Origin: Solibacillus palustris
GTDB lineage: Bacteria > Bacillota > Bacilli > Bacillales_A > Planococcaceae
Direction of reading: 5' to 3'
DNA: 64,000 nt
NCBI RefSeq assembly: GCF_022549215.1
Contig: NZ_JAKZFC010000001.1
Span: 806,001-870,000, forward strand
Shown here in pieces: positions 1 to 64,000 of this stretch. The translations under genes were made by a program, and so were the position numbers. The notes under the pieces are model-generated. The model was not told where the DNA came from, did not search any database, and worked only from the letters and a program-made list of their open reading frames with translations. Position 1 is the stretch's first letter, and the number at the start of each line of letters is the position of its first letter.

Positions 1-1364
1 ATCAAAGTGGAGAGTATTCCATCATTCAGATGAATGCCAAAAAGCTTGAACAAACTTTTGCAAGCTTCGGTGTAAAGGCCAAAGTGACACAGGCTCATTT
101 AGGACCGGCTGTTACGAAATACGAGGTGATGCCAGATACGGGAGTTAAGGTTAGCAAAATTGTGGGCTTGCAGGATGATTTAGCATTGGCACTAGCCGCA
201 AAGGATATTCGAATTGAAGCGCCAATTCCAGGGAAATCGGCAGTAGGAATTGAAGTGCCCAATAGTGAAATTGCAATGGTAACATTACGTGAAGTAATCG
301 AATCCAATGAAATAGTAAAGCCTGATTCGAAACTGTTTGTCAGTTTAGGTCGAGATGTAACAGGGCAAGCGATTTCAGCAGAGCTAAACAGAATGCCGCA
401 CTTATTAGTTGCTGGCTCGACAGGTAGTGGTAAAAGTGTATGTATTAATGGCATTATTGTGTCACTTTTAATGCGTGCTACACCGAGTGAAGTTCGCCTA
501 ATGATGATTGACCCGAAAATGGTAGAATTAAGTGTATATAACGGAATTCCTCACTTGTTAGCGCCTGTTGTAACGGATGCTAGAAAAGCTTCACAAGCTT
601 TACAAAAGGTAGTAGCTGAAATGGAACGTCGCTATGATCTCTTCTCGATGTCAGGTACACGAAATATTGAAGGTTATAATGCTTACATTATCCGTCATAA
701 TATGGAAACAGGAGAGGAACAACCGAAGCTACCGTTCATCGTCGTGATTGTCGATGAGTTAGCGGATTTAATGATGGTTGCCTCACATGAGGTGGAAGAT
801 GCGATTACACGATTAGCGCAAATGGCACGTGCTGCAGGGATTCATTTAATTATTGCCACACAGCGACCATCTGTTGACGTCATTACTGGTATTATTAAAG
901 CGAATATTCCATCACGAATTGCCTTTGCGGTATCATCAGCAGTCGATTCACGTACAATATTAGATATGGGCGGTGCGGAACGCTTATTAGGGCGTGGCGA
1001 TATGCTGTATTTACCGGCTGGTGCATCAAAACCAGTTCGTGTACAAGGTGCGTTTGTAAGTGACCAAGAAGTGGAAAAGGTAATTGACAGTGTAATAGAG
1101 CAGCAAAAAGCACAATACGAAGAGGCAATGATTCCAACTGATGAACCAGTAGCAAATGAATTAGATGACACGGATGAGCTTTATGATGAAGCCGTACAAC
1201 TTGTAGTAGAAATGCAAACTGCTTCGGTGTCATTATTGCAGCGTCGATTCCGTATAGGCTATTCTCGTGCTGCACGAATCGTTGATCAAATGGAAGCGCG
1301 CGGAGTTGTCGGACCACCTGAAGGAAGTAAACCAAGACAAGTATTAGGAAATCGTTATAGTTAA
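1..1364 (+). CDS. spoIIIE: DNA translocase SpoIIIE/FtsK, 5'-truncated by window
   Basis: FtsK/SpoIIIE-family hexameric DNA pump that moves chromosome through the division or sporulation septum. The frame is open from base 3 (first complete codon), so the gene starts upstream and its N-terminal membrane domain is not visible. What remains is the motor: the alpha/beta part, a Walker A motif GSTGSGKS (near 414-437), a Walker B segment [12 protein letters not shown], the [12 protein letters not shown] segment typical of the family, and a C-terminal winged-helix gamma domain ending in KPRQVL, which in this family reads KOPS/SRS-type sequences. Assignment to SpoIIIE rather than a second FtsK paralogue (SftA) rests on the following gene order (GntR, nup genes, ymfF-ymfM, pgsA, recA), which matches the spoIIIE locus of Bacillus. 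Confidence in the family is very high, in the paralogue high. Confidence 0.95.
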
Positions 1365-1428
1365 GCGAAAATTTAAAAAAATAATTTTCAGAAATGAATT
1401 ATTTTTGTAGTTTTTCAAATAATTTCGC
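1365..1428 (+). terminator. AT-rich nested hairpin after spoIIIE
   Basis: Inner stem 1377-1386 pairs exactly with 1397-1406 around a 10-nt loop, and an outer arm GCGAAA (1365-1370) pairs with TTTCGC (1423-1428). A T run follows the inner stem. It directly follows the stop codon, so a weak, possibly bidirectional, terminator is likely. Confidence 0.5.
1383..1397 (+). promoter_or_regulatory. Possible CodY box
   Basis: AATTTTCAGAAATGA agrees with the CodY consensus AATTTTCWGAAAATT at 12 of 15 positions, the three mismatches being the last three bases. CodY is known to repress the nup (yuf) operon in B. subtilis, so a site upstream of gntR-nup would make sense. It also lies inside the hairpin loop region, so it may be chance. 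Confidence 0.3.
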
Positions 1429-1523
1429 TCTATATTTCATTTAACATGACACATTATTAGAAATATGTTTTCTTTTTGTGTTTAAAGTGTTATATTATTT
1501 ACGAATTAGTAGGAATGTTGTAC

Positions 1524-1537
1524 ATCAGATGTCTGAT
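1524..1537. promoter_or_regulatory. Palindromic operator candidate upstream of gntR
   Basis: ATCAGA-TG-TCTGAT is a perfect 6+6 inverted repeat 26 bp before the GntR start codon and about 27 bp after a TATATT -10-like hexamer (1491-1496). Position and symmetry fit an autoregulatory operator for the adjacent GntR protein. No binding data can be inferred from sequence. Confidence 0.5.
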
Positions 1538-1562
1538 CTCTATGTTATGGTGGTGATATTAA

Positions 1563-2291
1563 GTGTCCATTAAAGCTGATCATCGTCATTTATACCTGCA
1601 AGTAATTGATCGTTTAAAGTCAGATATTGAAAAAGGGACTTATCGTGAAAACGAAAAATTACCTTCTGAGTTTGAATTATCAAAGACACTAGGTGTAAGT
1701 CGTGCAACGCTTCGTGAAGCACTTCGACTATTGGAAGAAGAAAACATCATCGTGCGTCGTCATGGTGTGGGCACATTTGTAAATCCAAAACCGTTGTTTA
1801 CATCTGGGATTGAGCATTTATCGAGTGTGTCTTCTATGATTGAAAATGCCGGCATGCGACCTGGTACGATTTTTATTAGTGCCAAGGAAGAAAAGGCAAC
1901 AGAAGATGATGTGGAACGTTTCCAAACTGACATTGATGACAATGTTATAACGATTGAACGTGTAAGAACGGCAGATAATGAGCCGGTAGTTTACTGTGTG
2001 GACAGGGTGCCAGCGAATCTTTTGCCAAGTGAATTTTTAAACAATCAAAATGTTTCGATTTTTTCGGCTTTAGAGCAAACGGGCAATATTCGTGTTGCTT
2101 ATGCAGTCACTTATATTGATCCGGTGGGCTTCCATGACGAAGTATCTCCAATTTTGAAATGTGGTCCAGAAACCGCTCTACTTGTTTTGAAACAGCTACA
2201 TTACGATGAAAATGATCGTGTAGTTCTTTATTCGAAAAATTATTTCAGAGCTGATAAATTCAGCTTCCATGTAGTACGTAAACGGGTGTAG
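1563..2291 (+). CDS. ymfC: GntR family (HutC subfamily) transcriptional regulator
   Basis: 242-aa repressor-type regulator. Residues ~8-75 form the GntR winged helix-turn-helix ([23 protein letters not shown] followed by the wing RRHGVGTFV, read as separate segments), and residues ~90-238 form a UTRA ligand-binding domain. UTRA marks the HutC subfamily. The start is GTG at 1563, 5 bp after the Shine-Dalgarno-like GGTGGTGAT. No terminator separates it from the nucleoside-binding lipoprotein 63 bp downstream, so it probably shares transcription with the transporter or controls it. The position after spoIIIE equals that of B. subtilis ymfC. The effector is unknown; a nucleoside or sugar-phosphate is a guess from context and from typical UTRA ligands. 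Confidence 0.9.
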
Positions 2292-2354
2292 AACAAATTT
2301 TTTAATTATTCCTGCTAATTTCATCAATCAACTACCTTTGAGGGGGACTCATTA

Positions 2355-3431
2355 ATGGAAAAGCGTAAATTTGGTTTATTAATTTCTTCTGTAGTAGCAA
2401 CTGGTGCTATCTTAGCTGCATGTGGTAGCGACGAAGCTAAAGAAAAAGACACAAACACAGGCTCTGGTAACGAAGGTGATAATTTCTCAGTAGCCATGGT
2501 AACAGATGTTGGTGGTGTTGATGACAAATCATTCAACCAATCAGCTTGGGAAGGCGTTCAAAAATTTGGCGCTGACAATGGTTTATCTAAAGGTGATGGC
2601 GGCTTCGATTATTTACAATCTCAATCAGATGCTGACTACAATACAAACTTAAACAACTTATTACGTCGTGACTTCGATTTAGTATTCGGTGTTGGTTTCA
2701 TGATGGGTGACGCGATCACTGAAGTAGCAACTGAAAATCCAGATGCTCAAATCGCACTTATTGACGCTGAAGTAGATGCGCCAAACGTAGCAAGCATTCT
2801 ATTTAAAGAGCAAGAAGGCGCATTCTTAGCTGGTGTAGTTGCTGCTGAAATGTCTAAGTCAGGTAAAATTGGTTTCGTAGGTGGCGTTGATATCCCAGTT
2901 ATCAACCGTTTCCATGCTGGTTTCGTTCAAGGTGCTAAAGCAGTAAACCCTGACATCGAAATCCAAGTAAACTACACAGAAGCATTTGATGACGCTTCTA
3001 AAGGTAAAATCGCTGCAAACTCTATGTACTCTTCAGGCGTAGATATTATCTTCCACGCTGCTGGTGGTACTGGTAACGGTGTATTCTCTGAAGCAAAAGA
3101 ACGTAAAGCAAAAGACCCTAACGCTAACGTATGGGTAATCGGTGTAGACGCTGACCAATACGCTGAAGGACAAGTTGATGGTTCAACAAACATCACATTA
3201 ACTTCTATGTTAAAAGGTGTTAACAACGCAGTAGTAGATATCTCTACTAAAGCGAAAGAAGGTAACTTCCCTGGTGGTAAAACAACTGTTTACGGTTTAG
3301 CTGAAGATGGTGTTGGCTTAGCAGATTCTCGTGGCGCAATTCCACAAGAAATTTTAGATGATGTAGAAGATTACAAACAAAAAATTTCTTCTGGCGAAAT
3401 TAAAGTTTCTGAAGAAAAACCTAAAGAATAG
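2355..3431 (+). CDS. nupN: BMP/PnrA-family nucleoside-binding lipoprotein
   Basis: 358-aa substrate-binding lipoprotein of a nucleoside ABC importer. It has a signal peptide with lipobox LAAC; Cys23 is the predicted lipidated residue, followed by an acidic/Gly-Ser linker. The mature part matches the Bmp (Med/PnrA) fold, with the family hallmark VGGVDDKSFNQSAWEG at the ligand site. B. subtilis NupN (YufN) binds guanosine and other purine nucleosides; the same ligand here is inferred from homology and operon. A GAGGGGG ribosome site stands 8 bp upstream of ATG. Codon use is biased towards preferred codons (for example GGT, CGT, AAC), as expected for an abundant protein. The hairpin just after it would let it be made in excess over the ATPase and permeases. 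Confidence 0.93.
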   Translation: MEKRKFGLLISSVVATGAILAACGSDEAKEKDTNTGSGNEGDNFSVAMVTDVGGVDDKSFNQSAWEGVQKFGADNGLSKGDGGFDYLQSQSDADYNTNLNNLLRRDFDLVFGVGFMMGDAITEVATENPDAQIALIDAEVDAPNVASILFKEQEGAFLAGVVAAEMSKSGKIGFVGGVDIPVINRFHAGFVQGAKAVNPDIEIQVNYTEAFDDASKGKIAANSMYSSGVDIIFHAAGGTGNGVFSEAKERKAKDPNANVWVIGVDADQYAEGQVDGSTNITLTSMLKGVNNAVVDISTKAKEGNFPGGKTTVYGLAEDGVGLADSRGAIPQEILDDVEDYKQKISSGEIKVSEEKPKE

Positions 3432-3449
3432 TTCGTTTATTATTGGAGG

Positions 3450-3490
3450 AAATCATCATAGGTGGCAAAGGTCGCCTATGATGATTTTGT
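3450..3490 (+). terminator. Attenuating terminator between nupN and nupO
   Basis: A 17-bp stem (3450-3466 with 3471-3487, wobbles near the tip) closed by the loop AAAG is followed by TTTTG. The stem is strong but the T-tract is short. This suggests partial termination between the binding protein and the rest of the transporter operon. Confidence 0.7.
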
Positions 3491-3568
3491 GATTTAAAGG
3501 ACAATTCGAAAAATTCTGATAAACATAATCGTAGGGTTTAGAAAGATGTTTATTTGATTGATAGATAA

Positions 3569-3583
3569 ATGAAAGCGTTCTAT
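3569..3583. promoter_or_regulatory. Catabolite-responsive (cre-like) element
   Basis: ATGAAAGCGTTCTAT fits the Bacillus cre consensus WTGNAANCGNWNNCW at 14 of 15 positions (A for the penultimate C). It lies in the 297-bp nupN-nupO gap, so CcpA could either act as a roadblock or control an internal promoter. No promoter of good quality is visible beside it. Confidence 0.4.
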
Positions 3584-3641
3584 TTAGAAGTGTAATATAA
3601 AGGGAATTTTCAATCTTTATCGAATACTATAAAATTGATAG

Positions 3642-3670
3642 ATGAAAGATTTTCCTGGAAAATCTTTCAT
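3642..3670. repeat. Perfect 13-bp hairpin upstream of nupO
   Basis: ATGAAAGATTTTC (3642-3654) and its exact complement (3658-3670) flank a CTG loop. No T-run follows, so it is not a classical terminator. An mRNA processing or stability structure for the nupOPQ message, or a protein operator, are both possible. Confidence 0.6.
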
Positions 3671-3728
3671 GTGTTAATTTTAAACTAATACTAATTTTAA
3701 TTTTAAATAGCCTAAAGGAGTGAATTGA

Positions 3729-5261
3729 GTGGAACATGTGATTGAGATGCTTGGAATCCGAAAAGAATTCGGAAACTTTGTAGCAAATAACAATATCACC
3801 CTCCAATTAAAAAAAGGCGAAATTCATGCACTGTTAGGAGAAAACGGTGCAGGTAAGTCGACTTTAATGAATGTGCTTTTCGGTCTTTACCAACCAGAAG
3901 CAGGTGAAATAAAAGTACGTGGGAAAGTAGAAAAAATTACAGACCCAAACAAAGCGAATGATTTAGGAATCGGGATGGTTCACCAACACTTCATGTTAGT
4001 GGAAAACTTCACGGTTACAGAAAACATCATTTTAGGTAGTGAGCCGACAAAATTAGGTTCTATCAATATTAAAGATGCAGCAAAGAAAATTGCTGATTTA
4101 TCGAAGCAATACAATTTAGATGTAGACCCTTACGCAAAAATTGAAGATATTTCTGTTGGAATGCAGCAACGTGTAGAAATTTTGAAAACGTTGTACCGTG
4201 GTGCAGAAATATTAATTTTCGATGAACCAACAGCATCACTAACGCCTCAAGAAATTACAGAATTAATGGCGATTTTAAAGCTTCTTATTAAAGAAGGTAA
4301 GTCAATCATCATTATTACACACAAATTAAAAGAAATTATGGAAGCATCAGACCGCGTTACGATTATTCGTAAAGGTGAAGGGATTGGTACAGTTGTTACA
4401 GCTGAAACGAATCCAGATCAGCTAGCTGAATTAATGGTTGGACGTCAAGTGGAGTTCAAAACAGAAAAGACCGAAGCACATCCTACTGAAGAAGTACTTT
4501 CAGTTGAAAACTTAGTTGTAACGGATTACCGTAATATTGAGAAGGTAAAAGGCTTAAATTTATCAGTGCGCCGTGGTGAAATTGTGGGTATCGCAGGGAT
4601 TGATGGAAATGGTCAATCTGAATTGATCGAAGCAATTACAGGACTTCGTAAAATTAAGAGCGGTAAAGTGACGCTAAACGGTAAAGAAATTACAGGCTTA
4701 AAGCCACGTGAAATTACTGAAACAGGTTTGGGGCATATCCCACAAGACCGTCATAAGCACGGACTTGTACTGGATTTCCCGATTGGTCATAATATTGCAC
4801 TGCAAACTTATTACAAAGAACCAATTTCAAAAGGCTTTGTAATGAACTATAAAAAAATTAACGAAAAAGCACGTCAAGTGATTGAAGAGTTCGACGTTCG
4901 TACGGGCCAAGGTGAAATGACGCCAGCCCGTGCACTTTCTGGTGGTAACCAACAAAAGGCGATTATTGGTCGTGAGGTTGATCGAGACCCGGATTTATTA
5001 ATTGCGGCACTTCCTACACGTGGTCTTGATGTTGGTGCGATTGAATTTATTCATTCACGCTTAATCGAACAACGTGATAAAGGAAAAGCGGTATTACTAA
5101 TTTCGTTTGAGTTGGATGAAGTTATGAATGTTTCCGACAAAATTGCTGTTATTTATGATGGAACAATTATTGATACAGTCTATCCAAAAGAAACAACTGA
5201 ACAAGAGCTAGGTCTATTAATGGCCGGCGAAAAGCGTAAGGCGAAGGAGGGGAACGAATAA
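3729..5261 (+). CDS. nupO: Nucleoside ABC transporter ATPase (two fused nucleotide-binding domains)
   Basis: 510-aa cytoplasmic ATPase of the BMP-dependent nucleoside importer. Domain 1 has Walker A GENGAGKST (res. 38-46), signature ISVGMQQRVE (141-150) and Walker B ILIFDEP (161-167). Domain 2 has the degenerate P-loop GIDGNGQSE, signature LSGGNQQK and a degenerate Walker B LLIAALPTRGLD, the usual pattern for sugar/nucleoside RbsA-type ATPases in which only one site hydrolyses ATP efficiently. GTG start at 3729, with AAAGGAG 9 bp upstream. It overlaps nupP by one base (TAATG), so the two are translationally coupled. Closest known relative by memory is B. subtilis YufO/NupO. Confidence 0.95.
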   Translation: MEHVIEMLGIRKEFGNFVANNNITLQLKKGEIHALLGENGAGKSTLMNVLFGLYQPEAGEIKVRGKVEKITDPNKANDLGIGMVHQHFMLVENFTVTENIILGSEPTKLGSINIKDAAKKIADLSKQYNLDVDPYAKIEDISVGMQQRVEILKTLYRGAEILIFDEPTASLTPQEITELMAILKLLIKEGKSIIIITHKLKEIMEASDRVTIIRKGEGIGTVVTAETNPDQLAELMVGRQVEFKTEKTEAHPTEEVLSVENLVVTDYRNIEKVKGLNLSVRRGEIVGIAGIDGNGQSELIEAITGLRKIKSGKVTLNGKEITGLKPREITETGLGHIPQDRHKHGLVLDFPIGHNIALQTYYKEPISKGFVMNYKKINEKARQVIEEFDVRTGQGEMTPARALSGGNQQKAIIGREVDRDPDLLIAALPTRGLDVGAIEFIHSRLIEQRDKGKAVLLISFELDEVMNVSDKIAVIYDGTIIDTVYPKETTEQELGLLMAGEKRKAKEGNE

Positions 5262-6310
5262 TGTCTAATCGTACAATCAATATTCTCGTTCCTGTTATTT
5301 CTGTTATTTTAGGTTTATTAGTTGGTGGCATCATCATGGTTGTCAGTGGCTATAATGCCGTAGACGGATACATTGCGCTGTGGAACGGGATTTTTGGTGA
5401 TGCGTATTCAATAGGAAATACAATTCGTCAAATTACACCTTATATTTTATCAGGACTTGCGGTAGCATTTGCGTTCCGTACAGGGCTATTTAATATCGGG
5501 GTAGAAGGTCAGCTATTAATGGGATGGGTAGCAGCGGCATATGTTGGTTATGCAATTGAAGGATTACCTCGTATTATCCACTTACCATTGGCTTTACTTG
5601 CAGCGGCAGCAGCGGGTGCTTTCTGGGCATTTATTGTTGGTTATTTAAAGGCCAAGCTTCATGTTCATGAAGTAATTGCTTCTATCATGTTAAACTATAC
5701 AGCACTTTATGTTACAAATGCAGTCATTAGATCATTATCAGACGGTGGCTTTAAAACACCAACTGTTTTAGAATCGGCAACTTTACGTAATCAATGGCTA
5801 CGTGAGTTTACAGATAACTCTAGTATGCACTTAGGGATTATTGTTGCCATTTTAATGGTATTTATTATGTGGTTCTTACTTGAAAAAACAACACGTGGTT
5901 ACGAACTAAAGGCAGTAGGTTTTAACAAAAATGCAGCTGAATATGCAGGGATGAATGTAAAGAAAAACATCATTTTAGCAATGACAATTTCAGGTGTTTT
6001 TGCAGGTCTTGCTGGTGCGATGGAAGCGCTTGGTACATACCAAAACGCTTCGATTAAAGCAGCGCAATCTGGCATTGGTTTTGACGGGATCGCAGTAGCG
6101 TTACTTGGTGCCAATAACCCAATTGGTGTATTCTTCGGGGCATCATTATTTGGTTCTTTAAAATATGGGGCATTAAATATGCCAAACGCTGCTGGAATTC
6201 CAGAAGAAATCGTGTCAATTATTATTGCTGTAATTATTATATTCGTAGCTTCTGGCTATATTTTACGCGTTGGTTTAGAGAAATTCGGAAAGAAAAAGGA
6301 GGGCAAGTAA
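5261..6310 (+). CDS. nupP: Nucleoside ABC transporter permease 1
   Basis: 349-aa polytopic membrane protein of the BPD_transp_2 type (RbsC/BmpC-like), with about eight to ten hydrophobic segments starting immediately at the N terminus. It forms half of the transmembrane channel of the nucleoside importer. The EAA-like segment VGFNKNAAEYAGMNVKKNI (cytoplasmic loop contacting the ATPase) is visible about two thirds along. Its start overlaps the nupO stop codon, and nupQ starts one base after its own stop, so the three genes are one translational block. Length is normal for the family. Confidence 0.94.
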   Translation: MSNRTINILVPVISVILGLLVGGIIMVVSGYNAVDGYIALWNGIFGDAYSIGNTIRQITPYILSGLAVAFAFRTGLFNIGVEGQLLMGWVAAAYVGYAIEGLPRIIHLPLALLAAAAAGAFWAFIVGYLKAKLHVHEVIASIMLNYTALYVTNAVIRSLSDGGFKTPTVLESATLRNQWLREFTDNSSMHLGIIVAILMVFIMWFLLEKTTRGYELKAVGFNKNAAEYAGMNVKKNIILAMTISGVFAGLAGAMEALGTYQNASIKAAQSGIGFDGIAVALLGANNPIGVFFGASLFGSLKYGALNMPNAAGIPEEIVSIIIAVIIIFVASGYILRVGLEKFGKKKEGK

Positions 6311-6311
6311 C

Positions 6312-7271
6312 ATGAGCTTTTTAGAGGTGTTATACTTTGTTGTCCCTTCTGCTCTACTTTATGCAACACCACTTATTTTTACAGGTATAGGAGCATTATT
6401 TTCTGAGCGTGCTGGGGTAATTGGTCTCGGTGTTGAAGGTTTAATGGTTGTTGGTGCGTTTACAGGGATTTATGTAAACTTAGAATTTTACGATCAATTT
6501 GGTAAAGCGGTTATTTGGGTCGCATTACTTGCAGCTTTAGTAGCAGGTGCCATATTCTCTTTAATCATCGCTATAGCGGCAGTAACATTCCGCGCAGACC
6601 AAACTGTTACAGGGGTAGCGTCCAATTTGTTAGCCGCTGCGATTACAGTATTCTTAGTAAAATTAATTTATGATAAAGGCCAAACGGATATGATTCAGGC
6701 ACCGATTCGTCGTTTTGAAGTGCCATATTTATCAGATATACCGTTCTTTGGTAAGCTACTATTCCATGATGTATATGCAACAACGATTATCGCGTTAATC
6801 GTAGCAATTGGTGCTTGGTACATTTTATACAAAACGCCATTTGGTTTACGTATTCGTGCAGTTGGGGAACATCCAATGGCAGCAGATACGATGGGGATTA
6901 ACGTAGCAAAAATGCGTTATATCGGTGTTATGATTTCAGGTGCATTAGCGGCAGTTGGTGGTGCGTCATTAGCAATGACTGTATCAGGCGACTTCTCAGC
7001 TTCAACAATTGCGGGGCAAGGGTTCATTGCCATCGCAGCGATGATCTTTGGTAAATGGCATCCACTTGGTACATTAGGTGCCGCACTATTCTTCGGTTTA
7101 GCGCAAACACTAAGTATCGCAGGTGGAAATATTCCACTCATCCAGGACATCCCACCAGTAATTCTACAAATTTTACCGTATATATTAACGATTCTTGCAT
7201 TAGCAGGCTTCATCGGTAAAGCAGTAGCACCAAAAGCGTCAGGTATACCTTACATTAAAGGTAAGCGATAA
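6312..7271 (+). CDS. nupQ: Nucleoside ABC transporter permease 2
   Basis: 319-aa polytopic permease paralogous to the preceding one, forming the second half of the channel. It contains the matching cytoplasmic coupling segment RAVGEHPMAADTMGINVAKM. It starts one base after nupP, with GGAGGG overlapping the end of nupP as ribosome site, and is the last gene of the transporter operon: a strong terminator begins 14 bp after its stop. B. subtilis NupQ (YufQ) is the evident counterpart by order and length. Confidence 0.94.
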   Translation: MSFLEVLYFVVPSALLYATPLIFTGIGALFSERAGVIGLGVEGLMVVGAFTGIYVNLEFYDQFGKAVIWVALLAALVAGAIFSLIIAIAAVTFRADQTVTGVASNLLAAAITVFLVKLIYDKGQTDMIQAPIRRFEVPYLSDIPFFGKLLFHDVYATTIIALIVAIGAWYILYKTPFGLRIRAVGEHPMAADTMGINVAKMRYIGVMISGALAAVGGASLAMTVSGDFSASTIAGQGFIAIAAMIFGKWHPLGTLGAALFFGLAQTLSIAGGNIPLIQDIPPVILQILPYILTILALAGFIGKAVAPKASGIPYIKGKR

Positions 7272-7284
7272 AATGAATTTCAAG

Positions 7285-7317
7285 CCTCTGTACAATTTCA
7301 TTGTACAGAGGTTTTTT
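7285..7317 (+). terminator. Intrinsic terminator after nupQ
   Basis: A perfect 12-bp stem (CCTCTGTACAAT, 7285-7296, with 7300-7311), 3-nt loop TTC and six Ts. Confidence 0.95.
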
Positions 7318-7339
7318 GCATTGGTTGCGGAGTTAATGC

Positions 7340-7485
7340 TCATATGTGCGAAATAGTGAGAGATGTGCACGAGTTTATGTCAAGCGTGGATACGTGCGAT
7401 TTTTCATGAATTATGTGCGCTTTTTTGAATATGCGTGCGAAATCACCAGGCTTACGTGCGAATTTAAAAAAATACGTGCGAATAC
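7340..7485 (-). repeat. Degenerate tandem repeat, ~20.5-bp period (family member A)
   Basis: GTGCG/GTGCA cores recur at 7346, 7365, 7394, 7415, 7435, 7456 and 7476, i.e. spacings of 19, 29, 21, 20, 21 and 20 bp. Read on the minus strand the core is TTTCGCAC, the same as in the two other members at 16645 and 21589. The copy lies between the nupQ terminator and ymfF. Open frames across it encode only repeat-derived peptides and are not credible genes. Confidence 0.8.
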
Positions 7486-7708
7486 CCAAAAAACACCACT
7501 CCGCGCAATCCCAATCTCCAGCAACCAAACCGCTAGAAAAGCAATTTTCACTACGGAGAATATTTATTGTCCAAATCGCCATACTAAAACGAAAAACAGA
7601 TGAATTTCATGGATTTCTTGCCGGTTTCGACAACTTTTGGATAATAATTTTGCACAAAGCGATACAACACATGTATAGTAGAAGAAGAATGATTTTATTA
7701 GGTAGTCA
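7486..7708. other. Noncoding remainder of the nupQ-ymfF gap
   Basis: About 220 bp between the repeat array and the ymfF ribosome site. I see no good promoter, hairpin or gene; overlapping small open frames here lack ribosome sites and extend from the repeat array. Confidence 0.5.
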
Positions 7709-7720
7709 GGAGGAGTTTTT

Positions 7721-8983
7721 TTGTTTTTAACGACTGAAATTGCGAAAGGTGTTTCGCTTCATATACGACAAACGGCTCAATTTAAAACTATAAATTTTTC
7801 AATTAAGTGGAGAGCCCCACTTTCTGAAAAAACAGCATCAGAGCGCACGGTACTTTCAAATGTCTTGCAGCATAGTAACGAAAAATTCCCAACTTCAGCA
7901 AGCTACCGTAGCTATTTAGATGATCTATTTGGCACAGTATTATACTTTGATACAACAAAGCGTGGCGCGGAGCATACGCTTTTATTCAATGTGGAAACGG
8001 TTAATGACCAGTATTTATCGCACGGTAATGTATTAAATGAAGCAATTGAGTTAATTAATGAAGCAATCTTTAAACCGAATTTTGAAAATGGCCAATTTAA
8101 AGAAGCAATTGTAGAACGCGAAAAAAGTATGGTTGTGCAGCGTATTCAATCTATATTTGATGACAAATCACGCTATGCACAAAAGCGTTTAACTGAAATT
8201 TTACGTCCTAATTCACCGGCTTCATTTTCAGCGAACGGTACGATTGGCGATGTAAAAGCAATTACACCTGCCTCATTAACAAAAACTTATGAAGAAATGC
8301 TAAAAAACGACGTTATCGACATTTATATAGTAGGTGATGTCGATGTAGATGAAATAACAGCCAAAATTAAAAAGGCGTTACCATTTGCAGATCGTGGAAA
8401 CGTCAACTTACCAAAAGTAATTGCATTTAATGATCAAGTACAACAATATACAAAAGAAACACAAGAAATGAAGCAAGGTAAGCTGCATATCGGATATTCA
8501 ACACCTGTGCGCTTTGGCGATGAAGATTTTGCGAAAATGCAAATCTTTAACGGTATTTTCGGCGGCTATGCCCATTCGAAAATTTTTATGAATGTGCGTG
8601 AAAGGGAAAGCTTAGCGTATTATGCCTCAAGCTCGTATTCTTCACACTATGGTTTACTATTTGTTGTATCAGGCATTGAGCCTACAAATGAAGAAAAAGC
8701 GCGCTTAGTAATCGCAGAGCAGTTAACTTCGATTCAAAATGGAGAAATTACCGATCTGGAGTTAGCGCAAACAAAAGCAATGCTTATTAACCAATTAAAA
8801 GAAGCATTAGATTCATCACGCGGTCAAATTGAAATTTTTGACCAATATAAAGAGCTGCCAGAGCCATTTACATTAGACACATGGGTTACGCGCTGGTCAA
8901 ATGTGACAAAACAAGATGTACAAGAAATGGCAAAGCAAATTAAATTACAGGCAACGTATTTCTTATGCGGTAAGGAGGAGTAA
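7721..8983 (+). CDS. ymfF: M16-family peptidase-like protein YmfF (inactive subunit)
   Basis: 420-aa protein with the two-domain M16 (insulinase/MPP) fold. The zinc motif HxxEH is absent: the corresponding place reads LQHSNEKFP. The C-terminal half keeps the family R/Y segment RERESLAYYASS. M16 proteins of this kind act as non-catalytic partners of an active subunit, here presumably YmfH encoded 4 bp downstream, as in the alpha/beta pair of mitochondrial processing peptidase. The start is TTG at 7721, fixed by AGGAGGAG ending 5 bp earlier. The natural substrate is not known to me. Family certain, role inferred. Confidence 0.9.
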   Translation: MFLTTEIAKGVSLHIRQTAQFKTINFSIKWRAPLSEKTASERTVLSNVLQHSNEKFPTSASYRSYLDDLFGTVLYFDTTKRGAEHTLLFNVETVNDQYLSHGNVLNEAIELINEAIFKPNFENGQFKEAIVEREKSMVVQRIQSIFDDKSRYAQKRLTEILRPNSPASFSANGTIGDVKAITPASLTKTYEEMLKNDVIDIYIVGDVDVDEITAKIKKALPFADRGNVNLPKVIAFNDQVQQYTKETQEMKQGKLHIGYSTPVRFGDEDFAKMQIFNGIFGGYAHSKIFMNVRERESLAYYASSSYSSHYGLLFVVSGIEPTNEEKARLVIAEQLTSIQNGEITDLELAQTKAMLINQLKEALDSSRGQIEIFDQYKELPEPFTLDTWVTRWSNVTKQDVQEMAKQIKLQATYFLCGKEE

Positions 8984-8986
8984 CAC

Positions 8987-10288
8987 TTGCAAACGATTGA
9001 ATTTAAACAACTAGAAGAAACCCTTTATTATAAAAAATTAAACAATGGCTTAGACGTTTACATTTTGCCGAAAAAAGGCTTTTCAAAAGCATTTGTAACG
9101 TTTACGACAAAGTATGGTTCGACTGATCGTACATTCGTACCTATTGGTGAAACAGAAGCGATTACTGTTCCAGACGGGATTGCGCACTTTTTAGAGCATA
9201 AAATGTTCGAAAAAGAAGATGGCGACGTATTCCAAAAATTTAGCGAAGTCGGCGCGCAAGCAAATGCCTTTACGTCATTTACACGAACAGCTTATTTATT
9301 TTCGGCAACCGATCATATTAAGAAAAGCACAGAAACCTTATTAAACTTCGTGCAGGAGCCTTATTTCACAGAGGAAACAGTAAACAAAGAGAAGGGCATT
9401 ATCGGACAGGAAATTACGATGTATGATGATCAACCAGATTGGCGTTTATACTTTGGCGCAATCGAGAACATGTACCACAATCATCCTGTAAAAATCGATA
9501 TCGCCGGTACAATTGAAACGATAGGTGGCATTACAGCCGAGCATTTATATACATGCTACAACACGTTCTACCACCCATCGAACATGCTGCTATTTGTCAT
9601 TGGTGCAGTAGACCCAACAGAAATGATGACATTTATCGAAAACAACCAAAACGAAAAAACATTCCCTGAAGCGACACCGTTAAAGCGTCTATTTGATGAA
9701 GAACCATCAACAGTAGCGATAAAAGAACGTGAACTTCATATGGATGTCCAAAAACCGAAAGTATATGTAGGATTAAAAGCAAAAGATGTGAATTTAAGCG
9801 GCGAGGCGATGCTAAAGCATGAGCTATCTGTACAAATTGCATTAGAATGCCTATTTGGTCGTGCTTCGCAGTTCTACACAGACATTTATGACAACGGCTT
9901 AATCGATGAATCATATGGCTATGATTTCTCATTAGAACAGGGCTATGGCTTTGCATTAATCGGTTCTGATACAGAGCAACCAGATAAGTTAATAGAAGTT
10001 ATTAAAGAAAAATTAGCGCAAGCAGAAAATGACAACGTATTTACAGTAGAAGATGTAGAGCGAATCAAACGTAAAAAAATCGGCTTCTTCTTACGTGCAT
10101 TAAATTCAATCGAATTTATCGCCAACCAATTTACACGCTATAAATTTAACGATATGAACTTATTTGATGTTGTGCCAATGTTAGAAACACTCACAGTAGA
10201 AGATATCGTGCAAGCATTCAAAACTGTACAAGGCGAAGAACAGCAAACCGTATTCACGATTTTACCGGTTAGTCAGCGCAAGGCATAA
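8987..10288 (+). CDS. ymfH: M16-family zinc peptidase YmfH (catalytic subunit)
   Basis: 433-aa M16 metallopeptidase. The inverted zinc motif HFLEH is present at residues 67-71 (His67, Glu70, His71), with the distal metal-ligand glutamate expected in the region EKGIIGQEITMYDDQ about 70-80 residues later. It is the probable active partner of YmfF; each gene alone has the length of one M16 two-domain subunit. TTG start at 8987 with AAGGAGGAG 6 bp upstream overlapping the end of ymfF. The stop overlaps the ymfI start (TAATG), so ymfF-ymfH-ymfI is one coupled operon. No signal peptide, so cytoplasmic. Confidence 0.93.
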   Translation: MQTIEFKQLEETLYYKKLNNGLDVYILPKKGFSKAFVTFTTKYGSTDRTFVPIGETEAITVPDGIAHFLEHKMFEKEDGDVFQKFSEVGAQANAFTSFTRTAYLFSATDHIKKSTETLLNFVQEPYFTEETVNKEKGIIGQEITMYDDQPDWRLYFGAIENMYHNHPVKIDIAGTIETIGGITAEHLYTCYNTFYHPSNMLLFVIGAVDPTEMMTFIENNQNEKTFPEATPLKRLFDEEPSTVAIKERELHMDVQKPKVYVGLKAKDVNLSGEAMLKHELSVQIALECLFGRASQFYTDIYDNGLIDESYGYDFSLEQGYGFALIGSDTEQPDKLIEVIKEKLAQAENDNVFTVEDVERIKRKKIGFFLRALNSIEFIANQFTRYKFNDMNLFDVVPMLETLTVEDIVQAFKTVQGEEQQTVFTILPVSQRKA

Positions 10289-11016
10289 TGAAGAAATTTG
10301 CATTAATTTGTGGAGCGTCTGGTGCGATTGGCGAAGCAATTTGTCGTAGTCTCGCACAAGACGGCTGGTCGTTGTATTTGCATTACAACGCGAGTAGAGA
10401 AAGGGTACAAGCGTTGTATGCGCAATTAGCGGAAAGTTATCCACAGCAAGAATTTATTCCGGTGCAAGCTGATTTTAGTGCTGAAACAAGTGCAGAACAG
10501 CTTGCAGCACAAATTTTTTCATTGCAAGCAATTATATTTGCAAATGGCCATGCGTATTACGGGTTACTTGAAGATACATCAAGTGCTGATATGAACAAAC
10601 TGTGGTGTGTACATGTTCAAAATCCCATGCGTACTACGGCTCTTTTAGCAAGTAAATTACGAGCTCATAAAGTAAGCTATGTACTTGTCATTGGGTCCAT
10701 TTGGGGCGATGTTGGCGCGGCAGGAGAGGTTGTGTATTCTGCAGTAAAAGGGGCACAACATAGTTTTGTGAAGGCCTATGCACAAGAGGTAGCCTTTAAT
10801 GGCATTCGAGTTAATGCAATTGCACCGGGGATTATTGATACAACAATGAATGCAAAATTAGATGCGACTGAACGCGAAGAACTTGAGAGCCAGATTCCAC
10901 TGCAGGCTTTTGGTGAAGCACGTGATATTGCCAATATGGTCGCATTTTATGTGAGTGGTAAAGCCGATTATGTTACGGGTCAAATTATTCGAGTAAACGG
11001 TGGATGGTACATATAA
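10288..11016 (+). CDS. ymfI: Short-chain dehydrogenase/reductase YmfI (FabG-like)
   Basis: 242-aa classical SDR. The NAD(P)-binding motif CGASGAIGEAI is at the N terminus, the catalytic YxxxK appears as VYSAVKG with the upstream Ser in VIGSIWG, and the C terminus has the usual YVTGQIIRVNGGW. B. subtilis YmfI is annotated as a 3-oxoacyl-ACP reductase-like protein. The substrate here is undetermined; the conserved link to ymfF/ymfH does not define it. ATG overlaps the ymfH stop by one base. Confidence 0.92.
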   Translation: MKKFALICGASGAIGEAICRSLAQDGWSLYLHYNASRERVQALYAQLAESYPQQEFIPVQADFSAETSAEQLAAQIFSLQAIIFANGHAYYGLLEDTSSADMNKLWCVHVQNPMRTTALLASKLRAHKVSYVLVIGSIWGDVGAAGEVVYSAVKGAQHSFVKAYAQEVAFNGIRVNAIAPGIIDTTMNAKLDATEREELESQIPLQAFGEARDIANMVAFYVSGKADYVTGQIIRVNGGWYI

Positions 11017-11062
11017 TTCCCTCTTCTTGTTCATACTAAGTGTGCGAGAGGAGGGGAAACGT

Positions 11063-11320
11063 ATGGGTATATTGCAAAACTGGGAGCAATGGACAAGTTT
11101 TTTAGGGCAGCAAGTAACGGATGCAAAGGATAGTGGCGTACCGAAAAAGATGATCGAAAAAGCAGCAGTTCAAATTGGGGAATACTTAGCAAAAAATGTA
11201 GATCCGCAAAATGAACAGGAACGCGTGCTTTCAGATTTATGGGCTGTCGCTGACAAAGATGAAAAGCAAGCGTTAGCGAGTTGTGTTATGAAAATCGTTC
11301 AACAAAAACCGACAAATTAA
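11063..11320 (+). CDS. ymfJ: DUF3243 protein YmfJ
   Basis: 85-aa soluble protein beginning MGILQNWEQW, chosen because GAGGAGGGG lies 6 bp before this ATG; a longer frame starting inside ymfI has no ribosome site and non-conserved sequence. It matches the small DUF3243 family always found in this locus, predicted helical, function unknown. It ends the operon: a strong terminator starts 16 bp later. Confidence 0.88.
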   Translation: MGILQNWEQWTSFLGQQVTDAKDSGVPKKMIEKAAVQIGEYLAKNVDPQNEQERVLSDLWAVADKDEKQALASCVMKIVQQKPTN

Positions 11321-11336
11321 CCGAATAGTAAAGAAG

Positions 11337-11376
11337 GATGTCACTCACAAAATATGTGTGAGTGGCATCTTTTTTA
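11337..11376 (+). terminator. Intrinsic terminator after ymfJ
   Basis: A 13-bp stem GATGTCACTCACA (11337-11349) with 11357-11369, one G.T pair, 7-nt loop, then seven Ts. Confidence 0.95.
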
Positions 11377-11580
11377 GTGAAGAAAGGAACAAATTTTTAC
11401 ATTCATATCATTAAAATTTCATTTTGCCATTATAATTTTTAGAAATAGCATATTTTTCATTAGAAATTTCTAGAAAACTAACAAAAACAATGTTTTCGAA
11501 CTTTTCAATAGGTACAAAATCCGCTATGATGGAACTTAGAAGAAATAATTACGTTTCTATTATGAGGGGACAGATAAAAA

Positions 11581-12378
11581 ATGGGCGAATGGTATTTCGA
11601 ATATGAAATTCAAGTGAATCGACCAGGCTTATTGGGGGATATTTCGTCGTTATTGGGGATGCTGCGCGTAAATATCGTATCCATTAATGGGGTAGATGAA
11701 GATCGCCGTGGCATGCTATTATCGACGGACAATGAAGAATCGATACAGCGTTTTATTTCCATCGTTTCGACAATGGAAAACATTAATGTCACTAGATTTC
11801 GTCAACCAAAGCTTCGCGATCATTTAGCACTTCGCCATGGCCATTATATTCCACGCGATGCGGATGAAAAAAATACATTCCGCTTTGTTCGAGATGAGCT
11901 CGGCATATTAGTTGATTTTATGGCTGAATTATTTAAGAAAGAAGGTCATAAGTTAATAGGGATTCGTGGAATGCCTCGCGTAGGGAAAACCGAATCCATC
12001 GTAGCAGCAAGTGTATGTGCCAATAAACGCTGGCTGTTTATATCTTCAACAATGATTAAACAAACTGTTCGTAGCTCACTGATGGGCGACGAATTTAATG
12101 GCAATAATATTTTCATTTTAGATGGTGCGGTTACGCGTCGATCGAATGATGAACGTCACCAACAATTAGTACGTGAAATAATGGGGATGCCAATGATTAA
12201 AGTAATTGAACATCCGGACCTTTTTGTACAGCATTCATCTTATAAATTAGAGGATTTCGATTATATTATTGAATTGCGCAATCACCCAGACGAAGAAATT
12301 ACGTACGAAATCATTCAAAAAAATGATGTATTTCCGAATACGAATGATTTAGGGGGTTTCGGGGGATTTAGTTTTTAG
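11581..12378 (+). CDS. ymfK: DUF3388 protein YmfK: ACT-like domain plus P-loop
   Basis: 265-aa protein of the DUF3388 family. Residues 1-75 look like an ACT domain (EIQVNRPGLLGDISSLLGML, strand-helix pattern of small-ligand sensors), and residues 130-138 read GMPRVGKTE, a good Walker A motif. It keeps a putative Walker B-like strand NIFILDGAV near 180. The C terminus is Gly/Phe-rich (GGFGGFSF). No enzyme activity is established to my knowledge; the combination suggests an amino-acid- or nucleotide-sensing NTP-binding protein, which is inference. ATG at 11581, ribosome site GAGGGGA 9 bp before. It is transcribed apart from ymfJ, downstream of that gene's terminator. Confidence 0.85.
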   Translation: MGEWYFEYEIQVNRPGLLGDISSLLGMLRVNIVSINGVDEDRRGMLLSTDNEESIQRFISIVSTMENINVTRFRQPKLRDHLALRHGHYIPRDADEKNTFRFVRDELGILVDFMAELFKKEGHKLIGIRGMPRVGKTESIVAASVCANKRWLFISSTMIKQTVRSSLMGDEFNGNNIFILDGAVTRRSNDERHQQLVREIMGMPMIKVIEHPDLFVQHSSYKLEDFDYIIELRNHPDEEITYEIIQKNDVFPNTNDLGGFGGFSF

Positions 12379-12448
12379 TAAATAGCAGATTTTAACGACA
12401 ATGTTTGTTAAAATGATTATTTGAATATATTAAAAGTAGGTGTTTTTT

Positions 12449-13339
12449 TTGACGGAACTAGGAGCTCGCTTAAAAGAGGCGAGATTAGCGAAGGGATATA
12501 GCTTAGATGATTTGCAAGAAATTACGAAAATTCAAAAGCGCTATTTAATCGGAATTGAAGAAGGTAACTATTCGATTATGCCGGGTTCTTTTTACGTACG
12601 TGCATTTATTAAGCAATATGCAGAAGCTGTAGGGTTAGATGCAGAACAAATTTTAACGGAATATCGCAGTGATATTCCAATGGTGAAAAAAGAAGAAGTA
12701 GCACAATCGTATACACATAGTCCAAGGCGACGTAAAATGACTTCTTCATCGAATAGTAAAATGATGGAGGCTATGCCGAAATTGATTGTCGCATTATTTG
12801 CGATTGTTATTTTAGTAGTCATTACAACACTTTATATGCAAAAAACAAGCAATGTTTCGGATGTAGTAGAAGATGATAATAAACCAATCGAATATGAACA
12901 AAATCAAAATTCTTCGCAAAATAAACCACAAACACCTGAAGAAGATGAAAAAGATTCTGAAGAGGAAGTGCAACCAGAAGAGCCTGTGCAAATAGAGCCG
13001 GAAGTTGTTCAAGTCATCAGCCCTGGGGTTGCAGATGGTGAAAATACAACATATGAAGTAACAGGTACAGATACATTAAAAATTCGAATTGAAGTTTCAG
13101 GTTTAACATGGGTAGGAATTCGTAACGAACAGCGTCGAGAGCAGGTAGAAGCAAAATCATATAATGCCGGTGATGTTGTTGAGCACGATTCAACTGAAAA
13201 TGGTTATGCGCGAATTCGTTTAGGAAATGCAAAAGCAGCTAAAGTATATGTAAATGATGAAGAAGTGCAATACGCACAAGATCGTACGACACAAAACATT
13301 ATTATTAAGTTAGTGAAAGAAGAACAACAAGGAGAGTAG
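12449..13339 (+). CDS. ymfM: RodZ-like cytoskeletal protein YmfM
   Basis: 296-aa single-pass membrane protein. Residues ~1-70 form a Cro/CI-type helix-turn-helix (HTH_25: MTELGARLKEARLAKGYSLD, then RYLIGIEEGNY), which in RodZ binds MreB. A transmembrane helix spans ~110-130, followed by an acidic Glu/Gln/Pro-rich linker and a C-terminal DUF4115 beta domain outside the cell. I prefer TTG at 12449 because AGTAGGTG lies 7 bp upstream; a GTG at 12440 in the same frame overlaps that ribosome site. The position before pgsA is conserved in Bacillus. Role in rod shape is from family knowledge. Confidence 0.9.
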   Translation: MTELGARLKEARLAKGYSLDDLQEITKIQKRYLIGIEEGNYSIMPGSFYVRAFIKQYAEAVGLDAEQILTEYRSDIPMVKKEEVAQSYTHSPRRRKMTSSSNSKMMEAMPKLIVALFAIVILVVITTLYMQKTSNVSDVVEDDNKPIEYEQNQNSSQNKPQTPEEDEKDSEEEVQPEEPVQIEPEVVQVISPGVADGENTTYEVTGTDTLKIRIEVSGLTWVGIRNEQRREQVEAKSYNAGDVVEHDSTENGYARIRLGNAKAAKVYVNDEEVQYAQDRTTQNIIIKLVKEEQQGE

Positions 13340-13366
13340 TCATCTATTAGGATGGCTCTTTTCTTT
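13338..13366 (+). terminator. Weak hairpin between ymfM and pgsA
   Basis: AGTCATC (13338-13344) pairs with GATGGCT (13351-13357) through one wobble, followed by CTTTTCTTT. Weak, at most attenuating; pgsA follows 20 bp later. Confidence 0.35.
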
Positions 13367-13386
13367 CGGATGAAAGGTGTTAACAA

Positions 13387-13965
13387 ATGAATATTCCAAA
13401 TAAGATTACAGTGTCACGAATTTTGCTAATCCCGGTATTTGTCATTGTAATGATGTTTGACTTTGGTTGGGGAAAAATGACGCTATTTGGTGCGGAAATG
13501 CAAGTTAACTATTTTGTAGGGGCACTCATCTTTATTATCGCATCTGCTACAGACTGGGTGGACGGATACTATGCGCGTAAATACAATTTAGTCACAAACT
13601 TAGGCAAGTTTTTAGATCCACTAGCCGATAAATTATTAGTATCAGCGGCGTTTATTTTGCTAGTAGAAATTGGCTTAGCACCTGCATGGATTGTAATTAT
13701 CATTATTTCTCGCGAGTTTGCAGTAACAGGCTTGCGCTTAATTTTAGCGGGGCAAGGAGAAGTTGTTGCAGCCAACCAATTAGGTAAAATTAAAACATGG
13801 GCGCAAATTGTTGCAATCTCAGCGTTAATTTTACACAATACGATTTTTACATTAATCGGTATTCCGTTTGATGTCATTATGCTTTATGTAGCGTTATTCT
13901 TCACATTATGGTCTGGATGGGATTACTTCTATCTAAATCGTCGCGTATTATTAGATTCAAAATAA
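13387..13965 (+). CDS. pgsA: CDP-diacylglycerol-glycerol-3-phosphate 3-phosphatidyltransferase
   Basis: 192-aa integral membrane enzyme making phosphatidylglycerol-phosphate, the first committed step to phosphatidylglycerol, cardiolipin and lipoteichoic acid. The CDP-alcohol phosphotransferase motif is complete: D56-x2-D59-G60-x2-A63-R64-x8-G73-x3-D77-x3-D81. Four to five hydrophobic helices follow. Length is typical. ATG at 13387 preceded by AAAGGTG. A terminator follows before cinA. Confidence 0.97.
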   Translation: MNIPNKITVSRILLIPVFVIVMMFDFGWGKMTLFGAEMQVNYFVGALIFIIASATDWVDGYYARKYNLVTNLGKFLDPLADKLLVSAAFILLVEIGLAPAWIVIIIISREFAVTGLRLILAGQGEVVAANQLGKIKTWAQIVAISALILHNTIFTLIGIPFDVIMLYVALFFTLWSGWDYFYLNRRVLLDSK

Positions 13966-13996
13966 AAAAAGTAAGCTTTAGTTTTTTTGTTTTAAC

Positions 13997-14027
13997 AACT
14001 CGTACTAGAATTAGTGCGAGTTTTCTT
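13997..14027 (+). terminator. Terminator between pgsA and cinA
   Basis: AACTCGTAC (13997-14005) pairs with 14014-14022 (one wobble), 8-nt loop, then TTTTCTT. Confidence 0.8.
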
Positions 14028-14047
14028 AAATTTAAGGAGGAAATCTA

Positions 14048-15301
14048 ATGAATGTAGAGATTATTGCGGTTGGTTCGGAATTATTATTAGGGCAAATCGC
14101 AAATACCAATGCAAAATATATTTCCAGTCAGCTTTCAGAGCTCGGTATTAATGTGTATTATCATACAGTTGTTGGTGATAATAGTGCGCGATTAGTTGAA
14201 GCGATTCAAATTGCTGAGCAGCGCGCAGATTTAATTATCTTTTCGGGTGGCTTAGGGCCGACGAAAGATGACCTAACAAAAGAGACTATTGCCAAGCACT
14301 TAAATCGTGAACTTGTAATGGATGACATGGCGCTACAAGCGATTGAACAATTTTTTAATAAGCAAAACCGTGTGATGACGGATAATAATCGCAAGCAGGC
14401 GCTTGTGTTAGAAGGCTCTGACGTATTAACAAATCATCATGGCATGGCACCGGGGATGTTGTTAAAGGAAGGAAAACAACTTTATATGCTACTGCCGGGT
14501 CCCCCGAAGGAACTTGAGCCAATGTTTCAGTTTGAAGCGAAGCCAAAACTTGCGGCATTACTTCATGATGGTGGGGTCATTACCTCGCATGTGCTTCGTT
14601 TTTATGGGATTGGAGAAGCTGAGCTTGAGGTGCGTATACAGCATATATTAGATGTGCAAACGAATCCGACTGTTGCGCCGCTTGCTTCTGACGGAGAAGT
14701 GACGTTGCGTATTACCGCAAAAGCTGACAACGAACAACAAGCTTACGTTTTAATAGAAGATAAAAAGCGTGAAATTCTTGATATTGTAGGTGACTATCAT
14801 TATGGTGACAATGATGATTCGCTTGCATCAAAGCTTGTAGAAATGTTGTTCGAAAATAAATTAACGATCGCTGCTGCAGAAAGTTTAACGGCTGGGTTAT
14901 TCCAATCCGAGCTTGCTGAGATTTCAGGAGTATCTTCAGTGTTAGTAGGTGGCGTTGTAACTTATTCAGAACAAGCAAAGACAATGCAATTAGGCATTTC
15001 TGCGCAATTAATTAATCGTTACAGTGTTGTGAGCAGTGAGTGTGCATCTGAAATGGCGTTAAAGGTACGGGAAAAGTTTGGCACGGATATTGGGGTTGGC
15101 TTAACAGGTGTAGCTGGCCCAGGAAGTCACTACGATCAGCCGGCAGGAACGGTTTGGATAGGCCTTGCGATTGGTAACAATCCTCCTGTAACGCATCGCT
15201 TACAATTATCAGGTGCGCGTAATACGAATCGCTTACGTGCAGTGAAATTTACATGTAGTTATTTAATGCGAGAGTTGGCCAAGCTTGGCTATAAAAAATA
15301 G
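14048..15301 (+). CDS. cinA: Competence/damage-inducible protein CinA
   Basis: 417-aa two-domain protein. Residues ~1-170 are a MoCF-binding (MoeA/MogA-like) domain with the FSGGLGPTKDDLT segment. Residues ~260-415 are the CinA C-terminal domain, with AAAESLTAGL and the TGVAGPG segment of nicotinamide-nucleotide amidase (PncC) enzymes. Likely role is recycling of NMN and possibly ADP-ribose pyrophosphatase activity; the competence link is from the conserved cinA-recA pairing. AAGGAGG 7 bp before ATG. RecA has its own SOS-controlled promoter, so co-transcription is optional. Confidence 0.95.
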   Translation: MNVEIIAVGSELLLGQIANTNAKYISSQLSELGINVYYHTVVGDNSARLVEAIQIAEQRADLIIFSGGLGPTKDDLTKETIAKHLNRELVMDDMALQAIEQFFNKQNRVMTDNNRKQALVLEGSDVLTNHHGMAPGMLLKEGKQLYMLLPGPPKELEPMFQFEAKPKLAALLHDGGVITSHVLRFYGIGEAELEVRIQHILDVQTNPTVAPLASDGEVTLRITAKADNEQQAYVLIEDKKREILDIVGDYHYGDNDDSLASKLVEMLFENKLTIAAAESLTAGLFQSELAEISGVSSVLVGGVVTYSEQAKTMQLGISAQLINRYSVVSSECASEMALKVREKFGTDIGVGLTGVAGPGSHYDQPAGTVWIGLAIGNNPPVTHRLQLSGARNTNRLRAVKFTCSYLMRELAKLGYKK

Positions 15302-15375
15302 CTCAGTAATAAAACACTGGCAAATAGGAAATATTGTCGTTTAAAATAGGGTAAACAGAGAGTTTTAAAAAAAAC

Positions 15376-15389
15376 CGAAAATATGTTCG
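15376..15389. promoter_or_regulatory. SOS box (LexA/DinR operator) of recA
   Basis: CGAAAATATGTTCG differs from the palindromic Gram-positive SOS consensus CGAACRNRYGTTCG only at position 5. It ends 8 bp before the -35 hexamer of recA, the correct place for repression. Confidence 0.9.
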
Positions 15390-15397
15390 CTTTTTTC

Positions 15398-15426
15398 TTG
15401 AATGTTATCTCATTAGCAAGTATAAT
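15398..15426 (+). promoter_or_regulatory. Sigma-A promoter of recA
   Basis: TTGAAT (15398-15403), 17-bp spacer, TATAAT (15421-15426), 43 bp upstream of the recA start. Confidence 0.9.
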
Positions 15427-15469
15427 AGAGACATAAAACAATAAAGCTTTTTCTTAAGGAGGAAATGGT

Positions 15470-16540
15470 TTGAGCGATCGTAAAGCAGCGTTAGATATGG
15501 CGCTAAAGCAAATTGAAAAACAATTCGGTAAAGGTTCTGTTATGAAGCTAGGAGAAAATACAGACCGTAAAATCGAAACATCTTCATCAGGTTCAATTGC
15601 AATTGATGCGGCATTAGGGGTTGGCGGTTATCCACGCGGACGTATTGTGGAAATCTATGGTCCAGAGTCTTCTGGTAAAACAACAGTTACATTACATGCT
15701 ATTGCAGAAATTCAAGCAAATGGTGGTACTGCAGCATTTATCGATGCGGAACACGCATTAGATCCAGTTTATGCACAAAAGCTAGGTGTCAATATTGACG
15801 AATTATTATTGGCGCAGCCAGATACAGGTGAACAAGCCCTTGAAATCGCTGAAGCATTAGTACGTTCTGGTGCGATTGATATTATTGTTATTGACTCTGT
15901 AGCAGCATTAGTACCAAAAGCAGAGATTGAGGGCGAAATGGGTGACTCACATATGGGTCTGCAAGCTCGTTTAATGTCTCAAGCATTACGTAAATTATCA
16001 GGTGTTATTAACAAGTCAAACACACTTGCAATCTTTATCAACCAAGTACGTGAAAAAATCGGGGTAATGTTCGGGAACCCAGAAACAACTACAGGTGGAC
16101 GTGCATTAAAATTCTATTCATCTATCCGTTTAGAAGTACGTCGCGGTGAAGCGATTAAGCAAGGTACAGAAATCGTTGGTAACAAAACAAAAATTAAAGT
16201 CGTTAAAAATAAAGTAGCACCACCATTCCGCACAGCAGAAGTGGATATTATGTACGGTGAAGGGATTTCAAAAGAAGGTGAGATCGTTGACATCGGTGCA
16301 GAACTAGAAATTATTCAAAAGAGCGGTTCTTGGTATTCTTACAACAATGAGCGAATCGGTCAAGGTCGTGAAAATGTAAAAGCCTTCTTAAAAGAAAATC
16401 CAGCAATTCGAGAAGAAGTCGCTGAGAAAATCCGTCAAAGCTTCGGCATCGGTGGCGATATTGGCTACACAATCGGCTCACACGATGCAGCTGAAGAAGA
16501 GGAAATCGACGAATTAGAATTATTCGAAGACAAAAAATAA
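15470..16540 (+). CDS. recA: Recombinase RecA
   Basis: 356-aa RecA recombinase: ATP-dependent strand exchange, and co-protease for LexA cleavage in the SOS response. Walker A GPESSGKT at residues 64-71; the L1/L2 DNA-binding loops lie in the region [17 protein letters not shown] and [15 protein letters not shown], and the acidic C-terminal tail ([17 protein letters not shown]) is intact. TTG start at 15470, 7 bp after AAGGAGG. Expression is controlled by the SOS box and promoter at 15376-15426, so RecA raises its own synthesis on damage. No intein or frameshift; full family length. Confidence 0.99.
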
Positions 16541-16550
16541 GCTATTCTGG

Positions 16551-16584
16551 ACATGTCATGCGCAAAATGCATGGCATGTTTTTT
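16551..16584 (+). terminator. Terminator of recA
   Basis: ACATGTCATGC (16551-16561) pairs with 16569-16579 (one wobble), loop GCAAAAT, then six Ts. Confidence 0.95.
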
Positions 16585-16644
16585 GGTGAGGAAATTTACT
16601 AGCATCGAATCGAAGCAGCTAAGAGGGAAGGGGATTATGGGGGA

Positions 16645-16830
16645 TTCGCAAATAAACTCCGAAAAGCGCAAATATGCCTCGTGATTTCGTACATAAATTT
16701 AAAAGTGTACATATCCCCATGAATTCGCAAGTAAACACCGAAAAGTGCAAATATTCGCTTTGATTTCGCAAATAAACATAAAAATTCGCACATAGCCCCT
16801 ATGATTTCGTACAAAAATCCAAAAAGTCCT
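16645..16830 (+). repeat. Imperfect 41-bp tandem repeat (family member B)
   Basis: Five unit starts TTCGCA/TTCGTA at 16645, 16686, 16724, 16765 and 16806 (spacings 41, 38, 41, 41). Each unit is itself two related halves, TTCGCAAATAAACTCCGAAAA-like and CGCAAATATCCCCATGA-like, giving an underlying ~20.5-bp period. The array fills most of the recA-rny gap and is distinct from the terminator before it and the promoter after it. Confidence 0.85.
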
Positions 16831-16886
16831 TCTATTCTTGGATACAGGTAATAAGATTCAAAAAAGCGTGAAGTTATGGCTATTCT

Positions 16887-16915
16887 TGACATAGCTAAAT
16901 TGGAACTATACAATT
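16887..16915 (+). promoter_or_regulatory. Promoter of rny
   Basis: TTGACA (16887-16892), 17-bp spacer, TACAAT (16910-16915). An overlapping alternative TTGGAA-16-TATAAT ends at 16928. Leader to rny is about 100 nt. Confidence 0.8.
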
Positions 16916-17027
16916 AAACATGTATAATCTCTAAATTTTGAAATGAAATAGGCACTATGTTTGAATTTAAACATATTAAGCCGACTGAAAGAACATCAGA
17001 CATATAGGCTTAGGAGGGGGTTTTAAA

Positions 17028-18581
17028 ATGGAGATCATTATCCCTGCTTTGCTAGGATTCGCTGTCGGTGTCGCTGTTATCTATTTCTACATGAAAAACG
17101 TGAATGAATCAAAGGTGACTGGTGCAAAGCATGTTGCCGAGCAAATCGTTGATGAAGCGAAGCGTGAAGCAGATGCATTGAAAAAAGAAGCACTACTTGA
17201 AGCAAAAGATGAAACTCACAAATTTCGAACTGAAGCCGAAAACGACATTCGTGAACGTCGCAACGAACTTCAGAAACAAGAGAACCGTTTATTGCAAAGA
17301 GAAGAAAATCTTGACCGCAAAGATGAGGCTCTGAACAAAAGAGAGACAGGTCTAGAGCGTAAGGAAGATGCTCTAGCCAACAGACAACAGCAGATTGAAC
17401 AGATGGAAAGCAAAGTGGAAGAATTAGTTGCAAGTCAAAAAACAGAGCTTGAGCGTATTGCAGCACTTACTCGTGATGAAGCGAAGGAAATTATCCTGAA
17501 GGAAGTTGAAGACGAACTGACAACGGATATCGCGGTTATGACGAAGGAATCTGAAACACGCGCGAAAGAAGAGTCAGACAAAAAAGCACGCGAAATTTTA
17601 TCGCTTGCACTACAACGCTTTGCAGCTGACCATGTTGCCGAAACAACAGTGTCCGTTGTAAACTTACCAAACGATGAGATGAAAGGTCGCATCATTGGTC
17701 GAGAAGGTCGTAACATTCGAACACTGGAGACACTTACAGGAATCGATTTAATCATCGATGATACACCTGAAGCAGTAATTCTATCTGGTTTCGATCCAAT
17801 TCGTCGTGAAACAGCACGCCTTGCACTTGAAAAATTAGTACAAGATGGCCGTATCCACCCGGCACGTATTGAAGAAATGGTTGAAAAATCACGTCGTGAA
17901 GTGGATGAACAAATCCGCGAAACAGGTGAACAAACAACATTCGAAATAGGTATTCATAATCTACATCCGGATTTAATGAAAATTCTTGGTCGCATGAAAT
18001 ATCGTACAAGCTATGGCCAAAACGTGTTAAAGCACTCAATCGAGGTAGCGCATTTAGCAGGTTTACTTGCAGCTGAGCTAGGCGAAGATGTGACGTTAGC
18101 ACGTCGAGCAGGTTTATTACATGATATTGGTAAAGCGATTGACCATGAAGTCGAAGGAAGCCACGTTGAAATTGGTGTCGAATTAGCAACCAAGTATAAG
18201 GAACACCCAGTTGTTATTAACTCAATTGCTTCTCACCATGGTGATACGGAAGCAACTTCAGTTATTGCGGTACTTGTAGCAGCAGCAGATGCGTTATCAG
18301 CAGCTCGCCCAGGTGCACGTAGTGAGACTTTAGAAAACTATATTCGCCGCCTTGAAAAGCTTGAAGAAATTTCAGAAAGCTATGATGGTGTCGAAAAATC
18401 ATTTGCGATTCAAGCTGGTCGTGAAGTACGTATTATCGTACAGCCAGAAAAAATTGATGATCTTGCATCACATCGCCTAGCTCGCGATATTCGTAAGCGT
18501 ATCGAAGAAGAGTTAGACTACCCTGGACATATAAAAGTGACGGTTATCCGTGAAACACGCGCCGTTGAGTACGCAAAATAA
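17028..18581 (+). CDS. rny: Ribonuclease Y
   Basis: 517-aa membrane-anchored endoribonuclease that starts decay of many mRNAs. N-terminal transmembrane helix (residues ~3-22), long charged coiled coil (~25-200), KH RNA-binding domain (~208-270, with [11 protein letters not shown]), HD domain (~330-425, [11 protein letters not shown] and [12 protein letters not shown]) carrying the metal-binding His-Asp. Length matches B. subtilis RNase Y (about 520). AGGAGGGGG precedes ATG. In B. subtilis ymdB follows immediately; here about 3.3 kb with a galE remnant, a TupA-like gene and galE separates them. Confidence 0.98.
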
Positions 18582-18592
18582 TAACGAAAATT

Positions 18593-18645
18593 AAGCCTTA
18601 AACTAAGTGGGATTTTATACTCCCGCTTTTGTTTAAGGCTTTTGT
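18593..18645 (+). terminator. Terminator of rny
   Basis: AAGCCTTAAAC (18593-18603) pairs perfectly with 18631-18641; an inner stem AAGTGGGA/TCCCGCTT sits between (one G.T pair). The tail is T-rich. Confidence 0.9.
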
Positions 18646-18834
18646 GTTTAATTTTGTTGTAATTAAAAAACTTTGTTATTCTAATAATATTCAAAAACAT
18701 CTTCTTGTCAAGATTATTTTATTAACGTAACAAAAAAGATTAATGCTGTGTAATAAATGGTGCTTAGGAGAATTAAATCTAGCAGAAACGATGGCAATCA
18801 TATTAATAGCTAAATTTACCTTATCTTTTCCTTT

Positions 18835-19182
18835 AAGTGTTGATACTGTAGATGAGTCTTGCGTACGTAATTATATTCATGTGATGGATTTAGCGGAAGG
18901 GCATGTTGCGGTAATCGAGCAGATGAACGCCGGAACGCACATTTATTATTTAGGTACAGGTAAAGGGACAAGTGTTTTGGAGTTAGCTCGTGCTTTTGAA
19001 GAAGCCAATAACATAAACGTTCCTTATAAAATTGTTGATCGACGCACAGGCAAAATGCGACTTGCTATGCAGATGCTACTAAGGCTAAAAATGAATTAGG
19101 CTAGGTAACTAAACGTGATATTGAACAAATGTGTAAAGATGCTTGGCATTTTGAAAGTAAACAAATGATTGAGAATAGCTAA
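18835..19182 (+). pseudogene. galE remnant (C-terminal third, frameshift and nonsense)
   Basis: The 18835-19060 frame reads NYIHVMDLAEGHVA...LGTGKGTSVLELA...IVDRRTG, closely matching the C-terminal third of the intact galE at 24786. After DRRTG one base is missing near 19050-19056. The shifted frame then continues correctly as ATCYADATKAKNELG, hits TAG at 19101 where the homologue has Trp, and resumes as VTKRDIEQMCKDAW to a stop at 19180. The N-terminal NAD-binding two thirds are absent. A 118-residue open frame starting at 18743 covers part of it but its first 30 residues are unrelated. This is a decayed UDP-glucose 4-epimerase left at the edge of the polysaccharide locus. Confidence 0.9.
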
Positions 19183-19227
19183 TCAAAAAATAATAGAATC
19201 GCAATGTAATCTTACAATTTTAATTGC

Positions 19228-19287
19228 AAGCGTCAAATAGCGCTCACCTGTTATTCGGGGGGCGCTATTTGACGCTTATATTTAATT
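19228..19287 (+). terminator. Large 16-bp hairpin after galE remnant
   Basis: AAGCGTCAAATAGCGC (19228-19243) is exactly complementary to 19262-19277, loop of 18 nt, followed by ATATTTAATTT. A terminator is likely although the T-tract is interrupted. The stem is long enough to act in both directions. Confidence 0.7.
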
Positions 19288-19490
19288 TAGGGAATCTTGT
19301 AATAGTAGGCATATATTAAATGATTCGAGACTATACTATAAAAAAGATAGTAATTGACATTATATTAATTTACTAAAAAATAAAACAAAGTATAAAAATA
19401 CTCCATCATCACTATCCCTACTCTATTATTCACAGTTAATTTCAACTAATCTACTTCATTTAGTACCAATTATTAATGTGAAAATAATAG
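19288..19490. other. AT-rich gap before the TupA-like gene
   Basis: About 200 bp, very AT-rich. A TTGACA hexamer occurs at 19354-19359 but without a well-spaced -10; nothing else recognisable until the AGGAGG ribosome site near 19490. Confidence 0.4.
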
Positions 19491-19509
19491 GAGGAGGCGT
19501 AGTATATTC

Positions 19510-20418
19510 ATGAAATTACCAATACAGGCCAAGCGTTATGCATTTTCGCAAATCGTGAAATTATCACCGATTGTCGGGAGCAAGCTGTTGTTTTGGAAAA
19601 CTTTTAAATATCGTTTGAATTTGGAAAATCCGCAAACTTTTACCGAGAAATTGATGTGGTTGAAATTATTTGATGATGTAGAGTTTAAAAGAAGATTTAC
19701 AGACAAGGTGAAGGCACGGGAATATATGATTACGCTGGGCTATAGCCATTTGTTGGTACCGACTATAGGGATATTTGATGAAGTAGACGATATTATTTTT
19801 GAGCAACTGCCAAGAAAGTTTGTATTGAAATGCTCGCATGGCGCTGGATTTACGATTGTTTGTGAAAATAAAAGAGAAATGGATTACAGTCAAACAAAGC
19901 TACAATTAGCGGAAATGATGGCGATGGATTATTCATTGAAACATGCGGAGCCTCATTACGCAATGATTCAGCCTAGAATTATTATCGAGCATTTTATAGA
20001 ACCTTCGACTAACAATGTTTCGAATGAATATAAAATTCATTGCTTCCACGGGGAGCCGAAGCTTATTGAAGTCAATGCGGATTGTTCTATGCCAAAGCAG
20101 CAGAAATTAATGTTGACGTATGATTGGCAGAACACGGATTATATGAAGGAAAAGTTCTCGCATGATGAAACAATAGCAAAACCAGAGCAGCTCGAGGAAT
20201 TGTTGGCAATTGCTAAAAAGCTGAGCAAGCCATTTATGTACGTACGGGTCGATTTGGAAATTGTAGATGAGAAAATTTATTTTAACAACTTTACATTTTC
20301 ACCTGATGCATGCTTGAATGTTGACATTCACGAAGAGGCCAATCAAAAGCTTGGGCAATGGCTAGAGCTGAACATCGGTAAAACAAAGCAGCCGGTTTCA
20401 TACGCTCGTTCCAAATAA
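19510..20418 (+). CDS. TupA-like ATP-grasp protein
   Basis: 302-aa protein of the TupA-like ATP-grasp family (PF14305 by recognition), found in teichuronopeptide and capsule clusters. Hallmarks: NPQTFTEKLMWLKLFD near the N terminus, then LPRKFVLKCSHGAG (ATP-grasp lysine and Gly-rich loop), EYKIHCFHGEPK, and the metal-binding end VDLEIVDEKIYFNNFTFSP. TupA in alkaliphilic Bacillus was linked to the teichuronopeptide of the cell wall, implying peptide-like ligation of amino acids to a uronic polymer. The real acceptor here is unknown. AGGAGG precedes ATG. It stands alone between two noncoding stretches at the edge of the polysaccharide locus. Confidence 0.85.
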   Translation: MKLPIQAKRYAFSQIVKLSPIVGSKLLFWKTFKYRLNLENPQTFTEKLMWLKLFDDVEFKRRFTDKVKAREYMITLGYSHLLVPTIGIFDEVDDIIFEQLPRKFVLKCSHGAGFTIVCENKREMDYSQTKLQLAEMMAMDYSLKHAEPHYAMIQPRIIIEHFIEPSTNNVSNEYKIHCFHGEPKLIEVNADCSMPKQQKLMLTYDWQNTDYMKEKFSHDETIAKPEQLEELLAIAKKLSKPFMYVRVDLEIVDEKIYFNNFTFSPDACLNVDIHEEANQKLGQWLELNIGKTKQPVSYARSK

Positions 20419-20449
20419 TAGTCACCTTAATTCGCAAGGAGGATGTTGT

Positions 20450-20506
20450 ATGATACTTACTTTGTCTATTATTGTTGCTACTCTTACCGTATCAACTTTT
20501 TTCTGA
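20450..20506 (+). CDS. Putative 18-aa hydrophobic small protein
   Basis: ATG at 20450 stands 7 bp after a near-ideal AAGGAGG (20437-20443). The frame encodes MILTLSIIVATLTVSTFF and stops with TGA at 20504-20506. Fourteen or more residues are hydrophobic or Thr/Ser, enough for one membrane pass. It lies between the TupA-like gene and galE, where nothing else explains such a ribosome site. It could also be a leader peptide. No homologue is recognised. Confidence 0.45.
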   Translation: MILTLSIIVATLTVSTFF

Positions 20507-20594
20507 TTAGTGCATCATGTAAAAACTTGATCATGGATTTATCAACATTTTTACTGTACAACTAAATTTAGAATAGTATATGGGGGCGTGTACG

Positions 20595-21566
20595 TTGATT
20601 TTAGTCGTTGGTGGAGCAGGCTATATTGGGAGTCATGTTGTTAAAGAACTTGTTCAAACAGAGCAAGTTATCGTTTATGATAATTTATCTACAGGGCACC
20701 GTGAGGCAGTGGATGAACGTGCCATTTTTGTACAAGGGGATATAAAGGATGAAGTAAAGTTAACACAATTGTTTACACTTTTTTCGATTACTGCAGTAGT
20801 ACATTTTGCTGCGGCTAATTCGGTGGAGGAATCCGTCCGAAATCCCTGGCATTATTATGAAAATAATGTAGGGGCAACACTAAATTTACTAAAAGTGATG
20901 CGTGCACATAAAGTAAATAAGTTTATTTTCTCTTCTACAGCTGCAACATATCAACCGATCGAGCAAGGGCTCCTCAATGAAAACAGCGCAACTTGTCCAG
21001 CAAATCCATATGGGCGCTCAAAGCGAATGGTGGAACAAATTTTAGAAGATTATACAGCCGCTTATGATTTTCAATGTACAGTTTTACGGTATTTTAATGT
21101 AGCAGGAGCAGATGCATTTACGCAAATCGGCGAAAGTCATTTACCTGAAACGCATTTAATTCCTCTTGTATTGAAGAATTTAAATGGCGAAACAGAGTCC
21201 ATAAAGATTTACGGGGATGACTATGACACAGTGGATGGAACATGTATTCGAGATTTTGTACACGTTGAAGATTTGGCGACAGCACATATCTTAGCGTTGG
21301 AAGCTCTAACTATTGAGCAAACACCTTTTACAATTTATAACGTAGGCAATGAGCATGGCTATTCTGTGAAAGAAATTATTAAGACATGCGAACAGGTGAC
21401 AAATAAAAAAGCGACGATTGAAAATGCTAAGAGACGTAGTGGCGATCCAGCTCGGCTAGTAGCATCATCTAAGAAAATAAGACAAGCACTTGGTTGGGAA
21501 GCGGAAAAGGACCTACAAACAATGGTTGAGCACGCTTGGAACTGGCATCAACTTCAGAAGTATTAA
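20595..21566 (+). CDS. galE: UDP-glucose 4-epimerase (galE-type SDR), copy 1
   Basis: 323-aa extended SDR interconverting UDP-glucose and UDP-galactose (or the GlcNAc/GalNAc pair). NAD motif GGAGYIG at residues 6-12, catalytic Y139-x3-K143 in NPYGRSK, upstream SSTAATY, and the DGTCIRDFVHVEDLA signature. I set the start at TTG 20595 because GGGGG lies 8 bp before it and the protein then begins MILVVGGAG as usual; an in-frame ATG at 20580 overlaps that ribosome site. It is clearly different from copy 2 at 24786, so not a recent duplicate. Likely supplies galactose-type precursors for the surface polysaccharide. Confidence 0.9.
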   Translation: MILVVGGAGYIGSHVVKELVQTEQVIVYDNLSTGHREAVDERAIFVQGDIKDEVKLTQLFTLFSITAVVHFAAANSVEESVRNPWHYYENNVGATLNLLKVMRAHKVNKFIFSSTAATYQPIEQGLLNENSATCPANPYGRSKRMVEQILEDYTAAYDFQCTVLRYFNVAGADAFTQIGESHLPETHLIPLVLKNLNGETESIKIYGDDYDTVDGTCIRDFVHVEDLATAHILALEALTIEQTPFTIYNVGNEHGYSVKEIIKTCEQVTNKKATIENAKRRSGDPARLVASSKKIRQALGWEAEKDLQTMVEHAWNWHQLQKY

Positions 21567-21588
21567 CCGATAAAGGGGCATCTGGTAA

Positions 21589-21722
21589 TTCGCAAGTATA
21601 TTTTGAAAATCGCAAATATCCTTTATGATATCGCAAATATCCTCTATGGATTTGCAAATAAACTCCGAAAATCGCACATATCTCCCATGAAATCGCACAT
21701 ATACGCCATAAACCCCACATAT
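21589..21722 (+). repeat. Tandem repeat, ~20.5-bp period (family member C)
   Basis: CGCA/TGCA cores at 21591, 21611, 21632, 21653, 21673 and 21694 (spacings 20, 21, 21, 20, 21). Typical unit TCGCAAATATCCTCTATGA, alternating with TTGCAAATAAACTCCGAAAA, identical in style to member B. It sits between galE copy 1 and the ymdB promoter and generates only spurious short open frames. Confidence 0.85.
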
Positions 21723-21806
21723 CCACGCAAAGTGGCCAAACTGCTGCATGAGTCAAATGCAGCGGTTTATATTTTGCCAAAAGTACATAGTATCCTTATT
21801 CAATAA

Positions 21807-21836
21807 TTGCTTGCTTATCAGAAACAGTGGTAAAAT
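21807..21836 (+). promoter_or_regulatory. Promoter candidate of ymdB
   Basis: TTGCTT (21807-21812), 18-bp spacer, TAAAAT (21831-21836), about 65 bp before the ymdB start. Moderate match. Confidence 0.5.
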
Positions 21837-21903
21837 GGAATAATGTTTAGCTTATGGAATTATGCTAGGGCATAATGGATTAGTAGAAAGTGTGGTTTTA
21901 AAA

Positions 21904-22701
21904 ATGAAAGTATTATTTATTGGTGATATCGTAGGTTCGATTGGTCGTGATGCGGTTGCGACGTATTTACCTCGTTTAAAAAAGAAATACAATTTAGATG
22001 TTGTGATTGCCAATGGTGAAAATGCAGCAGCAGGGCGCGGTATTACACGTAGCATTTACAATGATTTATTACAAATGGGTGTAGATGTTATCACGATGGG
22101 GAACCATACGTGGGATAACAAAGACATTTTTGATTTTATCGACGATGCGGATTATTTAGTGCGTCCAGCAAACTTTTCAAAAGATGCGCCTGGTCGTGGC
22201 GTGACACAAGTGACGAAAAATGGTGTGACAATTTCAGTCATTAATCTACATGGACGTGTATTTTTGCCGCCTCATGAAGATCCATTTGCGATGGGCTTAG
22301 AGCTTGTCGAAGAGGCACGTAAAACGTCACCTGTTGTATTCGTCGATTTCCACGCTGAAGCGACAAGTGAAAAAATCGCATTAAGCTGGCATTTAGAGGG
22401 TAAAGCGTCTGTTGTTGTGGGTACTCATACGCATGTACAAACAGCGGATAACCGCATTTACCCAGGCGGAACAGCATATATTACCGATGTTGGAATGACA
22501 GGCCCTTATGATGAAGTATTAGGAATGGGGAAAGACAATGTCATTTATAAATTTTTAACGAATATGCCAGCGCGCTATGAAGTGCCAAAAAAGGGCCGCG
22601 AAGTGTTAAGTGCATTCTTCGTTGAAATTGATGACAAAACAGGTAAAGCAGTACGTCAAGAGCGTGTATTAATAAACGAAGACAATCCGTTTCAGGCATA
22701 A
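21904..22701 (+). CDS. ymdB: Metallophosphoesterase YmdB (2',3'-cyclic-nucleotide phosphodiesterase)
   Basis: 265-aa YmdB-family phosphodiesterase. In B. subtilis it is a global regulator of late adaptive behaviours (biofilm versus motility) and sporulation heterogeneity. Dinuclear metal ligands are visible: D8 (GDIVG), E39 and N40 (NGENAA), N67 and H68 (MGNHTWD), H150 (VDFHAE), H175 and H177 (GTHTHVQT). ATG at 21904 is chosen because the family starts MK(V/I)LFIGD; a 14-residue upstream extension in the same frame has no ribosome site. The adjacent repeat array and galE detach it from rny. Confidence 0.95.
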   Translation: MKVLFIGDIVGSIGRDAVATYLPRLKKKYNLDVVIANGENAAAGRGITRSIYNDLLQMGVDVITMGNHTWDNKDIFDFIDDADYLVRPANFSKDAPGRGVTQVTKNGVTISVINLHGRVFLPPHEDPFAMGLELVEEARKTSPVVFVDFHAEATSEKIALSWHLEGKASVVVGTHTHVQTADNRIYPGGTAYITDVGMTGPYDEVLGMGKDNVIYKFLTNMPARYEVPKKGREVLSAFFVEIDDKTGKAVRQERVLINEDNPFQA

Positions 22702-22726
22702 ATAAATTAATAAAATGAATCCAATA

Positions 22727-22761
22727 AACACCTATCAAATCAATGTATAGGTGTTTTTTTT
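22727..22761 (+). terminator. Terminator of ymdB
   Basis: AACACCTAT (22727-22735) pairs exactly with 22747-22755, 11-nt loop, then eight Ts. Confidence 0.95.
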
Positions 22762-22808
22762 GTTGCTAAGTATATGTAGAATATTCAATAGAGAAGATTA
22801 ATATAAAA

Positions 22809-22846
22809 TTGAGAACAAAAAGATAAAAAATAATATGCATATTATT
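22809..22846 (+). promoter_or_regulatory. Promoter with overlapping 18-bp palindrome before ywqE
   Basis: TTGAGA (22809-22814), 16-bp spacer, TAATAT (22831-22836). The perfect palindrome AATAATATGCATATTATT (22829-22846) covers the -10, a good position for a dimeric repressor. This is the first promoter of the ywqE side of the polysaccharide locus. Confidence 0.5.
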
Positions 22847-22884
22847 GGGTTTAAAAAGAATAAGTAATAGTAGAGGTGGGGATT

Positions 22885-23649
22885 ATGGTTGATATGCATT
22901 GTCATATAATATGGAATGAAGATGATGGTCCAAGGTCTATGGTAGAATCTATGAAGTTAATCGAACAGGCGGTGAAAGAAGGAATAACAGCACTCATTGC
23001 CACCTCACATAGCAATCATCCACAATATGATGTGGGTTATAACGTAGTATCGAATCAAATTGACATTTTACAAAACGAATTAATAAACAACAAAATACCT
23101 CTCACACTATATACCGGTCATGAAGTACGGTTAACCGAAAAAATTATTCCACTCTATCAAGCAAATCAAATTCATACATTAGCAAACTCACAATTTTTAC
23201 TATTAGAATTACCTTCCTATACAGTACCTAGTTATATTGATCACATCATTCATGCGTTATTAATGGAAGGTATCACGCCCATTATTGCACATCCTGAGCG
23301 CAATAAAGCAATTGCCGAAAATCCAAATCGGTTAGTGCAGCTTATTCGACAAGGAGCGTTTTCACAAATAACGGCCGGCAGTTTAACCGGTCATTTTGGT
23401 CGTACCGTACAAAAACTGTCGCTTGATTTAGTGAGGGCTAATCTCGTGCATGTGTATGGATCGGATGCCCATAATTTAACGACACGCCCATTTCTTTTTG
23501 ATCAAGGTCTTTGCTATTTAGAAAAGAAAAAAGAATTAGATGCTGTGGACATTTTACTTGAAAATAATGCGAGGATTTTAAAAAATATGCCCTTCAGCGT
23601 AAATGAACCCGAAGAAATTGCTACGCCGAAGTGGTGGAAAATATATTAA
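22885..23649 (+). CDS. ywqE: Manganese-dependent protein-tyrosine phosphatase (YwqE/CpsB/CapC)
   Basis: 254-aa PHP-fold phosphatase that dephosphorylates the BY-kinase of capsule assembly. Metal ligands include the N-terminal DMHCHIIW (H5, H7), ATSHSNH, HPERN and the C-terminal GSDAHN. ATG at 22885 is preferred over GTG 22876, which lies within the AGAGGTGGGG ribosome site. The matching kinase and its activator (50765-52214) are encoded 27 kb away at the other end of the locus, so the two halves of the phosphorylation switch bracket the polysaccharide genes. Confidence 0.92.
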   Translation: MVDMHCHIIWNEDDGPRSMVESMKLIEQAVKEGITALIATSHSNHPQYDVGYNVVSNQIDILQNELINNKIPLTLYTGHEVRLTEKIIPLYQANQIHTLANSQFLLLELPSYTVPSYIDHIIHALLMEGITPIIAHPERNKAIAENPNRLVQLIRQGAFSQITAGSLTGHFGRTVQKLSLDLVRANLVHVYGSDAHNLTTRPFLFDQGLCYLEKKKELDAVDILLENNARILKNMPFSVNEPEEIATPKWWKIY

Positions 23650-23716
23650 CATGCGGTTACAAGTACTATTAGTAAATCAACAGCGAATTTTAGCAATAAT
23701 AAAAAGGAGGCCATAG

Positions 23717-24622
23717 ATGAAGAAATGGAAGTGGGCGGTTGGCATTGCCTTCGTAATATGCGTTGCAAGCCTAGTCGTTGTGATAAATGTTTATGGTGAT
23801 ATTAAAAGTACAGCAAATGAAATGTATGCCCCTATTAATGATGAAGTATCCGTAATTCGCCCACAACCAGTTAATATTACAACAAAAAAAGAGCCGTTTT
23901 CTGTCCTAGTTTTAGGTGTAGATGAACGAGATGATGACATGGGCCGCTCTGATACGATGATTGTATTAACCGTTAATCCGACACTTCAAACAACGAAAAT
24001 GCTTAGTATACCTCGTGATACGTATACGGAGATCATTGGAAAAAACCATAAAGACAAAATTAATCATGCTTATGCATTTGGTGGGGTCGAAATGTCCATG
24101 AAAACTGTGGAGAATTTATTAGCCATTCCGATTGATTATGTTGCAAGGGTTAATATGGAAAGCTTTGTTGATATTGTAGACATTGTGGGAGGAATTACAG
24201 TTGATAACTCATTAGATTTTCAATTTGGCGGGGAGCATTTTCCAACGGGTGAATTGAAATTAGATGGCGAAAATGCTCTCAAATATGTGCGGATGCGCTA
24301 TGAAGATCCTGCAGGTGATTTTGGTCGACAAAATCGACAAAAACAAGTCATTCAAGGTGTCTTAAAAGAGGGGATGTCGCTCAGTACTTTATGGAACTAT
24401 AAAGCCATTTTTAAAACATTAGAAAAAAATGTTGAATTAAACATAGCCTTTGATGAACTTCTAAACATACGAAAAAACTATGGTGATAGTTTCAAAACAA
24501 TTGAGCAGCTTTATTTTAAAAATGGTGCTGGTACGATGATGAATGAAATTTACTATTATGTTCCGAATACAGCTGAATTGCACGATATTCAAAATATGCT
24601 TAAAGATCATATGGAAATGTAA
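23717..24622 (+). CDS. LytR-CpsA-Psr (LCP) family wall-polymer ligase
   Basis: 301-aa membrane-anchored protein: N-terminal transmembrane helix (residues ~4-25) and an extracellular LCP domain from about residue 60. The domain has FSVLVLGVDERDDDMGRSDTM, LSIPRDTYTEI and the conserved GGITVDN. LCP enzymes transfer undecaprenyl-linked polymers (teichoic acids, capsule) to peptidoglycan. Position between the tyrosine phosphatase and the capsule biosynthesis genes argues that it attaches this polymer to the wall. AAAAGGAGG precedes ATG. A terminator follows. Confidence 0.93.
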   Translation: MKKWKWAVGIAFVICVASLVVVINVYGDIKSTANEMYAPINDEVSVIRPQPVNITTKKEPFSVLVLGVDERDDDMGRSDTMIVLTVNPTLQTTKMLSIPRDTYTEIIGKNHKDKINHAYAFGGVEMSMKTVENLLAIPIDYVARVNMESFVDIVDIVGGITVDNSLDFQFGGEHFPTGELKLDGENALKYVRMRYEDPAGDFGRQNRQKQVIQGVLKEGMSLSTLWNYKAIFKTLEKNVELNIAFDELLNIRKNYGDSFKTIEQLYFKNGAGTMMNEIYYYVPNTAELHDIQNMLKDHMEM

Positions 24623-24669
24623 AAAGAGAGGATAGAACTTTGTCGAATACAGGGTACTGTCCTCTTTTT
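24621..24669 (+). terminator. Terminator after LCP gene
   Basis: GAGGATAG (24628-24635) pairs with CTGTCCTC (24657-24664) with one wobble, flanked by A5 and T5. Confidence 0.75.
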
Positions 24670-24785
24670 GAGGGGAAAATGAATAGTCCCGTTTTTAAAT
24701 GAATATGATAAAGCTTATAAACTCTTTTTTAAGAGATATAACTAAGTCTTTTTTACCTGATAAAAACATTAGAAATAGAGGAGGT

Positions 24786-25796
24786 ATGACAACGAATATT
24801 TTAGTAACTGGCGGTGCGGGATACATTGGTACACATACTTGTATAGCGCTAATTGAATCAGGACATACAGTGGTTGTCGCTGACAATCTCAGTAATAGTA
24901 AAAGGGAATCTATAGAAAAAATCAAACGGATTACAAACAAAGAATTTCCTTTTTACGAAATTGATATATCCAATAAACAAGCAGTTGAGACTATTTTCAA
25001 AAATCATCGGATTGATGGCGTCATCCATTTCGCTGGGTTGAAAGCTGTCGGTGAATCCGTTGAGAAACCATCTATGTATTATGAAAATAATCTTGTTAGT
25101 ACACTTGTATTAGCTAATAGTTGTTTAAAGTTTGGAATAAATCGATTTGTATTTAGTTCATCGGCTACAGTGTACGGTGAAAATGAAGTGCCATTTGTTG
25201 AGACGATGGATTTATTACCATCTACCAATCCATATGGTGAAACAAAGGCAATGTGTGAGAGGATTTTGACAGATATCGCTAAAGCAAATCCGTCATTTTC
25301 AGTATCGTTACTACGTTATTTTAATCCAATTGGAGCACATGAAAGTGGGTTGATTGGTGAAGTACCGAATGGAATACCAAATAATTTAATGCCCTATATA
25401 ACACAAGTTGCTAAAGGAATGCGAGAATATTTAAGCATCTTTGGCAATGACTATCCAACGATTGATGGCACAGGTGTTCGTGATTATATTCATGTGATGG
25501 ATTTAGCAGAAGGGCATGTTGCTGCTATCAATTTTGTTACAGAAGGGGTCCATATATATAATCTTGGTACAGGTCAAGGAACAAGCGTATTGCAATTAGT
25601 AAAGGCTTTTGAAGAAGCGAATGGCGTTACGATACGCTATGAAATTGTGGATCGTAGGCCAGGAGACATTGCTTCTTGCTATGCGAATGTATATAAAGCA
25701 AGACGAGAGTTGTGTTGGATAGCGAAGCGCGATGTTGTGACGATGTGCAAAGACGCATGGCGATTTGAAAAAAATTATCAACATCAAGTAGTTTAA
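24786..25796 (+). CDS. galE: UDP-glucose 4-epimerase, copy 2
   Basis: 336-aa canonical GalE. NAD motif GGAGYIG (residues 9-15), SSSATVYG, catalytic Y150-x3-K154 (NPYGETK), and GTGVRDYIHVMDLA. The C terminus AKRDVVTMCKDAWRFE is complete. ATG 24786 is chosen because the conserved MTTNILVTGGAG starts there, although AGGAGG is only one base away; an in-frame ATG at 24699 would add a 29-residue lysine-rich extension not seen in the family. The decayed fragment at 18835 is a close relative of this copy, not of copy 1. Provides UDP-Gal (or UDP-GalNAc) to the capsule. Confidence 0.93.
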   Translation: MTTNILVTGGAGYIGTHTCIALIESGHTVVVADNLSNSKRESIEKIKRITNKEFPFYEIDISNKQAVETIFKNHRIDGVIHFAGLKAVGESVEKPSMYYENNLVSTLVLANSCLKFGINRFVFSSSATVYGENEVPFVETMDLLPSTNPYGETKAMCERILTDIAKANPSFSVSLLRYFNPIGAHESGLIGEVPNGIPNNLMPYITQVAKGMREYLSIFGNDYPTIDGTGVRDYIHVMDLAEGHVAAINFVTEGVHIYNLGTGQGTSVLQLVKAFEEANGVTIRYEIVDRRPGDIASCYANVYKARRELCWIAKRDVVTMCKDAWRFEKNYQHQVV

Positions 25797-26023
25797 AAAT
25801 GAAGGTAAAACAAAACTTCAATTAATTACTGATGTAGGACAAACATAATTCCAAACTTTGTATTGGGGAATGATCATTTTTATTACACTTTTTACTTAGG
25901 ACATTTCCTTTTAACCATTTGTAAAAATTTTTCAATACGAGGAATAGTACTCTGTAACATAGTCATATAATATAAATCACGAATTATAATACTATGAATT
26001 ATCATTTTAGAGGAGGATAGTTT

Positions 26024-27865
26024 GTGAATTATACAGTAAGGTATACAATATTTTCTATAATAGATTCACTTATTGTGTTATCAGCTATTTTTATTAGTTA
26101 TTATTTATTGCATCCGACATTTCATATTTATTCTGACTCATTAATCATCTTGAGTTCAATCACATTATTAATTAGTCATCATATTATGGCCTATTTTTTC
26201 CAACTGTATAATCGCATCTGGAGTTTAGCTTCAGTGAGGGAATTATTAATGATAGCTTATGCGGTCACTATTTCTGTTATTGCAGCGAGTATTATGCAAC
26301 ATCTAATAAAAGGCGATATCTATTTCCGAGTAATGGTTATTACGTGGCTATTACATATTGTATTGATTGGCGGATCGCGCTTTTTACTAAGAATTTTACA
26401 TGACTGGACTTCTTTTAAACCGCATGGCAATTTAAAACGAGTACTGATCCTTGGAGCTGGGGAGGCCGGAACAATGCTCCTCCGTAGTATTAAGAGGAAT
26501 CCGTCCGAATATCAAGTGGTGGCCGTTGTCGATGATGATCGAAATAAAAAACATTTAAAAATAATGGATGTTAATGTGTGTGGAACAACAAAAGATATTC
26601 CACGTATTGTGCAAGATAAAAAAATTGATGAAATTTTTTTAGCAATCCCTTCTCTAAGTAAAAAGGAGATTCGAGAAGTTTATTCACGTTGCTTAGAGAC
26701 GAAAGCAACAATAAAAATTATGCCAAAAATTGAGGATGTCATGACAGGTAAAGTTTCGGTTAATGATATGCAAGAAATAAAAATCGAAGACCTACTAGGA
26801 CGTGAAGAAATCAAACTCGATATGTTGGCGCTCTCCAATAATCTAACAAATAAAATAATCCTCGTAACAGGTGCTGGCGGATCCATAGGTTCTGAAATCT
26901 GCCGTCAAGTAGCACAATTCCAACCAACACAAGTCATTTTACTCGGTCACGGTGAAAACTCAATATACTCAATTCATATGGAATTATCAGAAAATATAGA
27001 TTTTAAAAAAATAGAATTCATTCCAATTATTGCGGATATACAAGATAGAGACCGAATTTTTGAGGTTATCGAACAGTTTATGCCAGATGTAATTTATCAT
27101 GCAGCTGCTCATAAACATGTACCGATGATGGAATATAACCCACGTGAAGCAGTGAAAAATAATATCTTTGGGACAAAGAATGTAGCAGATGCGGCACATA
27201 CATTTGGTGTCTCCAATTTTGTCATGATTTCAACTGATAAAGCGGTGAATCCGCCAAACATTATGGGAGCAACGAAGCGAATTGCCGAAATGATTATTCA
27301 AGATTTAGCAAAATATAGCGATACGAACTTTGCTGCAGTCCGTTTTGGTAATGTGCTTGGCTCACGTGGAAGTGTAATTCCAAGGTTTAAGGCACAGATT
27401 GCTGCAGGAGGTCCAGTCACCGTCACACATCCGGAAATGACTCGGTATTTTATGACCATACCAGAAGCATCCAGACTCGTATTGCAGGCTGGGGTACTTG
27501 CGCGTGGCGGAGAAGTTTTCGTACTAGATATGGGGGAGCCGTTGAAAATTGTAGATTTAGCAAAAAATCTCATTCGCTTATCAGGATTTACCGAAGATGA
27601 AATCGGTATTGAATTCTCGGGTATTCGCCCCGGGGAAAAGATGTATGAGGAATTACTAAATGCAGCAGAGATTCAGGAAGAACATGTCTATCCTAAAATT
27701 CACGTCGGCAAAGCAAATTATATGGATGAGTATTTATTAATTCCCATACTAAGTGAATTAGAAGAGTGCAATTTAGTGGAATTAAAACAACTGCTAATCG
27801 ATATCGCGAATGGTAGATGGACATTAAAAAAGAATGAAATCAAATTGCTTGATAAGGCATTGTGA
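26024..27865 (+). CDS. epsC: Membrane UDP-GlcNAc 4,6-dehydratase (CapD/EpsC/PglF type)
   Basis: 613-aa nucleoside-diphosphate-sugar dehydratase. Residues ~10-125 contain four or five transmembrane helices, a first Rossmann domain begins at LILGAGEAG (141-149) and the catalytic SDR domain at VTGAGGSIGSE (281-291). The family triad segment is STDKAVNPPNIMGATK, as in PglF/WbpM. The product would be UDP-2-acetamido-2,6-dideoxy-4-keto-glucose, the precursor of bacillosamine, QuiNAc or FucNAc-type sugars. GTG start with AGAGGAGG upstream. It is the first gene of the uninterrupted capsule operon running to rfbB. Confidence 0.93.
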   Translation: MNYTVRYTIFSIIDSLIVLSAIFISYYLLHPTFHIYSDSLIILSSITLLISHHIMAYFFQLYNRIWSLASVRELLMIAYAVTISVIAASIMQHLIKGDIYFRVMVITWLLHIVLIGGSRFLLRILHDWTSFKPHGNLKRVLILGAGEAGTMLLRSIKRNPSEYQVVAVVDDDRNKKHLKIMDVNVCGTTKDIPRIVQDKKIDEIFLAIPSLSKKEIREVYSRCLETKATIKIMPKIEDVMTGKVSVNDMQEIKIEDLLGREEIKLDMLALSNNLTNKIILVTGAGGSIGSEICRQVAQFQPTQVILLGHGENSIYSIHMELSENIDFKKIEFIPIIADIQDRDRIFEVIEQFMPDVIYHAAAHKHVPMMEYNPREAVKNNIFGTKNVADAAHTFGVSNFVMISTDKAVNPPNIMGATKRIAEMIIQDLAKYSDTNFAAVRFGNVLGSRGSVIPRFKAQIAAGGPVTVTHPEMTRYFMTIPEASRLVLQAGVLARGGEVFVLDMGEPLKIVDLAKNLIRLSGFTEDEIGIEFSGIRPGEKMYEELLNAAEIQEEHVYPKIHVGKANYMDEYLLIPILSELEECNLVELKQLLIDIANGRWTLKKNEIKLLDKAL

Positions 27866-27924
27866 TTTTTCCTTTAATTGCTAATTAATAATTTGATAAA
27901 TAGAATCAAGGAGTTGTAATCCCC

Positions 27925-28533
27925 TTGTATAAGAGTATAAAAAGACTAATCGATATCATAACTTCTTTCATTGCAATAATTCTATTATCACCATTATTTT
28001 TACTATTGATTATTGTCATAAAATTAGATTCGAAAGGTCCCATATTATTTAAACAAAAAAGAATCGGTATTCATAAAAGTCATTTTACAATATTAAAATT
28101 CCGAACAATGAGAATAGATACACCTAGGGATACACCAACCCATTTATTAGAAGACCCAGAGCAGTACTTAACTAAAATAGGTGGATTCTTAAGGGAAACA
28201 AGTTTAGATGAATTACCTCAAATTTGGAATATATTAGTTGGGCAAATAAGCCTGATTGGACCAAGACCAGCACTTTGGAATCAGTATGATTTAATTGCGG
28301 AACGTGATAAGTACGGTGCTAATGATGTGCTCCCGGGGTTAACAGGGTGGGCTCAAATTAAAGGCCGTGATGAGCTGACGATTGAAGATAAGGCAAGGCT
28401 CGATGGAGATTACGTAAGGAAAATCAGTTTTTGGATGGATGTAAAGTGTTTCTTTGGAACGATTATTATCATTTTTACAAAAGCTGGAGTCGTTGAAGGA
28501 GGTACCGGAGCGATTAAATCAAAAGAAAGTTAA
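27925..28533 (+). CDS. Undecaprenyl-phosphate sugar-phosphate transferase (EpsL/PglC-like)
   Basis: 202-aa monotopic phosphoglycosyl transferase (PF02397 type) that loads the first sugar phosphate onto undecaprenyl phosphate. It has the single N-terminal re-entrant hydrophobic helix, LKFRTMR, ETSLDELPQIWNIL, LIGPRPAL and the LPGLTGWAQIKGRDE end. The small size without extra transmembrane helices equals PglC/EpsL rather than the five-helix WbaP type. Such enzymes use UDP-diNAcBac, UDP-QuiNAc or similar, which suits the dehydratase encoded just upstream. TTG start at 27925 with AAGGAG 11 bp away, somewhat far. Confidence 0.93.
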   Translation: MYKSIKRLIDIITSFIAIILLSPLFLLLIIVIKLDSKGPILFKQKRIGIHKSHFTILKFRTMRIDTPRDTPTHLLEDPEQYLTKIGGFLRETSLDELPQIWNILVGQISLIGPRPALWNQYDLIAERDKYGANDVLPGLTGWAQIKGRDELTIEDKARLDGDYVRKISFWMDVKCFFGTIIIIFTKAGVVEGGTGAIKSKES

Positions 28534-28569
28534 ACAACAGTTGAGCAAATTGTGGAGGTTATTTTTAAT

Positions 28570-29757
28570 ATGAAACTACTCGTTATTTGCCAGTATTACA
28601 ATCCTGAACCTTTCCGTATTTCAGATATATGTGAATCATTAGTAGAAAAAGGTCATCAAGTGACAGTTTTAACTGGCCTCCCAAATTATCCAGAGGGTAA
28701 AGTGCTTGATAATTATCGGTATGGAAAAAATAGAAAAGAAGTGATTAATGGTGTAAATGTAATACGCAGTTTTGAAATTGGGCGAGGAAACAGTAAAGTA
28801 ACCCTCTTGTTAAATTATTTTAGTTTTGCATTATCAGCTTCATTAAAGGCTCTATTTATGAAGGAAAAGTTTGATGCTGTATTTGTAAATCAACTTTCAC
28901 CCGTATTTATGGGGGTTCCTGCAATAGTCTATAAAAAGAAGCATAAGAAAAAGATGTTGCTTTATTGCCTCGACATTTGGCCAGCTAGTTTAACTGCTGG
29001 TGGTATAAAAGAAGGTTCAATCATTTATAAGTTTTTTCATTATATATCAAAGTGGATTTATAATTCTGCAGATAACGTAGCCGTTAGTTCGGGTATGTTT
29101 ATAGATTATCTTAGAGAAACGATAGGGGTGAAAACGGAGTCTATTCTTCACCTACCCCAATATGCAGAAAAACTATTTACTGAAAAAAAGGAAGTAGACA
29201 GAAGTAAACATTTTAATTTTGTATTTGCTGGAAATATAGGAGAAATGCAAAGTGTTCAAACTATTGTAAAAGCAGCTTATGAATTACGTAATCATACAAA
29301 TATTAGATTTCATATAGTAGGGGATGGTTCTAAATTAGCTGAAAATAAACTTCTGAGTAAAAATTTAGGACTTCAAAATATTATCTTTCATGGCAGAAAA
29401 CCCTTAAGTGAGATGCCGAAATATTATAGCTTAGCAGATGCGATGTTAATTACATTAAAAAATGATAATACCATCTCATCAACATTACCTGGTAAAGTCC
29501 AGTCTTATATGGCATCTGGAAAACCTATCATAGGCGCAATTAATGGTGAAACAAATCAAATAATTAAAGAAGCACAATGTGGATTGTGTTGTGAGGCAGA
29601 AAAATATAACGAGTTGGCAAATATCATAGTGCAATTTTGTGAAAATAGTGAAAAGGATCAAATGGCGATAAATTCATATGACTACTATTGTAAAAACTAT
29701 AGTAAAGAGCGATTTTTAAATGTGCTAGAAGATACTCTTATTAAAATGGAGGCCTGA
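28570..29757 (+). CDS. GT4 glycosyltransferase, WbuB-like
   Basis: 395-aa GT-B glycosyltransferase. N-terminal CQYYNPEPFRISDI and LTGLPNYPEGK are typical of the WbuB (L-fucosamine transferase) group, and the C-terminal UDP-binding half has VFAGNIGEMQ and the LPGKVQSYMASGKPI segment. Next to it are capE-capF-capG, which make UDP-L-FucNAc, so transfer of L-FucNAc is the most economical role (inference from group and neighbours). ATG 28570 is preferred; GGAGG is 11 bp before it. One base separates its stop from capE. Confidence 0.85.
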   Translation: MKLLVICQYYNPEPFRISDICESLVEKGHQVTVLTGLPNYPEGKVLDNYRYGKNRKEVINGVNVIRSFEIGRGNSKVTLLLNYFSFALSASLKALFMKEKFDAVFVNQLSPVFMGVPAIVYKKKHKKKMLLYCLDIWPASLTAGGIKEGSIIYKFFHYISKWIYNSADNVAVSSGMFIDYLRETIGVKTESILHLPQYAEKLFTEKKEVDRSKHFNFVFAGNIGEMQSVQTIVKAAYELRNHTNIRFHIVGDGSKLAENKLLSKNLGLQNIIFHGRKPLSEMPKYYSLADAMLITLKNDNTISSTLPGKVQSYMASGKPIIGAINGETNQIIKEAQCGLCCEAEKYNELANIIVQFCENSEKDQMAINSYDYYCKNYSKERFLNVLEDTLIKMEA

Positions 29758-29758
29758 A

Positions 29759-30796
29759 ATGTTTCAGAATAAAACGTTAATGATTACAGGTGGCACGGGT
29801 TCGTTTGGAAATGCTGTGATGGAAAGGTTTCTAGATATAGATATAAAAGAAATCCGTATTTTTTCTCGTGATGAGAAAAAACAGGATGACATGCGAAAAA
29901 AGTATAACAACGATAAATTAAAATTTTATCTTGGCGATGTACGTAATAGTGCAAGTTTAAAAAATGCTATGTATGGCGTTGACTATATATTCCATGCTGC
30001 TGCATTAAAGCAAGTGCCATCATGTGAATTTTTCCCTCTTGAAGCCGTAAAAACGAATATTTTAGGAACAGAAAATGTATTAAATACTGCAATTGAATGC
30101 GGTGTGAAAAAGGTCATTTGCTTATCTACAGATAAAGCAGCTTATCCTATCAATGCAATGGGGATTTCGAAAGCGATGATGGAAAAGGTTTTTGTTGCGA
30201 AGTCCAAAACGGTTTCTCCTGAAAAAACAGTCATCTGCGGAACAAGATACGGCAATGTGATGGCCTCGCGTGGTTCCGTAATTCCATTATTTATTGACCA
30301 AATAAAAAATGGATTGCCATTGACGATAACAAACCCTCAAATGACAAGGTTTCTTATGAGTTTAGAAGAGGCAGTCGAGCTTGTGTTATTTGCCTTTGAA
30401 CATGCTGAATCAGGAGATATTATGGTACAAAAATCACCAGCTAGTACAATAGGTGATCTTGCTCAGGCCTTGAAGGAGCTATTTAATGTTGACAACGAAA
30501 TAAAAATTATTGGGACTCGACACGGAGAAAAACGTTATGAAACGCTACTTACAAAAGAAGAGTATGCAGCCGCAGAAGACTTAGGTGGATTCTTTAAGGT
30601 TCCTGCTGATCAAAGAGATCTCAACTACAATAAATATTTTGAAGAAGGTCATCCGGAACTTTCAAATAACAAAGAGTACAATTCAGATAATACAAGGCAA
30701 TTATATATAGAAGAAATCAAAGAAACATTACTGCAATTAGATTACATTCAGGCGGAACTAAAGGAATGGAATAAAAATATTCATATCATGAACTAA
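29759..30796 (+). CDS. capE: UDP-GlcNAc 4,6-dehydratase/5-epimerase CapE (FnlA)
   Basis: 345-aa soluble SDR catalysing the first step to UDP-L-FucNAc (C5 inversion with 4,6-dehydration). NAD motif GGTGSFG at residues 11-17. The catalytic region is LSTDKAAYPINAMGISKAMME, with the Met-x3-Lys used by this group in place of Tyr-x3-Lys; shown as separate segments STDKAAYP and MGISK. It is followed by RYGNVMASRGSVIPLF and the C-terminal hinge tail. Order capE-capF-capG matches Staphylococcus aureus types 5/8. Confidence high from sequence and gene trio. Confidence 0.94.
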   Translation: MFQNKTLMITGGTGSFGNAVMERFLDIDIKEIRIFSRDEKKQDDMRKKYNNDKLKFYLGDVRNSASLKNAMYGVDYIFHAAALKQVPSCEFFPLEAVKTNILGTENVLNTAIECGVKKVICLSTDKAAYPINAMGISKAMMEKVFVAKSKTVSPEKTVICGTRYGNVMASRGSVIPLFIDQIKNGLPLTITNPQMTRFLMSLEEAVELVLFAFEHAESGDIMVQKSPASTIGDLAQALKELFNVDNEIKIIGTRHGEKRYETLLTKEEYAAAEDLGGFFKVPADQRDLNYNKYFEEGHPELSNNKEYNSDNTRQLYIEEIKETLLQLDYIQAELKEWNKNIHIMN

Positions 30797-30811
30797 GGTG
30801 GGATTGGATAG

Positions 30812-31921
30812 ATGAACATTCTTGTAACAGGTGCAAAAGGGTTTATAGGAAAAAATCTAATTGCAGAACTTAAAAACTGCGGAATAAATCAAATATTTGA
30901 GTATTCAAGAGATAGCGATCCATCACTGCTCGAAAAATATACTAAAGAATGTAACTTTGTCTTTCATTTAGCTGGTGTAAATAGACCTCAAAATGAAAAT
31001 GATTTTTTTGAAGGAAACGCTAACTTTACTTCTCAGCTGTTAGAGCTATTAAAAAAATACGAAAATAAAGCACCTATTGTCGTAACTTCTTCTATTCAAG
31101 CTGAATTGGATAATCCTTATGGGAGAAGCAAAAAGGCAATGGAACAGTTGTTGCTTCAATATCAACAGCAAACAGGTGCCCCCGTTTATATGTATCGATT
31201 ACCAAATGTATTTGGAAAATGGAGTAAACCGAATTACAACAGTGTAGTTGCTACTTTTTGTTATAACATTGCGAGGGAGTTAGATATTCAAGTAAACAAC
31301 CCTGATAATGAGTTAAACCTTTGTTATATCGATGATGTTTTAGAAGAAATGTTACGAGCATTAGTCGGAACACCAACAGAACAAGGAGAATTCTGTGTGA
31401 TACCTATTACCCACCATATTGAACTTGGAACATTAGCAAATCTAATAAAAAGTTTCAAGGATAGTCGAACGAACTTAAACATTGTAAATATGGATGATCC
31501 TCTCACGAAAAAGCTGTATAGTACGTATTTAAGTTTTTTACCTGTAGATCAATTTTCATATGACTTAAAAATGAATCTAGATAATCGTGGTTCATTTACT
31601 GAATTTATTCGAACTCCGAATCAGGGGCAAGTTTCGGTTAATGTATCAAAGCCTGGAATTACAAAAGGAAATCATTGGCACCATACTAAAAATGAAAAAT
31701 TTTTAGTTGTTAGTGGTGAAGGGTTAATACGGTTCAGAAAGTTAGGGGCCGAGGACATTATTGAATACAGGGTGAGTGGAGAAAAGCTACAGGTCGTTGA
31801 TATTCCTACTGGATATACACATTCCATTGTTAACGTAGGAGAAACAGATCTTGTAACAGTGATGTGGGCAAATGAATGTTTCGACCCAGTAAAGCCGGAT
31901 ACGTACTATTTGGAGGTATAA
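30812..31921 (+). CDS. capF: UDP-2-acetamido-2,6-dideoxy-hexulose reductase/epimerase CapF (FnlB)
   Basis: 369-aa bifunctional enzyme. The N-terminal SDR domain begins MNILVTGAKGFIGKN and reads NPYGRSKKAMEQ at the YxxxK site (C4 reduction). The C-terminal cupin domain (~residues 245-369) has NHWHHTKNEKFLVVSGEG, with metal-binding His and Glu, for C3 epimerisation. It converts the CapE product towards UDP-N-acetyl-6-deoxy-L-talosamine, the CapG substrate. Length and domain order are those of S. aureus CapF. Confidence 0.94.
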   Translation: MNILVTGAKGFIGKNLIAELKNCGINQIFEYSRDSDPSLLEKYTKECNFVFHLAGVNRPQNENDFFEGNANFTSQLLELLKKYENKAPIVVTSSIQAELDNPYGRSKKAMEQLLLQYQQQTGAPVYMYRLPNVFGKWSKPNYNSVVATFCYNIARELDIQVNNPDNELNLCYIDDVLEEMLRALVGTPTEQGEFCVIPITHHIELGTLANLIKSFKDSRTNLNIVNMDDPLTKKLYSTYLSFLPVDQFSYDLKMNLDNRGSFTEFIRTPNQGQVSVNVSKPGITKGNHWHHTKNEKFLVVSGEGLIRFRKLGAEDIIEYRVSGEKLQVVDIPTGYTHSIVNVGETDLVTVMWANECFDPVKPDTYYLEV

Positions 31922-31924
31922 ATC

Positions 31925-33052
31925 TTGAAAAAACTAAAAGTGATGACGGTAGTAGGGACTAGACCAGAAATTATTCGATTGTCTGCAGTAATCAATAAGT
32001 TAGAACAGTCTAATGTAGTGGAACATACGCTTGTTCATACAGGGCAAAATTATGATTACGAATTGAATGAAGTTTTCTTTCAAGATTTCGGTTTGAAAAG
32101 GCCAGATTTTTTCTTAAATGCAGCTACTGGGTCAGCAACCGAAACAATCGGCAATATTTTGAGTAAAATCGATCCTGTATTAGAGGAAGTACAGCCAGAT
32201 GCCTTTTTAGTATTAGGGGACACAAATAGTTGTTTATGTGCAATCGCTGCGAAAAGAAAGCAAATCCCAATTTTCCATATGGAAGCCGGTAATAGATGTT
32301 TTGACCAACGCGTACCGGAAGAGACGAATCGAAAAATTGTCGATCATATTTCGGATGTTAACTTAACGTACAGTGATATCGCTCGAGAATATCTCTTAAA
32401 GGAAGGTTTTCCAGCCGATCGAATTATTAAGACAGGAAGTCCAATGTTTGAAGTACTTTACTCGAAAAAGGCGGATATTGAAATATCTAATGTTCTACAA
32501 AGGTTAGAGCTTGAAGAGGGGCAATATTTTGTTGTTTCTGCACACCGTGAAGAAAATATTAATTCAAATAGAAATTTCCTTCAATTAGTTGAAAGCTTAA
32601 ATGCTGTTGCAGAAAAGTACCAACTACCGGTCATTGTAAGTACACATCCTCGTACACAGAAAATGATTGAAGCGAAAGAAATTGAATTTAATCCTCTTAT
32701 AAAAATAATGAAGCCTTTAGGGTTTAACGATTATGTAAAACTGCAACTGAAATCAAAAGCTGTTTTGAGTGATAGTGGAACAATTAGTGAGGAGTCCTCC
32801 ATTCTTGGATTCAAAGCACTCAATATTCGCCAAGCGCATGAACGACCAGAAGCGATGGAAGAAGCCTCGGTGATGATGGTCGGGCTTGAAAAGGAAAGAA
32901 TATTGCAGGGGTTAGAAATATTAGAAACACAGGAAACAAACATATTAAGACTTGTGGAAGATTACGCGATGCCGAATGTTTCAGATAAGATGTTAAGAAT
33001 TATTTTGTCTTACACACATTATGTGAATCGGGTTGTGTGGGGGAGTAGTTAA
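31925..33052 (+). CDS. capG: UDP-N-acetylglucosamine 2-epimerase family, CapG (FnlC)
   Basis: 375-aa GT-B-fold 2-epimerase that finishes UDP-L-FucNAc. It begins VMTVVGTRPEIIRLS, followed by HTGQNYDYELNEVFF, LGDTNSCLCAIAAKR, HMEAGNRCFD, and SAHREENI plus SDSGTISEESSILG, all family motifs. TTG start at 31925 with GGAGGT at the end of capF. The neighbouring capEF define the L-FucNAc branch and distinguish it from a WecB making UDP-ManNAc. Confidence 0.92.
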   Translation: MKKLKVMTVVGTRPEIIRLSAVINKLEQSNVVEHTLVHTGQNYDYELNEVFFQDFGLKRPDFFLNAATGSATETIGNILSKIDPVLEEVQPDAFLVLGDTNSCLCAIAAKRKQIPIFHMEAGNRCFDQRVPEETNRKIVDHISDVNLTYSDIAREYLLKEGFPADRIIKTGSPMFEVLYSKKADIEISNVLQRLELEEGQYFVVSAHREENINSNRNFLQLVESLNAVAEKYQLPVIVSTHPRTQKMIEAKEIEFNPLIKIMKPLGFNDYVKLQLKSKAVLSDSGTISEESSILGFKALNIRQAHERPEAMEEASVMMVGLEKERILQGLEILETQETNILRLVEDYAMPNVSDKMLRIILSYTHYVNRVVWGSS

Positions 33053-33055
33053 TAG

Positions 33056-34285
33056 ATGAAAATTGTACAAATAAACTCAGTTTGTGGGATAGGAAGCACG
33101 GGTAGGATAGCTACTGATATTCATCATACATTAACTGAAAATAGATATAAGAGTTACGTTGCATATGGAAGGGATTTGCCAAAAAATTGTGAGAACACAA
33201 TTAGAATAGGCAGTAACTATGATAATTATTTACATGTAGGCTTAACTAGAATATTTGACAAACATGGATTCGGATCAGAAAAGGCAACAAAAGCATTTAT
33301 TAAAAATTTAGAAAAAATAAATCCTGATATTATTCATCTACATAATATTCATGGATATTATATCAATATCGAAATGCTATTTAATTATATAAAAAAATAT
33401 AATAAACGTGTTATTTGGACACTTCACGATTGTTGGGCTTTTACTGGACATTGTTCTCATTTTGAATTTGTAGGTTGTAATAAGTGGAAATTAGGATGCT
33501 ATGATTGTCCAGAAAAAAAAGAATACCCTACGAGTTTATTTATGGATAATTCAGAAATGAATTTTTTTAAGAAAAAAGAATTATTTACAGGAGTTAAGGA
33601 TTTAACAATTATTACTCCATCAAAATGGCTAGCTAATTTAGTAAAACAGTCTTTCTTAAATGAGTATCCTATAAAGGTAATTCATAATGGTATAAATTTA
33701 AATATTTTTAAACCAACATCAAACAATTATTTTAGAGAAAAATATAAATTAATGAATAAATTTATAATTTTAGGAGTAGCAAATGTTTGGAATGCAAAAA
33801 AAGGCCTAAATCACTTTATCGAACTATCAAATTATCTTGAAGAAGATGAAGTGATAGTTCTAGTTGGTTTAACAGAAAAGCAGGTAAAAGAATTGCCTAA
33901 ACAAATAATTGGTATCACGTTAACGAATAGCACGAAAGCCTTAGCGGAAATTTATTCAGCAGCAGATGTTTTTGTAAATCCAACTTTAGAGGATAATTTT
34001 CCAACAACTAATATTGAAGCATTAGCCTGTGGAACACCTGTATTTACGTTTAATTCAGGTGGGAGTTCCGAGAGCATAGATGAAACATGTGGGAGAATAA
34101 TAGTTCCTAAAAATACTTGGGGAATAAAAGACTGTTTAAAAACATATAGAACTAGTAAATTGATTAATTCTTCAAATTGTACCAATAGAGCAAATCAATA
34201 TAACATGGAAAATCAATATAATGAATATTTAAACTTATATTTAATGGAAGGTAGTGACATGCAGGGGTTAGTACCTTCTATTTAA
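33056..34285 (+). CDS. GT4 family glycosyltransferase
   Basis: 409-aa GT-B glycosyltransferase. The N-terminal MKIVQINSVCGIGSTGRIATDI is the usual GTR acceptor-side start, WTLHDCWAFTGHCSHF is characteristic of a colanic/capsule GT4 subgroup, and the donor-binding part has VWNAKKGL and the EX7E region NPTLEDNFPTTNIEALA. Donor and acceptor sugars are unknown. Base composition becomes markedly more AT-rich from here to about 42300, suggesting these transferase-Wzy-Wzx genes were acquired as a cassette. Confidence 0.88.
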   Translation: MKIVQINSVCGIGSTGRIATDIHHTLTENRYKSYVAYGRDLPKNCENTIRIGSNYDNYLHVGLTRIFDKHGFGSEKATKAFIKNLEKINPDIIHLHNIHGYYINIEMLFNYIKKYNKRVIWTLHDCWAFTGHCSHFEFVGCNKWKLGCYDCPEKKEYPTSLFMDNSEMNFFKKKELFTGVKDLTIITPSKWLANLVKQSFLNEYPIKVIHNGINLNIFKPTSNNYFREKYKLMNKFIILGVANVWNAKKGLNHFIELSNYLEEDEVIVLVGLTEKQVKELPKQIIGITLTNSTKALAEIYSAADVFVNPTLEDNFPTTNIEALACGTPVFTFNSGGSSESIDETCGRIIVPKNTWGIKDCLKTYRTSKLINSSNCTNRANQYNMENQYNEYLNLYLMEGSDMQGLVPSI

Positions 34286-34297
34286 GGAGTTAAATCG

Positions 34298-35407
34298 ATG
34301 AAAAGAATTTTAGTAGTAGTAGATAATCTAAATAGTGGTGGTATTGCCTCAGTGGTACTCAATATATCGGAGTCAGCAGATACAGAAAACTATATATTTG
34401 ATTATATTGTTTATAAACAACCTAATAAAGAAATAGTTCAAAGAATAGAAAAAATAAAGGGAAAATACTTTGTCGTTAATAGACTAAGTGAGACAACACC
34501 ATTTAAATATGTAAAAAATATAAGAGAAATAATAAGAACAAATGGACCTTATGATGCCATACATGCACATACTTCAAGTTTTATTTGGCTATCTTGTTTA
34601 GCTGCAAAAAAAGAAAATATTTCGATAAGAGTAGGGCATGCACATGGGAGTAAAAATTCTAAGCAATTTTTACTGAGTGAAATGTTTTATTCAACCTTAA
34701 AATTTTTAAATAGAAAATATTGTACAAAAAAAATAGCGTGCGCGGAAATATCAGGGCAATATATTTTTGGAAATGAATTTGATTTCATACCCAATTTTAT
34801 TGATCATAAAAAATACTTAACGGTTAATAAAGAAGAAATAGATGAATTTATGCTTCAACATAACATTCCAAGAACTTTTGAAATATACTGTTTTATTGGC
34901 TATTTAGGCGGGGAAAAAAACCCGATGTTTGCATTAAAACTTTTTAAAGAAATTTTAAGTGATCATTCAAATTCATTACTCCTTATTGCAGGAGAGGGGC
35001 CGGATTCAAATCAAATAGGGGAATATATAAAGGAAAATAAGATGGAAAATAAAGTGAAAATGTTTGGGAATACAGATAAAGTAAAAGAAATTCTTCAAAT
35101 ATCTCATACTTTGTTAATGCCATCATTTTCTGAAGGGATGTCAATGGCATTATTGGAAGCACAAATATCAGGAGTAAATTGTATTGTATCAAAAGGAGTA
35201 CCAAAAACGAATGACATTAAAGCTGGACTCTTTCATCAGTGTCCCATATTATCTGTTAGCAATTGGATAGACATGATAAAAGAGGTTAAAAAAAGAGATA
35301 AAATAAGCCAAATTGAAATTGTAAAGTCCTTACAAAAGATTGAATACAATAAGGAAAGTGTAGTAAAAAAGTATGAAATAATATATTCAAATCTTAATTC
35401 TGAATAG
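34298..35407 (+). CDS. GT4 family glycosyltransferase (EpsF-like)
   Basis: 369-aa GT-B glycosyltransferase. Start MKRILVVVDNLNSGGIASV, then AIHAHTSSFIWLS and GHAHGSKN in the acceptor domain, and IGYLGGEKNPMFALKLF, IAGEGPD and MPSFSEGMSMALLEAQ (EX7E region) in the donor domain. This pattern resembles EpsF/WcaL-type capsular transferases, with GalNAc or Gal donors common. Specificity cannot be read from sequence. AAGGAG upstream of ATG. Confidence 0.88.
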   Translation: MKRILVVVDNLNSGGIASVVLNISESADTENYIFDYIVYKQPNKEIVQRIEKIKGKYFVVNRLSETTPFKYVKNIREIIRTNGPYDAIHAHTSSFIWLSCLAAKKENISIRVGHAHGSKNSKQFLLSEMFYSTLKFLNRKYCTKKIACAEISGQYIFGNEFDFIPNFIDHKKYLTVNKEEIDEFMLQHNIPRTFEIYCFIGYLGGEKNPMFALKLFKEILSDHSNSLLLIAGEGPDSNQIGEYIKENKMENKVKMFGNTDKVKEILQISHTLLMPSFSEGMSMALLEAQISGVNCIVSKGVPKTNDIKAGLFHQCPILSVSNWIDMIKEVKKRDKISQIEIVKSLQKIEYNKESVVKKYEIIYSNLNSE

Positions 35408-35495
35408 TAAAGAAAAGTATATCCCAACAGCTAGCTACAAAATTATAACACTAGATTTTTTAATATTGATAATAAAAAAATATTAGGAGATATGT

Positions 35496-36947
35496 ATGGG
35501 AGAAATATTAATAAATAATACTATTTTGCCGAAAAGAAAAAATATAGAAAATTTAATGGCTGTTGTAAATGCATTAACAATTAATTCTGCACTTATAGGT
35601 TGTGCAATTTTTATTAAAGATTATCCTTTTCAAAAATGGGTATTTTTATTTTCAATTTTATCGGTAATCCAGTTAGTTATTAATATTGTTACAATAAGGA
35701 AATTAGAAGGGAAATTATTCTCGTTAAATATACTTTTTGTAATATTTTCCTTTATAACTCACCTTGGCTTAGTTGTAATTTATGGTTTTAATATTAATGT
35801 AGATTTACCTTGGAATCCCTTCATAACGATTTCAACTAAAATGTTTAAAGATGCTTCTTTTTTTTCCTTATGTAGCCATTTGTTTTTAATAATCGGCATG
35901 TCCTTCATCTTGATGAATTCTAAAACAAAAAATTTAGTTTCTACAAAACCTTTAGAAGATGAAAATAATCAATTATTCCTAACTAGAAACGTTGGTGCAA
36001 TATTATTTCTTTTAGGATTATTCCCAATGTTGTATATCGATATCAATAAAATTATTTTATATGTAAACGGAAACTATTTGGACACTTTTCAATTAAATAT
36101 ACCTAGCTTTTTCTATATTATAGCTAGTTTTAGCAATATTGGCGTAATAATGTTGTTAATTGGAAATAAATCAGATAAAAGAAAAGTATTGCTCTTACTA
36201 GGTCTTGCAACAATTTATAAAGGCGCTTTAATGTTTACAGGTGGTAGAGGCGAGCCAATTTTATATTTATTAACTTTATATTTTGTTTATTTCAACTTTC
36301 TGAGAATCGATAAAATTAAATCCTATAAAATACCTTTTTATTTACTATTAATTTATATGGTAGGTTTTTTAACTACATTTATCAGTCAAACTCGCATGAT
36401 GTCTATCAATGATGTTAGTACCTTTATGGAGGTTTTTAAGTCAACATTTATAGACTTCTCTCCATTTTCAGTCATTGCAGAGTTTGGTATAACAATAATT
36501 ACTTTAGGTATTTCGATAGAATTTTTTTCATTTAATAATGATTTTCAATATGGTTTAAACTATTTTCTATCATTATTAAATATGTTTCCAAATGTGGGGG
36601 GAATATTAGACTTTACTATTCCTAAAACAATATATGTTTACAATTATCCTGCACATTTAAGGTCATTTCTGGGTGGATCGTATTTAGGGGAAGCGTTTTA
36701 TAGTTTTGGCTATTTTGGTATGGTTTTTATTGCATTTATCGGAATGTCAATTAGTTATATTTCTTTAAAATTACAAGAACTATTTTTAAAACAAAGATAT
36801 ATACAATTATCAATTTTGTTGATATTATTTCCAAATTTACTTTGGTGGACAAGAGCTTATTTCGTTGATATGGTCAGGGAATTTACTTGGGTTTCTCTAT
36901 GTACAGTTATTTTAACTATATTATTCAAAAGAAACAATTACAAATAA
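35496..36947 (+). CDS. wzy: Polysaccharide polymerase (Wzy)
   Basis: 483-aa polytopic protein with about 12 hydrophobic segments and a large loop around 300-390, no catalytic motif readable, very AT-rich. By topology, length and position between glycosyltransferases and Wzx, it is the repeat-unit polymerase joining undecaprenyl-linked units outside the membrane. The TGGRGEPILY segment is shared with the O-antigen polymerase family. Wzy proteins diverge too much for the linkage to be guessed. Confidence 0.82.
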   Translation: MGEILINNTILPKRKNIENLMAVVNALTINSALIGCAIFIKDYPFQKWVFLFSILSVIQLVINIVTIRKLEGKLFSLNILFVIFSFITHLGLVVIYGFNINVDLPWNPFITISTKMFKDASFFSLCSHLFLIIGMSFILMNSKTKNLVSTKPLEDENNQLFLTRNVGAILFLLGLFPMLYIDINKIILYVNGNYLDTFQLNIPSFFYIIASFSNIGVIMLLIGNKSDKRKVLLLLGLATIYKGALMFTGGRGEPILYLLTLYFVYFNFLRIDKIKSYKIPFYLLLIYMVGFLTTFISQTRMMSINDVSTFMEVFKSTFIDFSPFSVIAEFGITIITLGISIEFFSFNNDFQYGLNYFLSLLNMFPNVGGILDFTIPKTIYVYNYPAHLRSFLGGSYLGEAFYSFGYFGMVFIAFIGMSISYISLKLQELFLKQRYIQLSILLILFPNLLWWTRAYFVDMVREFTWVSLCTVILTILFKRNNYK

Positions 36948-37107
36948 AGGTAAGGTTTTTTAAAAGTAATTATTAAATTTCTCAATCTATTATTATTGAA
37001 ATTAACCGATTGTTAGTGAAAGTGAAAAGGCTCGGTGGGGAATATTTCAAAAAGATACGAATTGATCCATAAAGAACTAAAAATTGATTTCTGGGAGAGT
37101 ATAATAT

Positions 37108-38091
37108 ATGGAGAATATTGTAGTAAGCATTCATTGTTTAGCTTATAATCATGAAAAATTTATAGCAGAGGCTCTCGAGAGTTTTTTAATGCAAAAGACT
37201 AATTTTAAATTTGAAATTTTAATACATGATGATGCCTCTACTGATAGAACACAAGAGATTATTAAAGAATATGAGTTACAACATCCAGAGTTAATAAAAC
37301 CTATTTATCAATCAGAGAATCAATATTCAAAAGAAAATTCAGCTAATACTATAAATTTAATTAACTTAAATCGCGCAAAGGGAAAATATATTGCCGTGTG
37401 TGAAGGTGATGACTACTGGATAGATCCATATAAATTACAAAAACAAGTAGATTATTTGGAAAAAAATCCCGATTGTAGTTTATGTGTTCATGGCGGTTAT
37501 ATAGTGACTGCAGCAGAAAAAAAGGTTCTATTAAAAAATAGATCATATAAAAAGGATAAAGATTATACAGTGGGCGAGGTTATTGAGGGTGGTGGTGGGC
37601 TATTTTTAACAAATTCTATGCTATTCCCAAAAAAATACGCATTAGAAAGACCTGCATTTCTACTAAATGCCCCAGTAGGTGACTACCCATATGCTATTAA
37701 CCTATCATTACAAGGCAAAGTTTATTATATAGATGAATTTATGTCAGCTTATCGAGTAGGACATAGTGGCTCTTGGACAGCTAGGGAATATAATAATATC
37801 GAGAATAAGAAACGGCATTATGCTGAAATTGAAAATATGCTAGATAACTTAAATATGTATACAGATTATCGATATTCAGATGCTATTACTAGAACAAAAA
37901 TCAAAACACAATTTTATTTTTTGTTAGAACAAAGAAAATATGATGAAGCAATAAAAGGTAATTACAAAGAATACTACCTAGAATTAAGCCTTAAAAGAAA
38001 ATTAATTATTTTTATTGATCAATATAGTCCATTTATTTCTAAAACTTTAAGGAGTATTAAAAGGGGGGTAATTGGGTGGACCTCCATATAA
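37108..38091 (+). CDS. GT2 family glycosyltransferase
   Basis: 327-aa GT-A glycosyltransferase. It starts VVSIHCLAYNHEKFIAEAL, with IHDDASTDRTQEI and the metal-binding DxD-like GDDYWIDPYKLQKQVD, then the acceptor region GDYPYAINLSLQGKVYYID, where the catalytic Asp is expected. Belongs to a GT2 subgroup common in capsule loci (often Fuc/Gal-type acceptors); specificity unknown. Its 3' end overlaps wzx by 16 bp, so the two are translationally linked. Confidence 0.9.
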   Translation: MENIVVSIHCLAYNHEKFIAEALESFLMQKTNFKFEILIHDDASTDRTQEIIKEYELQHPELIKPIYQSENQYSKENSANTINLINLNRAKGKYIAVCEGDDYWIDPYKLQKQVDYLEKNPDCSLCVHGGYIVTAAEKKVLLKNRSYKKDKDYTVGEVIEGGGGLFLTNSMLFPKKYALERPAFLLNAPVGDYPYAINLSLQGKVYYIDEFMSAYRVGHSGSWTAREYNNIENKKRHYAEIENMLDNLNMYTDYRYSDAITRTKIKTQFYFLLEQRKYDEAIKGNYKEYYLELSLKRKLIIFIDQYSPFISKTLRSIKRGVIGWTSI

Positions 38092-39548
38092 CAAAATTTA
38101 AAGTGTTATCATCTCTATTGTGGAAGTTGATGGAGAGAGGAGGGGTGCAGGGGATTCAGTTTATAGTAATGATTGTACTTGCACGAATTCTTTTACCGGA
38201 TGATTTTGGATTAATCGTTCTAGTAACAGTTTTTATATCCATGGCTGGAATTGTAACGCAAGGCGGATTTAATTTAGCTCTAATACAAAAGAAAAAAGTC
38301 GATGTAGTAGATTTTTCATCGGTCTTTTATTTAAACTTATTTATTGCATCTATTCTATATATCCTACTCTTTTTCACAGCACCATATATAGCCTCATTTT
38401 TTGAACAACCTCAATTAAAATTTATTTTAAGAATACTGGCCATATCCTTATTTTTTTATTCTTTTAGTGCAATTCAAAATACAATCATTTCGAGAGAATT
38501 TCAATTTAAGAAACTATTTATTAGTACTCTTACAGCATCTATTATAGCCGGAATAGTTGGTATAGCAATGGCATATACTAATTATGGTATATGGGCTTTG
38601 GTAGGGTTTCAATTAACAAATCAATTTCTAGTTACGATTATACTATGGTTCACAATAAAATGGAGACCAAAACTTCTTTTTTCATATAAAAGGATTAAGA
38701 GATTATTTTCATTTGGGTGGAAGTTATTAGTTTCTTCTTTGATTGATGCAATAGATATAAATATAAGAAGTTTGTTAATAGGTAAGTTTTTTAATCCAGC
38801 AATACTAGGTTTTTATAATAGAGGAGAGCAATTTCCTAACCTACTTGTAAATAATATAAATGGAGCGATACAAGCAGTTATGTTTCCAACACTTTCGTCT
38901 CATCAAGATGATCGAAATAGAGTGAAAGAGATGGTAAGGAGAGCAATTGTGACGAGTTCATTCGTCATTTTCCCTATGATGGTTGGACTAGCGGTTATTG
39001 CAGAACCTTTAGTAGAGCTTTTATTGACAGAAAAGTGGTTACCTACAGTTCCGTTCATCCAAATATTTTGTGTTGGCTATGCTTTATGGCCAATTCATAC
39101 AGCTAATTTACAGGCAATAAATGCATTAGGAAGAAGCGATATTTTTCTCAAATTAGAAATCATAAAAAAGCTATTAGGCCTATTTGTTTTAATAGTAAGT
39201 ATCCCTTTCGGCGTTTATGCAGTAGCTATTAGTATAGTATTTGGCGGAGTTATAGCGTCGTTCATTAATGCATATCCCAATTCGAAATTGCTCAACTATA
39301 GTATTCGAGAGCAATGGAATGATGTGATCCCCTCCTTGCTTTTATCTATAGTTATGGGAACAGTTATATATACTATTCATTGGCTTCAAATGTCAGCTAT
39401 GTTAACTATATTAGCCCAAGTTTTTGCCGGCATCGTTATATATATAGGATTAGCTGCTCTGTTCAGACTCGAATGCTTTTCTTATTTACTCGTAACGCTA
39501 AAAGGACTGTTAAGAAGTAAAAGAAGTATGCAATTAAAAGTAGATTAA
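38076..39548 (+). CDS. wzx: Repeat-unit flippase (Wzx, MOP superfamily)
   Basis: 490-aa polytopic protein with about 12-14 transmembrane segments, from the polysaccharide transporter (PST) branch of the MOP superfamily. The segment GGVQGIQFIVMIVLARILLP at the first helices and the stretch FFNPAILGFYNRGEQFPN in the middle are typical. It flips the undecaprenyl-PP-linked repeat unit across the membrane. GTG at 38076 with AAGGGGGG 8 bp upstream, starting inside the preceding transferase. Confidence 0.93.
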   Translation: MDLHITKFKVLSSLLWKLMERGGVQGIQFIVMIVLARILLPDDFGLIVLVTVFISMAGIVTQGGFNLALIQKKKVDVVDFSSVFYLNLFIASILYILLFFTAPYIASFFEQPQLKFILRILAISLFFYSFSAIQNTIISREFQFKKLFISTLTASIIAGIVGIAMAYTNYGIWALVGFQLTNQFLVTIILWFTIKWRPKLLFSYKRIKRLFSFGWKLLVSSLIDAIDINIRSLLIGKFFNPAILGFYNRGEQFPNLLVNNINGAIQAVMFPTLSSHQDDRNRVKEMVRRAIVTSSFVIFPMMVGLAVIAEPLVELLLTEKWLPTVPFIQIFCVGYALWPIHTANLQAINALGRSDIFLKLEIIKKLLGLFVLIVSIPFGVYAVAISIVFGGVIASFINAYPNSKLLNYSIREQWNDVIPSLLLSIVMGTVIYTIHWLQMSAMLTILAQVFAGIVIYIGLAALFRLECFSYLLVTLKGLLRSKRSMQLKVD

Positions 39549-39608
39549 ATCGAAATTGAAATAGTCTTATTACAAGTAATTTCTACTCTATGAGGTGATT
39601 AGAATTAG

Positions 39609-40571
39609 ATGAAAGAAATCGGCGGGTATTTTGAATTGGAGCAATTAATTAGCAATGAATATTATAAGGACTTAATACATTTGAACACAGCAAGGAATGC
39701 TTTACTATATCTCATTAAGTCAAAGAAAATCGAAAAAGTTTATATTCCATTTTACCTATGTAATTCAGTAAGTAACATGCTGGATAGATATGGGTATGAA
39801 TATGAATACTACAGAATTGCTGCTGATTTTAGTCCCATTTTTAATAAAGAACTTAAAAAGCAAGAATGCCTTTATGTTGTTAACTATTTTGGACAATTAT
39901 CAGAAGAAAAAATATTATATATCAAAGATAAACATAAACAAATAATTGTAGATAATACTCAGGCTTTTTTTCAAAGGCCGTTAAATTCAGTAGATACCAT
40001 ATATTCATGTAGGAAATTTTTTGGCGTGCCTGATGGGGCGTACTTATCAACTGATAAAAGATTAGATAAAACATTAGAAATTGATATTTCTAAAGATAGG
40101 GTAGAGCATCTTTTAGGACGTTTTGAAGGAAAAGCCTCTGATTATTATAGTGGTTTTTTGGAAGTGGATGAAAGATTTAATGGAGAGACTCTAAAGCAAA
40201 TGTCTAAAATAACGCGTAATTTAATGGGAGCAATTGACTATCAGAATGTTATACGGGAAAGAAATAGAAATTATAGATATTTAGAAAATGAACTAAAAAA
40301 ATATAATCCGATAAAATTAAATTCACCTGAAGGCCCTTATTGTTATCCATTTTATGCTGATAATGGGTTTGAAATTAGGAGGAATTTAGCTGAAAAAAAA
40401 ATATATATTCCTACACTTTGGAAAAATGTTTTACAAGTAACACCACAAGAAAGTATCGAGTATCGATATAGTGCAAATTTATTACCGATACCATGTGATC
40501 AACGTTACGATGAAGATGATATGAAATATATTGTTGAATGTATAAATATTGAAGAAAAAATAAACTATTAA
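39609..40571 (+). CDS. Divergent PLP-aminotransferase-like protein
   Basis: 320-aa protein recognisable only in outline as a small DegT/DnrJ-like aspartate aminotransferase-fold protein. LNTARNALLYLI equals the PLP phosphate loop, VYIPFYLCNSV the strand that normally reads PxFT, VDNTQAFFQ the Asp that contacts the pyridine nitrogen, and YSCRKFFGVPDGAYL the region of the Schiff-base lysine. It is about 55 residues shorter than the adjacent true aminotransferase (41178) and lacks a clear C-terminal domain. Catalytic activity is uncertain; related proteins occur in other capsule loci without assigned function. ATG with AGGTGA 12 bp before. Confidence 0.6.
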   Translation: MKEIGGYFELEQLISNEYYKDLIHLNTARNALLYLIKSKKIEKVYIPFYLCNSVSNMLDRYGYEYEYYRIAADFSPIFNKELKKQECLYVVNYFGQLSEEKILYIKDKHKQIIVDNTQAFFQRPLNSVDTIYSCRKFFGVPDGAYLSTDKRLDKTLEIDISKDRVEHLLGRFEGKASDYYSGFLEVDERFNGETLKQMSKITRNLMGAIDYQNVIRERNRNYRYLENELKKYNPIKLNSPEGPYCYPFYADNGFEIRRNLAEKKIYIPTLWKNVLQVTPQESIEYRYSANLLPIPCDQRYDEDDMKYIVECINIEEKINY

Positions 40572-40593
40572 TTTTGTAAATAAGGAGATTATT

Positions 40594-41151
40594 ATGAAGG
40601 ATAATTTATATTTGAGAGCTTTTGAATACAGTGATTTAAGCTTATTAAATGAAATAAGAAATGATGATATTCTTTTTCAAACAACTGGGGGCAATAAATA
40701 CTATATCTCTTCTGAATACGATAAAAAATGGATAGAAGATAAAATATTTAATAATTACAAGCAGCTTTATCTTGTAATTTGTTGTAGAGGTATTGATGAA
40801 CCAATCGGATATATATGTGCAACTAATATTGACTATTTAAATCGAAAGGCTGAATGGGGTGGGCTGGTAATTTCTAAAGAATTCATTAGTAAAGGATTTG
40901 GGACAGATGCTGGTTATTTATTTTTAGACCATTTATTTGGGGAACTTGGATTGAATATGGTTTATGCATATGTAAAGGAAGATAACAAAGCATCATATAG
41001 GCTATCTGAAAAGTACGGCTTTAAAAAAGATGGTTTAATAAGAGACTTTGTTTATAAACAAAATAAATTTCATAATGCCTACGTATTTACTATGTTGAAA
41101 TCGGAATATGAAAAATTACAGTTGCATGAAGAAGAGGCTTCAATTAGATAG
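40594..41151 (+). CDS. GNAT family N-acetyltransferase
   Basis: 185-aa RimJ/RimL-like GNAT. It has LYLRAFEYSDLSLLNEIRND at the start, the acetyl-CoA loop region ISKEFISKGFGTDAG and the C-terminal NKASYRLSEKYGFKKDG. Between two aminotransferase-type genes and followed by the VioA-like enzyme, it may acetylate an amino sugar nucleotide, as PseH and WecD do. Competing acyltransferase for the same sugar is the hexapeptide enzyme at 49800. TAAGGAG precedes ATG. Confidence 0.85.
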   Translation: MKDNLYLRAFEYSDLSLLNEIRNDDILFQTTGGNKYYISSEYDKKWIEDKIFNNYKQLYLVICCRGIDEPIGYICATNIDYLNRKAEWGGLVISKEFISKGFGTDAGYLFLDHLFGELGLNMVYAYVKEDNKASYRLSEKYGFKKDGLIRDFVYKQNKFHNAYVFTMLKSEYEKLQLHEEEASIR

Positions 41152-41177
41152 TAAACTTTGAAAGCAAAGGTGATCGT

Positions 41178-42302
41178 ATGGACATACCTATTCAAGTAAC
41201 ACGTTCCTCAATGCCGACTTTAAATGAGTATATAGAAGAAATAAAAGATTTATGGGAAAGTAGATTGTTGACTAATCAAGGGGCTAAGCACAATCAATTA
41301 GAGGTGGAATTAGCTGATTATTTAGTAGTTTCAAATGTTGCGCTATTTACAAATGGCCATTTAGCATTGGAGTATATTCTAGAAGTTTTCCAACTAAAAG
41401 GAGAAGTTATAACCACACCATTTACGTTTGCATCCACTACTCACGCCATTGTAAGAAGTGGATTAACACCCGTTTTTGCGGATATTAATCCTAATGATTA
41501 TACAATGCAAACGGATAATTTAGAGAGTCTTATAACTGAAAAAACATCCGCTATTATGCCTGTTCATGTATATGGGAATATATGTAATGTTAAAGAGATT
41601 GAGCGGATTGCACAAAAATATAATTTGAAAGTGATTTATGATGCTGCCCATGCTTTTGGTGTCACTGTAAATGGAGAAAGTATTGCCAATTTTGGCGATG
41701 CTTCGATGTTCAGTTTTCATGCTACAAAAGTTTTTAATACAATTGAAGGTGGGGCTCTCACATTTAAAGATTCCAACCTAAAAAATGTCATAGAAGCATA
41801 TAAAAACTTTGGTATCACTGGACCTGAAACTGTAGAATACATTGGTGGCAACTCAAAAATGAATGAATTCCAGGCAGCAATGGGTCTATGTAATCTTAGA
41901 AATGTAGAGCGAGAAATTGAAAAAAGAAGATTAGTTTATGAAAGATATCTTGAAAATCTGAGCGATGTTGTGGGTATTGTATTGCCACGTATTGCGAAAG
42001 GTGTCATTAGCAATTATTCTTACTTCCCAGTGCTTTTTGATAGTGAAAAAATTTCAAGAGACGAAATTCATCATGATTTAATGAAACACAACATCTATAC
42101 AAGAAAATATTTTTATCCATTAACCAACCAACTAGAATGCTACCAATCCAAATTCGCCCCAAATTACACTCCAATCGCACAACTAATTTCAGAAAAAATC
42201 TTAACACTCCCACTATATGCAGATTTGCATTTAGATGATGTCGATCGAATTTGTAAAATTATAAAAACTAAGTTAGTACTAAATCAATTAAATATTTATT
42301 GA
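41178..42302 (+). CDS. vioA: dTDP-4-amino-4,6-dideoxyglucose transaminase (VioA-like, DegT family)
   Basis: 374-aa PLP-dependent sugar aminotransferase. It has the VioA-group signature LLTNQGAKHNQLE, GEVITTPFTFASTTHA, IMPVHVYGN and VIYDAAHAFGV (Asp155), with Lys184 in SFHATKVFNT as the probable PLP lysine. VioA turns dTDP-4-keto-6-deoxyglucose into dTDP-Qui4N. The substrate is supplied by rfbA and rfbB 750 bp downstream, and no rmlC or rmlD is present to draw it to rhamnose. This makes an amino sugar the expected end product. AAAGGTGA precedes ATG. Confidence 0.85.
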   Translation: MDIPIQVTRSSMPTLNEYIEEIKDLWESRLLTNQGAKHNQLEVELADYLVVSNVALFTNGHLALEYILEVFQLKGEVITTPFTFASTTHAIVRSGLTPVFADINPNDYTMQTDNLESLITEKTSAIMPVHVYGNICNVKEIERIAQKYNLKVIYDAAHAFGVTVNGESIANFGDASMFSFHATKVFNTIEGGALTFKDSNLKNVIEAYKNFGITGPETVEYIGGNSKMNEFQAAMGLCNLRNVEREIEKRRLVYERYLENLSDVVGIVLPRIAKGVISNYSYFPVLFDSEKISRDEIHHDLMKHNIYTRKYFYPLTNQLECYQSKFAPNYTPIAQLISEKILTLPLYADLHLDDVDRICKIIKTKLVLNQLNIY

Positions 42303-42320
42303 CGTGTCGGAGGTAAAAAC

Positions 42321-43028
42321 TTGAAGTTAGTACTTATGCAACCATACTTTTTTCCTTATATTGGTTACTTTCAATTAATGAATCTATGTGACGAATTTAT
42401 CGTTTTTGATACCGTACAGTATATAAAAAAGGGATGGATTAATAGAAATAGGATTCTTCATCCAGAGGGAACCCCTACTTATATAAATGTTCCTATTCAA
42501 AAATTCAAATCAAATACATTAATAAAAGATATTTTAATTAATAACAAGGAGAACTGGAAACAATCAATCATTAATCGTTTACAACAGTATTATAAAAATG
42601 CTCCATATACGGAAGAAGTTATTGCATTTGTGGAAAATTGTTTAAGTGAAGAATTTTCAAATTTAAGCGAGTTAAATGTCCGTTTATTGAAGGAAACTTG
42701 TAATTATTTAAACATAAGCTGTCGAATAACGTCATTATCAAAATCTAATTTTGAATATGAAGATGCTACGGCTCCTGACGAATGGGGGCTAAATATATGT
42801 AAGGCACTAGATGCGAAAACATATATTAACGCTCCGGGAGGCATTTTATTTTTTGATATAGATAAATATAAAGAAGAAAGTATAGAAATAAAATTTATTA
42901 ACCCTATTTTAAATAATTATGTTCAAAATTATGAAACTTTTGTTCCTGGTTTATCTATTCTGGATGTAATGATGTTTAATAGTGTTGATGAAATACAAGA
43001 AATGTTGCTAAGTTATGAAGAAATTTAA
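42321..43028 (+). CDS. WbqC-like family protein
   Basis: 235-aa protein of the WbqC-like family: MQPYFFPYIGYFQLM at the start, FDTVQYIKKGWINRNRI, then APGGILFFD and VPGLSILDVMMFNS. The family occurs in O-antigen and capsule loci beside 4-amino-4,6-dideoxyhexose genes and has been proposed (from memory, not proven) to help add glycyl or other acyl groups to the amine. Here it directly follows the VioA-like gene, fitting that. TTG start at 42321, six bases after CGGAGGT. Confidence 0.85.
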   Translation: MKLVLMQPYFFPYIGYFQLMNLCDEFIVFDTVQYIKKGWINRNRILHPEGTPTYINVPIQKFKSNTLIKDILINNKENWKQSIINRLQQYYKNAPYTEEVIAFVENCLSEEFSNLSELNVRLLKETCNYLNISCRITSLSKSNFEYEDATAPDEWGLNICKALDAKTYINAPGGILFFDIDKYKEESIEIKFINPILNNYVQNYETFVPGLSILDVMMFNSVDEIQEMLLSYEEI

Positions 43029-43053
43029 TAATAATTTACGAGGTGAATAGTAG

Positions 43054-43947
43054 TTGAAAGGAATTTTGTTAGCAGGGGGTTCAGGAACTAGGTTGTACCC
43101 TTTAACTAAATCAATATCAAAGCAAATGCTACCCATTTATGATAAGCCGATGATTTATTATCCACTATCTGTATTAATGCTAGCTGGAATAAGAGAGGTC
43201 TTAATTATTTCTACCCCGCGTGATATAGAAGGATTTAAAGAGCTTTTAGGAAATGGTAGTAAGCTAGGTATGAAATTCGAATTTGCTGTTCAAGAAAATC
43301 CGAATGGACTGGCCGAAGCATTTATTATTGGAGAAAGCTTTATCGGTAACTCATCTGTTGCATTAGTTTTAGGAGATAATATTTTTTACGGTTCCAACTT
43401 ATCGGTGTTATTAAAAGATGCAGCTTCTTTAACAAAAGGCAGTATTATTATAGGCTGTTATGTAAATGATCCTCGCGCTTATGGTGTGGTAGAAGTAGAT
43501 GAACAGCACAATGCCATTTCAATAGAAGAAAAGCCTGAAAAACCTAAATCATCTTATGCGATTCCAGGTTTATATTTCTTTGATAATAAAGTTGTACAAT
43601 TTGCAAATAGTGTTGAGCCATCTTCACGAGGTGAATTAGAAATCACTTCTATATTAGAGGAATACATGCATCAAGATGAACTGATTGTAAAGCTAGCAGG
43701 GCGTGGATTAGCGTGGTTAGATACTGGTACACACGAATCCCTATTAGAAGCTTCCAATTTTGTTGAGGCAATTCAAAAACGTCAAGGTTTGTATATTGCT
43801 TGTATAGAAGAGATTGCCTATCGAAAAGGGTACATTACAAAAAAAGAGCTAATAAAACTCGCTGAACCACTTATGAAAACAGATTATGGGAAATATTTAA
43901 TGGATCTGGCACAAATTTTCGACGTATCAATTGAAACTGTATCCTAA
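43054..43947 (+). CDS. rfbA: Glucose-1-phosphate thymidylyltransferase
   Basis: 297-aa nucleotidyltransferase making dTDP-glucose. Signature [20 protein letters not shown] near the N terminus, then [21 protein letters not shown] and [18 protein letters not shown], all typical of RmlA. TTG start at 43054, 8 bp after GAGGTG. First step of the dTDP branch; substrate Glc-1-P would derive from Glc-6-P, of interest given the isomerase paralogue at 47238. Confidence 0.97.
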
Positions 43948-43963
43948 AAGGTGGCTAATTTAT

Positions 43964-44956
43964 ATGAAAAAGCTATTGGTAACTGGTGGGGCTGGATTTA
44001 TCGGCGGTAATTTTATTCATTATCTATTAGAACATTACCCTCACTACAAAATTTATAATTTGGATGCACTGACGTATGCAGGTGATTTAACAAAGCATTC
44101 TGCAATAGAACCCATGGAAAATTATCATTTTATAGAGGCAGATATTACAGATTTTCAGGAAATCATGCAGTTATTTGAAAAAGAACGATTTGATTTTGTC
44201 ATCCATTTTGCTGCGGAAAGTCATGTGGACCGCTCTATTAGAGATCCTGGTATTTTTGTTCAAACTAATGTGTTAGGTACACAAGTGTTATTAGAGGCGG
44301 CAAAGAATGTAGGGATTACAAAATTTGTTCACGTTTCAACAGATGAAGTATACGGGGAATTGGATTTTGACCCAACAACTTTTTTTACCGAAGAAACACC
44401 ATTAAAACCTAATAGCCCCTATAGCGCAAGTAAAGCATCTTCAGATTTTTTGGTACAAGCTTTTCACCACACTTATGGATTACCTATCAATATTACGCGC
44501 TGTTCGAATAACTATGGACCGTACCATTTCCCTGAAAAGTTAATACCTTTAACAATTAGTCGAGTTTTGAATAATGAAAAGGTACCTGTTTATGGAGATG
44601 GTCAAAATATCCGAGACTGGTTACATGTGTTTGATCACTGCGCGGCTATTGATTTAGTATTGCACGAAGGCGTCGATGGTGAGGTATACAATATCGGTGG
44701 TCATAATGAGCGAACGAACTTACAAGTGGTGAAAACAATTATTCAAGCATTAGGGAAATCTGAAGAACTAATCGGATTTGTTGAGGATCGTTTAGGGCAT
44801 GATAAACGTTATGCAATTGATCCATCTAAATTAGAACAATTAGGGTGGAAGCCAAAATTTACTTTTGAGTCGGGCATTGACCAAACAATCAAATGGTATG
44901 TTGAGAACAAAGTGTGGATAGAACAAATTAATAGTAGGAATTTACACATGTTGTAA
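43964..44956 (+). CDS. rfbB: dTDP-glucose 4,6-dehydratase
   Basis: 330-aa extended SDR producing dTDP-4-keto-6-deoxyglucose. NAD motif GGAGFIG, FAAESHVDRSI, the catalytic HVSTDEVYGEL (Thr-Asp-Glu), YSASKAS (Tyr-x3-Lys) and NNYGPYHFPEKLIP. ATG 43964 preceded by AAAAGGTGG; an upstream in-frame ATG would overlap rfbA. Last gene of the contiguous capsule operon: terminator 56 bp later. rmlC and rmlD are not in the window. Confidence 0.97.
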   Translation: MKKLLVTGGAGFIGGNFIHYLLEHYPHYKIYNLDALTYAGDLTKHSAIEPMENYHFIEADITDFQEIMQLFEKERFDFVIHFAAESHVDRSIRDPGIFVQTNVLGTQVLLEAAKNVGITKFVHVSTDEVYGELDFDPTTFFTEETPLKPNSPYSASKASSDFLVQAFHHTYGLPINITRCSNNYGPYHFPEKLIPLTISRVLNNEKVPVYGDGQNIRDWLHVFDHCAAIDLVLHEGVDGEVYNIGGHNERTNLQVVKTIIQALGKSEELIGFVEDRLGHDKRYAIDPSKLEQLGWKPKFTFESGIDQTIKWYVENKVWIEQINSRNLHML

Positions 44957-45011
44957 AAAATTTATAACTACCTTATGTAAGCCCAAAATTAAATAATGCA
45001 TATAATATACT

Positions 45012-45050
45012 AGGCATCTCCCGTAATCTACTATAGGAGGTGCCTTTTGT
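45012..45050 (+). terminator. Terminator of the capsule operon
   Basis: AGGCATCTCC (45012-45021) pairs with GGAGGTGCCT (45036-45045) with one wobble, followed by TTTTGT. Confidence 0.85.
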
Positions 45051-45187
45051 ATAGTAAAATATATATTTAATTTGAAAGTTTTTCTATTATTACGAATGAA
45101 ATTTAATAAATTTGAATATTAAATATTAGTACTAAATTATATTTTACATTAGTAGACCTGTAGATTTAGTTAATGGTTTATGAATTC

Positions 45188-45229
45188 ACGTTATATCTAA
45201 AGCAAATTTAGATATAGATGCAATAACGT
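45188..45229 (+). repeat. Hairpin in the leader of the CocE-type lipoprotein
   Basis: TATATCTAAA (45192-45201) pairs exactly with 45207-45216 (loop GCAAA). ACGTTAT (45188-45194) and ATAACGT (45223-45229) form an overlapping alternative outer pair. The remaining ~140 bp between the operon terminator and this hairpin is AT-rich with nothing recognisable. Confidence 0.5.
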
Positions 45230-45267
45230 TTATAATCATTTTCAAGCAAATTTAGTAGGGGGCCGAT

Positions 45268-47082
45268 ATGATATCTAATCAAAAAATCCTAATGTCAATT
45301 ATTGTATTTTTAACATTAATTCTAAGTGCTTGTTCAGAGGAAGAAGGACAAAGTGCAAAAGATATTGTTATTGAAGATATATATATTGAAATGAATGATG
45401 GAGTAAAACTAGCTTCCCGTGTATATCGCCCAGATGATAATAACCGCTATCCCGTATTACTAGCAAGAACTACATATTATAGTGGGGCATTTGGCAGTAA
45501 AGAGGAGGGGGATTACCGAGAACTTGGAATAAGAATGGCTGAAAAAGGATATGTAGTCGTTATTCAAGATGTAAGAGGCTTACATAGTTCTGAAGGGGAA
45601 TGGCGATTGTTTAAGGATGATGCATCTGATGGTTATCAAACGGTCATTTGGCTAAACAAGCAAACATGGAGCAATGGAAAAGTAGGCGTTTTTGGAACAT
45701 CTGCACTTGGTATGACAGCAAATTTATTAGCTACTACGAACCCTCCTGGATTGAAAGCTGCCTTCGTTCAAATGGCTCCGTCTCAATTTTATGAGGAAGT
45801 TCTTGCGGAAGGTGGAATTTATAGACATGAACTTGCTACACGGTGGATGTATTTTATAAACTCTGCTTATTCAATAAAAATGCTGCAGCAAGGAAAAATT
45901 GACGAAGAAACATATTCTAAAATAGTGGATGCCAATAAGGAGTTTCCGGATCTATTTTTGCATACACCACTTAATAGTTTTCCTTATTTAAGTGATAATA
46001 CATCTTTTACTTCAATTTTTGAACACTATATACAGGATGAATACTATGATTATTATGATATTCCTTCTAATTTCTCAAATATAAAAATCCCAATTTATCA
46101 TCTTGGAGGTTGGTATGACACCTTTTTAGAAGGGACGATGAAAAACTATCTAGGGCTGCAGCAATTTGGCGGAAAGGGAGCAAAAGGAAACCAAAAGCTG
46201 CTTATGGGTCCTTGGACACATCAAGATTTTGGACAGAACGGTTTAGATGGAGATAGTGCTTTCTTTGAAGGTGATGAAATCTATTTAATTACCGAGATGG
46301 AACGCTGGTTTGATTACTGGCTAAAAGATATCGATACAGGTGTGATGGAGGAAGACCCCATTAAGTATTATACAATTGGGGCTAATGAATGGAGAACGAC
46401 TAAGGTATGGCCTGTTGCAGATGTAGAAAAAGTAAAATGGTACTTTAATAATGAAAAAAGCAACAGTGCAACGTCGATAAATGATTCGTTATTGTCGAAT
46501 GAAGAGCCACTTTTAGAAGCAAAAAATCAATTTAGATATGACCCTAAAAACCCAATTATCACAATTGGGGGAAGAAATTTATTTAGCGAATTGGGGCTAG
46601 GACCATTAGATCAACGCCCTGCCGAAAAACATTCTTTAACATATACGTCAGAGCCGTTAACAGAACCATTAGAAATAGGAGGCACTGTTTTAGCTACCTT
46701 ATATGTTTCTTCAGATGCCATTGATACTGATTTCACTGTGAAATTAACGGATGTATCACCCGATGGCACTTCCAATTTATTAAATGAAGGGGCATTACGA
46801 ATGCGATTCCGTGAAGGTCTAGATAGAGAAGTATTTATGGAAAAGGGGAAAATGTATGAAATAGAAATCAATTTACATGTAATAAGTCATGTATTTAATG
46901 AGGGGCATAGAATTCGAGTAGCTGTAGCAAGTAGCAATTTCCCACGATTTGACCGAAACTCAAATACTGGCAATCCACTTGGCGTGGATTCAGAGGAAGA
47001 TTTTGTGATAGCGGAAAATGCAGTTCATATAGGCCCAGAACATCTATCACACATCACCCTTCCAGTCATAAAAAAACAATAA
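45268..47082 (+). CDS. CocE/NonD-family alpha/beta hydrolase lipoprotein
   Basis: 604-aa secreted hydrolase. Signal peptide with lipobox LSAC, Cys22 lipidated, so anchored to the outer face of the membrane. Residues ~35-330 form the X-Pro dipeptidyl-peptidase/CocE alpha/beta domain: nucleophile Ser145 in FGTSALG, Asp in GGWYDTFLEG, His in GPWTHQDFG. The rest is the jelly-roll C-terminal domain of the same family. Its substrate (an ester or acyl-peptide) is unknown. It sits between rfbB and the isomerase gene, and an extracellular esterase/acylase next to a sugar-acylation module could trim acyl groups from the polymer (speculation). Confidence 0.88.
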   Translation: MISNQKILMSIIVFLTLILSACSEEEGQSAKDIVIEDIYIEMNDGVKLASRVYRPDDNNRYPVLLARTTYYSGAFGSKEEGDYRELGIRMAEKGYVVVIQDVRGLHSSEGEWRLFKDDASDGYQTVIWLNKQTWSNGKVGVFGTSALGMTANLLATTNPPGLKAAFVQMAPSQFYEEVLAEGGIYRHELATRWMYFINSAYSIKMLQQGKIDEETYSKIVDANKEFPDLFLHTPLNSFPYLSDNTSFTSIFEHYIQDEYYDYYDIPSNFSNIKIPIYHLGGWYDTFLEGTMKNYLGLQQFGGKGAKGNQKLLMGPWTHQDFGQNGLDGDSAFFEGDEIYLITEMERWFDYWLKDIDTGVMEEDPIKYYTIGANEWRTTKVWPVADVEKVKWYFNNEKSNSATSINDSLLSNEEPLLEAKNQFRYDPKNPIITIGGRNLFSELGLGPLDQRPAEKHSLTYTSEPLTEPLEIGGTVLATLYVSSDAIDTDFTVKLTDVSPDGTSNLLNEGALRMRFREGLDREVFMEKGKMYEIEINLHVISHVFNEGHRIRVAVASSNFPRFDRNSNTGNPLGVDSEEDFVIAENAVHIGPEHLSHITLPVIKKQ

Positions 47083-47237
47083 TTATTTATTAGTAATTAA
47101 CGTAAATGCCGAATCATATAATAGAAAAGTCCAAAAATATTACGATAACTATTTTTAGCATCAATTAATCAACTAATTAACCCTAATCATTGTAGTAATG
47201 ATGAATTTATTAAACTTATGAAACGAGGGGAAACTTG

Positions 47238-48545
47238 ATGATTCAATTACTCCAAACCGGTATTTTAAATGAATCCTTAATACAAATTGAGTGGGAAGAT
47301 TATACTGAATCGGTAGCAGCAATCCATCGCCATTTAGAAGGAGCTAATAGTGAAATGACAGGTTGGCTTAATTCCCCAATAGAAAATAATATAGAAATGG
47401 TGAAATCGATTCAACGTATCGCAAATGAAATTAAGATAGCGGCTGATGTATTAGTAGTTATTGGGGTAGGTGGCTCATTTTTAGGTGCAAAAGCTATTCA
47501 AGACGCATTAACTCCTTATTTTGGTGATTGTACGAATGGCATTGAAGTTATTTATGTTGGGCAAAATATGAGTGGTGCTTATATAAGGCAGTTACTAAAT
47601 AGTCTTGAACATAAGGAAGTGTATGTGAATGTTATTTCGAAATCTGGTAAAACAATGGAGCCTGCATTAGCCTTTCGTGTATTTCGACAATATATGGAGA
47701 AACGATATGGAGATGAAGCATATAATCGGATTATCGTCACAACTGATGCTGAAAACGGATTATTAAACAAAATTGCAAAAAAAACAGGTTACCGTCAATT
47801 CGTAATTCCAGCGAATATTGGTGGTCGCTATTCCGTACTGACACCGGTAGGACTATTACCAGTTGCTGTTGCGGGTGTTGATATAGAAAAGTTACTAGAA
47901 GGTGCAAAAAAAGCTGCAACTGTTTTAAAGAATGAAAATCTCGAGCAAAACGAAGCATATCGATATGCAGTTATACGACAAGCGCTCTACAAAAATGGTT
48001 ATAAAATTGAACTGTTAGCCTCGTTCGAACCGTGTCTAGCAAAACTGCATGAATGGTGGAAGCAATTATTTGGTGAAAGTGAAGGAAAAGATAAAAAGGG
48101 ATTGTTTCCGGCTTCAGTTAGCTATTCGACCGACTTACATGCAATTGGTCAGTTCATACAAGATGGCAGCCCAATTGTTTTTGAAACATTACTTCATTTC
48201 AAGGAGATCCTGTTTGATTATCAAGTGCCATTTGATGATCAAAACGATGATCACCTGAATTATTTAGCGAATCAAAGCTTTAATAACATCAATGCAATTT
48301 CTAAGCAAGGTACGGCTTTGGCCCACGCAGATGGAGGGGTTCCGATCATCCAACTCGAATTAGAGCGGTTGGATGCCTATCATTTGGGGTACCTTATTTA
48401 TTTTTTCATGAAAGCATGTGCGATGAGTGCTTATCTTTTACAGGTTAATCCTTTTGATCAACCAGGTGTTGAAGCCTATAAAAAGAAAATGCTCCAATTA
48501 TTGCAAATTGATAATTTTAAGAATGAATATGGAGTTGGAATGTAA
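47238..48545 (+). CDS. pgi: Glucose-6-phosphate isomerase paralogue
   Basis: 435-aa phosphosugar isomerase. Both family signatures are present (IGGRYSVLTPVG, and NPFDQPGVEAYKK), as are the active-site regions GESEGKDKKGLFPA and LAHADGGVP. The sugar-phosphate loop reads SKSGKTMEPA, where housekeeping Firmicute enzymes usually have SKSGTTTEPA, so Lys138 replaces a phosphate-binding Thr. ATG 47238 is chosen over TTG 47235 because ACGAGGGG is 7 bp upstream. Isomerases of this type also occur in Acinetobacter capsule loci beside galE. Probably feeds or drains hexose phosphate for nucleotide-sugar synthesis; altered specificity is possible. Confidence 0.88.
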   Translation: MIQLLQTGILNESLIQIEWEDYTESVAAIHRHLEGANSEMTGWLNSPIENNIEMVKSIQRIANEIKIAADVLVVIGVGGSFLGAKAIQDALTPYFGDCTNGIEVIYVGQNMSGAYIRQLLNSLEHKEVYVNVISKSGKTMEPALAFRVFRQYMEKRYGDEAYNRIIVTTDAENGLLNKIAKKTGYRQFVIPANIGGRYSVLTPVGLLPVAVAGVDIEKLLEGAKKAATVLKNENLEQNEAYRYAVIRQALYKNGYKIELLASFEPCLAKLHEWWKQLFGESEGKDKKGLFPASVSYSTDLHAIGQFIQDGSPIVFETLLHFKEILFDYQVPFDDQNDDHLNYLANQSFNNINAISKQGTALAHADGGVPIIQLELERLDAYHLGYLIYFFMKACAMSAYLLQVNPFDQPGVEAYKKKMLQLLQIDNFKNEYGVGM

Positions 48546-49529
48546 ATGACATCAATAAAGGCGATAGAATATCATTTTCCTACAAATCAAATTGCTAATG
48601 ACCCTAACAATAAATTAACAAAGAAAATTGGAATTTCAACTAGATATATCGCAGATAAAGATGAAACAGCTTCAGACCTGGCGATACAAGCTGCTGAAAA
48701 ATTGTTTGAAAAGGGTGTTTGTAAAAAGAGTGAAATCGATTTTTTGCTATTTTGTACGCAAGCTCCAGATTATATTTTGCCTACAACCGCATGCATTATT
48801 CAGGAGAAATTAAAACTTCCAACTAGTTGTGGTGCGCTCGATTTTAATTTAGGGTGTTCTGGTTTTGTTTATGGCCTATCTCTTGCTAAAGGGTTAATTG
48901 AAAGCGGGCAAGCAAAGAATGTTTTACTATTAACAGCAGATACTTACAGTAAATTTATCCATGAAAATGATTTCAGCACATCCATATTATTTGGTGATGC
49001 AGCCGCAGCGACTTTGATTACTGAATCTTCTGATAGTGGAAATCTTGGTCCATTTGTATTTGGGACGGATGGTAGTGGGGCTGAAGAGTTAATTATATTT
49101 GCTGGTGGGTCTAGAGAGCCGATGGATTCTGAAGCTTTACTGGAATTTGAAGATGAAAAAGGCAATATTAGAACGCGAAGTAATTTGTATATGAATGGAT
49201 CAGAAGTATTTAATTTTGCTATGAGGGAAGTACCGAAAGCGGTTGCCGATTTGTTAAAGAAAGAAAATACAACCTTGAATGATTATGATTACTTTATTTT
49301 TCACCAAGCGAACAGATATATGTTAGAGGCTTTAAGAAGAAGGATAAATATTGATGAAGATAAATTTTCCATCCAATTGAATGATTGTGGTAATACGGTA
49401 TCTTCAACAATCCCAATAGCCTTACAAAAAGAAATTGAAATTGGACATATTAAAAACGGGGACAAAGTTTTATTAGTTGGATTTGGAGTAGGGTTATCTT
49501 GGGGCGTTTGCTCAATAAGAATACGTTAG
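48546..49529 (+). CDS. 3-oxoacyl-ACP synthase III family protein
   Basis: 327-aa KAS III (FabH-like) condensing enzyme. The Cys-His-Asn triad is intact: C104 in NLGCSGF, H253 in FHQANRY, N283 in CGNTVSST. It starts one base after the pgi-type stop and is followed 32 bp later by a dedicated acyl carrier protein gene and then an acyltransferase gene. That arrangement implies synthesis of a short acyl group on the carrier rather than bulk fatty-acid synthesis. FabH makes acetoacetyl-ACP from acetyl-CoA and malonyl-ACP; the true product here is unknown. Confidence 0.92.
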   Translation: MTSIKAIEYHFPTNQIANDPNNKLTKKIGISTRYIADKDETASDLAIQAAEKLFEKGVCKKSEIDFLLFCTQAPDYILPTTACIIQEKLKLPTSCGALDFNLGCSGFVYGLSLAKGLIESGQAKNVLLLTADTYSKFIHENDFSTSILFGDAAAATLITESSDSGNLGPFVFGTDGSGAEELIIFAGGSREPMDSEALLEFEDEKGNIRTRSNLYMNGSEVFNFAMREVPKAVADLLKKENTTLNDYDYFIFHQANRYMLEALRRRINIDEDKFSIQLNDCGNTVSSTIPIALQKEIEIGHIKNGDKVLLVGFGVGLSWGVCSIRIR

Positions 49530-49561
49530 TAACAATATATCTATATGCGGGGGGCTATTGG

Positions 49562-49810
49562 ATGAATCTAAAAGAATTTATAGCATTATGTGAAGAGATT
49601 TTAGAAATAAAAGAAGGTAAGCTAACAATGGATACTCGTTTAGACAATATAGAAGAATGGGACTCATTAACAAGAATGGATTTGGTTTCGTATTGTGATG
49701 AGAAGTTTAATACTACACTACCTATAGAGATTTTTCGAGATACTGAAACATTTCAAGATGTAGTAAATATAGTGAAGCCGTATTTACAAGTAGCAGCCTA
49801 TGAAAAATGA
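49562..49810 (+). CDS. Dedicated acyl carrier protein
   Basis: 82-aa carrier protein with the phosphopantetheine-attachment motif WDSL (Ser35) and the usual four-helix acidic pattern. ATG 49562 is set by GGGGGG 7 bp upstream; the frame can be extended 21 codons into the KAS III gene but without a ribosome site. It overlaps the acyltransferase gene by 11 bp, indicating coupled translation. It differs from housekeeping AcpP, which normally reads DSLD at this motif; here the motif is DSLT. Confidence 0.9.
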   Translation: MNLKEFIALCEEILEIKEGKLTMDTRLDNIEEWDSLTRMDLVSYCDEKFNTTLPIEIFRDTETFQDVVNIVKPYLQVAAYEK

Positions 49811-50480
49811 AGAGTTGCTACTATTAATTGGTGATGGAGAATTTGCCGAAATAGCATATGAATATTTTACTTATGATTCTCCCTATCGTGTCGTAGCGTT
49901 TGCAGTTGAAAAAGAGTATCTTGTGAAGGAAACATTGTATGGTTTACCTGTTATTCCTTTTGAGGAAATCGATCAATGGTATTCACCCGAGCAATATAAA
50001 GCTTTTGTTGCTATTAATAGTACTAAATTAAATAGACTTAGAACTAGATTATATAATGAAGTAAAAAATAAAGGCTATAAAGTTGTTTCATATATTAGCT
50101 CAAAAGCGTTCGTATGGCGAAATGTAAAGGTGGGTGAAAATACCTTTATTTTCGAAAACAATGTCTTACAGCATCATGTTGAAGTAGGGAATAATGTAAT
50201 TATGTGGAGCGGCAATCATGTTGGGCATCGATCGATTATAAAAGACAATAGTTTTATAACTTCCCATGTGGTGATAGCGGGTAGATCTGAAATAGGAGAG
50301 AGTTGCTTTTTAGGTATAAACAGTACTATAAATGACATGATTAAAGTAGGAAAAGATTGTTTCATTTCTTCTGGAGCAGTAGTCAATAAAAATACAAAAG
50401 AAGGATATATTTACTCGGGAAATCCAGCAAAATCTATGGCTATAACTAGCTATAGATATTATGAAATAGAAGCGGAGTAA
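49800..50480 (+). CDS. NeuD/PglD-like hexapeptide acyltransferase
   Basis: 226-aa sugar O/N-acyltransferase. Residues ~5-80 form the Rossmann-like nucleotide-sugar-binding domain (LLLIGDGEFAEIAYEYF), and residues ~100-215 a left-handed beta helix with hexapeptide repeats (VGENTFIFENNVLQ, VGNNVIMWSG). The likely catalytic His is in NHVGHRS. PglD acetylates UDP-4-amino sugars at N4. Coupled to an ACP gene, this one may take an acyl-ACP and act on dTDP-Qui4N or the UDP-4-amino sugar of this locus (inference). Confidence 0.87.
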   Translation: MKNEELLLLIGDGEFAEIAYEYFTYDSPYRVVAFAVEKEYLVKETLYGLPVIPFEEIDQWYSPEQYKAFVAINSTKLNRLRTRLYNEVKNKGYKVVSYISSKAFVWRNVKVGENTFIFENNVLQHHVEVGNNVIMWSGNHVGHRSIIKDNSFITSHVVIAGRSEIGESCFLGINSTINDMIKVGKDCFISSGAVVNKNTKEGYIYSGNPAKSMAITSYRYYEIEAE

Positions 50481-50598
50481 ACATTATGCTCGAAGGTATG
50501 AAGAAGAGAGAAAGCTCGTACTTAATTTCAAACTAATCAAGCATGTCGCCATCTTTAGAGCTATGCCATTGCCTTAACAAACATTATGAATCAAATTT

Positions 50599-50630
50599 CC
50601 AAAGTATGTTTAATGCTTTGGGGTTTTTTT
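50599..50630 (+). terminator. Terminator after the acylation module
   Basis: CCAAAG (50599-50604) pairs with CTTTGG (50616-50621), followed by GG and seven Ts. It separates the KAS/ACP/acyltransferase genes from wzz. Confidence 0.75.
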
Positions 50631-50645
50631 AGTAAAATGCTAAAA

Positions 50646-50710
50646 CTGCCACGTCTTGTGGCCACGTATTTGACACCAACCTCATGTTGGCCTCAGCCAT
50701 CACTGAAATC
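50646..50710 (+). repeat. Degenerate copy of the multi-hairpin element at 59521
   Basis: Two tandem hairpins, GCCAC-GTCTT-GTGGC (50648-50662) and CCAAC-CTCAT-GTTGG (50676-50690), followed by CCTCAGCCATCACTGAAATC. They line up with the hairpin pair at 59575-59617 and the GATGTCACAGATTT that follows there. It lies between the terminator and the wzz ribosome site. Confidence 0.65.
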
Positions 50711-50764
50711 AACCATATATTACTGTGAAAAACCTAGTAAATGTATCTCAAGGGGGCAATATAA

Positions 50765-51499
50765 TTGGGAGAAGCAATCAGTTTACAAGAAGTCATAAAA
50801 ATAATTAGAAAAAGATTGTTACTTATTATTTCTTTAGTAGTTATTAGTGTTGGAATTAGTATAGGCATTAGTTTTTATTTATTAACCCCGATTTATCAGG
50901 CACAAACACAAATTTTAGTAAATCAACAAAGTAGTCTTAGTGATGCATATTCATGGCAATCAATAGAAACGGATTTGCGATTAATTAATACGTATAATGT
51001 CATCATTACAAATACAGCTATTTTAACTCCTGTAATTGAAGAACTTAAATTAGATGTAACCCCGGAAGAGTTATCTAAACAAATTTCAGTTTCGAATGAG
51101 AGTGATTCAAAAGTTGTAAATATCAGTGTATTAGATCCAGATCCGTCACGTGCTGTGGAAATTTCAAATACGATTTCAGAAGTGTTTAAAGAAAGAGTTT
51201 CAGAGCTAATGAGAGTTGATAATATTTCAATCTTATCAGAAGCAAAACTAAGTGATAACCCTATTCCTGTAAGACCCAATAAGATTTTAAATATCTTTAT
51301 TGCGGCAGTATTTGGTCTTATGCTGGGGGTAAGTATTGTAATTCTACTTGAAATTTTAGATACAACAATAAAAAGCGAGAAAGACATCGAAGAACATTAT
51401 GGTTTACCTGTCATAGGTATAGTTGGCTTAATTGTTGAAAAAAAAGAAAAGAAAATTTCCCTTAAATCACGTAGCGTTAGGAGGAGCGAAAATGATTAG
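50765..51499 (+). CDS. ywqC: Chain-length determinant / BY-kinase activator (Wzz, YwqC/CapA)
   Basis: 244-aa membrane protein with two transmembrane helices (residues ~20-40 and ~175-197) and an extracellular Wzz domain. The C-terminal cytoplasmic tail after PNKILNIFIAAVFGLMLGV is the part that activates the tyrosine kinase. TTG start at 50765 with AAGGGGG 7 bp before. It overlaps the kinase gene by 8 bp. Controls polymer length together with the kinase and the phosphatase encoded at 22885. Confidence 0.93.
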   Translation: MGEAISLQEVIKIIRKRLLLIISLVVISVGISIGISFYLLTPIYQAQTQILVNQQSSLSDAYSWQSIETDLRLINTYNVIITNTAILTPVIEELKLDVTPEELSKQISVSNESDSKVVNISVLDPDPSRAVEISNTISEVFKERVSELMRVDNISILSEAKLSDNPIPVRPNKILNIFIAAVFGLMLGVSIVILLEILDTTIKSEKDIEEHYGLPVIGIVGLIVEKKEKKISLKSRSVRRSEND

Positions 51500-52214
51500 G
51501 TTGAGAAGTAAAAAAAAGAAAAAACAGTTAATGTTATCAAAATTAGCTCGGAATTTAATTACTTTTTCAGATACGAAATCAATTATTTCAGAGCAATTTC
51601 GTACGATTCGTGCAAACATCACATTTTCTATGCCAGATCAAGAATTAAAAACGATTTTGGTCACCTCGTCTACTCCAGGAGAAGGAAAATCCACTAATGT
51701 TGCAAATTTAGGGGTTGTATTTGCGCAGGAAGGGAAAAGGGTTCTGATCATCGATGGGGATTTGCGAAAACCGACTTTGCATCACACATTTAAAACCTTC
51801 AATAAAGTAGGGTTATCTAATGTAATTGCAAAAAAGGCTACTATTAACGAGGCGATACAAGAGACATTTATTTTTGGGCTTCATGTATTAACAAGTGGTC
51901 CTATTCCACCAAATCCAGCTGAATTACTTTCTTCAAAATCGATGGATGCGTTGATTCTTGATGTGAAGAGAGATTTTGACATCGTTATTATTGACGCACC
52001 CCCATTATTATCTGTGTCGGATGCGCAAATTTTGGCGAATAAATGCGATGGCACCGTATTAATCGTTAATACAGGTGTTGTCGAAAAGGAAGCTGTTCGA
52101 AAAGCGAATGTCATTTTGTCTAATTCTCAATCAATCATTATAGGAGTAGTTTTAAATAATTATGTAACCCCAAAACATCAGCACTATTATAACGAATATA
52201 GTTTCGGTGAATAA
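51492..52214 (+). CDS. ywqD: Capsular tyrosine kinase (BY-kinase, YwqD/CapB)
   Basis: 240-aa cytoplasmic BY-kinase. Walker A SSTPGEGKST (residues 59-68), Walker A' VLIIDGDLRKP (84-94) and Walker B VIIDAPP. The C-terminal cluster HYYNEYSFGE carries three tyrosines (Y232, Y233, Y236) for autophosphorylation in trans. ATG 51492 is set by GGAGGAGCG; a 20-residue longer frame lies wholly within ywqC. Phosphorylation state, balanced by YwqE, regulates polymer export and probably UDP-sugar enzymes. Confidence 0.94.
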   Translation: MIRLRSKKKKKQLMLSKLARNLITFSDTKSIISEQFRTIRANITFSMPDQELKTILVTSSTPGEGKSTNVANLGVVFAQEGKRVLIIDGDLRKPTLHHTFKTFNKVGLSNVIAKKATINEAIQETFIFGLHVLTSGPIPPNPAELLSSKSMDALILDVKRDFDIVIIDAPPLLSVSDAQILANKCDGTVLIVNTGVVEKEAVRKANVILSNSQSIIIGVVLNNYVTPKHQHYYNEYSFGE

Positions 52215-52325
52215 TTTTCTGAAGAGTATAATTTTCGGATTCTAAAGTATAATCATACCGCATACAATGACGTACAGGCAATAAAAATTGTCTAAAAAGC
52301 AGTACTAGATGAGGAGGAAATAGCT

Positions 52326-52592
52326 GTGGATTCATTAAAAGTATCATCTCGTTCTAATCCTAATTCTGTTGCAGGAGCACTCGTGGCGGTCATAAGAGAA
52401 CAGGGCTTTGCAGAAATGCAAGCGGTAGGTGCAGGGGCGCTCAATCAAGCAATTAAAGCTGTAGCCATTGCACGAGGGTTTGTGGCACCTAGTGGAACGG
52501 ATCTGATTTGTGCACCAGCCTTCGCAGACATTACTATTGCAGGGGAAGATCGAACGGCGTTAAAATTACTCGTTGAAAAAAGATCACGATAA
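52326..52592 (+). CDS. spoVS: Stage V sporulation protein S
   Basis: 88-aa Alba-like small protein, nearly the B. subtilis length (86). KVSSRSNPNSVAGALVAVI and GAGALNQAIKAVAIARGFV are family-defining. Needed for spore coat assembly and later stages, and its presence supports a spore former. GTG start at 52326, 8 bp after GAGGAGG. In B. subtilis it directly follows ymdB; here about 29.6 kb of polysaccharide genes lie between. Probably its own promoter in the 110-bp gap after ywqD, but I cannot place it convincingly. Confidence 0.97.
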   Translation: MDSLKVSSRSNPNSVAGALVAVIREQGFAEMQAVGAGALNQAIKAVAIARGFVAPSGTDLICAPAFADITIAGEDRTALKLLVEKRSR

Positions 52593-52599
52593 ATAAACA

Positions 52600-52640
52600 A
52601 ACACTTACGCAAATGAAACAAACTTGCGTGAGTGTTTTTT
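52600..52640 (+). terminator. Terminator of spoVS
   Basis: AACACTTACGCAA (52600-52612) pairs with 52624-52636 (one wobble), 11-nt loop, six Ts. Confidence 0.95.
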
Positions 52641-53025
52641 ATTTTGGGGTTTTACGCGCCAGCCTACTTTTTTTGAGTGACCCGCCAATAATTTTATTCC
52701 GTCATCTTTTAAATTGCTAAGGAACAAAATCAAAATAAATTCGTTTCACTACTTAACAAAATTGATTTCAAACTGATTTGTGTACAAAACCTTCCGTCAA
52801 AGGTCTGATTTTTTTACGCTTTATGACATTTGCAATAGTAGGAACTTACACTTCATGTTAAACTAATGAAGGAAATTTAACTAAATTCATTGGTCCTTTC
52901 CATGAATGCAGTTAAGCCTTTGGCAACCATGCATAGAGGTGTAATGGAGTTTACATAGCTGTTATCCAGCTACCTAATAAAGTATATCTATTACTTTATT
53001 TATTTATATAATTAGAAAACTTAAG
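52641..53025 (+). promoter_or_regulatory. Long structured leader of korAB
   Basis: About 400 bp without a gene. Three consecutive hairpins occur within 52886-52972: TTCATTGG/CCATGAA (52886-52906); ATGCAGTT with a GCC-TTT-GGC tip, closed by AAC and TGCAT (52906-52934); and TAGCTG-TTATC-CAGCTA (52956-52972). The AAGGAG ribosome site of korA follows about 50 bp later. A TTGCAA hexamer at 52830 could be a -35, but no convincing -10 is seen. No known riboswitch consensus matches. Confidence 0.45.
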
Positions 53026-53036
53026 GAGATGTTGAT

Positions 53037-54770
53037 ATGTTACATCAGCTTTCATGGAAAGTCGGTGGGCAACAAGGTGAAGGGATCGAGAGTACAGGCG
53101 AAATTTTCTCAATGGCAATGAATCGTTTAGGTTATTTCCTATACGGTTACCGTCATTTCTCTTCTCGTATTAAAGGTGGCCATACGAATAATAAAATTAC
53201 GGTTCGTCCAACAGAAGTACGTTCGATTGCGGACGATTTAGATATTTTAGTGGCGTTCGATCAAGAAACAATCGACGTGAACTATAAAGAATTAACAGCA
53301 TCAAGCATCATTTTAGCTGATGCAAAATTTAATCCAACAAACCCAGAGGACTCTATAGCACCTCTATATGCAGTACCATTTACAGAAATCGCAGCAGAAC
53401 TAGGTACGTCATTAATGAAAAACATGGTGGCGATTGGGGCAACTGCAGCACTTTTAAACTTAAATGAAGAAGTATTCCAAAGTGTAGTAGATGAAATCTT
53501 TGGTCGTAAAGGTGAAGAAGTCGTTGCGAAAAACATCGAGGCGATTCAACGTGGTCGTGCAGCGATTGCTGAACAAATCGGCGAGCGTGTGGGCGCGTGG
53601 GAATTAGTGCCGGCAGACGGTAAACGCCGTATGTTCATGATTGGGAATGATGCAGCAGCATTAGGCGCACTTGCAGCAGGTTCACGCTTCATGGCAGCTT
53701 ACCCAATTACACCAGCTTCTGAAATTATGGAATACATGATTAAAAAGCTACCATTAGTGGGCGGTGCGGTTATTCAAACAGAAGATGAAATCGCAGCAGC
53801 AACAATGGCAATCGGTGCTAACTATGGTGGTGTTCGTGCATTTACAGCATCAGCAGGTCCTGGTCTTTCACTTATGATGGAAGCAATCGGTCTTTCAGGT
53901 ATGACAGAGCAACCGTTAGTTATTTTTGATACGCAACGTGGTGGCCCATCAACAGGTTTACCGACAAAGCAAGAGCAATCGGATTTAATGGCGATGATTT
54001 ACGGTACGCATGGTGAAATTCCGAAAGTCGTAATTGCACCATCTACAATGGAAGAGGCATTCTACGACACAATCCAAGCATTTAACATCGCAGAGGAATT
54101 ACAATTACCGGTTATCGTTATGACCGATTTACAATTAGCATTAGGTAAACAAACAGTTGAGCCATTTGATTACAGCAAAATTGAAATCCGTCGCGGTAAA
54201 ATTGTCGATGCGGTTGAAGATGAAGAATCAAAAGATTACTTCAAACGTTATGAAAACACAGCAGATGGTGTTTCTCCTCGTGTATTACCAGGTTTAAAAG
54301 GTGGTATTCACCACGTAACAGGTGTAGAGCATGATGAAACAGGGAAGCCATCTGAAGCAACGGGCAACCGTCGTACACAAATGGATAAACGTATGCGCAA
54401 GCTAGAGCATTTACGCTTTGACAATCCAGTATACGTAAACGCGCCACATGAAGATGCAGACGTATTATTAGTAGGCTTTAACTCAACGCGCGGTGCATTA
54501 GAAGAAGTGCAAGAAGCGTTAAATGCAGAAGGCGTAAAAGCGAACCACGCACACATTAAATTAGTACATCCATTCCCTTCAGAGGAAATGACGGCATTAA
54601 TGGACAAGGCGAAAAAAGTTATTGTGGTGGAAAACAACGCAACTGGTCAATTAGCAAACATTATGAAAATGAATATCGGTGGTCACGCGAAGACAAAATC
54701 GATTTTAAAATACGATGGTACACCATTTATGCCACGTGAATTAACAAACTTAGTGAAGGAGGAAATTTAA
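53037..54770 (+). CDS. korA: 2-oxoacid:ferredoxin oxidoreductase, alpha (gamma-alpha fusion) subunit
   Basis: 577-aa subunit of the two-subunit 2-oxoglutarate (2-oxoacid) ferredoxin oxidoreductase. Residues ~1-190 are the gamma domain (SWKVGGQQGEGIESTGEIF), and residues ~195-570 the pyrophosphate-binding alpha part (GNDAAALGALAAG, YPITPASEIMEYM, FTASAGPGLSLMMEAIG). It oxidatively decarboxylates 2-oxoacids, reducing ferredoxin. Two bases separate it from korB. Codon use is biased as in nupN and dnaK, suggesting strong expression. Confidence 0.95.
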   Translation: MLHQLSWKVGGQQGEGIESTGEIFSMAMNRLGYFLYGYRHFSSRIKGGHTNNKITVRPTEVRSIADDLDILVAFDQETIDVNYKELTASSIILADAKFNPTNPEDSIAPLYAVPFTEIAAELGTSLMKNMVAIGATAALLNLNEEVFQSVVDEIFGRKGEEVVAKNIEAIQRGRAAIAEQIGERVGAWELVPADGKRRMFMIGNDAAALGALAAGSRFMAAYPITPASEIMEYMIKKLPLVGGAVIQTEDEIAAATMAIGANYGGVRAFTASAGPGLSLMMEAIGLSGMTEQPLVIFDTQRGGPSTGLPTKQEQSDLMAMIYGTHGEIPKVVIAPSTMEEAFYDTIQAFNIAEELQLPVIVMTDLQLALGKQTVEPFDYSKIEIRRGKIVDAVEDEESKDYFKRYENTADGVSPRVLPGLKGGIHHVTGVEHDETGKPSEATGNRRTQMDKRMRKLEHLRFDNPVYVNAPHEDADVLLVGFNSTRGALEEVQEALNAEGVKANHAHIKLVHPFPSEEMTALMDKAKKVIVVENNATGQLANIMKMNIGGHAKTKSILKYDGTPFMPRELTNLVKEEI

Positions 54771-54772
54771 TC

Positions 54773-55639
54773 ATGGCAACATTTAAAGATTTCCGAAATT
54801 CAGTAAAACCGAACTGGTGCCCAGGCTGTGGTGACTTCTCCGTACAAGCAGCAATTCAACGTGCAGCAGCAAACGTAGGTTACGAGCCAAATGAGTTAGC
54901 TGTTATTTCTGGTATCGGCTGTTCAGGTCGTATTTCAGGTTACATTAACTCATACGGCTTCCACGGGATTCACGGTCGAGCATTACCAATCGCACAAGGC
55001 TTAAAAATGGCCAATAAAGATTTAAAAGTAATCGCTTCTGGTGGTGACGGTGACGGCTTTGCAATTGGTATGGGACACACAATCCATGCAATTCGCCGTA
55101 ACATCGACATTACGTACGTAGTAATGGATAACCAAATTTACGGTTTAACAAAGGGACAAACATCGCCACGTTCAGCAGCAGGTTTCATTACGAAATCAAC
55201 GCCAGGTGGGGCAATTGAGCCATCATTAAAACCATTAGAAGTTGCACTTACAAGCGGCGCAACATTTGTGGCACAAGGCTTCTCCACGGATATTAAAGAA
55301 TTAACAGCTATAATCGAAGCAGGCTTAAATCATAGAGGCTTCTCGTTCATTAATGTATTTTCACCATGTGTAACGTACAACAAAGTGAACACATATGAAT
55401 GGTTTAAGGAGCATTTAACGAAATTAGCAGATATTGAAGGCTATGACAATTCAAATCGTGAGCAAGCTATGCAAACAGTTATGAAGCATGAAGGTTTAGT
55501 AACAGGGATTATTTATCAAGATACTGAAACAAAATCATATCAAGAAAAAATCCAAGGTTATTCGGAATTACCATTAACGGATATCGATATTAGCTTATCA
55601 GAAGTGCAATTCGATAAATTAGTAAAAGAATTTATGTAA
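54773..55639 (+). CDS. korB: 2-oxoacid:ferredoxin oxidoreductase, beta subunit
   Basis: 288-aa TPP-binding partner of KorA. Cys16, Cys19 and Cys50 (NWCPGCGDF, GIGCSGR) are the usual [4Fe-4S] ligands, with a further Cys near 200 (FSPCVTYN). The TPP/Mg motif GGDGDGFAIG is followed by VVMDNQIYGLTKGQ. ATG at 54773, AAGGAGG within the end of korA. Terminator follows. Confidence 0.96.
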   Translation: MATFKDFRNSVKPNWCPGCGDFSVQAAIQRAAANVGYEPNELAVISGIGCSGRISGYINSYGFHGIHGRALPIAQGLKMANKDLKVIASGGDGDGFAIGMGHTIHAIRRNIDITYVVMDNQIYGLTKGQTSPRSAAGFITKSTPGGAIEPSLKPLEVALTSGATFVAQGFSTDIKELTAIIEAGLNHRGFSFINVFSPCVTYNKVNTYEWFKEHLTKLADIEGYDNSNREQAMQTVMKHEGLVTGIIYQDTETKSYQEKIQGYSELPLTDIDISLSEVQFDKLVKEFM

Positions 55640-55646
55640 TCATTAC

Positions 55647-55678
55647 AGCACAGGGCATCTTCGCTCTGTGCTTTTTTT
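55647..55678 (+). terminator. Terminator of korAB
   Basis: AGCACAGGGC (55647-55656) pairs with GCTCTGTGCT (55663-55672), one wobble, 6-nt loop, seven Ts. Confidence 0.95.
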
Positions 55679-55769
55679 CATTTACAAGGAATTAACAATT
55701 CTCCTAAAGTCTCTTTACACAAATTTCCTATAGTAATAATTAAAAATAAATGTAAAGAGGTAAAGTGCC

Positions 55770-57296
55770 GTGCGCTTTTATAAAGCAGTGAAAGTAAAAG
55801 ATCGACTAGCAGTTTTAATGATTATTTGTATTTTATCGAATATCATATTAACCGTTTTTAGCTTGGATTATTTACGCAAAATGGAGCGTGAAACCGCGAG
55901 TATGTATCATGAAAAATTACTAGCGACACAGGTGTTACAGGAAGTAATGCTGCAAGTTGAAACAACAAATTCCATTTCTGATGAAACGCGGCAACAATTA
56001 AAATCCATTGCGTTTGATGGAAAGATGGAGCATTACATCAAGCAAGTATCTGCAAATCCATCACCGAGCTTACTTGTGGAAATCAATACATATATATTAG
56101 AACGTGCGCAAAAGCAACTCGAAAACCACGAGCAGGATATTGCATTTGGCTATCGGTTAATTGTAAGCATTTCTGTTATTTTAATGGCGCTCATTTTATT
56201 TTTTGGCTTTCAAGCGATTCAATCGATTAACAAGCCGACCCGTGAGTTAAAGCGGTTATTTAAGCTTGCACAGCAGGGGGATTTAACAAAATATGCAACC
56301 TATAGTGCACGCGATGAGCTAGGGGAAACAACGAAGTACTACAACTTAATGATTGCGGATATGAAGGAGCTCCTAAAAACGGTTCGTCACGGGGCAAGTG
56401 AAGCAACAGGGGCCAATCAAGAATTAACCTATAATTTTGAGCAGATTACTAAAGGCGCGGTGCATATTGCGTCAAATGCAGATGTAATGACAAGCTCGCT
56501 ACATTATGCAACGGCACAGCTTGCAGATAATACAGCATCGATTCAACAAGTGGCAGCAGGTGTTGAAGAAATTTCGCAACGAATGCATGAAATCGAGCGT
56601 GTTGTTCAAACAACCGTTTATAAAGCTTCCGATGGCGAAATTCTAGTAGAGCAAAATTTGTCACAAATGCATTCGATTGAGCATACGATGGGACAATCTA
56701 ATAACAAGTTAATGCAATTAAAGGAGCAGTCACAAGAAATATCACAGGCGGTCCATATTATTCATGAAATTGCCGATCAAACAAATTTACTAGCATTAAA
56801 TGCCTCCATTGAAGCAGCACGCGCTGGGGAGCATGGTAAAGGCTTTGCGGTTGTTGCTCAGGAAGTACGCAAGCTAGCAGAACAATCGAAGCGCTTTACA
56901 AATTCCATTGCTACGATTGTTAAAGACATACAGCAGGGCACAATTGAGGCATCGCAAAGTATGGAACAGGCCATGAAAAGTGTTATGACAGGGGCAAAAT
57001 ATACAGAGCAGAGTGCCTATAAATTTAGAGGAATTACCGATGAAGTACATCAAATTGGGCCGCAAATCGAACAGATGGCACAGGTAATGGGCGAAATTGT
57101 GAGCCATACACACGAGGTTTCAAATAGTGCAGTGGAACTTAGCAGTCGCTCCGAGGAAAATTTAGCGTCTATGCAGAAAATTCAGCAGCAAGTCGAACTT
57201 CAAAAACAATCAACTAGTGAAATATCTGATGAAATTCGCAGCATTGCAAAAAATATGCGTTCATTGACACATGCAGTGGACCGATTCCAAGTATAA
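55770..57296 (+). CDS. Methyl-accepting chemotaxis protein
   Basis: 508-aa chemoreceptor. TM1 residues ~12-32, a short extracellular sensor of about 95 residues, TM2 ~130-150, HAMP ~151-205, and a long cytoplasmic signalling domain with the conserved hairpin tip [21 protein letters not shown] (shown as family motif; 21 residues continuing [11 protein letters not shown]). Ligand unknown: the sensor is helical and shows no recognised fold. GTG start at 55770. It stands alone, with its own terminator and no che or flagellar gene nearby. Confidence 0.94.
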
Positions 57297-57301
57297 ACAA
57301 C

Positions 57302-57341
57302 AAAAACTTTTGACGGTACTATATACGTCAGAAGTTTTTTA
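57302..57341 (+). terminator. Terminator of the chemoreceptor gene
   Basis: AAACTTTTGACG (57304-57315) pairs with 57326-57337 (one wobble), then a T run. Confidence 0.9.
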
Positions 57342-57800
57342 CTGTTATAAATCCACATCTAATAATTCCCAAGGAAATTAATCTACTTTGTGGGGAAAAA
57401 GGATATTATCAAAAAAATATGAAAATTTTAAAAAAATAGTGAAATTTATTGGGATAATTGATATTATATAATTATTAAGTCATGATACTACTCAATAAGT
57501 GAAAGTTCCATAAGAATAATTAACTAGAAAAATATGTAAATTATAAAAGTAGCTATAAAATTGAAGCTATTATTAAATTATTGATTGTAGTAAAATGGTT
57601 TTAATTGTTTTATAGATGCGTTAGTTAATAAGGATTCGAAACCTAATTGATATATAGTAAAATACGCATGTGTATATTGCATTAAAAATTGTGAATGACT
57701 AGTCGTTTGCTGATCAAGGGAATAGAATAAAGTTAATTGTGTTCAAACGTTTTAAAATCATTGCTCGTACAATTTACGTAGCATAACACTTCATATTATC
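57342..57800. other. 460-bp AT-rich gap before the unknown 108-aa gene
   Basis: No coding frame, repeat or hairpin of note. Many AT runs give TATAAT-like hexamers by chance, and I cannot choose a promoter. The gap is long compared with others in the window. Confidence 0.4.
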
Positions 57801-57815
57801 AGGGGGATGAATTTT

Positions 57816-58142
57816 ATGAACAATCAAATTCAATTAATAGTTCCAGAGTGGTTTGTATTGGATGAACTACATATTATCGAAACGGTGGTCGGTGAAGCAT
57901 CATCAGAAATCGGGCTTGTTATTGCAGGGGAAAACTTTGATTCAATGAAACAATGTTGTCCTACAGTGCGATTATATATGATTCGCTTAATCGGAGAACA
58001 ATATGAACTGATGAAGGAACTTGACGCTTTTCAATTCCAGTCAGTAGAAGATGCCAAAGCTTTTAGTGAAAAATTGCCTCAGTTAAATGCCATTGATTTA
58101 ATTATGCTAATGAATAATCAAGAGCCGATGTTTGCCCAATAA
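57816..58142 (+). CDS. Hypothetical 108-aa protein
   Basis: I do not recognise this gene. ATG 57816 is favoured because AGGGGGA (57801-57807) is 8 bp upstream; an in-frame ATG at 57807 overlaps that site. The product begins MNNQIQLIVPEWFVLDEL, is acidic with amphipathic helices, has two adjacent Cys (MKQCCPT) and no signal peptide or membrane segment. Its own terminator follows directly, so it is monocistronic. Good ribosome site, coding-like composition and terminator support reality. Confidence 0.75.
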   Translation: MNNQIQLIVPEWFVLDELHIIETVVGEASSEIGLVIAGENFDSMKQCCPTVRLYMIRLIGEQYELMKELDAFQFQSVEDAKAFSEKLPQLNAIDLIMLMNNQEPMFAQ

Positions 58143-58149
58143 TAATATT

Positions 58150-58182
58150 TACCGTACTCCAAAAAGGGTACGGTATTTTTTT
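58150..58182 (+). terminator. Terminator of the hypothetical gene
   Basis: TACCGTA (58150-58156) pairs with TACGGTA (58169-58175), extended by CC/GG, then seven Ts. Confidence 0.9.
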
Positions 58183-58370
58183 GTGAATAGGGGAGTATCA
58201 ATTTTTTCAAAGAAATCTATTTAAAAAAGACATCAAATCGCGCTATTAGGGCACAATTTGTGTTTTTCTAGTGCAATTTGAAATGGTAATGACTATGATG
58301 TGCTTTCTAACTAGACATTGCTTTATAATGGATAGAGTATTTAAGATATTTTCTAAAGGAAGTGATTTTA

Positions 58371-59519
58371 ATGGCTAGAGGTGTATATATTCACATTCCT
58401 TTTTGTCATCAAATTTGTAATTACTGTGATTTTAATAAGGTGTTTTTTAAAAACCAACCTGTTGATGAATATATTGAAGCGCTAGGCCGCGAAATGGAGC
58501 TAACGGTTGAGCAAATGCCTGAAGCATTCGTAAATGTTGAAACGATATTTTTAGGTGGAGGCACACCGACTGCTTTATCAGCTACGCAAATTGAAAAATT
58601 ATTAGCACTTATTGCGAAACATATTCCACTGTCGAACGTAAAAGAATTTAGTAGTGAAGCAAACCCAGATGAATTAACTGTAGAAAAATTACAGGCGCTT
58701 TTTAACGGCGGTGTGAATCGTTTAAGCATGGGCGTACAATCGTTTGATCAAGATTTACTAAAGAAAATTGGTCGTACACATTCTAACGAGCATGTGTATA
58801 GAACAATTCAAAACGCTAAGGATGTTGGCTTTACGAATATTAGCATCGATTTAATGTACGGTTTACCTGGGCAAACGATGGAGCAATGGCGACATACGTT
58901 AGAAAAGGCACTGGCACTAAAGCTACCGCATTATTCGGCGTATTCATTAATCGTTGAGCCGAAAACGATTTTTTACATTCAATATGCGAAAGGAAAGCTG
59001 AACTTACCGACCGAGGATTTAGAGGCGGATATGTATGGTGTGCTTATGGACACAATGGAAGCACACGGTGTACATCAATATGAAATTAGTAATTTTGCGC
59101 ATGAAGGATTTGAGTCAACGCATAATAAAATCTATTGGGATAATGATGAATACGCAGGTTTTGGAGCGGGTGCACATGGCTACTTACGAGGTGTGCGCTA
59201 TTCTAATGTTGCCCCGATTAAAAAGTACATTGAACTTGTGATGGAAGGCCATCGCCCTTTATTGCAAGAGCATAGTGTTACAAAAGATGAAAAGCTTGAG
59301 GAGCAAATGTTTTTAGGCTTGCGTAAATCAGCAGGTGTAACGCATGGAGAGTTTGAACAAAAATTTGGTCAGTCAATGGCTTCGGTATATGGAGAGACGA
59401 TTCCTAAGTTACAGCGGGAAGGTTTGTTAGAAACAGACGCGCAAGGAGTACGTTTAACACGCAAAGGTCGCTTTGTTGGCAATGAAGTTTTCCAACGCTT
59501 TTTAATAGAAGATGAATGA
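58371..59519 (+). CDS. hemW: Heme chaperone HemW (radical SAM, HemN-like)
   Basis: 382-aa radical SAM protein. Cluster ligands C12-x3-C16-x2-C19 in IPFCHQICNYCDF, SAM region LGGGTPTAL, and NRLSMGVQSFDQDLL. C-terminal HemN_C domain present. The length and absence of an N-terminal extension mark HemW (heme transfer) rather than true coproporphyrinogen dehydrogenase HemN. ATG 58371 is placed by AAAGGAAGTG, about 7 bp before; GTG 58362 overlaps it. In Bacillus, lepA precedes hemW and hrcA follows; here lepA is not upstream. Confidence 0.93.
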   Translation: MARGVYIHIPFCHQICNYCDFNKVFFKNQPVDEYIEALGREMELTVEQMPEAFVNVETIFLGGGTPTALSATQIEKLLALIAKHIPLSNVKEFSSEANPDELTVEKLQALFNGGVNRLSMGVQSFDQDLLKKIGRTHSNEHVYRTIQNAKDVGFTNISIDLMYGLPGQTMEQWRHTLEKALALKLPHYSAYSLIVEPKTIFYIQYAKGKLNLPTEDLEADMYGVLMDTMEAHGVHQYEISNFAHEGFESTHNKIYWDNDEYAGFGAGAHGYLRGVRYSNVAPIKKYIELVMEGHRPLLQEHSVTKDEKLEEQMFLGLRKSAGVTHGEFEQKFGQSMASVYGETIPKLQREGLLETDAQGVRLTRKGRFVGNEVFQRFLIEDE

Positions 59520-59520
59520 C

Positions 59521-59711
59521 TTAATTCAGCCGAGATTCAAACCCCGGCTGAATTAAGGAACTTAGGCTAAGGACGCCGCATCGTGCGGCAACGCCTAAGT
59601 GACCAACATCGTGTTGGCCCAAGCCCCCGGCGGATGTCACAGATTTTTTAGAGGGGTTTTCAAGCAAGCTTGAAAAAAATCTGGACGCAATTACGCTGAG
59701 GCGTAATTGAT
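59521..59711 (+). repeat. Multi-hairpin structured element between hemW and hrcA
   Basis: Six stems in ~190 bp. (1) TTAATTCAGCCG 59521-59532 with 59545-59556. (2) CTTAGGC 59561-59567 with 59593-59599, enclosing (3) CCGCA-TCG-TGCGG 59576-59588. (4) CCAACA-TCG-TGTTGG 59603-59617. (5) CAGATTTTTT 59640-59649 with 59674-59683, enclosing TTTTCAAGC/GCTTGAAAA 59657-59676 as an alternative. (6) CAATTACGC-TGAG-GCGTAATTG 59688-59709. Starts one base after the hemW stop. Relatives at 50646 and 63536. Any open frame across it is repeat-derived. Confidence 0.8.
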
Positions 59712-59744
59712 TGAAAAAGATTTGAAAAAAGTTGGGCGATTTCG

Positions 59745-59780
59745 TTGACATCAATTTAGGGATTTGTTAATTTATATAAT
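59745..59780 (+). promoter_or_regulatory. hrcA promoter region
   Basis: TATAAT at 59775-59780 directly abuts the CIRCE operator. TTGACA at 59745-59750 is 24 bp away, too far for the normal 17-bp spacing, so the -35 used is uncertain. Confidence 0.55.
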
Positions 59781-59783
59781 ATA

Positions 59784-59810
59784 TTAGCACTCCATTTGAA
59801 CGAGTGCTAA
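59784..59810. promoter_or_regulatory. CIRCE operator (HrcA binding site)
   Basis: TTAGCACTC-N9-GAGTGCTAA, a perfect 9+9 inverted repeat identical to the CIRCE consensus, between the -10 hexamer and the hrcA start. HrcA represses the operon here and is inactivated on heat shock. Confidence 0.98.
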
Positions 59811-59824
59811 CAGAGGTGAAAAAG

Positions 59825-60868
59825 ATGTTAACAAATCGGCAGTTACAAATATTGCAAGTGATTGTAGATGATTTTGTGATGTCTGCTCAGCCTGTTGGTT
59901 CGCGTCAATTATCTAAAAAGGAAGGCATTACGTATAGTGCAGCTACGATTCGTAATGAGATGGCAGATTTAGAGGAATTAGGCTTTTTAGAAAAAACGCA
60001 CACTTCTTCAGGACGAGTTCCATCAGAAAAGGGCTACCGTTATTATGTAGACCATTTATTACAACCACAGATTATTACATCTGGGGAAGTTGAACAAATC
60101 CACTCACTATTTGAAAAACAAATGTTAGAAGCCGAACAACTAATTAAAGAATCGGCCAATATTTTATCAGAACTAACAACCTATACAACGATTTTACTTG
60201 GTCCAGATGTTGCTAAGCACCGTGTAAAGAAATTTCAAATTGTTCCATTAACCGAACAAACTGCGGTTGCCATTATAGTGACAGATAACGGACATGTAGA
60301 AAATCGCACATTAACATTACCACCTGGATTTAGCCCAGTTGACATTGAAAAGACCGTGAACATTTTAAATGAACGCTTAGTGGGGATTCCGTTATTTGAA
60401 TTGCCAATAAAACTTCAAACAGAGGCATTGTCTGTCTTGAAACAGCATGTAAACGCATCGGAATCAGTTGTGCGCTCATTGCTATCCATTTCATCAGGTC
60501 AATCGGAAAACAAAGTGTATTATGGTGGTAAAACGAATATGTTAAATCAGCCTGAATTCCATGATTTGAATAAAATGCGCATGCTGATGGATTTAATGGA
60601 TAAGGACAGCCAAGTGCAATCTTTATTTAATCCGCAAGACTATCGTATTAGTAACAACCTGGGTATTCAAATTCGCATAGGCTCAGAAAATAATCATTTG
60701 GCTATGGAAAATTGTAGCGTCATTACCGCTTCGTTTTTAGTTGGTCAAGAACAGCAAGGAGCGATAGCCATTATCGGCCCAACACGCATGGATTACCGTC
60801 GTGTTGTGACGTTACTTGATGTGATGCGCAACAGTTTATCACAGGCCTTTTTCGAACAGAAAAAATGA
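59825..60868 (+). CDS. hrcA: Heat-inducible transcription repressor HrcA
   Basis: 347-aa CIRCE-binding repressor. N-terminal winged helix (LTNRQLQILQVIVDDFV, PVGSRQLSKKEGITYSAATIRNEM), GAF-like central domain and C-terminal HrcA domain. ATG 59825 is preferred, 5 bp after AGAGGTGA; the frame opens earlier at 59804, inside CIRCE. First gene of the heat-shock operon, autoregulated through the operator at 59784-59810. grpE starts 23 bp downstream. Confidence 0.97.
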   Translation: MLTNRQLQILQVIVDDFVMSAQPVGSRQLSKKEGITYSAATIRNEMADLEELGFLEKTHTSSGRVPSEKGYRYYVDHLLQPQIITSGEVEQIHSLFEKQMLEAEQLIKESANILSELTTYTTILLGPDVAKHRVKKFQIVPLTEQTAVAIIVTDNGHVENRTLTLPPGFSPVDIEKTVNILNERLVGIPLFELPIKLQTEALSVLKQHVNASESVVRSLLSISSGQSENKVYYGGKTNMLNQPEFHDLNKMRMLMDLMDKDSQVQSLFNPQDYRISNNLGIQIRIGSENNHLAMENCSVITASFLVGQEQQGAIAIIGPTRMDYRRVVTLLDVMRNSLSQAFFEQKK

Positions 60869-60891
60869 TGTAGATCCGAGGAGGAAAAGAA

Positions 60892-61431
60892 GTGACAGAA
60901 ACTACAAAGACACCAGAAGAATTGCAACAAGAAACAACTACAGAAACAGAAGTAGTAGAAGAAATTGTTGTAGATGAAAACGAATTAAAAATTGCTGATT
61001 TAGAAGCAAAAATAGCAGAAGAAGAAGCACGTTACTTACGTTTACGTGCTGACTACGATAACTTAACTCGTCGCAATCGTTTAGACCGTGAAGCATCAGA
61101 AAAGTATCGCGCACAAAGTTTGTTAACAGAGCTTTTACCAGTGTTAGATAACTTAGATCGCGCTTTACAAGTAGAAGTAACATCAGAGGAAGCGACTTCA
61201 TTATTTAAAGGTGTAGAAATGGTCTACCAACAATTACTAGCTGCTACCGAAAAAGAAGGCTTAGAATTAATCGCATCGGAAGGGGAAGCATTTGATCCAA
61301 ACTTCCACCAAGCAGTAATGCAAGAACAAGATAGCGAAAAAGAAGCCGGTACAGTTTTACGAGAGCTACAAAAAGGCTACAAGCTAAAAGACCGCGTCCT
61401 ACGACCATCAATGGTTTCGGTGAATGAATAA
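60892..61431 (+). CDS. grpE: Nucleotide exchange factor GrpE
   Basis: 179-aa DnaK cofactor. Glu/Thr-rich disordered N terminus (~1-35), long coiled coil (~35-95, [22 protein letters not shown] and [11 protein letters not shown]), then the beta domain ending [15 protein letters not shown] start at 60892 with GAGGAGG upstream. A structured 190-bp gap separates it from dnaK, which is unusually long for this operon. Confidence 0.97.
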
Positions 61432-61453
61432 AATTCTTTAAGAGGAAAAAACA

Positions 61454-61553
61454 TTTGCTCCTGTGGTAAGCGTAACAAGTTACCCTTATCCTCGTCGCAA
61501 GAAAATTAACACAAACAAGTTTGAGTTAATTTTCTTGCCATGCTTAGAGCAAA
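61454..61553 (+). ncRNA. Multi-helix element between grpE and dnaK
   Basis: A closing stem TTTGCTC (61454-61460) with GAGCAAA (61547-61553) encloses two hairpins. The first is GG-TAAG-C-GTAA with CAAG tip and TTAC-C-CTTA-CC (about 61465-61491). The second, GCAAGAAAATTAAC (61497-61510) with 61525-61538, continues as CAAAC-AA-GTTTG after one A/A mismatch. No poly-T follows, so it is not a terminator. Strand follows the operon; expression as a stable RNA is unproven. An mRNA processing site or repeat element are alternatives. Confidence 0.5.
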
Positions 61554-61575
61554 GTATGGCAACATTTGAATATAA

Positions 61576-63471
<1,896 letters not shown>

Positions 63472-63493
63472 TCAACGTACACATATTTAATTG

Positions 63494-63527
63494 AAAGCCA
63501 AAGACCGCTCGCGGCTTTGGCTTTTAA
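63494..63527 (+). terminator. Terminator after dnaK
   Basis: AAAGCCAAAG (63494-63503) pairs exactly with 63515-63524, with an inner CCGC-TC-GCGG extension, then TTTTAATAATT. Confidence 0.85.
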
Positions 63528-63535
63528 TAATTAAC

Positions 63536-63574
63536 TTACTTCTGCAGAAGCAAGTTAGCCGAGGCGTAATTGAT
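63536..63574 (+). repeat. Tail fragment of the multi-hairpin element
   Basis: Hairpin ACTTACTTC-TGCA-GAAGCAAGT (one A/C mismatch) followed by GAGGCGTAATTGAT (63561-63574), identical over 14 bases to 59698-59711 at the end of the hemW-hrcA element. Confidence 0.55.
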
Positions 63575-63579
63575 AAAAT

Positions 63580-63611
63580 ATGATGTATCAAATGGTATAC
63601 ATCATTTTTTT
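63580..63611 (+). terminator. Second terminator before dnaJ
   Basis: ATGATGTAT (63580-63588) pairs exactly with 63597-63605, 8-nt loop, seven Ts. With the hairpin at 63494 it makes two terminators in the dnaK-dnaJ gap. Confidence 0.85.
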
Positions 63612-63656
63612 AACATGTTAAAATAGACGTTATGTAAATAGAGCGGAGAGTGGACT

Positions 63657-64000
63657 ATGAGTAAGCGCGATTACTATGAAGTGCTAGGCATTAGCAAAGG
63701 TGCCAGCAAAGACGAAATTAAAAAAGCGTATCGTAAATTATCAAAACAATATCACCCTGACGTTAACAAAGAAGAGGGTGCAGACGAAAAATTCAAAGAA
63801 GTAGCAGAAGCATACGAAGTGCTTTCAGACGACCAAAAACGTGCACGCTACGACCAATTTGGCCATGAAGATCCAAATGCTGGCTTTGGTGGTGGTGGTT
63901 TCGGAGGCGGCGGTGGTTTCGGTGGTTTCGAGGACATTTTCAGTTCATTCTTCGGTGGTGGACGACGCCAAGATCCAAACGCACCTCGCAAAGGCGATGA
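63657..64000 (+). CDS. dnaJ: Chaperone DnaJ, cut by window end
   Basis: First 114 codons of the Hsp40 co-chaperone. J domain residues ~4-68 with the HPD tripeptide at 33-35 (KQYHPDVNK) that stimulates DnaK ATPase, then the Gly/Phe-rich region [17 protein letters not shown]. The zinc-finger and C-terminal domains lie beyond base 64000. GGAGAG precedes ATG. Two terminators upstream imply a separate promoter or readthrough. Confidence 0.97.

Follow-up and report, generated by a model that had tools for sequence, protein, structure and literature searches.

Three genes in a Gram-positive polysaccharide locus, encoding a beta-ketoacyl-ACP synthase III (KAS III), a dedicated acyl carrier protein (ACP) and a NeuD-family acyltransferase, may form a type II polyketide-like acyl-supply module, in which a 3-oxo- or 3-hydroxyacyl group built on the carrier would be moved to the 4-amine of dTDP-Qui4N and so reach a surface polysaccharide. 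We give this reading roughly even chances: its starter unit, reduction, donor and acceptor are what we infer from the genes, their active sites, their conservation and their association. The chemistry would not be new, but a Gram-positive variant of a route described in Pseudomonas. What sets the window apart from that route is the setting in a Gram-positive polysaccharide locus, the absence of a 3-oxoacyl reductase dedicated to the module, and a transferase that shares only about 20% identity with Pseudomonas VioB.

The gene trio and its locus

The window (the whole stretch of 64,000 nucleotides that was analysed) contains the following features:

22876, CpsB/CapC; 26024, PglF-kind Polysacc_synt_2 dehydratase; 27925, initiating sugar transferase (Pfam)
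31925, UDP-GlcNAc 2-epimerase, with glycosyltransferases as further locus genes (Pfam)
35496..39548, + strand, genes to polymerise and export the polysaccharide: Wzy-type polymerase (35496), glycosyltransferase (37108) and Wzx-type flippase (38076) (Pfam)
39609..40571, + strand, protein without Pfam or NCBIfam match, possibly DegT-like
40594..41151, + strand, GNAT acetyltransferase, PseH-like but under the cut-off of that model; alternative acylator of the amine
41178..42302, + strand, DegT-family sugar aminotransferase, DesI/VioA-like (Pfam, NCBIfam, PDB match)
42321..43028, + strand, WbqC-like protein whose predicted fold matches BshC (Pfam, predicted structure)
43054..43947, + strand, RmlA-like nucleotidyltransferase (Pfam NTP_transferase; RmlA by reading and by its RmlB neighbour)
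43967..44956, + strand, RmlB dTDP-glucose 4,6-dehydratase (NCBIfam)
47241..48545, + strand, glucose-6-phosphate isomerase, pgi (NCBIfam), its stop abutting the KAS start
48546..49529, + strand, KAS III of the VioS-like (amino-sugar) group, with Cys104, His253, Asn283 and Leu78 (family models, alignment, tree)
49562..49810, + strand, dedicated ACP, 82 aa, phosphopantetheine site Asp-Ser35-Leu (Pfam, alignment)
49800..50480, + strand, NeuD/PglD-family left-handed beta-helix acyltransferase, 226 aa, WSGNHxGH subtype, catalytic-type His143 (Pfam, NCBIfam, alignment)
50597..50623, + strand, terminator-like hairpin 3' of the transferase gene (hairpin scan)
50765..52214, + strand, Wzz chain-length protein (50765) with the ATPase that partners it (51432), next after the trio (Pfam)

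A preliminary description of this DNA had placed a KAS III, an ACP and a NeuD-type transferase at 48546..50480, and Pfam and NCBIfam bear out all three. It had also given a 1-base junction, which fits at most pgi and KAS (the pgi stop TAA occupies 48543-48545 and the KAS start is the next base, with 0 bases between), whereas KAS and ACP (ATG at 49562) are separated by 32 bases; the 11-bp overlap that it reported is that of the ACP and transferase ORFs, at 49800-49810. All three genes are under purifying selection, with dN/dS values of 0.07-0.25 when compared with their counterparts in the relatives G008, G011 and G013, and the order KAS-ACP-NeuD is repeated in G008, G011, G013 and G014 and also in Sporomusa (locus L039). 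Since the active sites are intact, dN/dS is low and relatives have the same order, the trio is no chance arrangement. The scan found 3 terminator-like hairpins in the region where 2.9 were expected, so the one at 50597..50623 is by itself no evidence.

The condensing enzyme

The KAS protein is matched by ACP_syn_III_C (Pfam, E 3e-29) and exceeds the cut-off of the NCBIfam model for beta-ketoacyl-ACP synthase 3, NF006829 (275.6 vs 249 bits), but falls under that of the stricter fabH model TIGR00747 (251.5 vs 292.1). Its condensing triad, previously described as intact, is invariant in the window sequence and six relatives (Cys104/His253/Asn283, 7/7); among 94 aligned KAS sequences the three columns hold Cys in 94, His in 93 and Asn in 92, the exceptions being one gap and one non-KAS III-like enzyme of the same genome. 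In a FastTree phylogeny of the 94, the window KAS falls together with those of Pseudomonas viosamine-type islands in a 76-member group with local support of 0.90, the next two deeper nodes being weak (0.56 and 0.08), and this group excludes the genome's own FabH as well as eight FabH-like enzymes of the class. Identity to the Pseudomonas enzymes (loci L069, L070, L074, L085) is 52.5-53.8%, and to the own FabH 36%. We considered whether the protein is a second housekeeping FabH, and rejected this on its placement in the tree and that 36% identity. At position 78 the window KAS has Leu, as opposed to Phe in the own FabH and the eight FabH-like enzymes; since we take the equivalent residue of E. 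coli FabH to be a starter-pocket position, the choice of starter may differ from that of FabH. From its family and intact triad, the enzyme would join an acyl-CoA starter, most likely acetyl-CoA, with malonyl-ACP to give 3-oxoacyl-ACP.

The carrier protein and the transferase

The ACP passes the cut-off of PP-binding PF00550 (E 8e-5, 23.2 vs 20.8 bits), while the NCBIfam ACP models all score it under their own cut-offs. The phosphopantetheine Ser that had been pointed out holds up well: the Ser35 column is Ser in all 52 rows (the window and 51 ACP-like ORFs). This invariant Ser and the gene coupling suggest that the 3-oxoacyl group would be carried on this dedicated ACP.

The only short-chain reductase matches in the window lie at about 10.3 kb, with a further 22-bit one at 24.8 kb, and none is beside the trio; nor is there one within four genes of KAS in L019-L022. 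A FabG over cut-off is encoded elsewhere in the genome and, with no reductase gene in the locus itself, this housekeeping enzyme would probably reduce the 3-oxoacyl to the 3-hydroxyacyl group; the choice is between reduction by FabG and a polymer in which a 3-oxoacyl group is tolerated.

The transferase is of the PglD/NeuD type, as had been proposed, and exceeds the cut-off of the NeuD/PglB/VioB model TIGR03570 (178.6 vs 160.8 bits), with PglD_N just missing its own (22.1 vs 23.4). His143 is invariant in 12 rows. With Pseudomonas VioB it shares the superfamily and the model at about 20% identity, with another motif around the His. Its predicted structure, with a middling pLDDT of 73, tells little more than the family assignment does. 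At E <= 1e-40, only the own genome and G018 carry such a protein among 398 genomes of the class. The enzyme would acylate a 4-amino-4,6-dideoxy-gluco sugar nucleotide at its equatorial 4-amine, with dTDP-Qui4N as the likeliest acceptor.

One residue was tried as a marker of the acyl donor. Thirteen residues after His143 the window transferase has His156, and His or Tyr occupies this position in 32 of the 41 KAS-linked transferases that have the catalytic-type His, close kin included (13 Flavobacterium and 5 Pseudomonas transferases); the 41 were drawn from 51 KAS-linked hexapeptide ORFs, 46 of them tallied automatically and five (rows of L100-L107, three with that His) by hand. By eye, the position holds G, G, A and N in PglD, WeeI, PerB and VioB; among the solved structures PglD, PerB and Acinetobacter VioB use acetyl-CoA, and they differ from the window protein in having G, A or N there. 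Yet the G018, G087 and G099 transferases have His without a KAS, that of G011 has Gln with one, and LpxD has Gly, so that the residue proves nothing about the donor.

The sugar pathway and its neighbours

The VioA-like transaminase of the earlier account is indeed of the DesI/VioA type. Its top PDB match is 2po3 (197 bits), which we take to be DesI, and DesI is also its top NCBIfam model, at 284.6 bits and thus short of the cut-off of 650; in tblastn searches of the window with two transaminase queries it was the sole DegT-type transaminase. RfbAB (RmlA and RmlB) are likewise in the same locus, and apart from this RmlB no dTDP-glucose 4,6-dehydratase of the genome exceeds the family cut-off. 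A role of RmlA/RmlB in rhamnose synthesis is thought unlikely, since rmlC has no match at E <= 0.001 in this genome, rated 99.98% complete; the pair is apparently separate from that pathway. The DesI/VioA-like transaminase is the probable source of the Qui4N amine, and the lone DegT transaminase, the lack of an rmlC match and the single RmlB in the locus point to dTDP-Qui4N as the likely product of the pathway. The coupling of the genes and the parallel with the viosamine island (see below) suggest that the transferase would act on dTDP-Qui4N made by RmlA, RmlB and the transaminase, and the locus suggests that the acylated sugar would enter a Wzx/Wzy/Wzz-dependent polysaccharide.

The WbqC-like protein that the preliminary description noted in this locus is predicted to share the fold of bacillithiol synthase (BshC), which presumably forms an amide with an amino sugar. 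Sequence comparison of the two gave an hhalign E of 0.47 over 19 columns, a PDB profile search with WbqC gave no match, and by title no paper in the open-access literature searched deals with its function. As for the protein at 39609, it was not found in the corresponding stretches of G011, G013 and G014, its PDB profile search returned two chance-level rows only, and hhalign related it weakly to VioA (probability 3.4).

Comparison among 201 relatives

Across 201 related genomes, KAS is found in 7 at >=58% identity (15 at E <= 1e-60), the ACP in 9 at E <= 1e-5, and the transferase in 8 at >=67% identity (10 at E <= 1e-25); by comparison, VioA occurs in 30 (E <= 1e-90), WbqC in 26 (E <= 1e-20) and the GNAT in 5 (E <= 1e-25). 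KAS and ACP (7 and 9 genomes) co-occur in six, and KAS and NeuD (7 and 8) in five, with hypergeometric p values of 7e-9 and 4e-7 that are uncorrected for kinship. GNAT, VioA, WbqC, RmlA, RmlB, CocE, KAS, ACP and NeuD are all present in G011, G013 and G014, although G011 has no pgi at the trio site.

Other genomes break the association. In G008, KAS-ACP-NeuD stands at the same site before Wzz, with a transferase 74% identical to that of the window, and its neighbours are the end of a PglF, a PglE-kind DegT transaminase (by reading) and a PglC-type transferase; since G008 gave no VioA at E <= 1e-90 and no dTDP-glucose 4,6-dehydratase that passes the cut-off, the acceptor there must differ from dTDP-Qui4N. 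G018 and G087 have transferases 67-70% identical to the window's, next to RmlAB and a transaminase of 47% identity, with no KAS at E <= 1e-60 and no ACP at E <= 1e-5, so the transferase can occur where the carrier is absent. In G051 (locus L024) a KAS stands alone, with neither ACP nor transferase beside it, which is against the picture of a fixed unit, and in G075 WbqC, the 39609-type protein and a GNAT adjoin VioA-RmlA-RmlB without any trio. Thus the trio mostly behaves like one exchangeable unit, and its acceptor cannot be read from the neighbourhood alone.

Comparison across bacteria

A contig scan with the KAS alignment gave at least 591 stretches and at least 582 confirmed relatives, of which the best 80 loci were kept and 77 placed (L045, L078 and L081 were dropped, no KAS ORF having been called), 47 of them with full flanks. 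Neighbours were labelled by iterated HMMs seeded with window proteins; the label NeuD includes other hexapeptide proteins, some genes such as the L074 transaminase were missed, and many loci are close kin. With these limits, among the placed loci (77 from the best 80 of at least 582), a NeuD/hexapeptide-type gene lies within five genes of KAS in 46, an ACP within three genes in 36, and both are near KAS in only 19; a short-chain reductase is within four genes in 52, a second KAS within four genes in 26, and a DegT transaminase is somewhere in the locus in 42. Full or partial KAS-ACP-reductase-transferase sets are, by these labels, present in many phyla.

The window KAS belongs to a 17-member group of its genus, relatives, Paenibacillus and Cohnella (support 0.998), in which 13 loci have no short-chain reductase within four genes of KAS, vs 19 of 67 other placed loci; both counts were made manually, with some loci cut by contig ends and L024 among the 13. 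In the Sporomusa locus L039, KAS-ACP-transferase adjoins flagellin-like genes and the transferase is 50% identical to the window's. The Pseudomonas loci L069, L070, L074 and L085 resemble viosamine islands. ORFs of L074 and L085 match the published sizes of vioT (1173 aa), vioM (241), vioB (213) and vioR (253), and their KAS ORFs exceed the published 338, a matter of start choice; a VioA-like ORF (372 aa) was seen in L085 only, and an ACP was recognised in L069 only, in neither L074 nor L085.

Relation to known systems

Acylated Qui4N in a Gram-positive has a precedent in anthrose, whose operon in Bacillus anthracis encodes CoA-type enzymes. The preliminary description had taken an ACP route to be new; its reading of the module as a condensing enzyme and a carrier, both dedicated, with an acyltransferase for an amino sugar stands, but the novelty does not, as the viosamine island of P. 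syringae pv. tabaci already has vioA, vioS, acp, vioR and vioB (PMC3927599). In strain 6605, passages of that paper describe an island of vioA, vioM, vioT, vioS (KAS III), vioB, vioR (reductase) and acp, with dTDP-Qui4N-N-(3-hydroxybutyryl) as its product and D-Quip4N(3-hydroxy-1-oxobutyl)2Me in the flagellin glycan (PMC3927599). The modified viosamine is lost in vioA, vioB, vioT and vioR mutants; the roles of VioS and ACP are assigned by homology, the passages containing no vioS or acp mutant, and the vioR mutant is without the sugar, which is taken in that paper as a sign that no onward transfer of the acetoacetyl form occurs (PMC3927599).

The window resembles this island in having a 4-amino-4,6-dideoxyglucose transaminase, a KAS III of the same group, an ACP and a NeuD-superfamily acyltransferase; the comparison used the four Pseudomonas loci named above rather than the Pta 6605 sequences. 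It differs in that no vioR is beside the trio and no vioM or vioT was seen in the window, that the transferase is of another subtype (about 20% identical to VioB), and that the island serves flagellin glycosylation whereas the window is a Gram-positive Wzx/Wzy/Wzz locus with RmlAB. Similarly, pBGF3 of Burkholderia glumae has vioA, a KAS III (50% identical to the window's) and an ACP in a row with an acetyltransferase close by, but beside flagellin and fliD and with a short-chain reductase and a Rieske protein.

Flagellin glycosylation islands carrying ACP and 3-oxoacyl-ACP reductase genes are described in parts of PMC7874193 and PMC4875605, and 3-hydroxybutanoyltransferases and vioAB in O-antigen or capsule loci in parts of PMC4869667 and PMC9676051. 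FdhC and QdhC of O-antigen loci also put 3-hydroxybutanoyl onto the amine of a dTDP-amino-dideoxy sugar, though their substrates are 3-amino sugars, and the words "acyl carrier" are absent from the main text of that source (PMC4869667). Substituents listed for Qui4N in passages of PMC3210612 include formyl, acetyl, N-acetylglycyl and N-(3-hydroxybutyryl)-alanyl, and a Shewanella polysaccharide has Qui4N with 3-hydroxybutyryl or 3-hydroxy-3-methylbutyryl (PMC3210612). No further title on carrier-protein acylation of such sugars was matched in the open-access literature searched.

Alternative explanations

Several of the above observations count against acylation of dTDP-Qui4N by the trio: the G008, G018/G087, G051 and G075 loci, the lack of a dedicated reductase when 52 of the 77 loci have one, the low identity to VioB, and the small share of loci with both ACP and NeuD near KAS. 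Moreover, the GNAT and WbqC could take the same amine. One may consider that the trio acylates another amine, that of a different 4-amino sugar nucleotide or of an amino acid put on Qui4N by WbqC, and that the 4-amine of Qui4N itself is the target of GNAT and/or WbqC. We hold this to be possible, if distinctly less probable than the preferred reading. It would account for the G008 trio, which sits beside PglF/PglE/PglC-like genes without Qui4N genes, and it is consistent with the predicted BshC fold of WbqC, with the tie of WbqC to VioA (of 15 genomes where WbqC is found at E <= 1e-38, 14 contain VioA at E <= 1e-90 as well, kinship uncorrected, and the two adjoin in G135, G155 and G185), and with the natural occurrence of N-(3-hydroxybutyryl)-alanyl Qui4N (PMC3210612). 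However, the window has no PglE-like gene, the VioA-like enzyme being the only DegT-type transaminase that tblastn found in it, and in G018 and G087 the transferase lies in a VioA-like/RmlAB locus that lacks a GNAT of the window type.

The same two genomes, with their close homologs of the transferase in the absence of KAS and ACP, would also fit a plain acetyl-CoA N-acetyltransferase like PglD or Acinetobacter VioB, with KAS and ACP making something else, and the titles of several solved relatives describe them as acetyl-CoA enzymes. We consider this unlikely, given the 11-bp overlap of the ACP and transferase ORFs and the joint presence of the trio in five genomes of the genus and in Sporomusa; the solved relatives also include LpxD, whose acyl donor we take to be ACP. 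Less probable again, and hardly more than a faint chance, is that acyl-ACP-dependent transfer to Qui4N is the task of the GNAT beside VioA and not of NeuD. At >=74% identity this GNAT is confined, within the 201 genomes, to G000, G011, G013 and G014, all of which have the trio; GNAT, short-chain reductase and ACP are adjacent in L155-L157, nonulosonic-acid-cluster-like loci of relatives, and a GNAT is within four genes of KAS in 3 of the 77 loci (from the best 80 of at least 582). Against it, G008 has KAS-ACP-NeuD and no such GNAT at E <= 1e-25, and in G075 a more distant GNAT stands beside VioA without KAS or ACP.

The comparison shows that a small carrier-protein acyl module is common to flagellin-type and polysaccharide loci of many phyla, and the recognition of surface polymers depends on the acyl groups that Qui4N and similar sugars carry. 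As a long shot, the substituent could be composite: a BshC-like WbqC would add an amino acid and KAS III-ACP-NeuD would cap it with a short polyketide-type acyl group, which may be left as 3-oxoacyl since most loci of this KAS group are without the reductase, the parts being exchangeable cassettes whose place is taken by ATP-grasp ligases at the same spot in sister genomes. If so, WbqC proteins would be a new enzyme family that forms amides on amino sugars. The Qui4N substituent, and perhaps the WbqC family, are open to test by single-gene deletions.

Within one genus and at a single chromosomal site, the set of acylation or ligase genes that accompanies the VioA-RmlA-RmlB core varies. It occurs with ATP-grasp proteins in G002, G009, G010, G028, G062 and G074 (two of these calls by Pfam, the rest by the look of the sequence), and in G152 a PALP-family enzyme and another protein stand in place of the ATP-grasp. 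In G074 a broken transferase is also present. In G002, G009 and G010 the ATP-grasp set lies right before Wzz and Wzd, as the trio does in the window.

Gene sets in place of the acyl module

Relatives differ in what stands beside the VioA-RmlA-RmlB genes of the polysaccharide locus. At four loci (L148, L149, L150 and L151; three hosts from the same genus as the window and one from the same family), two to three ATP-grasp-like genes, two of whose proteins were checked by Pfam, lie next to VioA-RmlA-RmlB and occupy the place taken in the window by the GNAT gene and the acyl module (KAS III, ACP and NeuD-family acyltransferase). At a further locus, L147 of genome G074, an ATP-grasp-like gene shares the locus with a broken transferase gene (1631-2275), 70% identical to that of the window and interrupted by two TGA codons.

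The window features discussed here are:

39609-40571 (+), 320-aa protein, no Pfam or NCBIfam match
42321-43028, WbqC-like gene
45268-47082, CocE/NonD-family hydrolase, within the polysaccharide locus
49800-50480 (+), transferase; residue 156 lies 13 residues past the catalytic-type His
52326-52592, SpoVS gene, downstream of the polysaccharide locus

Among the transferases linked to KAS genes, taken from the best 80 of at least 582 KAS loci, the position equivalent to residue 156 is His or Tyr in 32 of 41; four relatives with solved structures, all of the acetyl-CoA type, have G, A or N there. The residue is a possible marker of the donor, with exceptions in both groups.

Other genes of the locus

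In three relatives that carry both the trio and the VioA-RmlA-RmlB set (G011, G013 and G014), the GNAT, VioA, RmlA and RmlB proteins are 74-94% identical to those of the window, whereas the WbqC-like protein reaches just 48-54%, and synonymous changes in its gene have reached saturation in both comparisons made, with G011 and with G013. Because of this discrepancy and the saturation, the WbqC-like gene looks, from sequence comparison, as if it had been exchanged via recombination.

The CocE/NonD-family hydrolase, by the look of its N-terminus a lipoprotein, is retained in all three relatives, and no counterpart of the 320-aa protein was found in the stretches compared from them. Proteins of the latter type, 58-63% identical, adjoin VioA in three other genomes (G002, G028 and G075); the window's protein is possibly a remote enzyme of the DegT type. 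The SpoVS gene is duplicated in tandem in G011 (L021:13523-14096, two copies).

KAS and ACP genes in other loci

A single KAS of the window's group, 58% identical, occurs in G051 (L024, 9881-10894), where neither ACP nor transferase accompanies it; long repetitive surface-type proteins are encoded nearby. In Flavobacterium (L050-L053 and further loci among the best 80 of at least 582 KAS relatives), a second KAS and a reductase stand beside the NeuD-type gene, an arrangement that, through two rounds of condensation and reduction, could account for the sugars bearing N-(3,5-dihydroxyhexanoyl) listed in PMC3210612.

The order reductase-GNAT-ACP was found at three loci:

L155:8368-10009
L156:8521-10121
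L157:9528-11128

There it is followed by genes that read as ligase-like and LuxE/LuxC-like, and the loci look like nonulosonic acid clusters; an excerpt of PMC7874193 describes comparable gene sets in Aeromonas flagellin islands.
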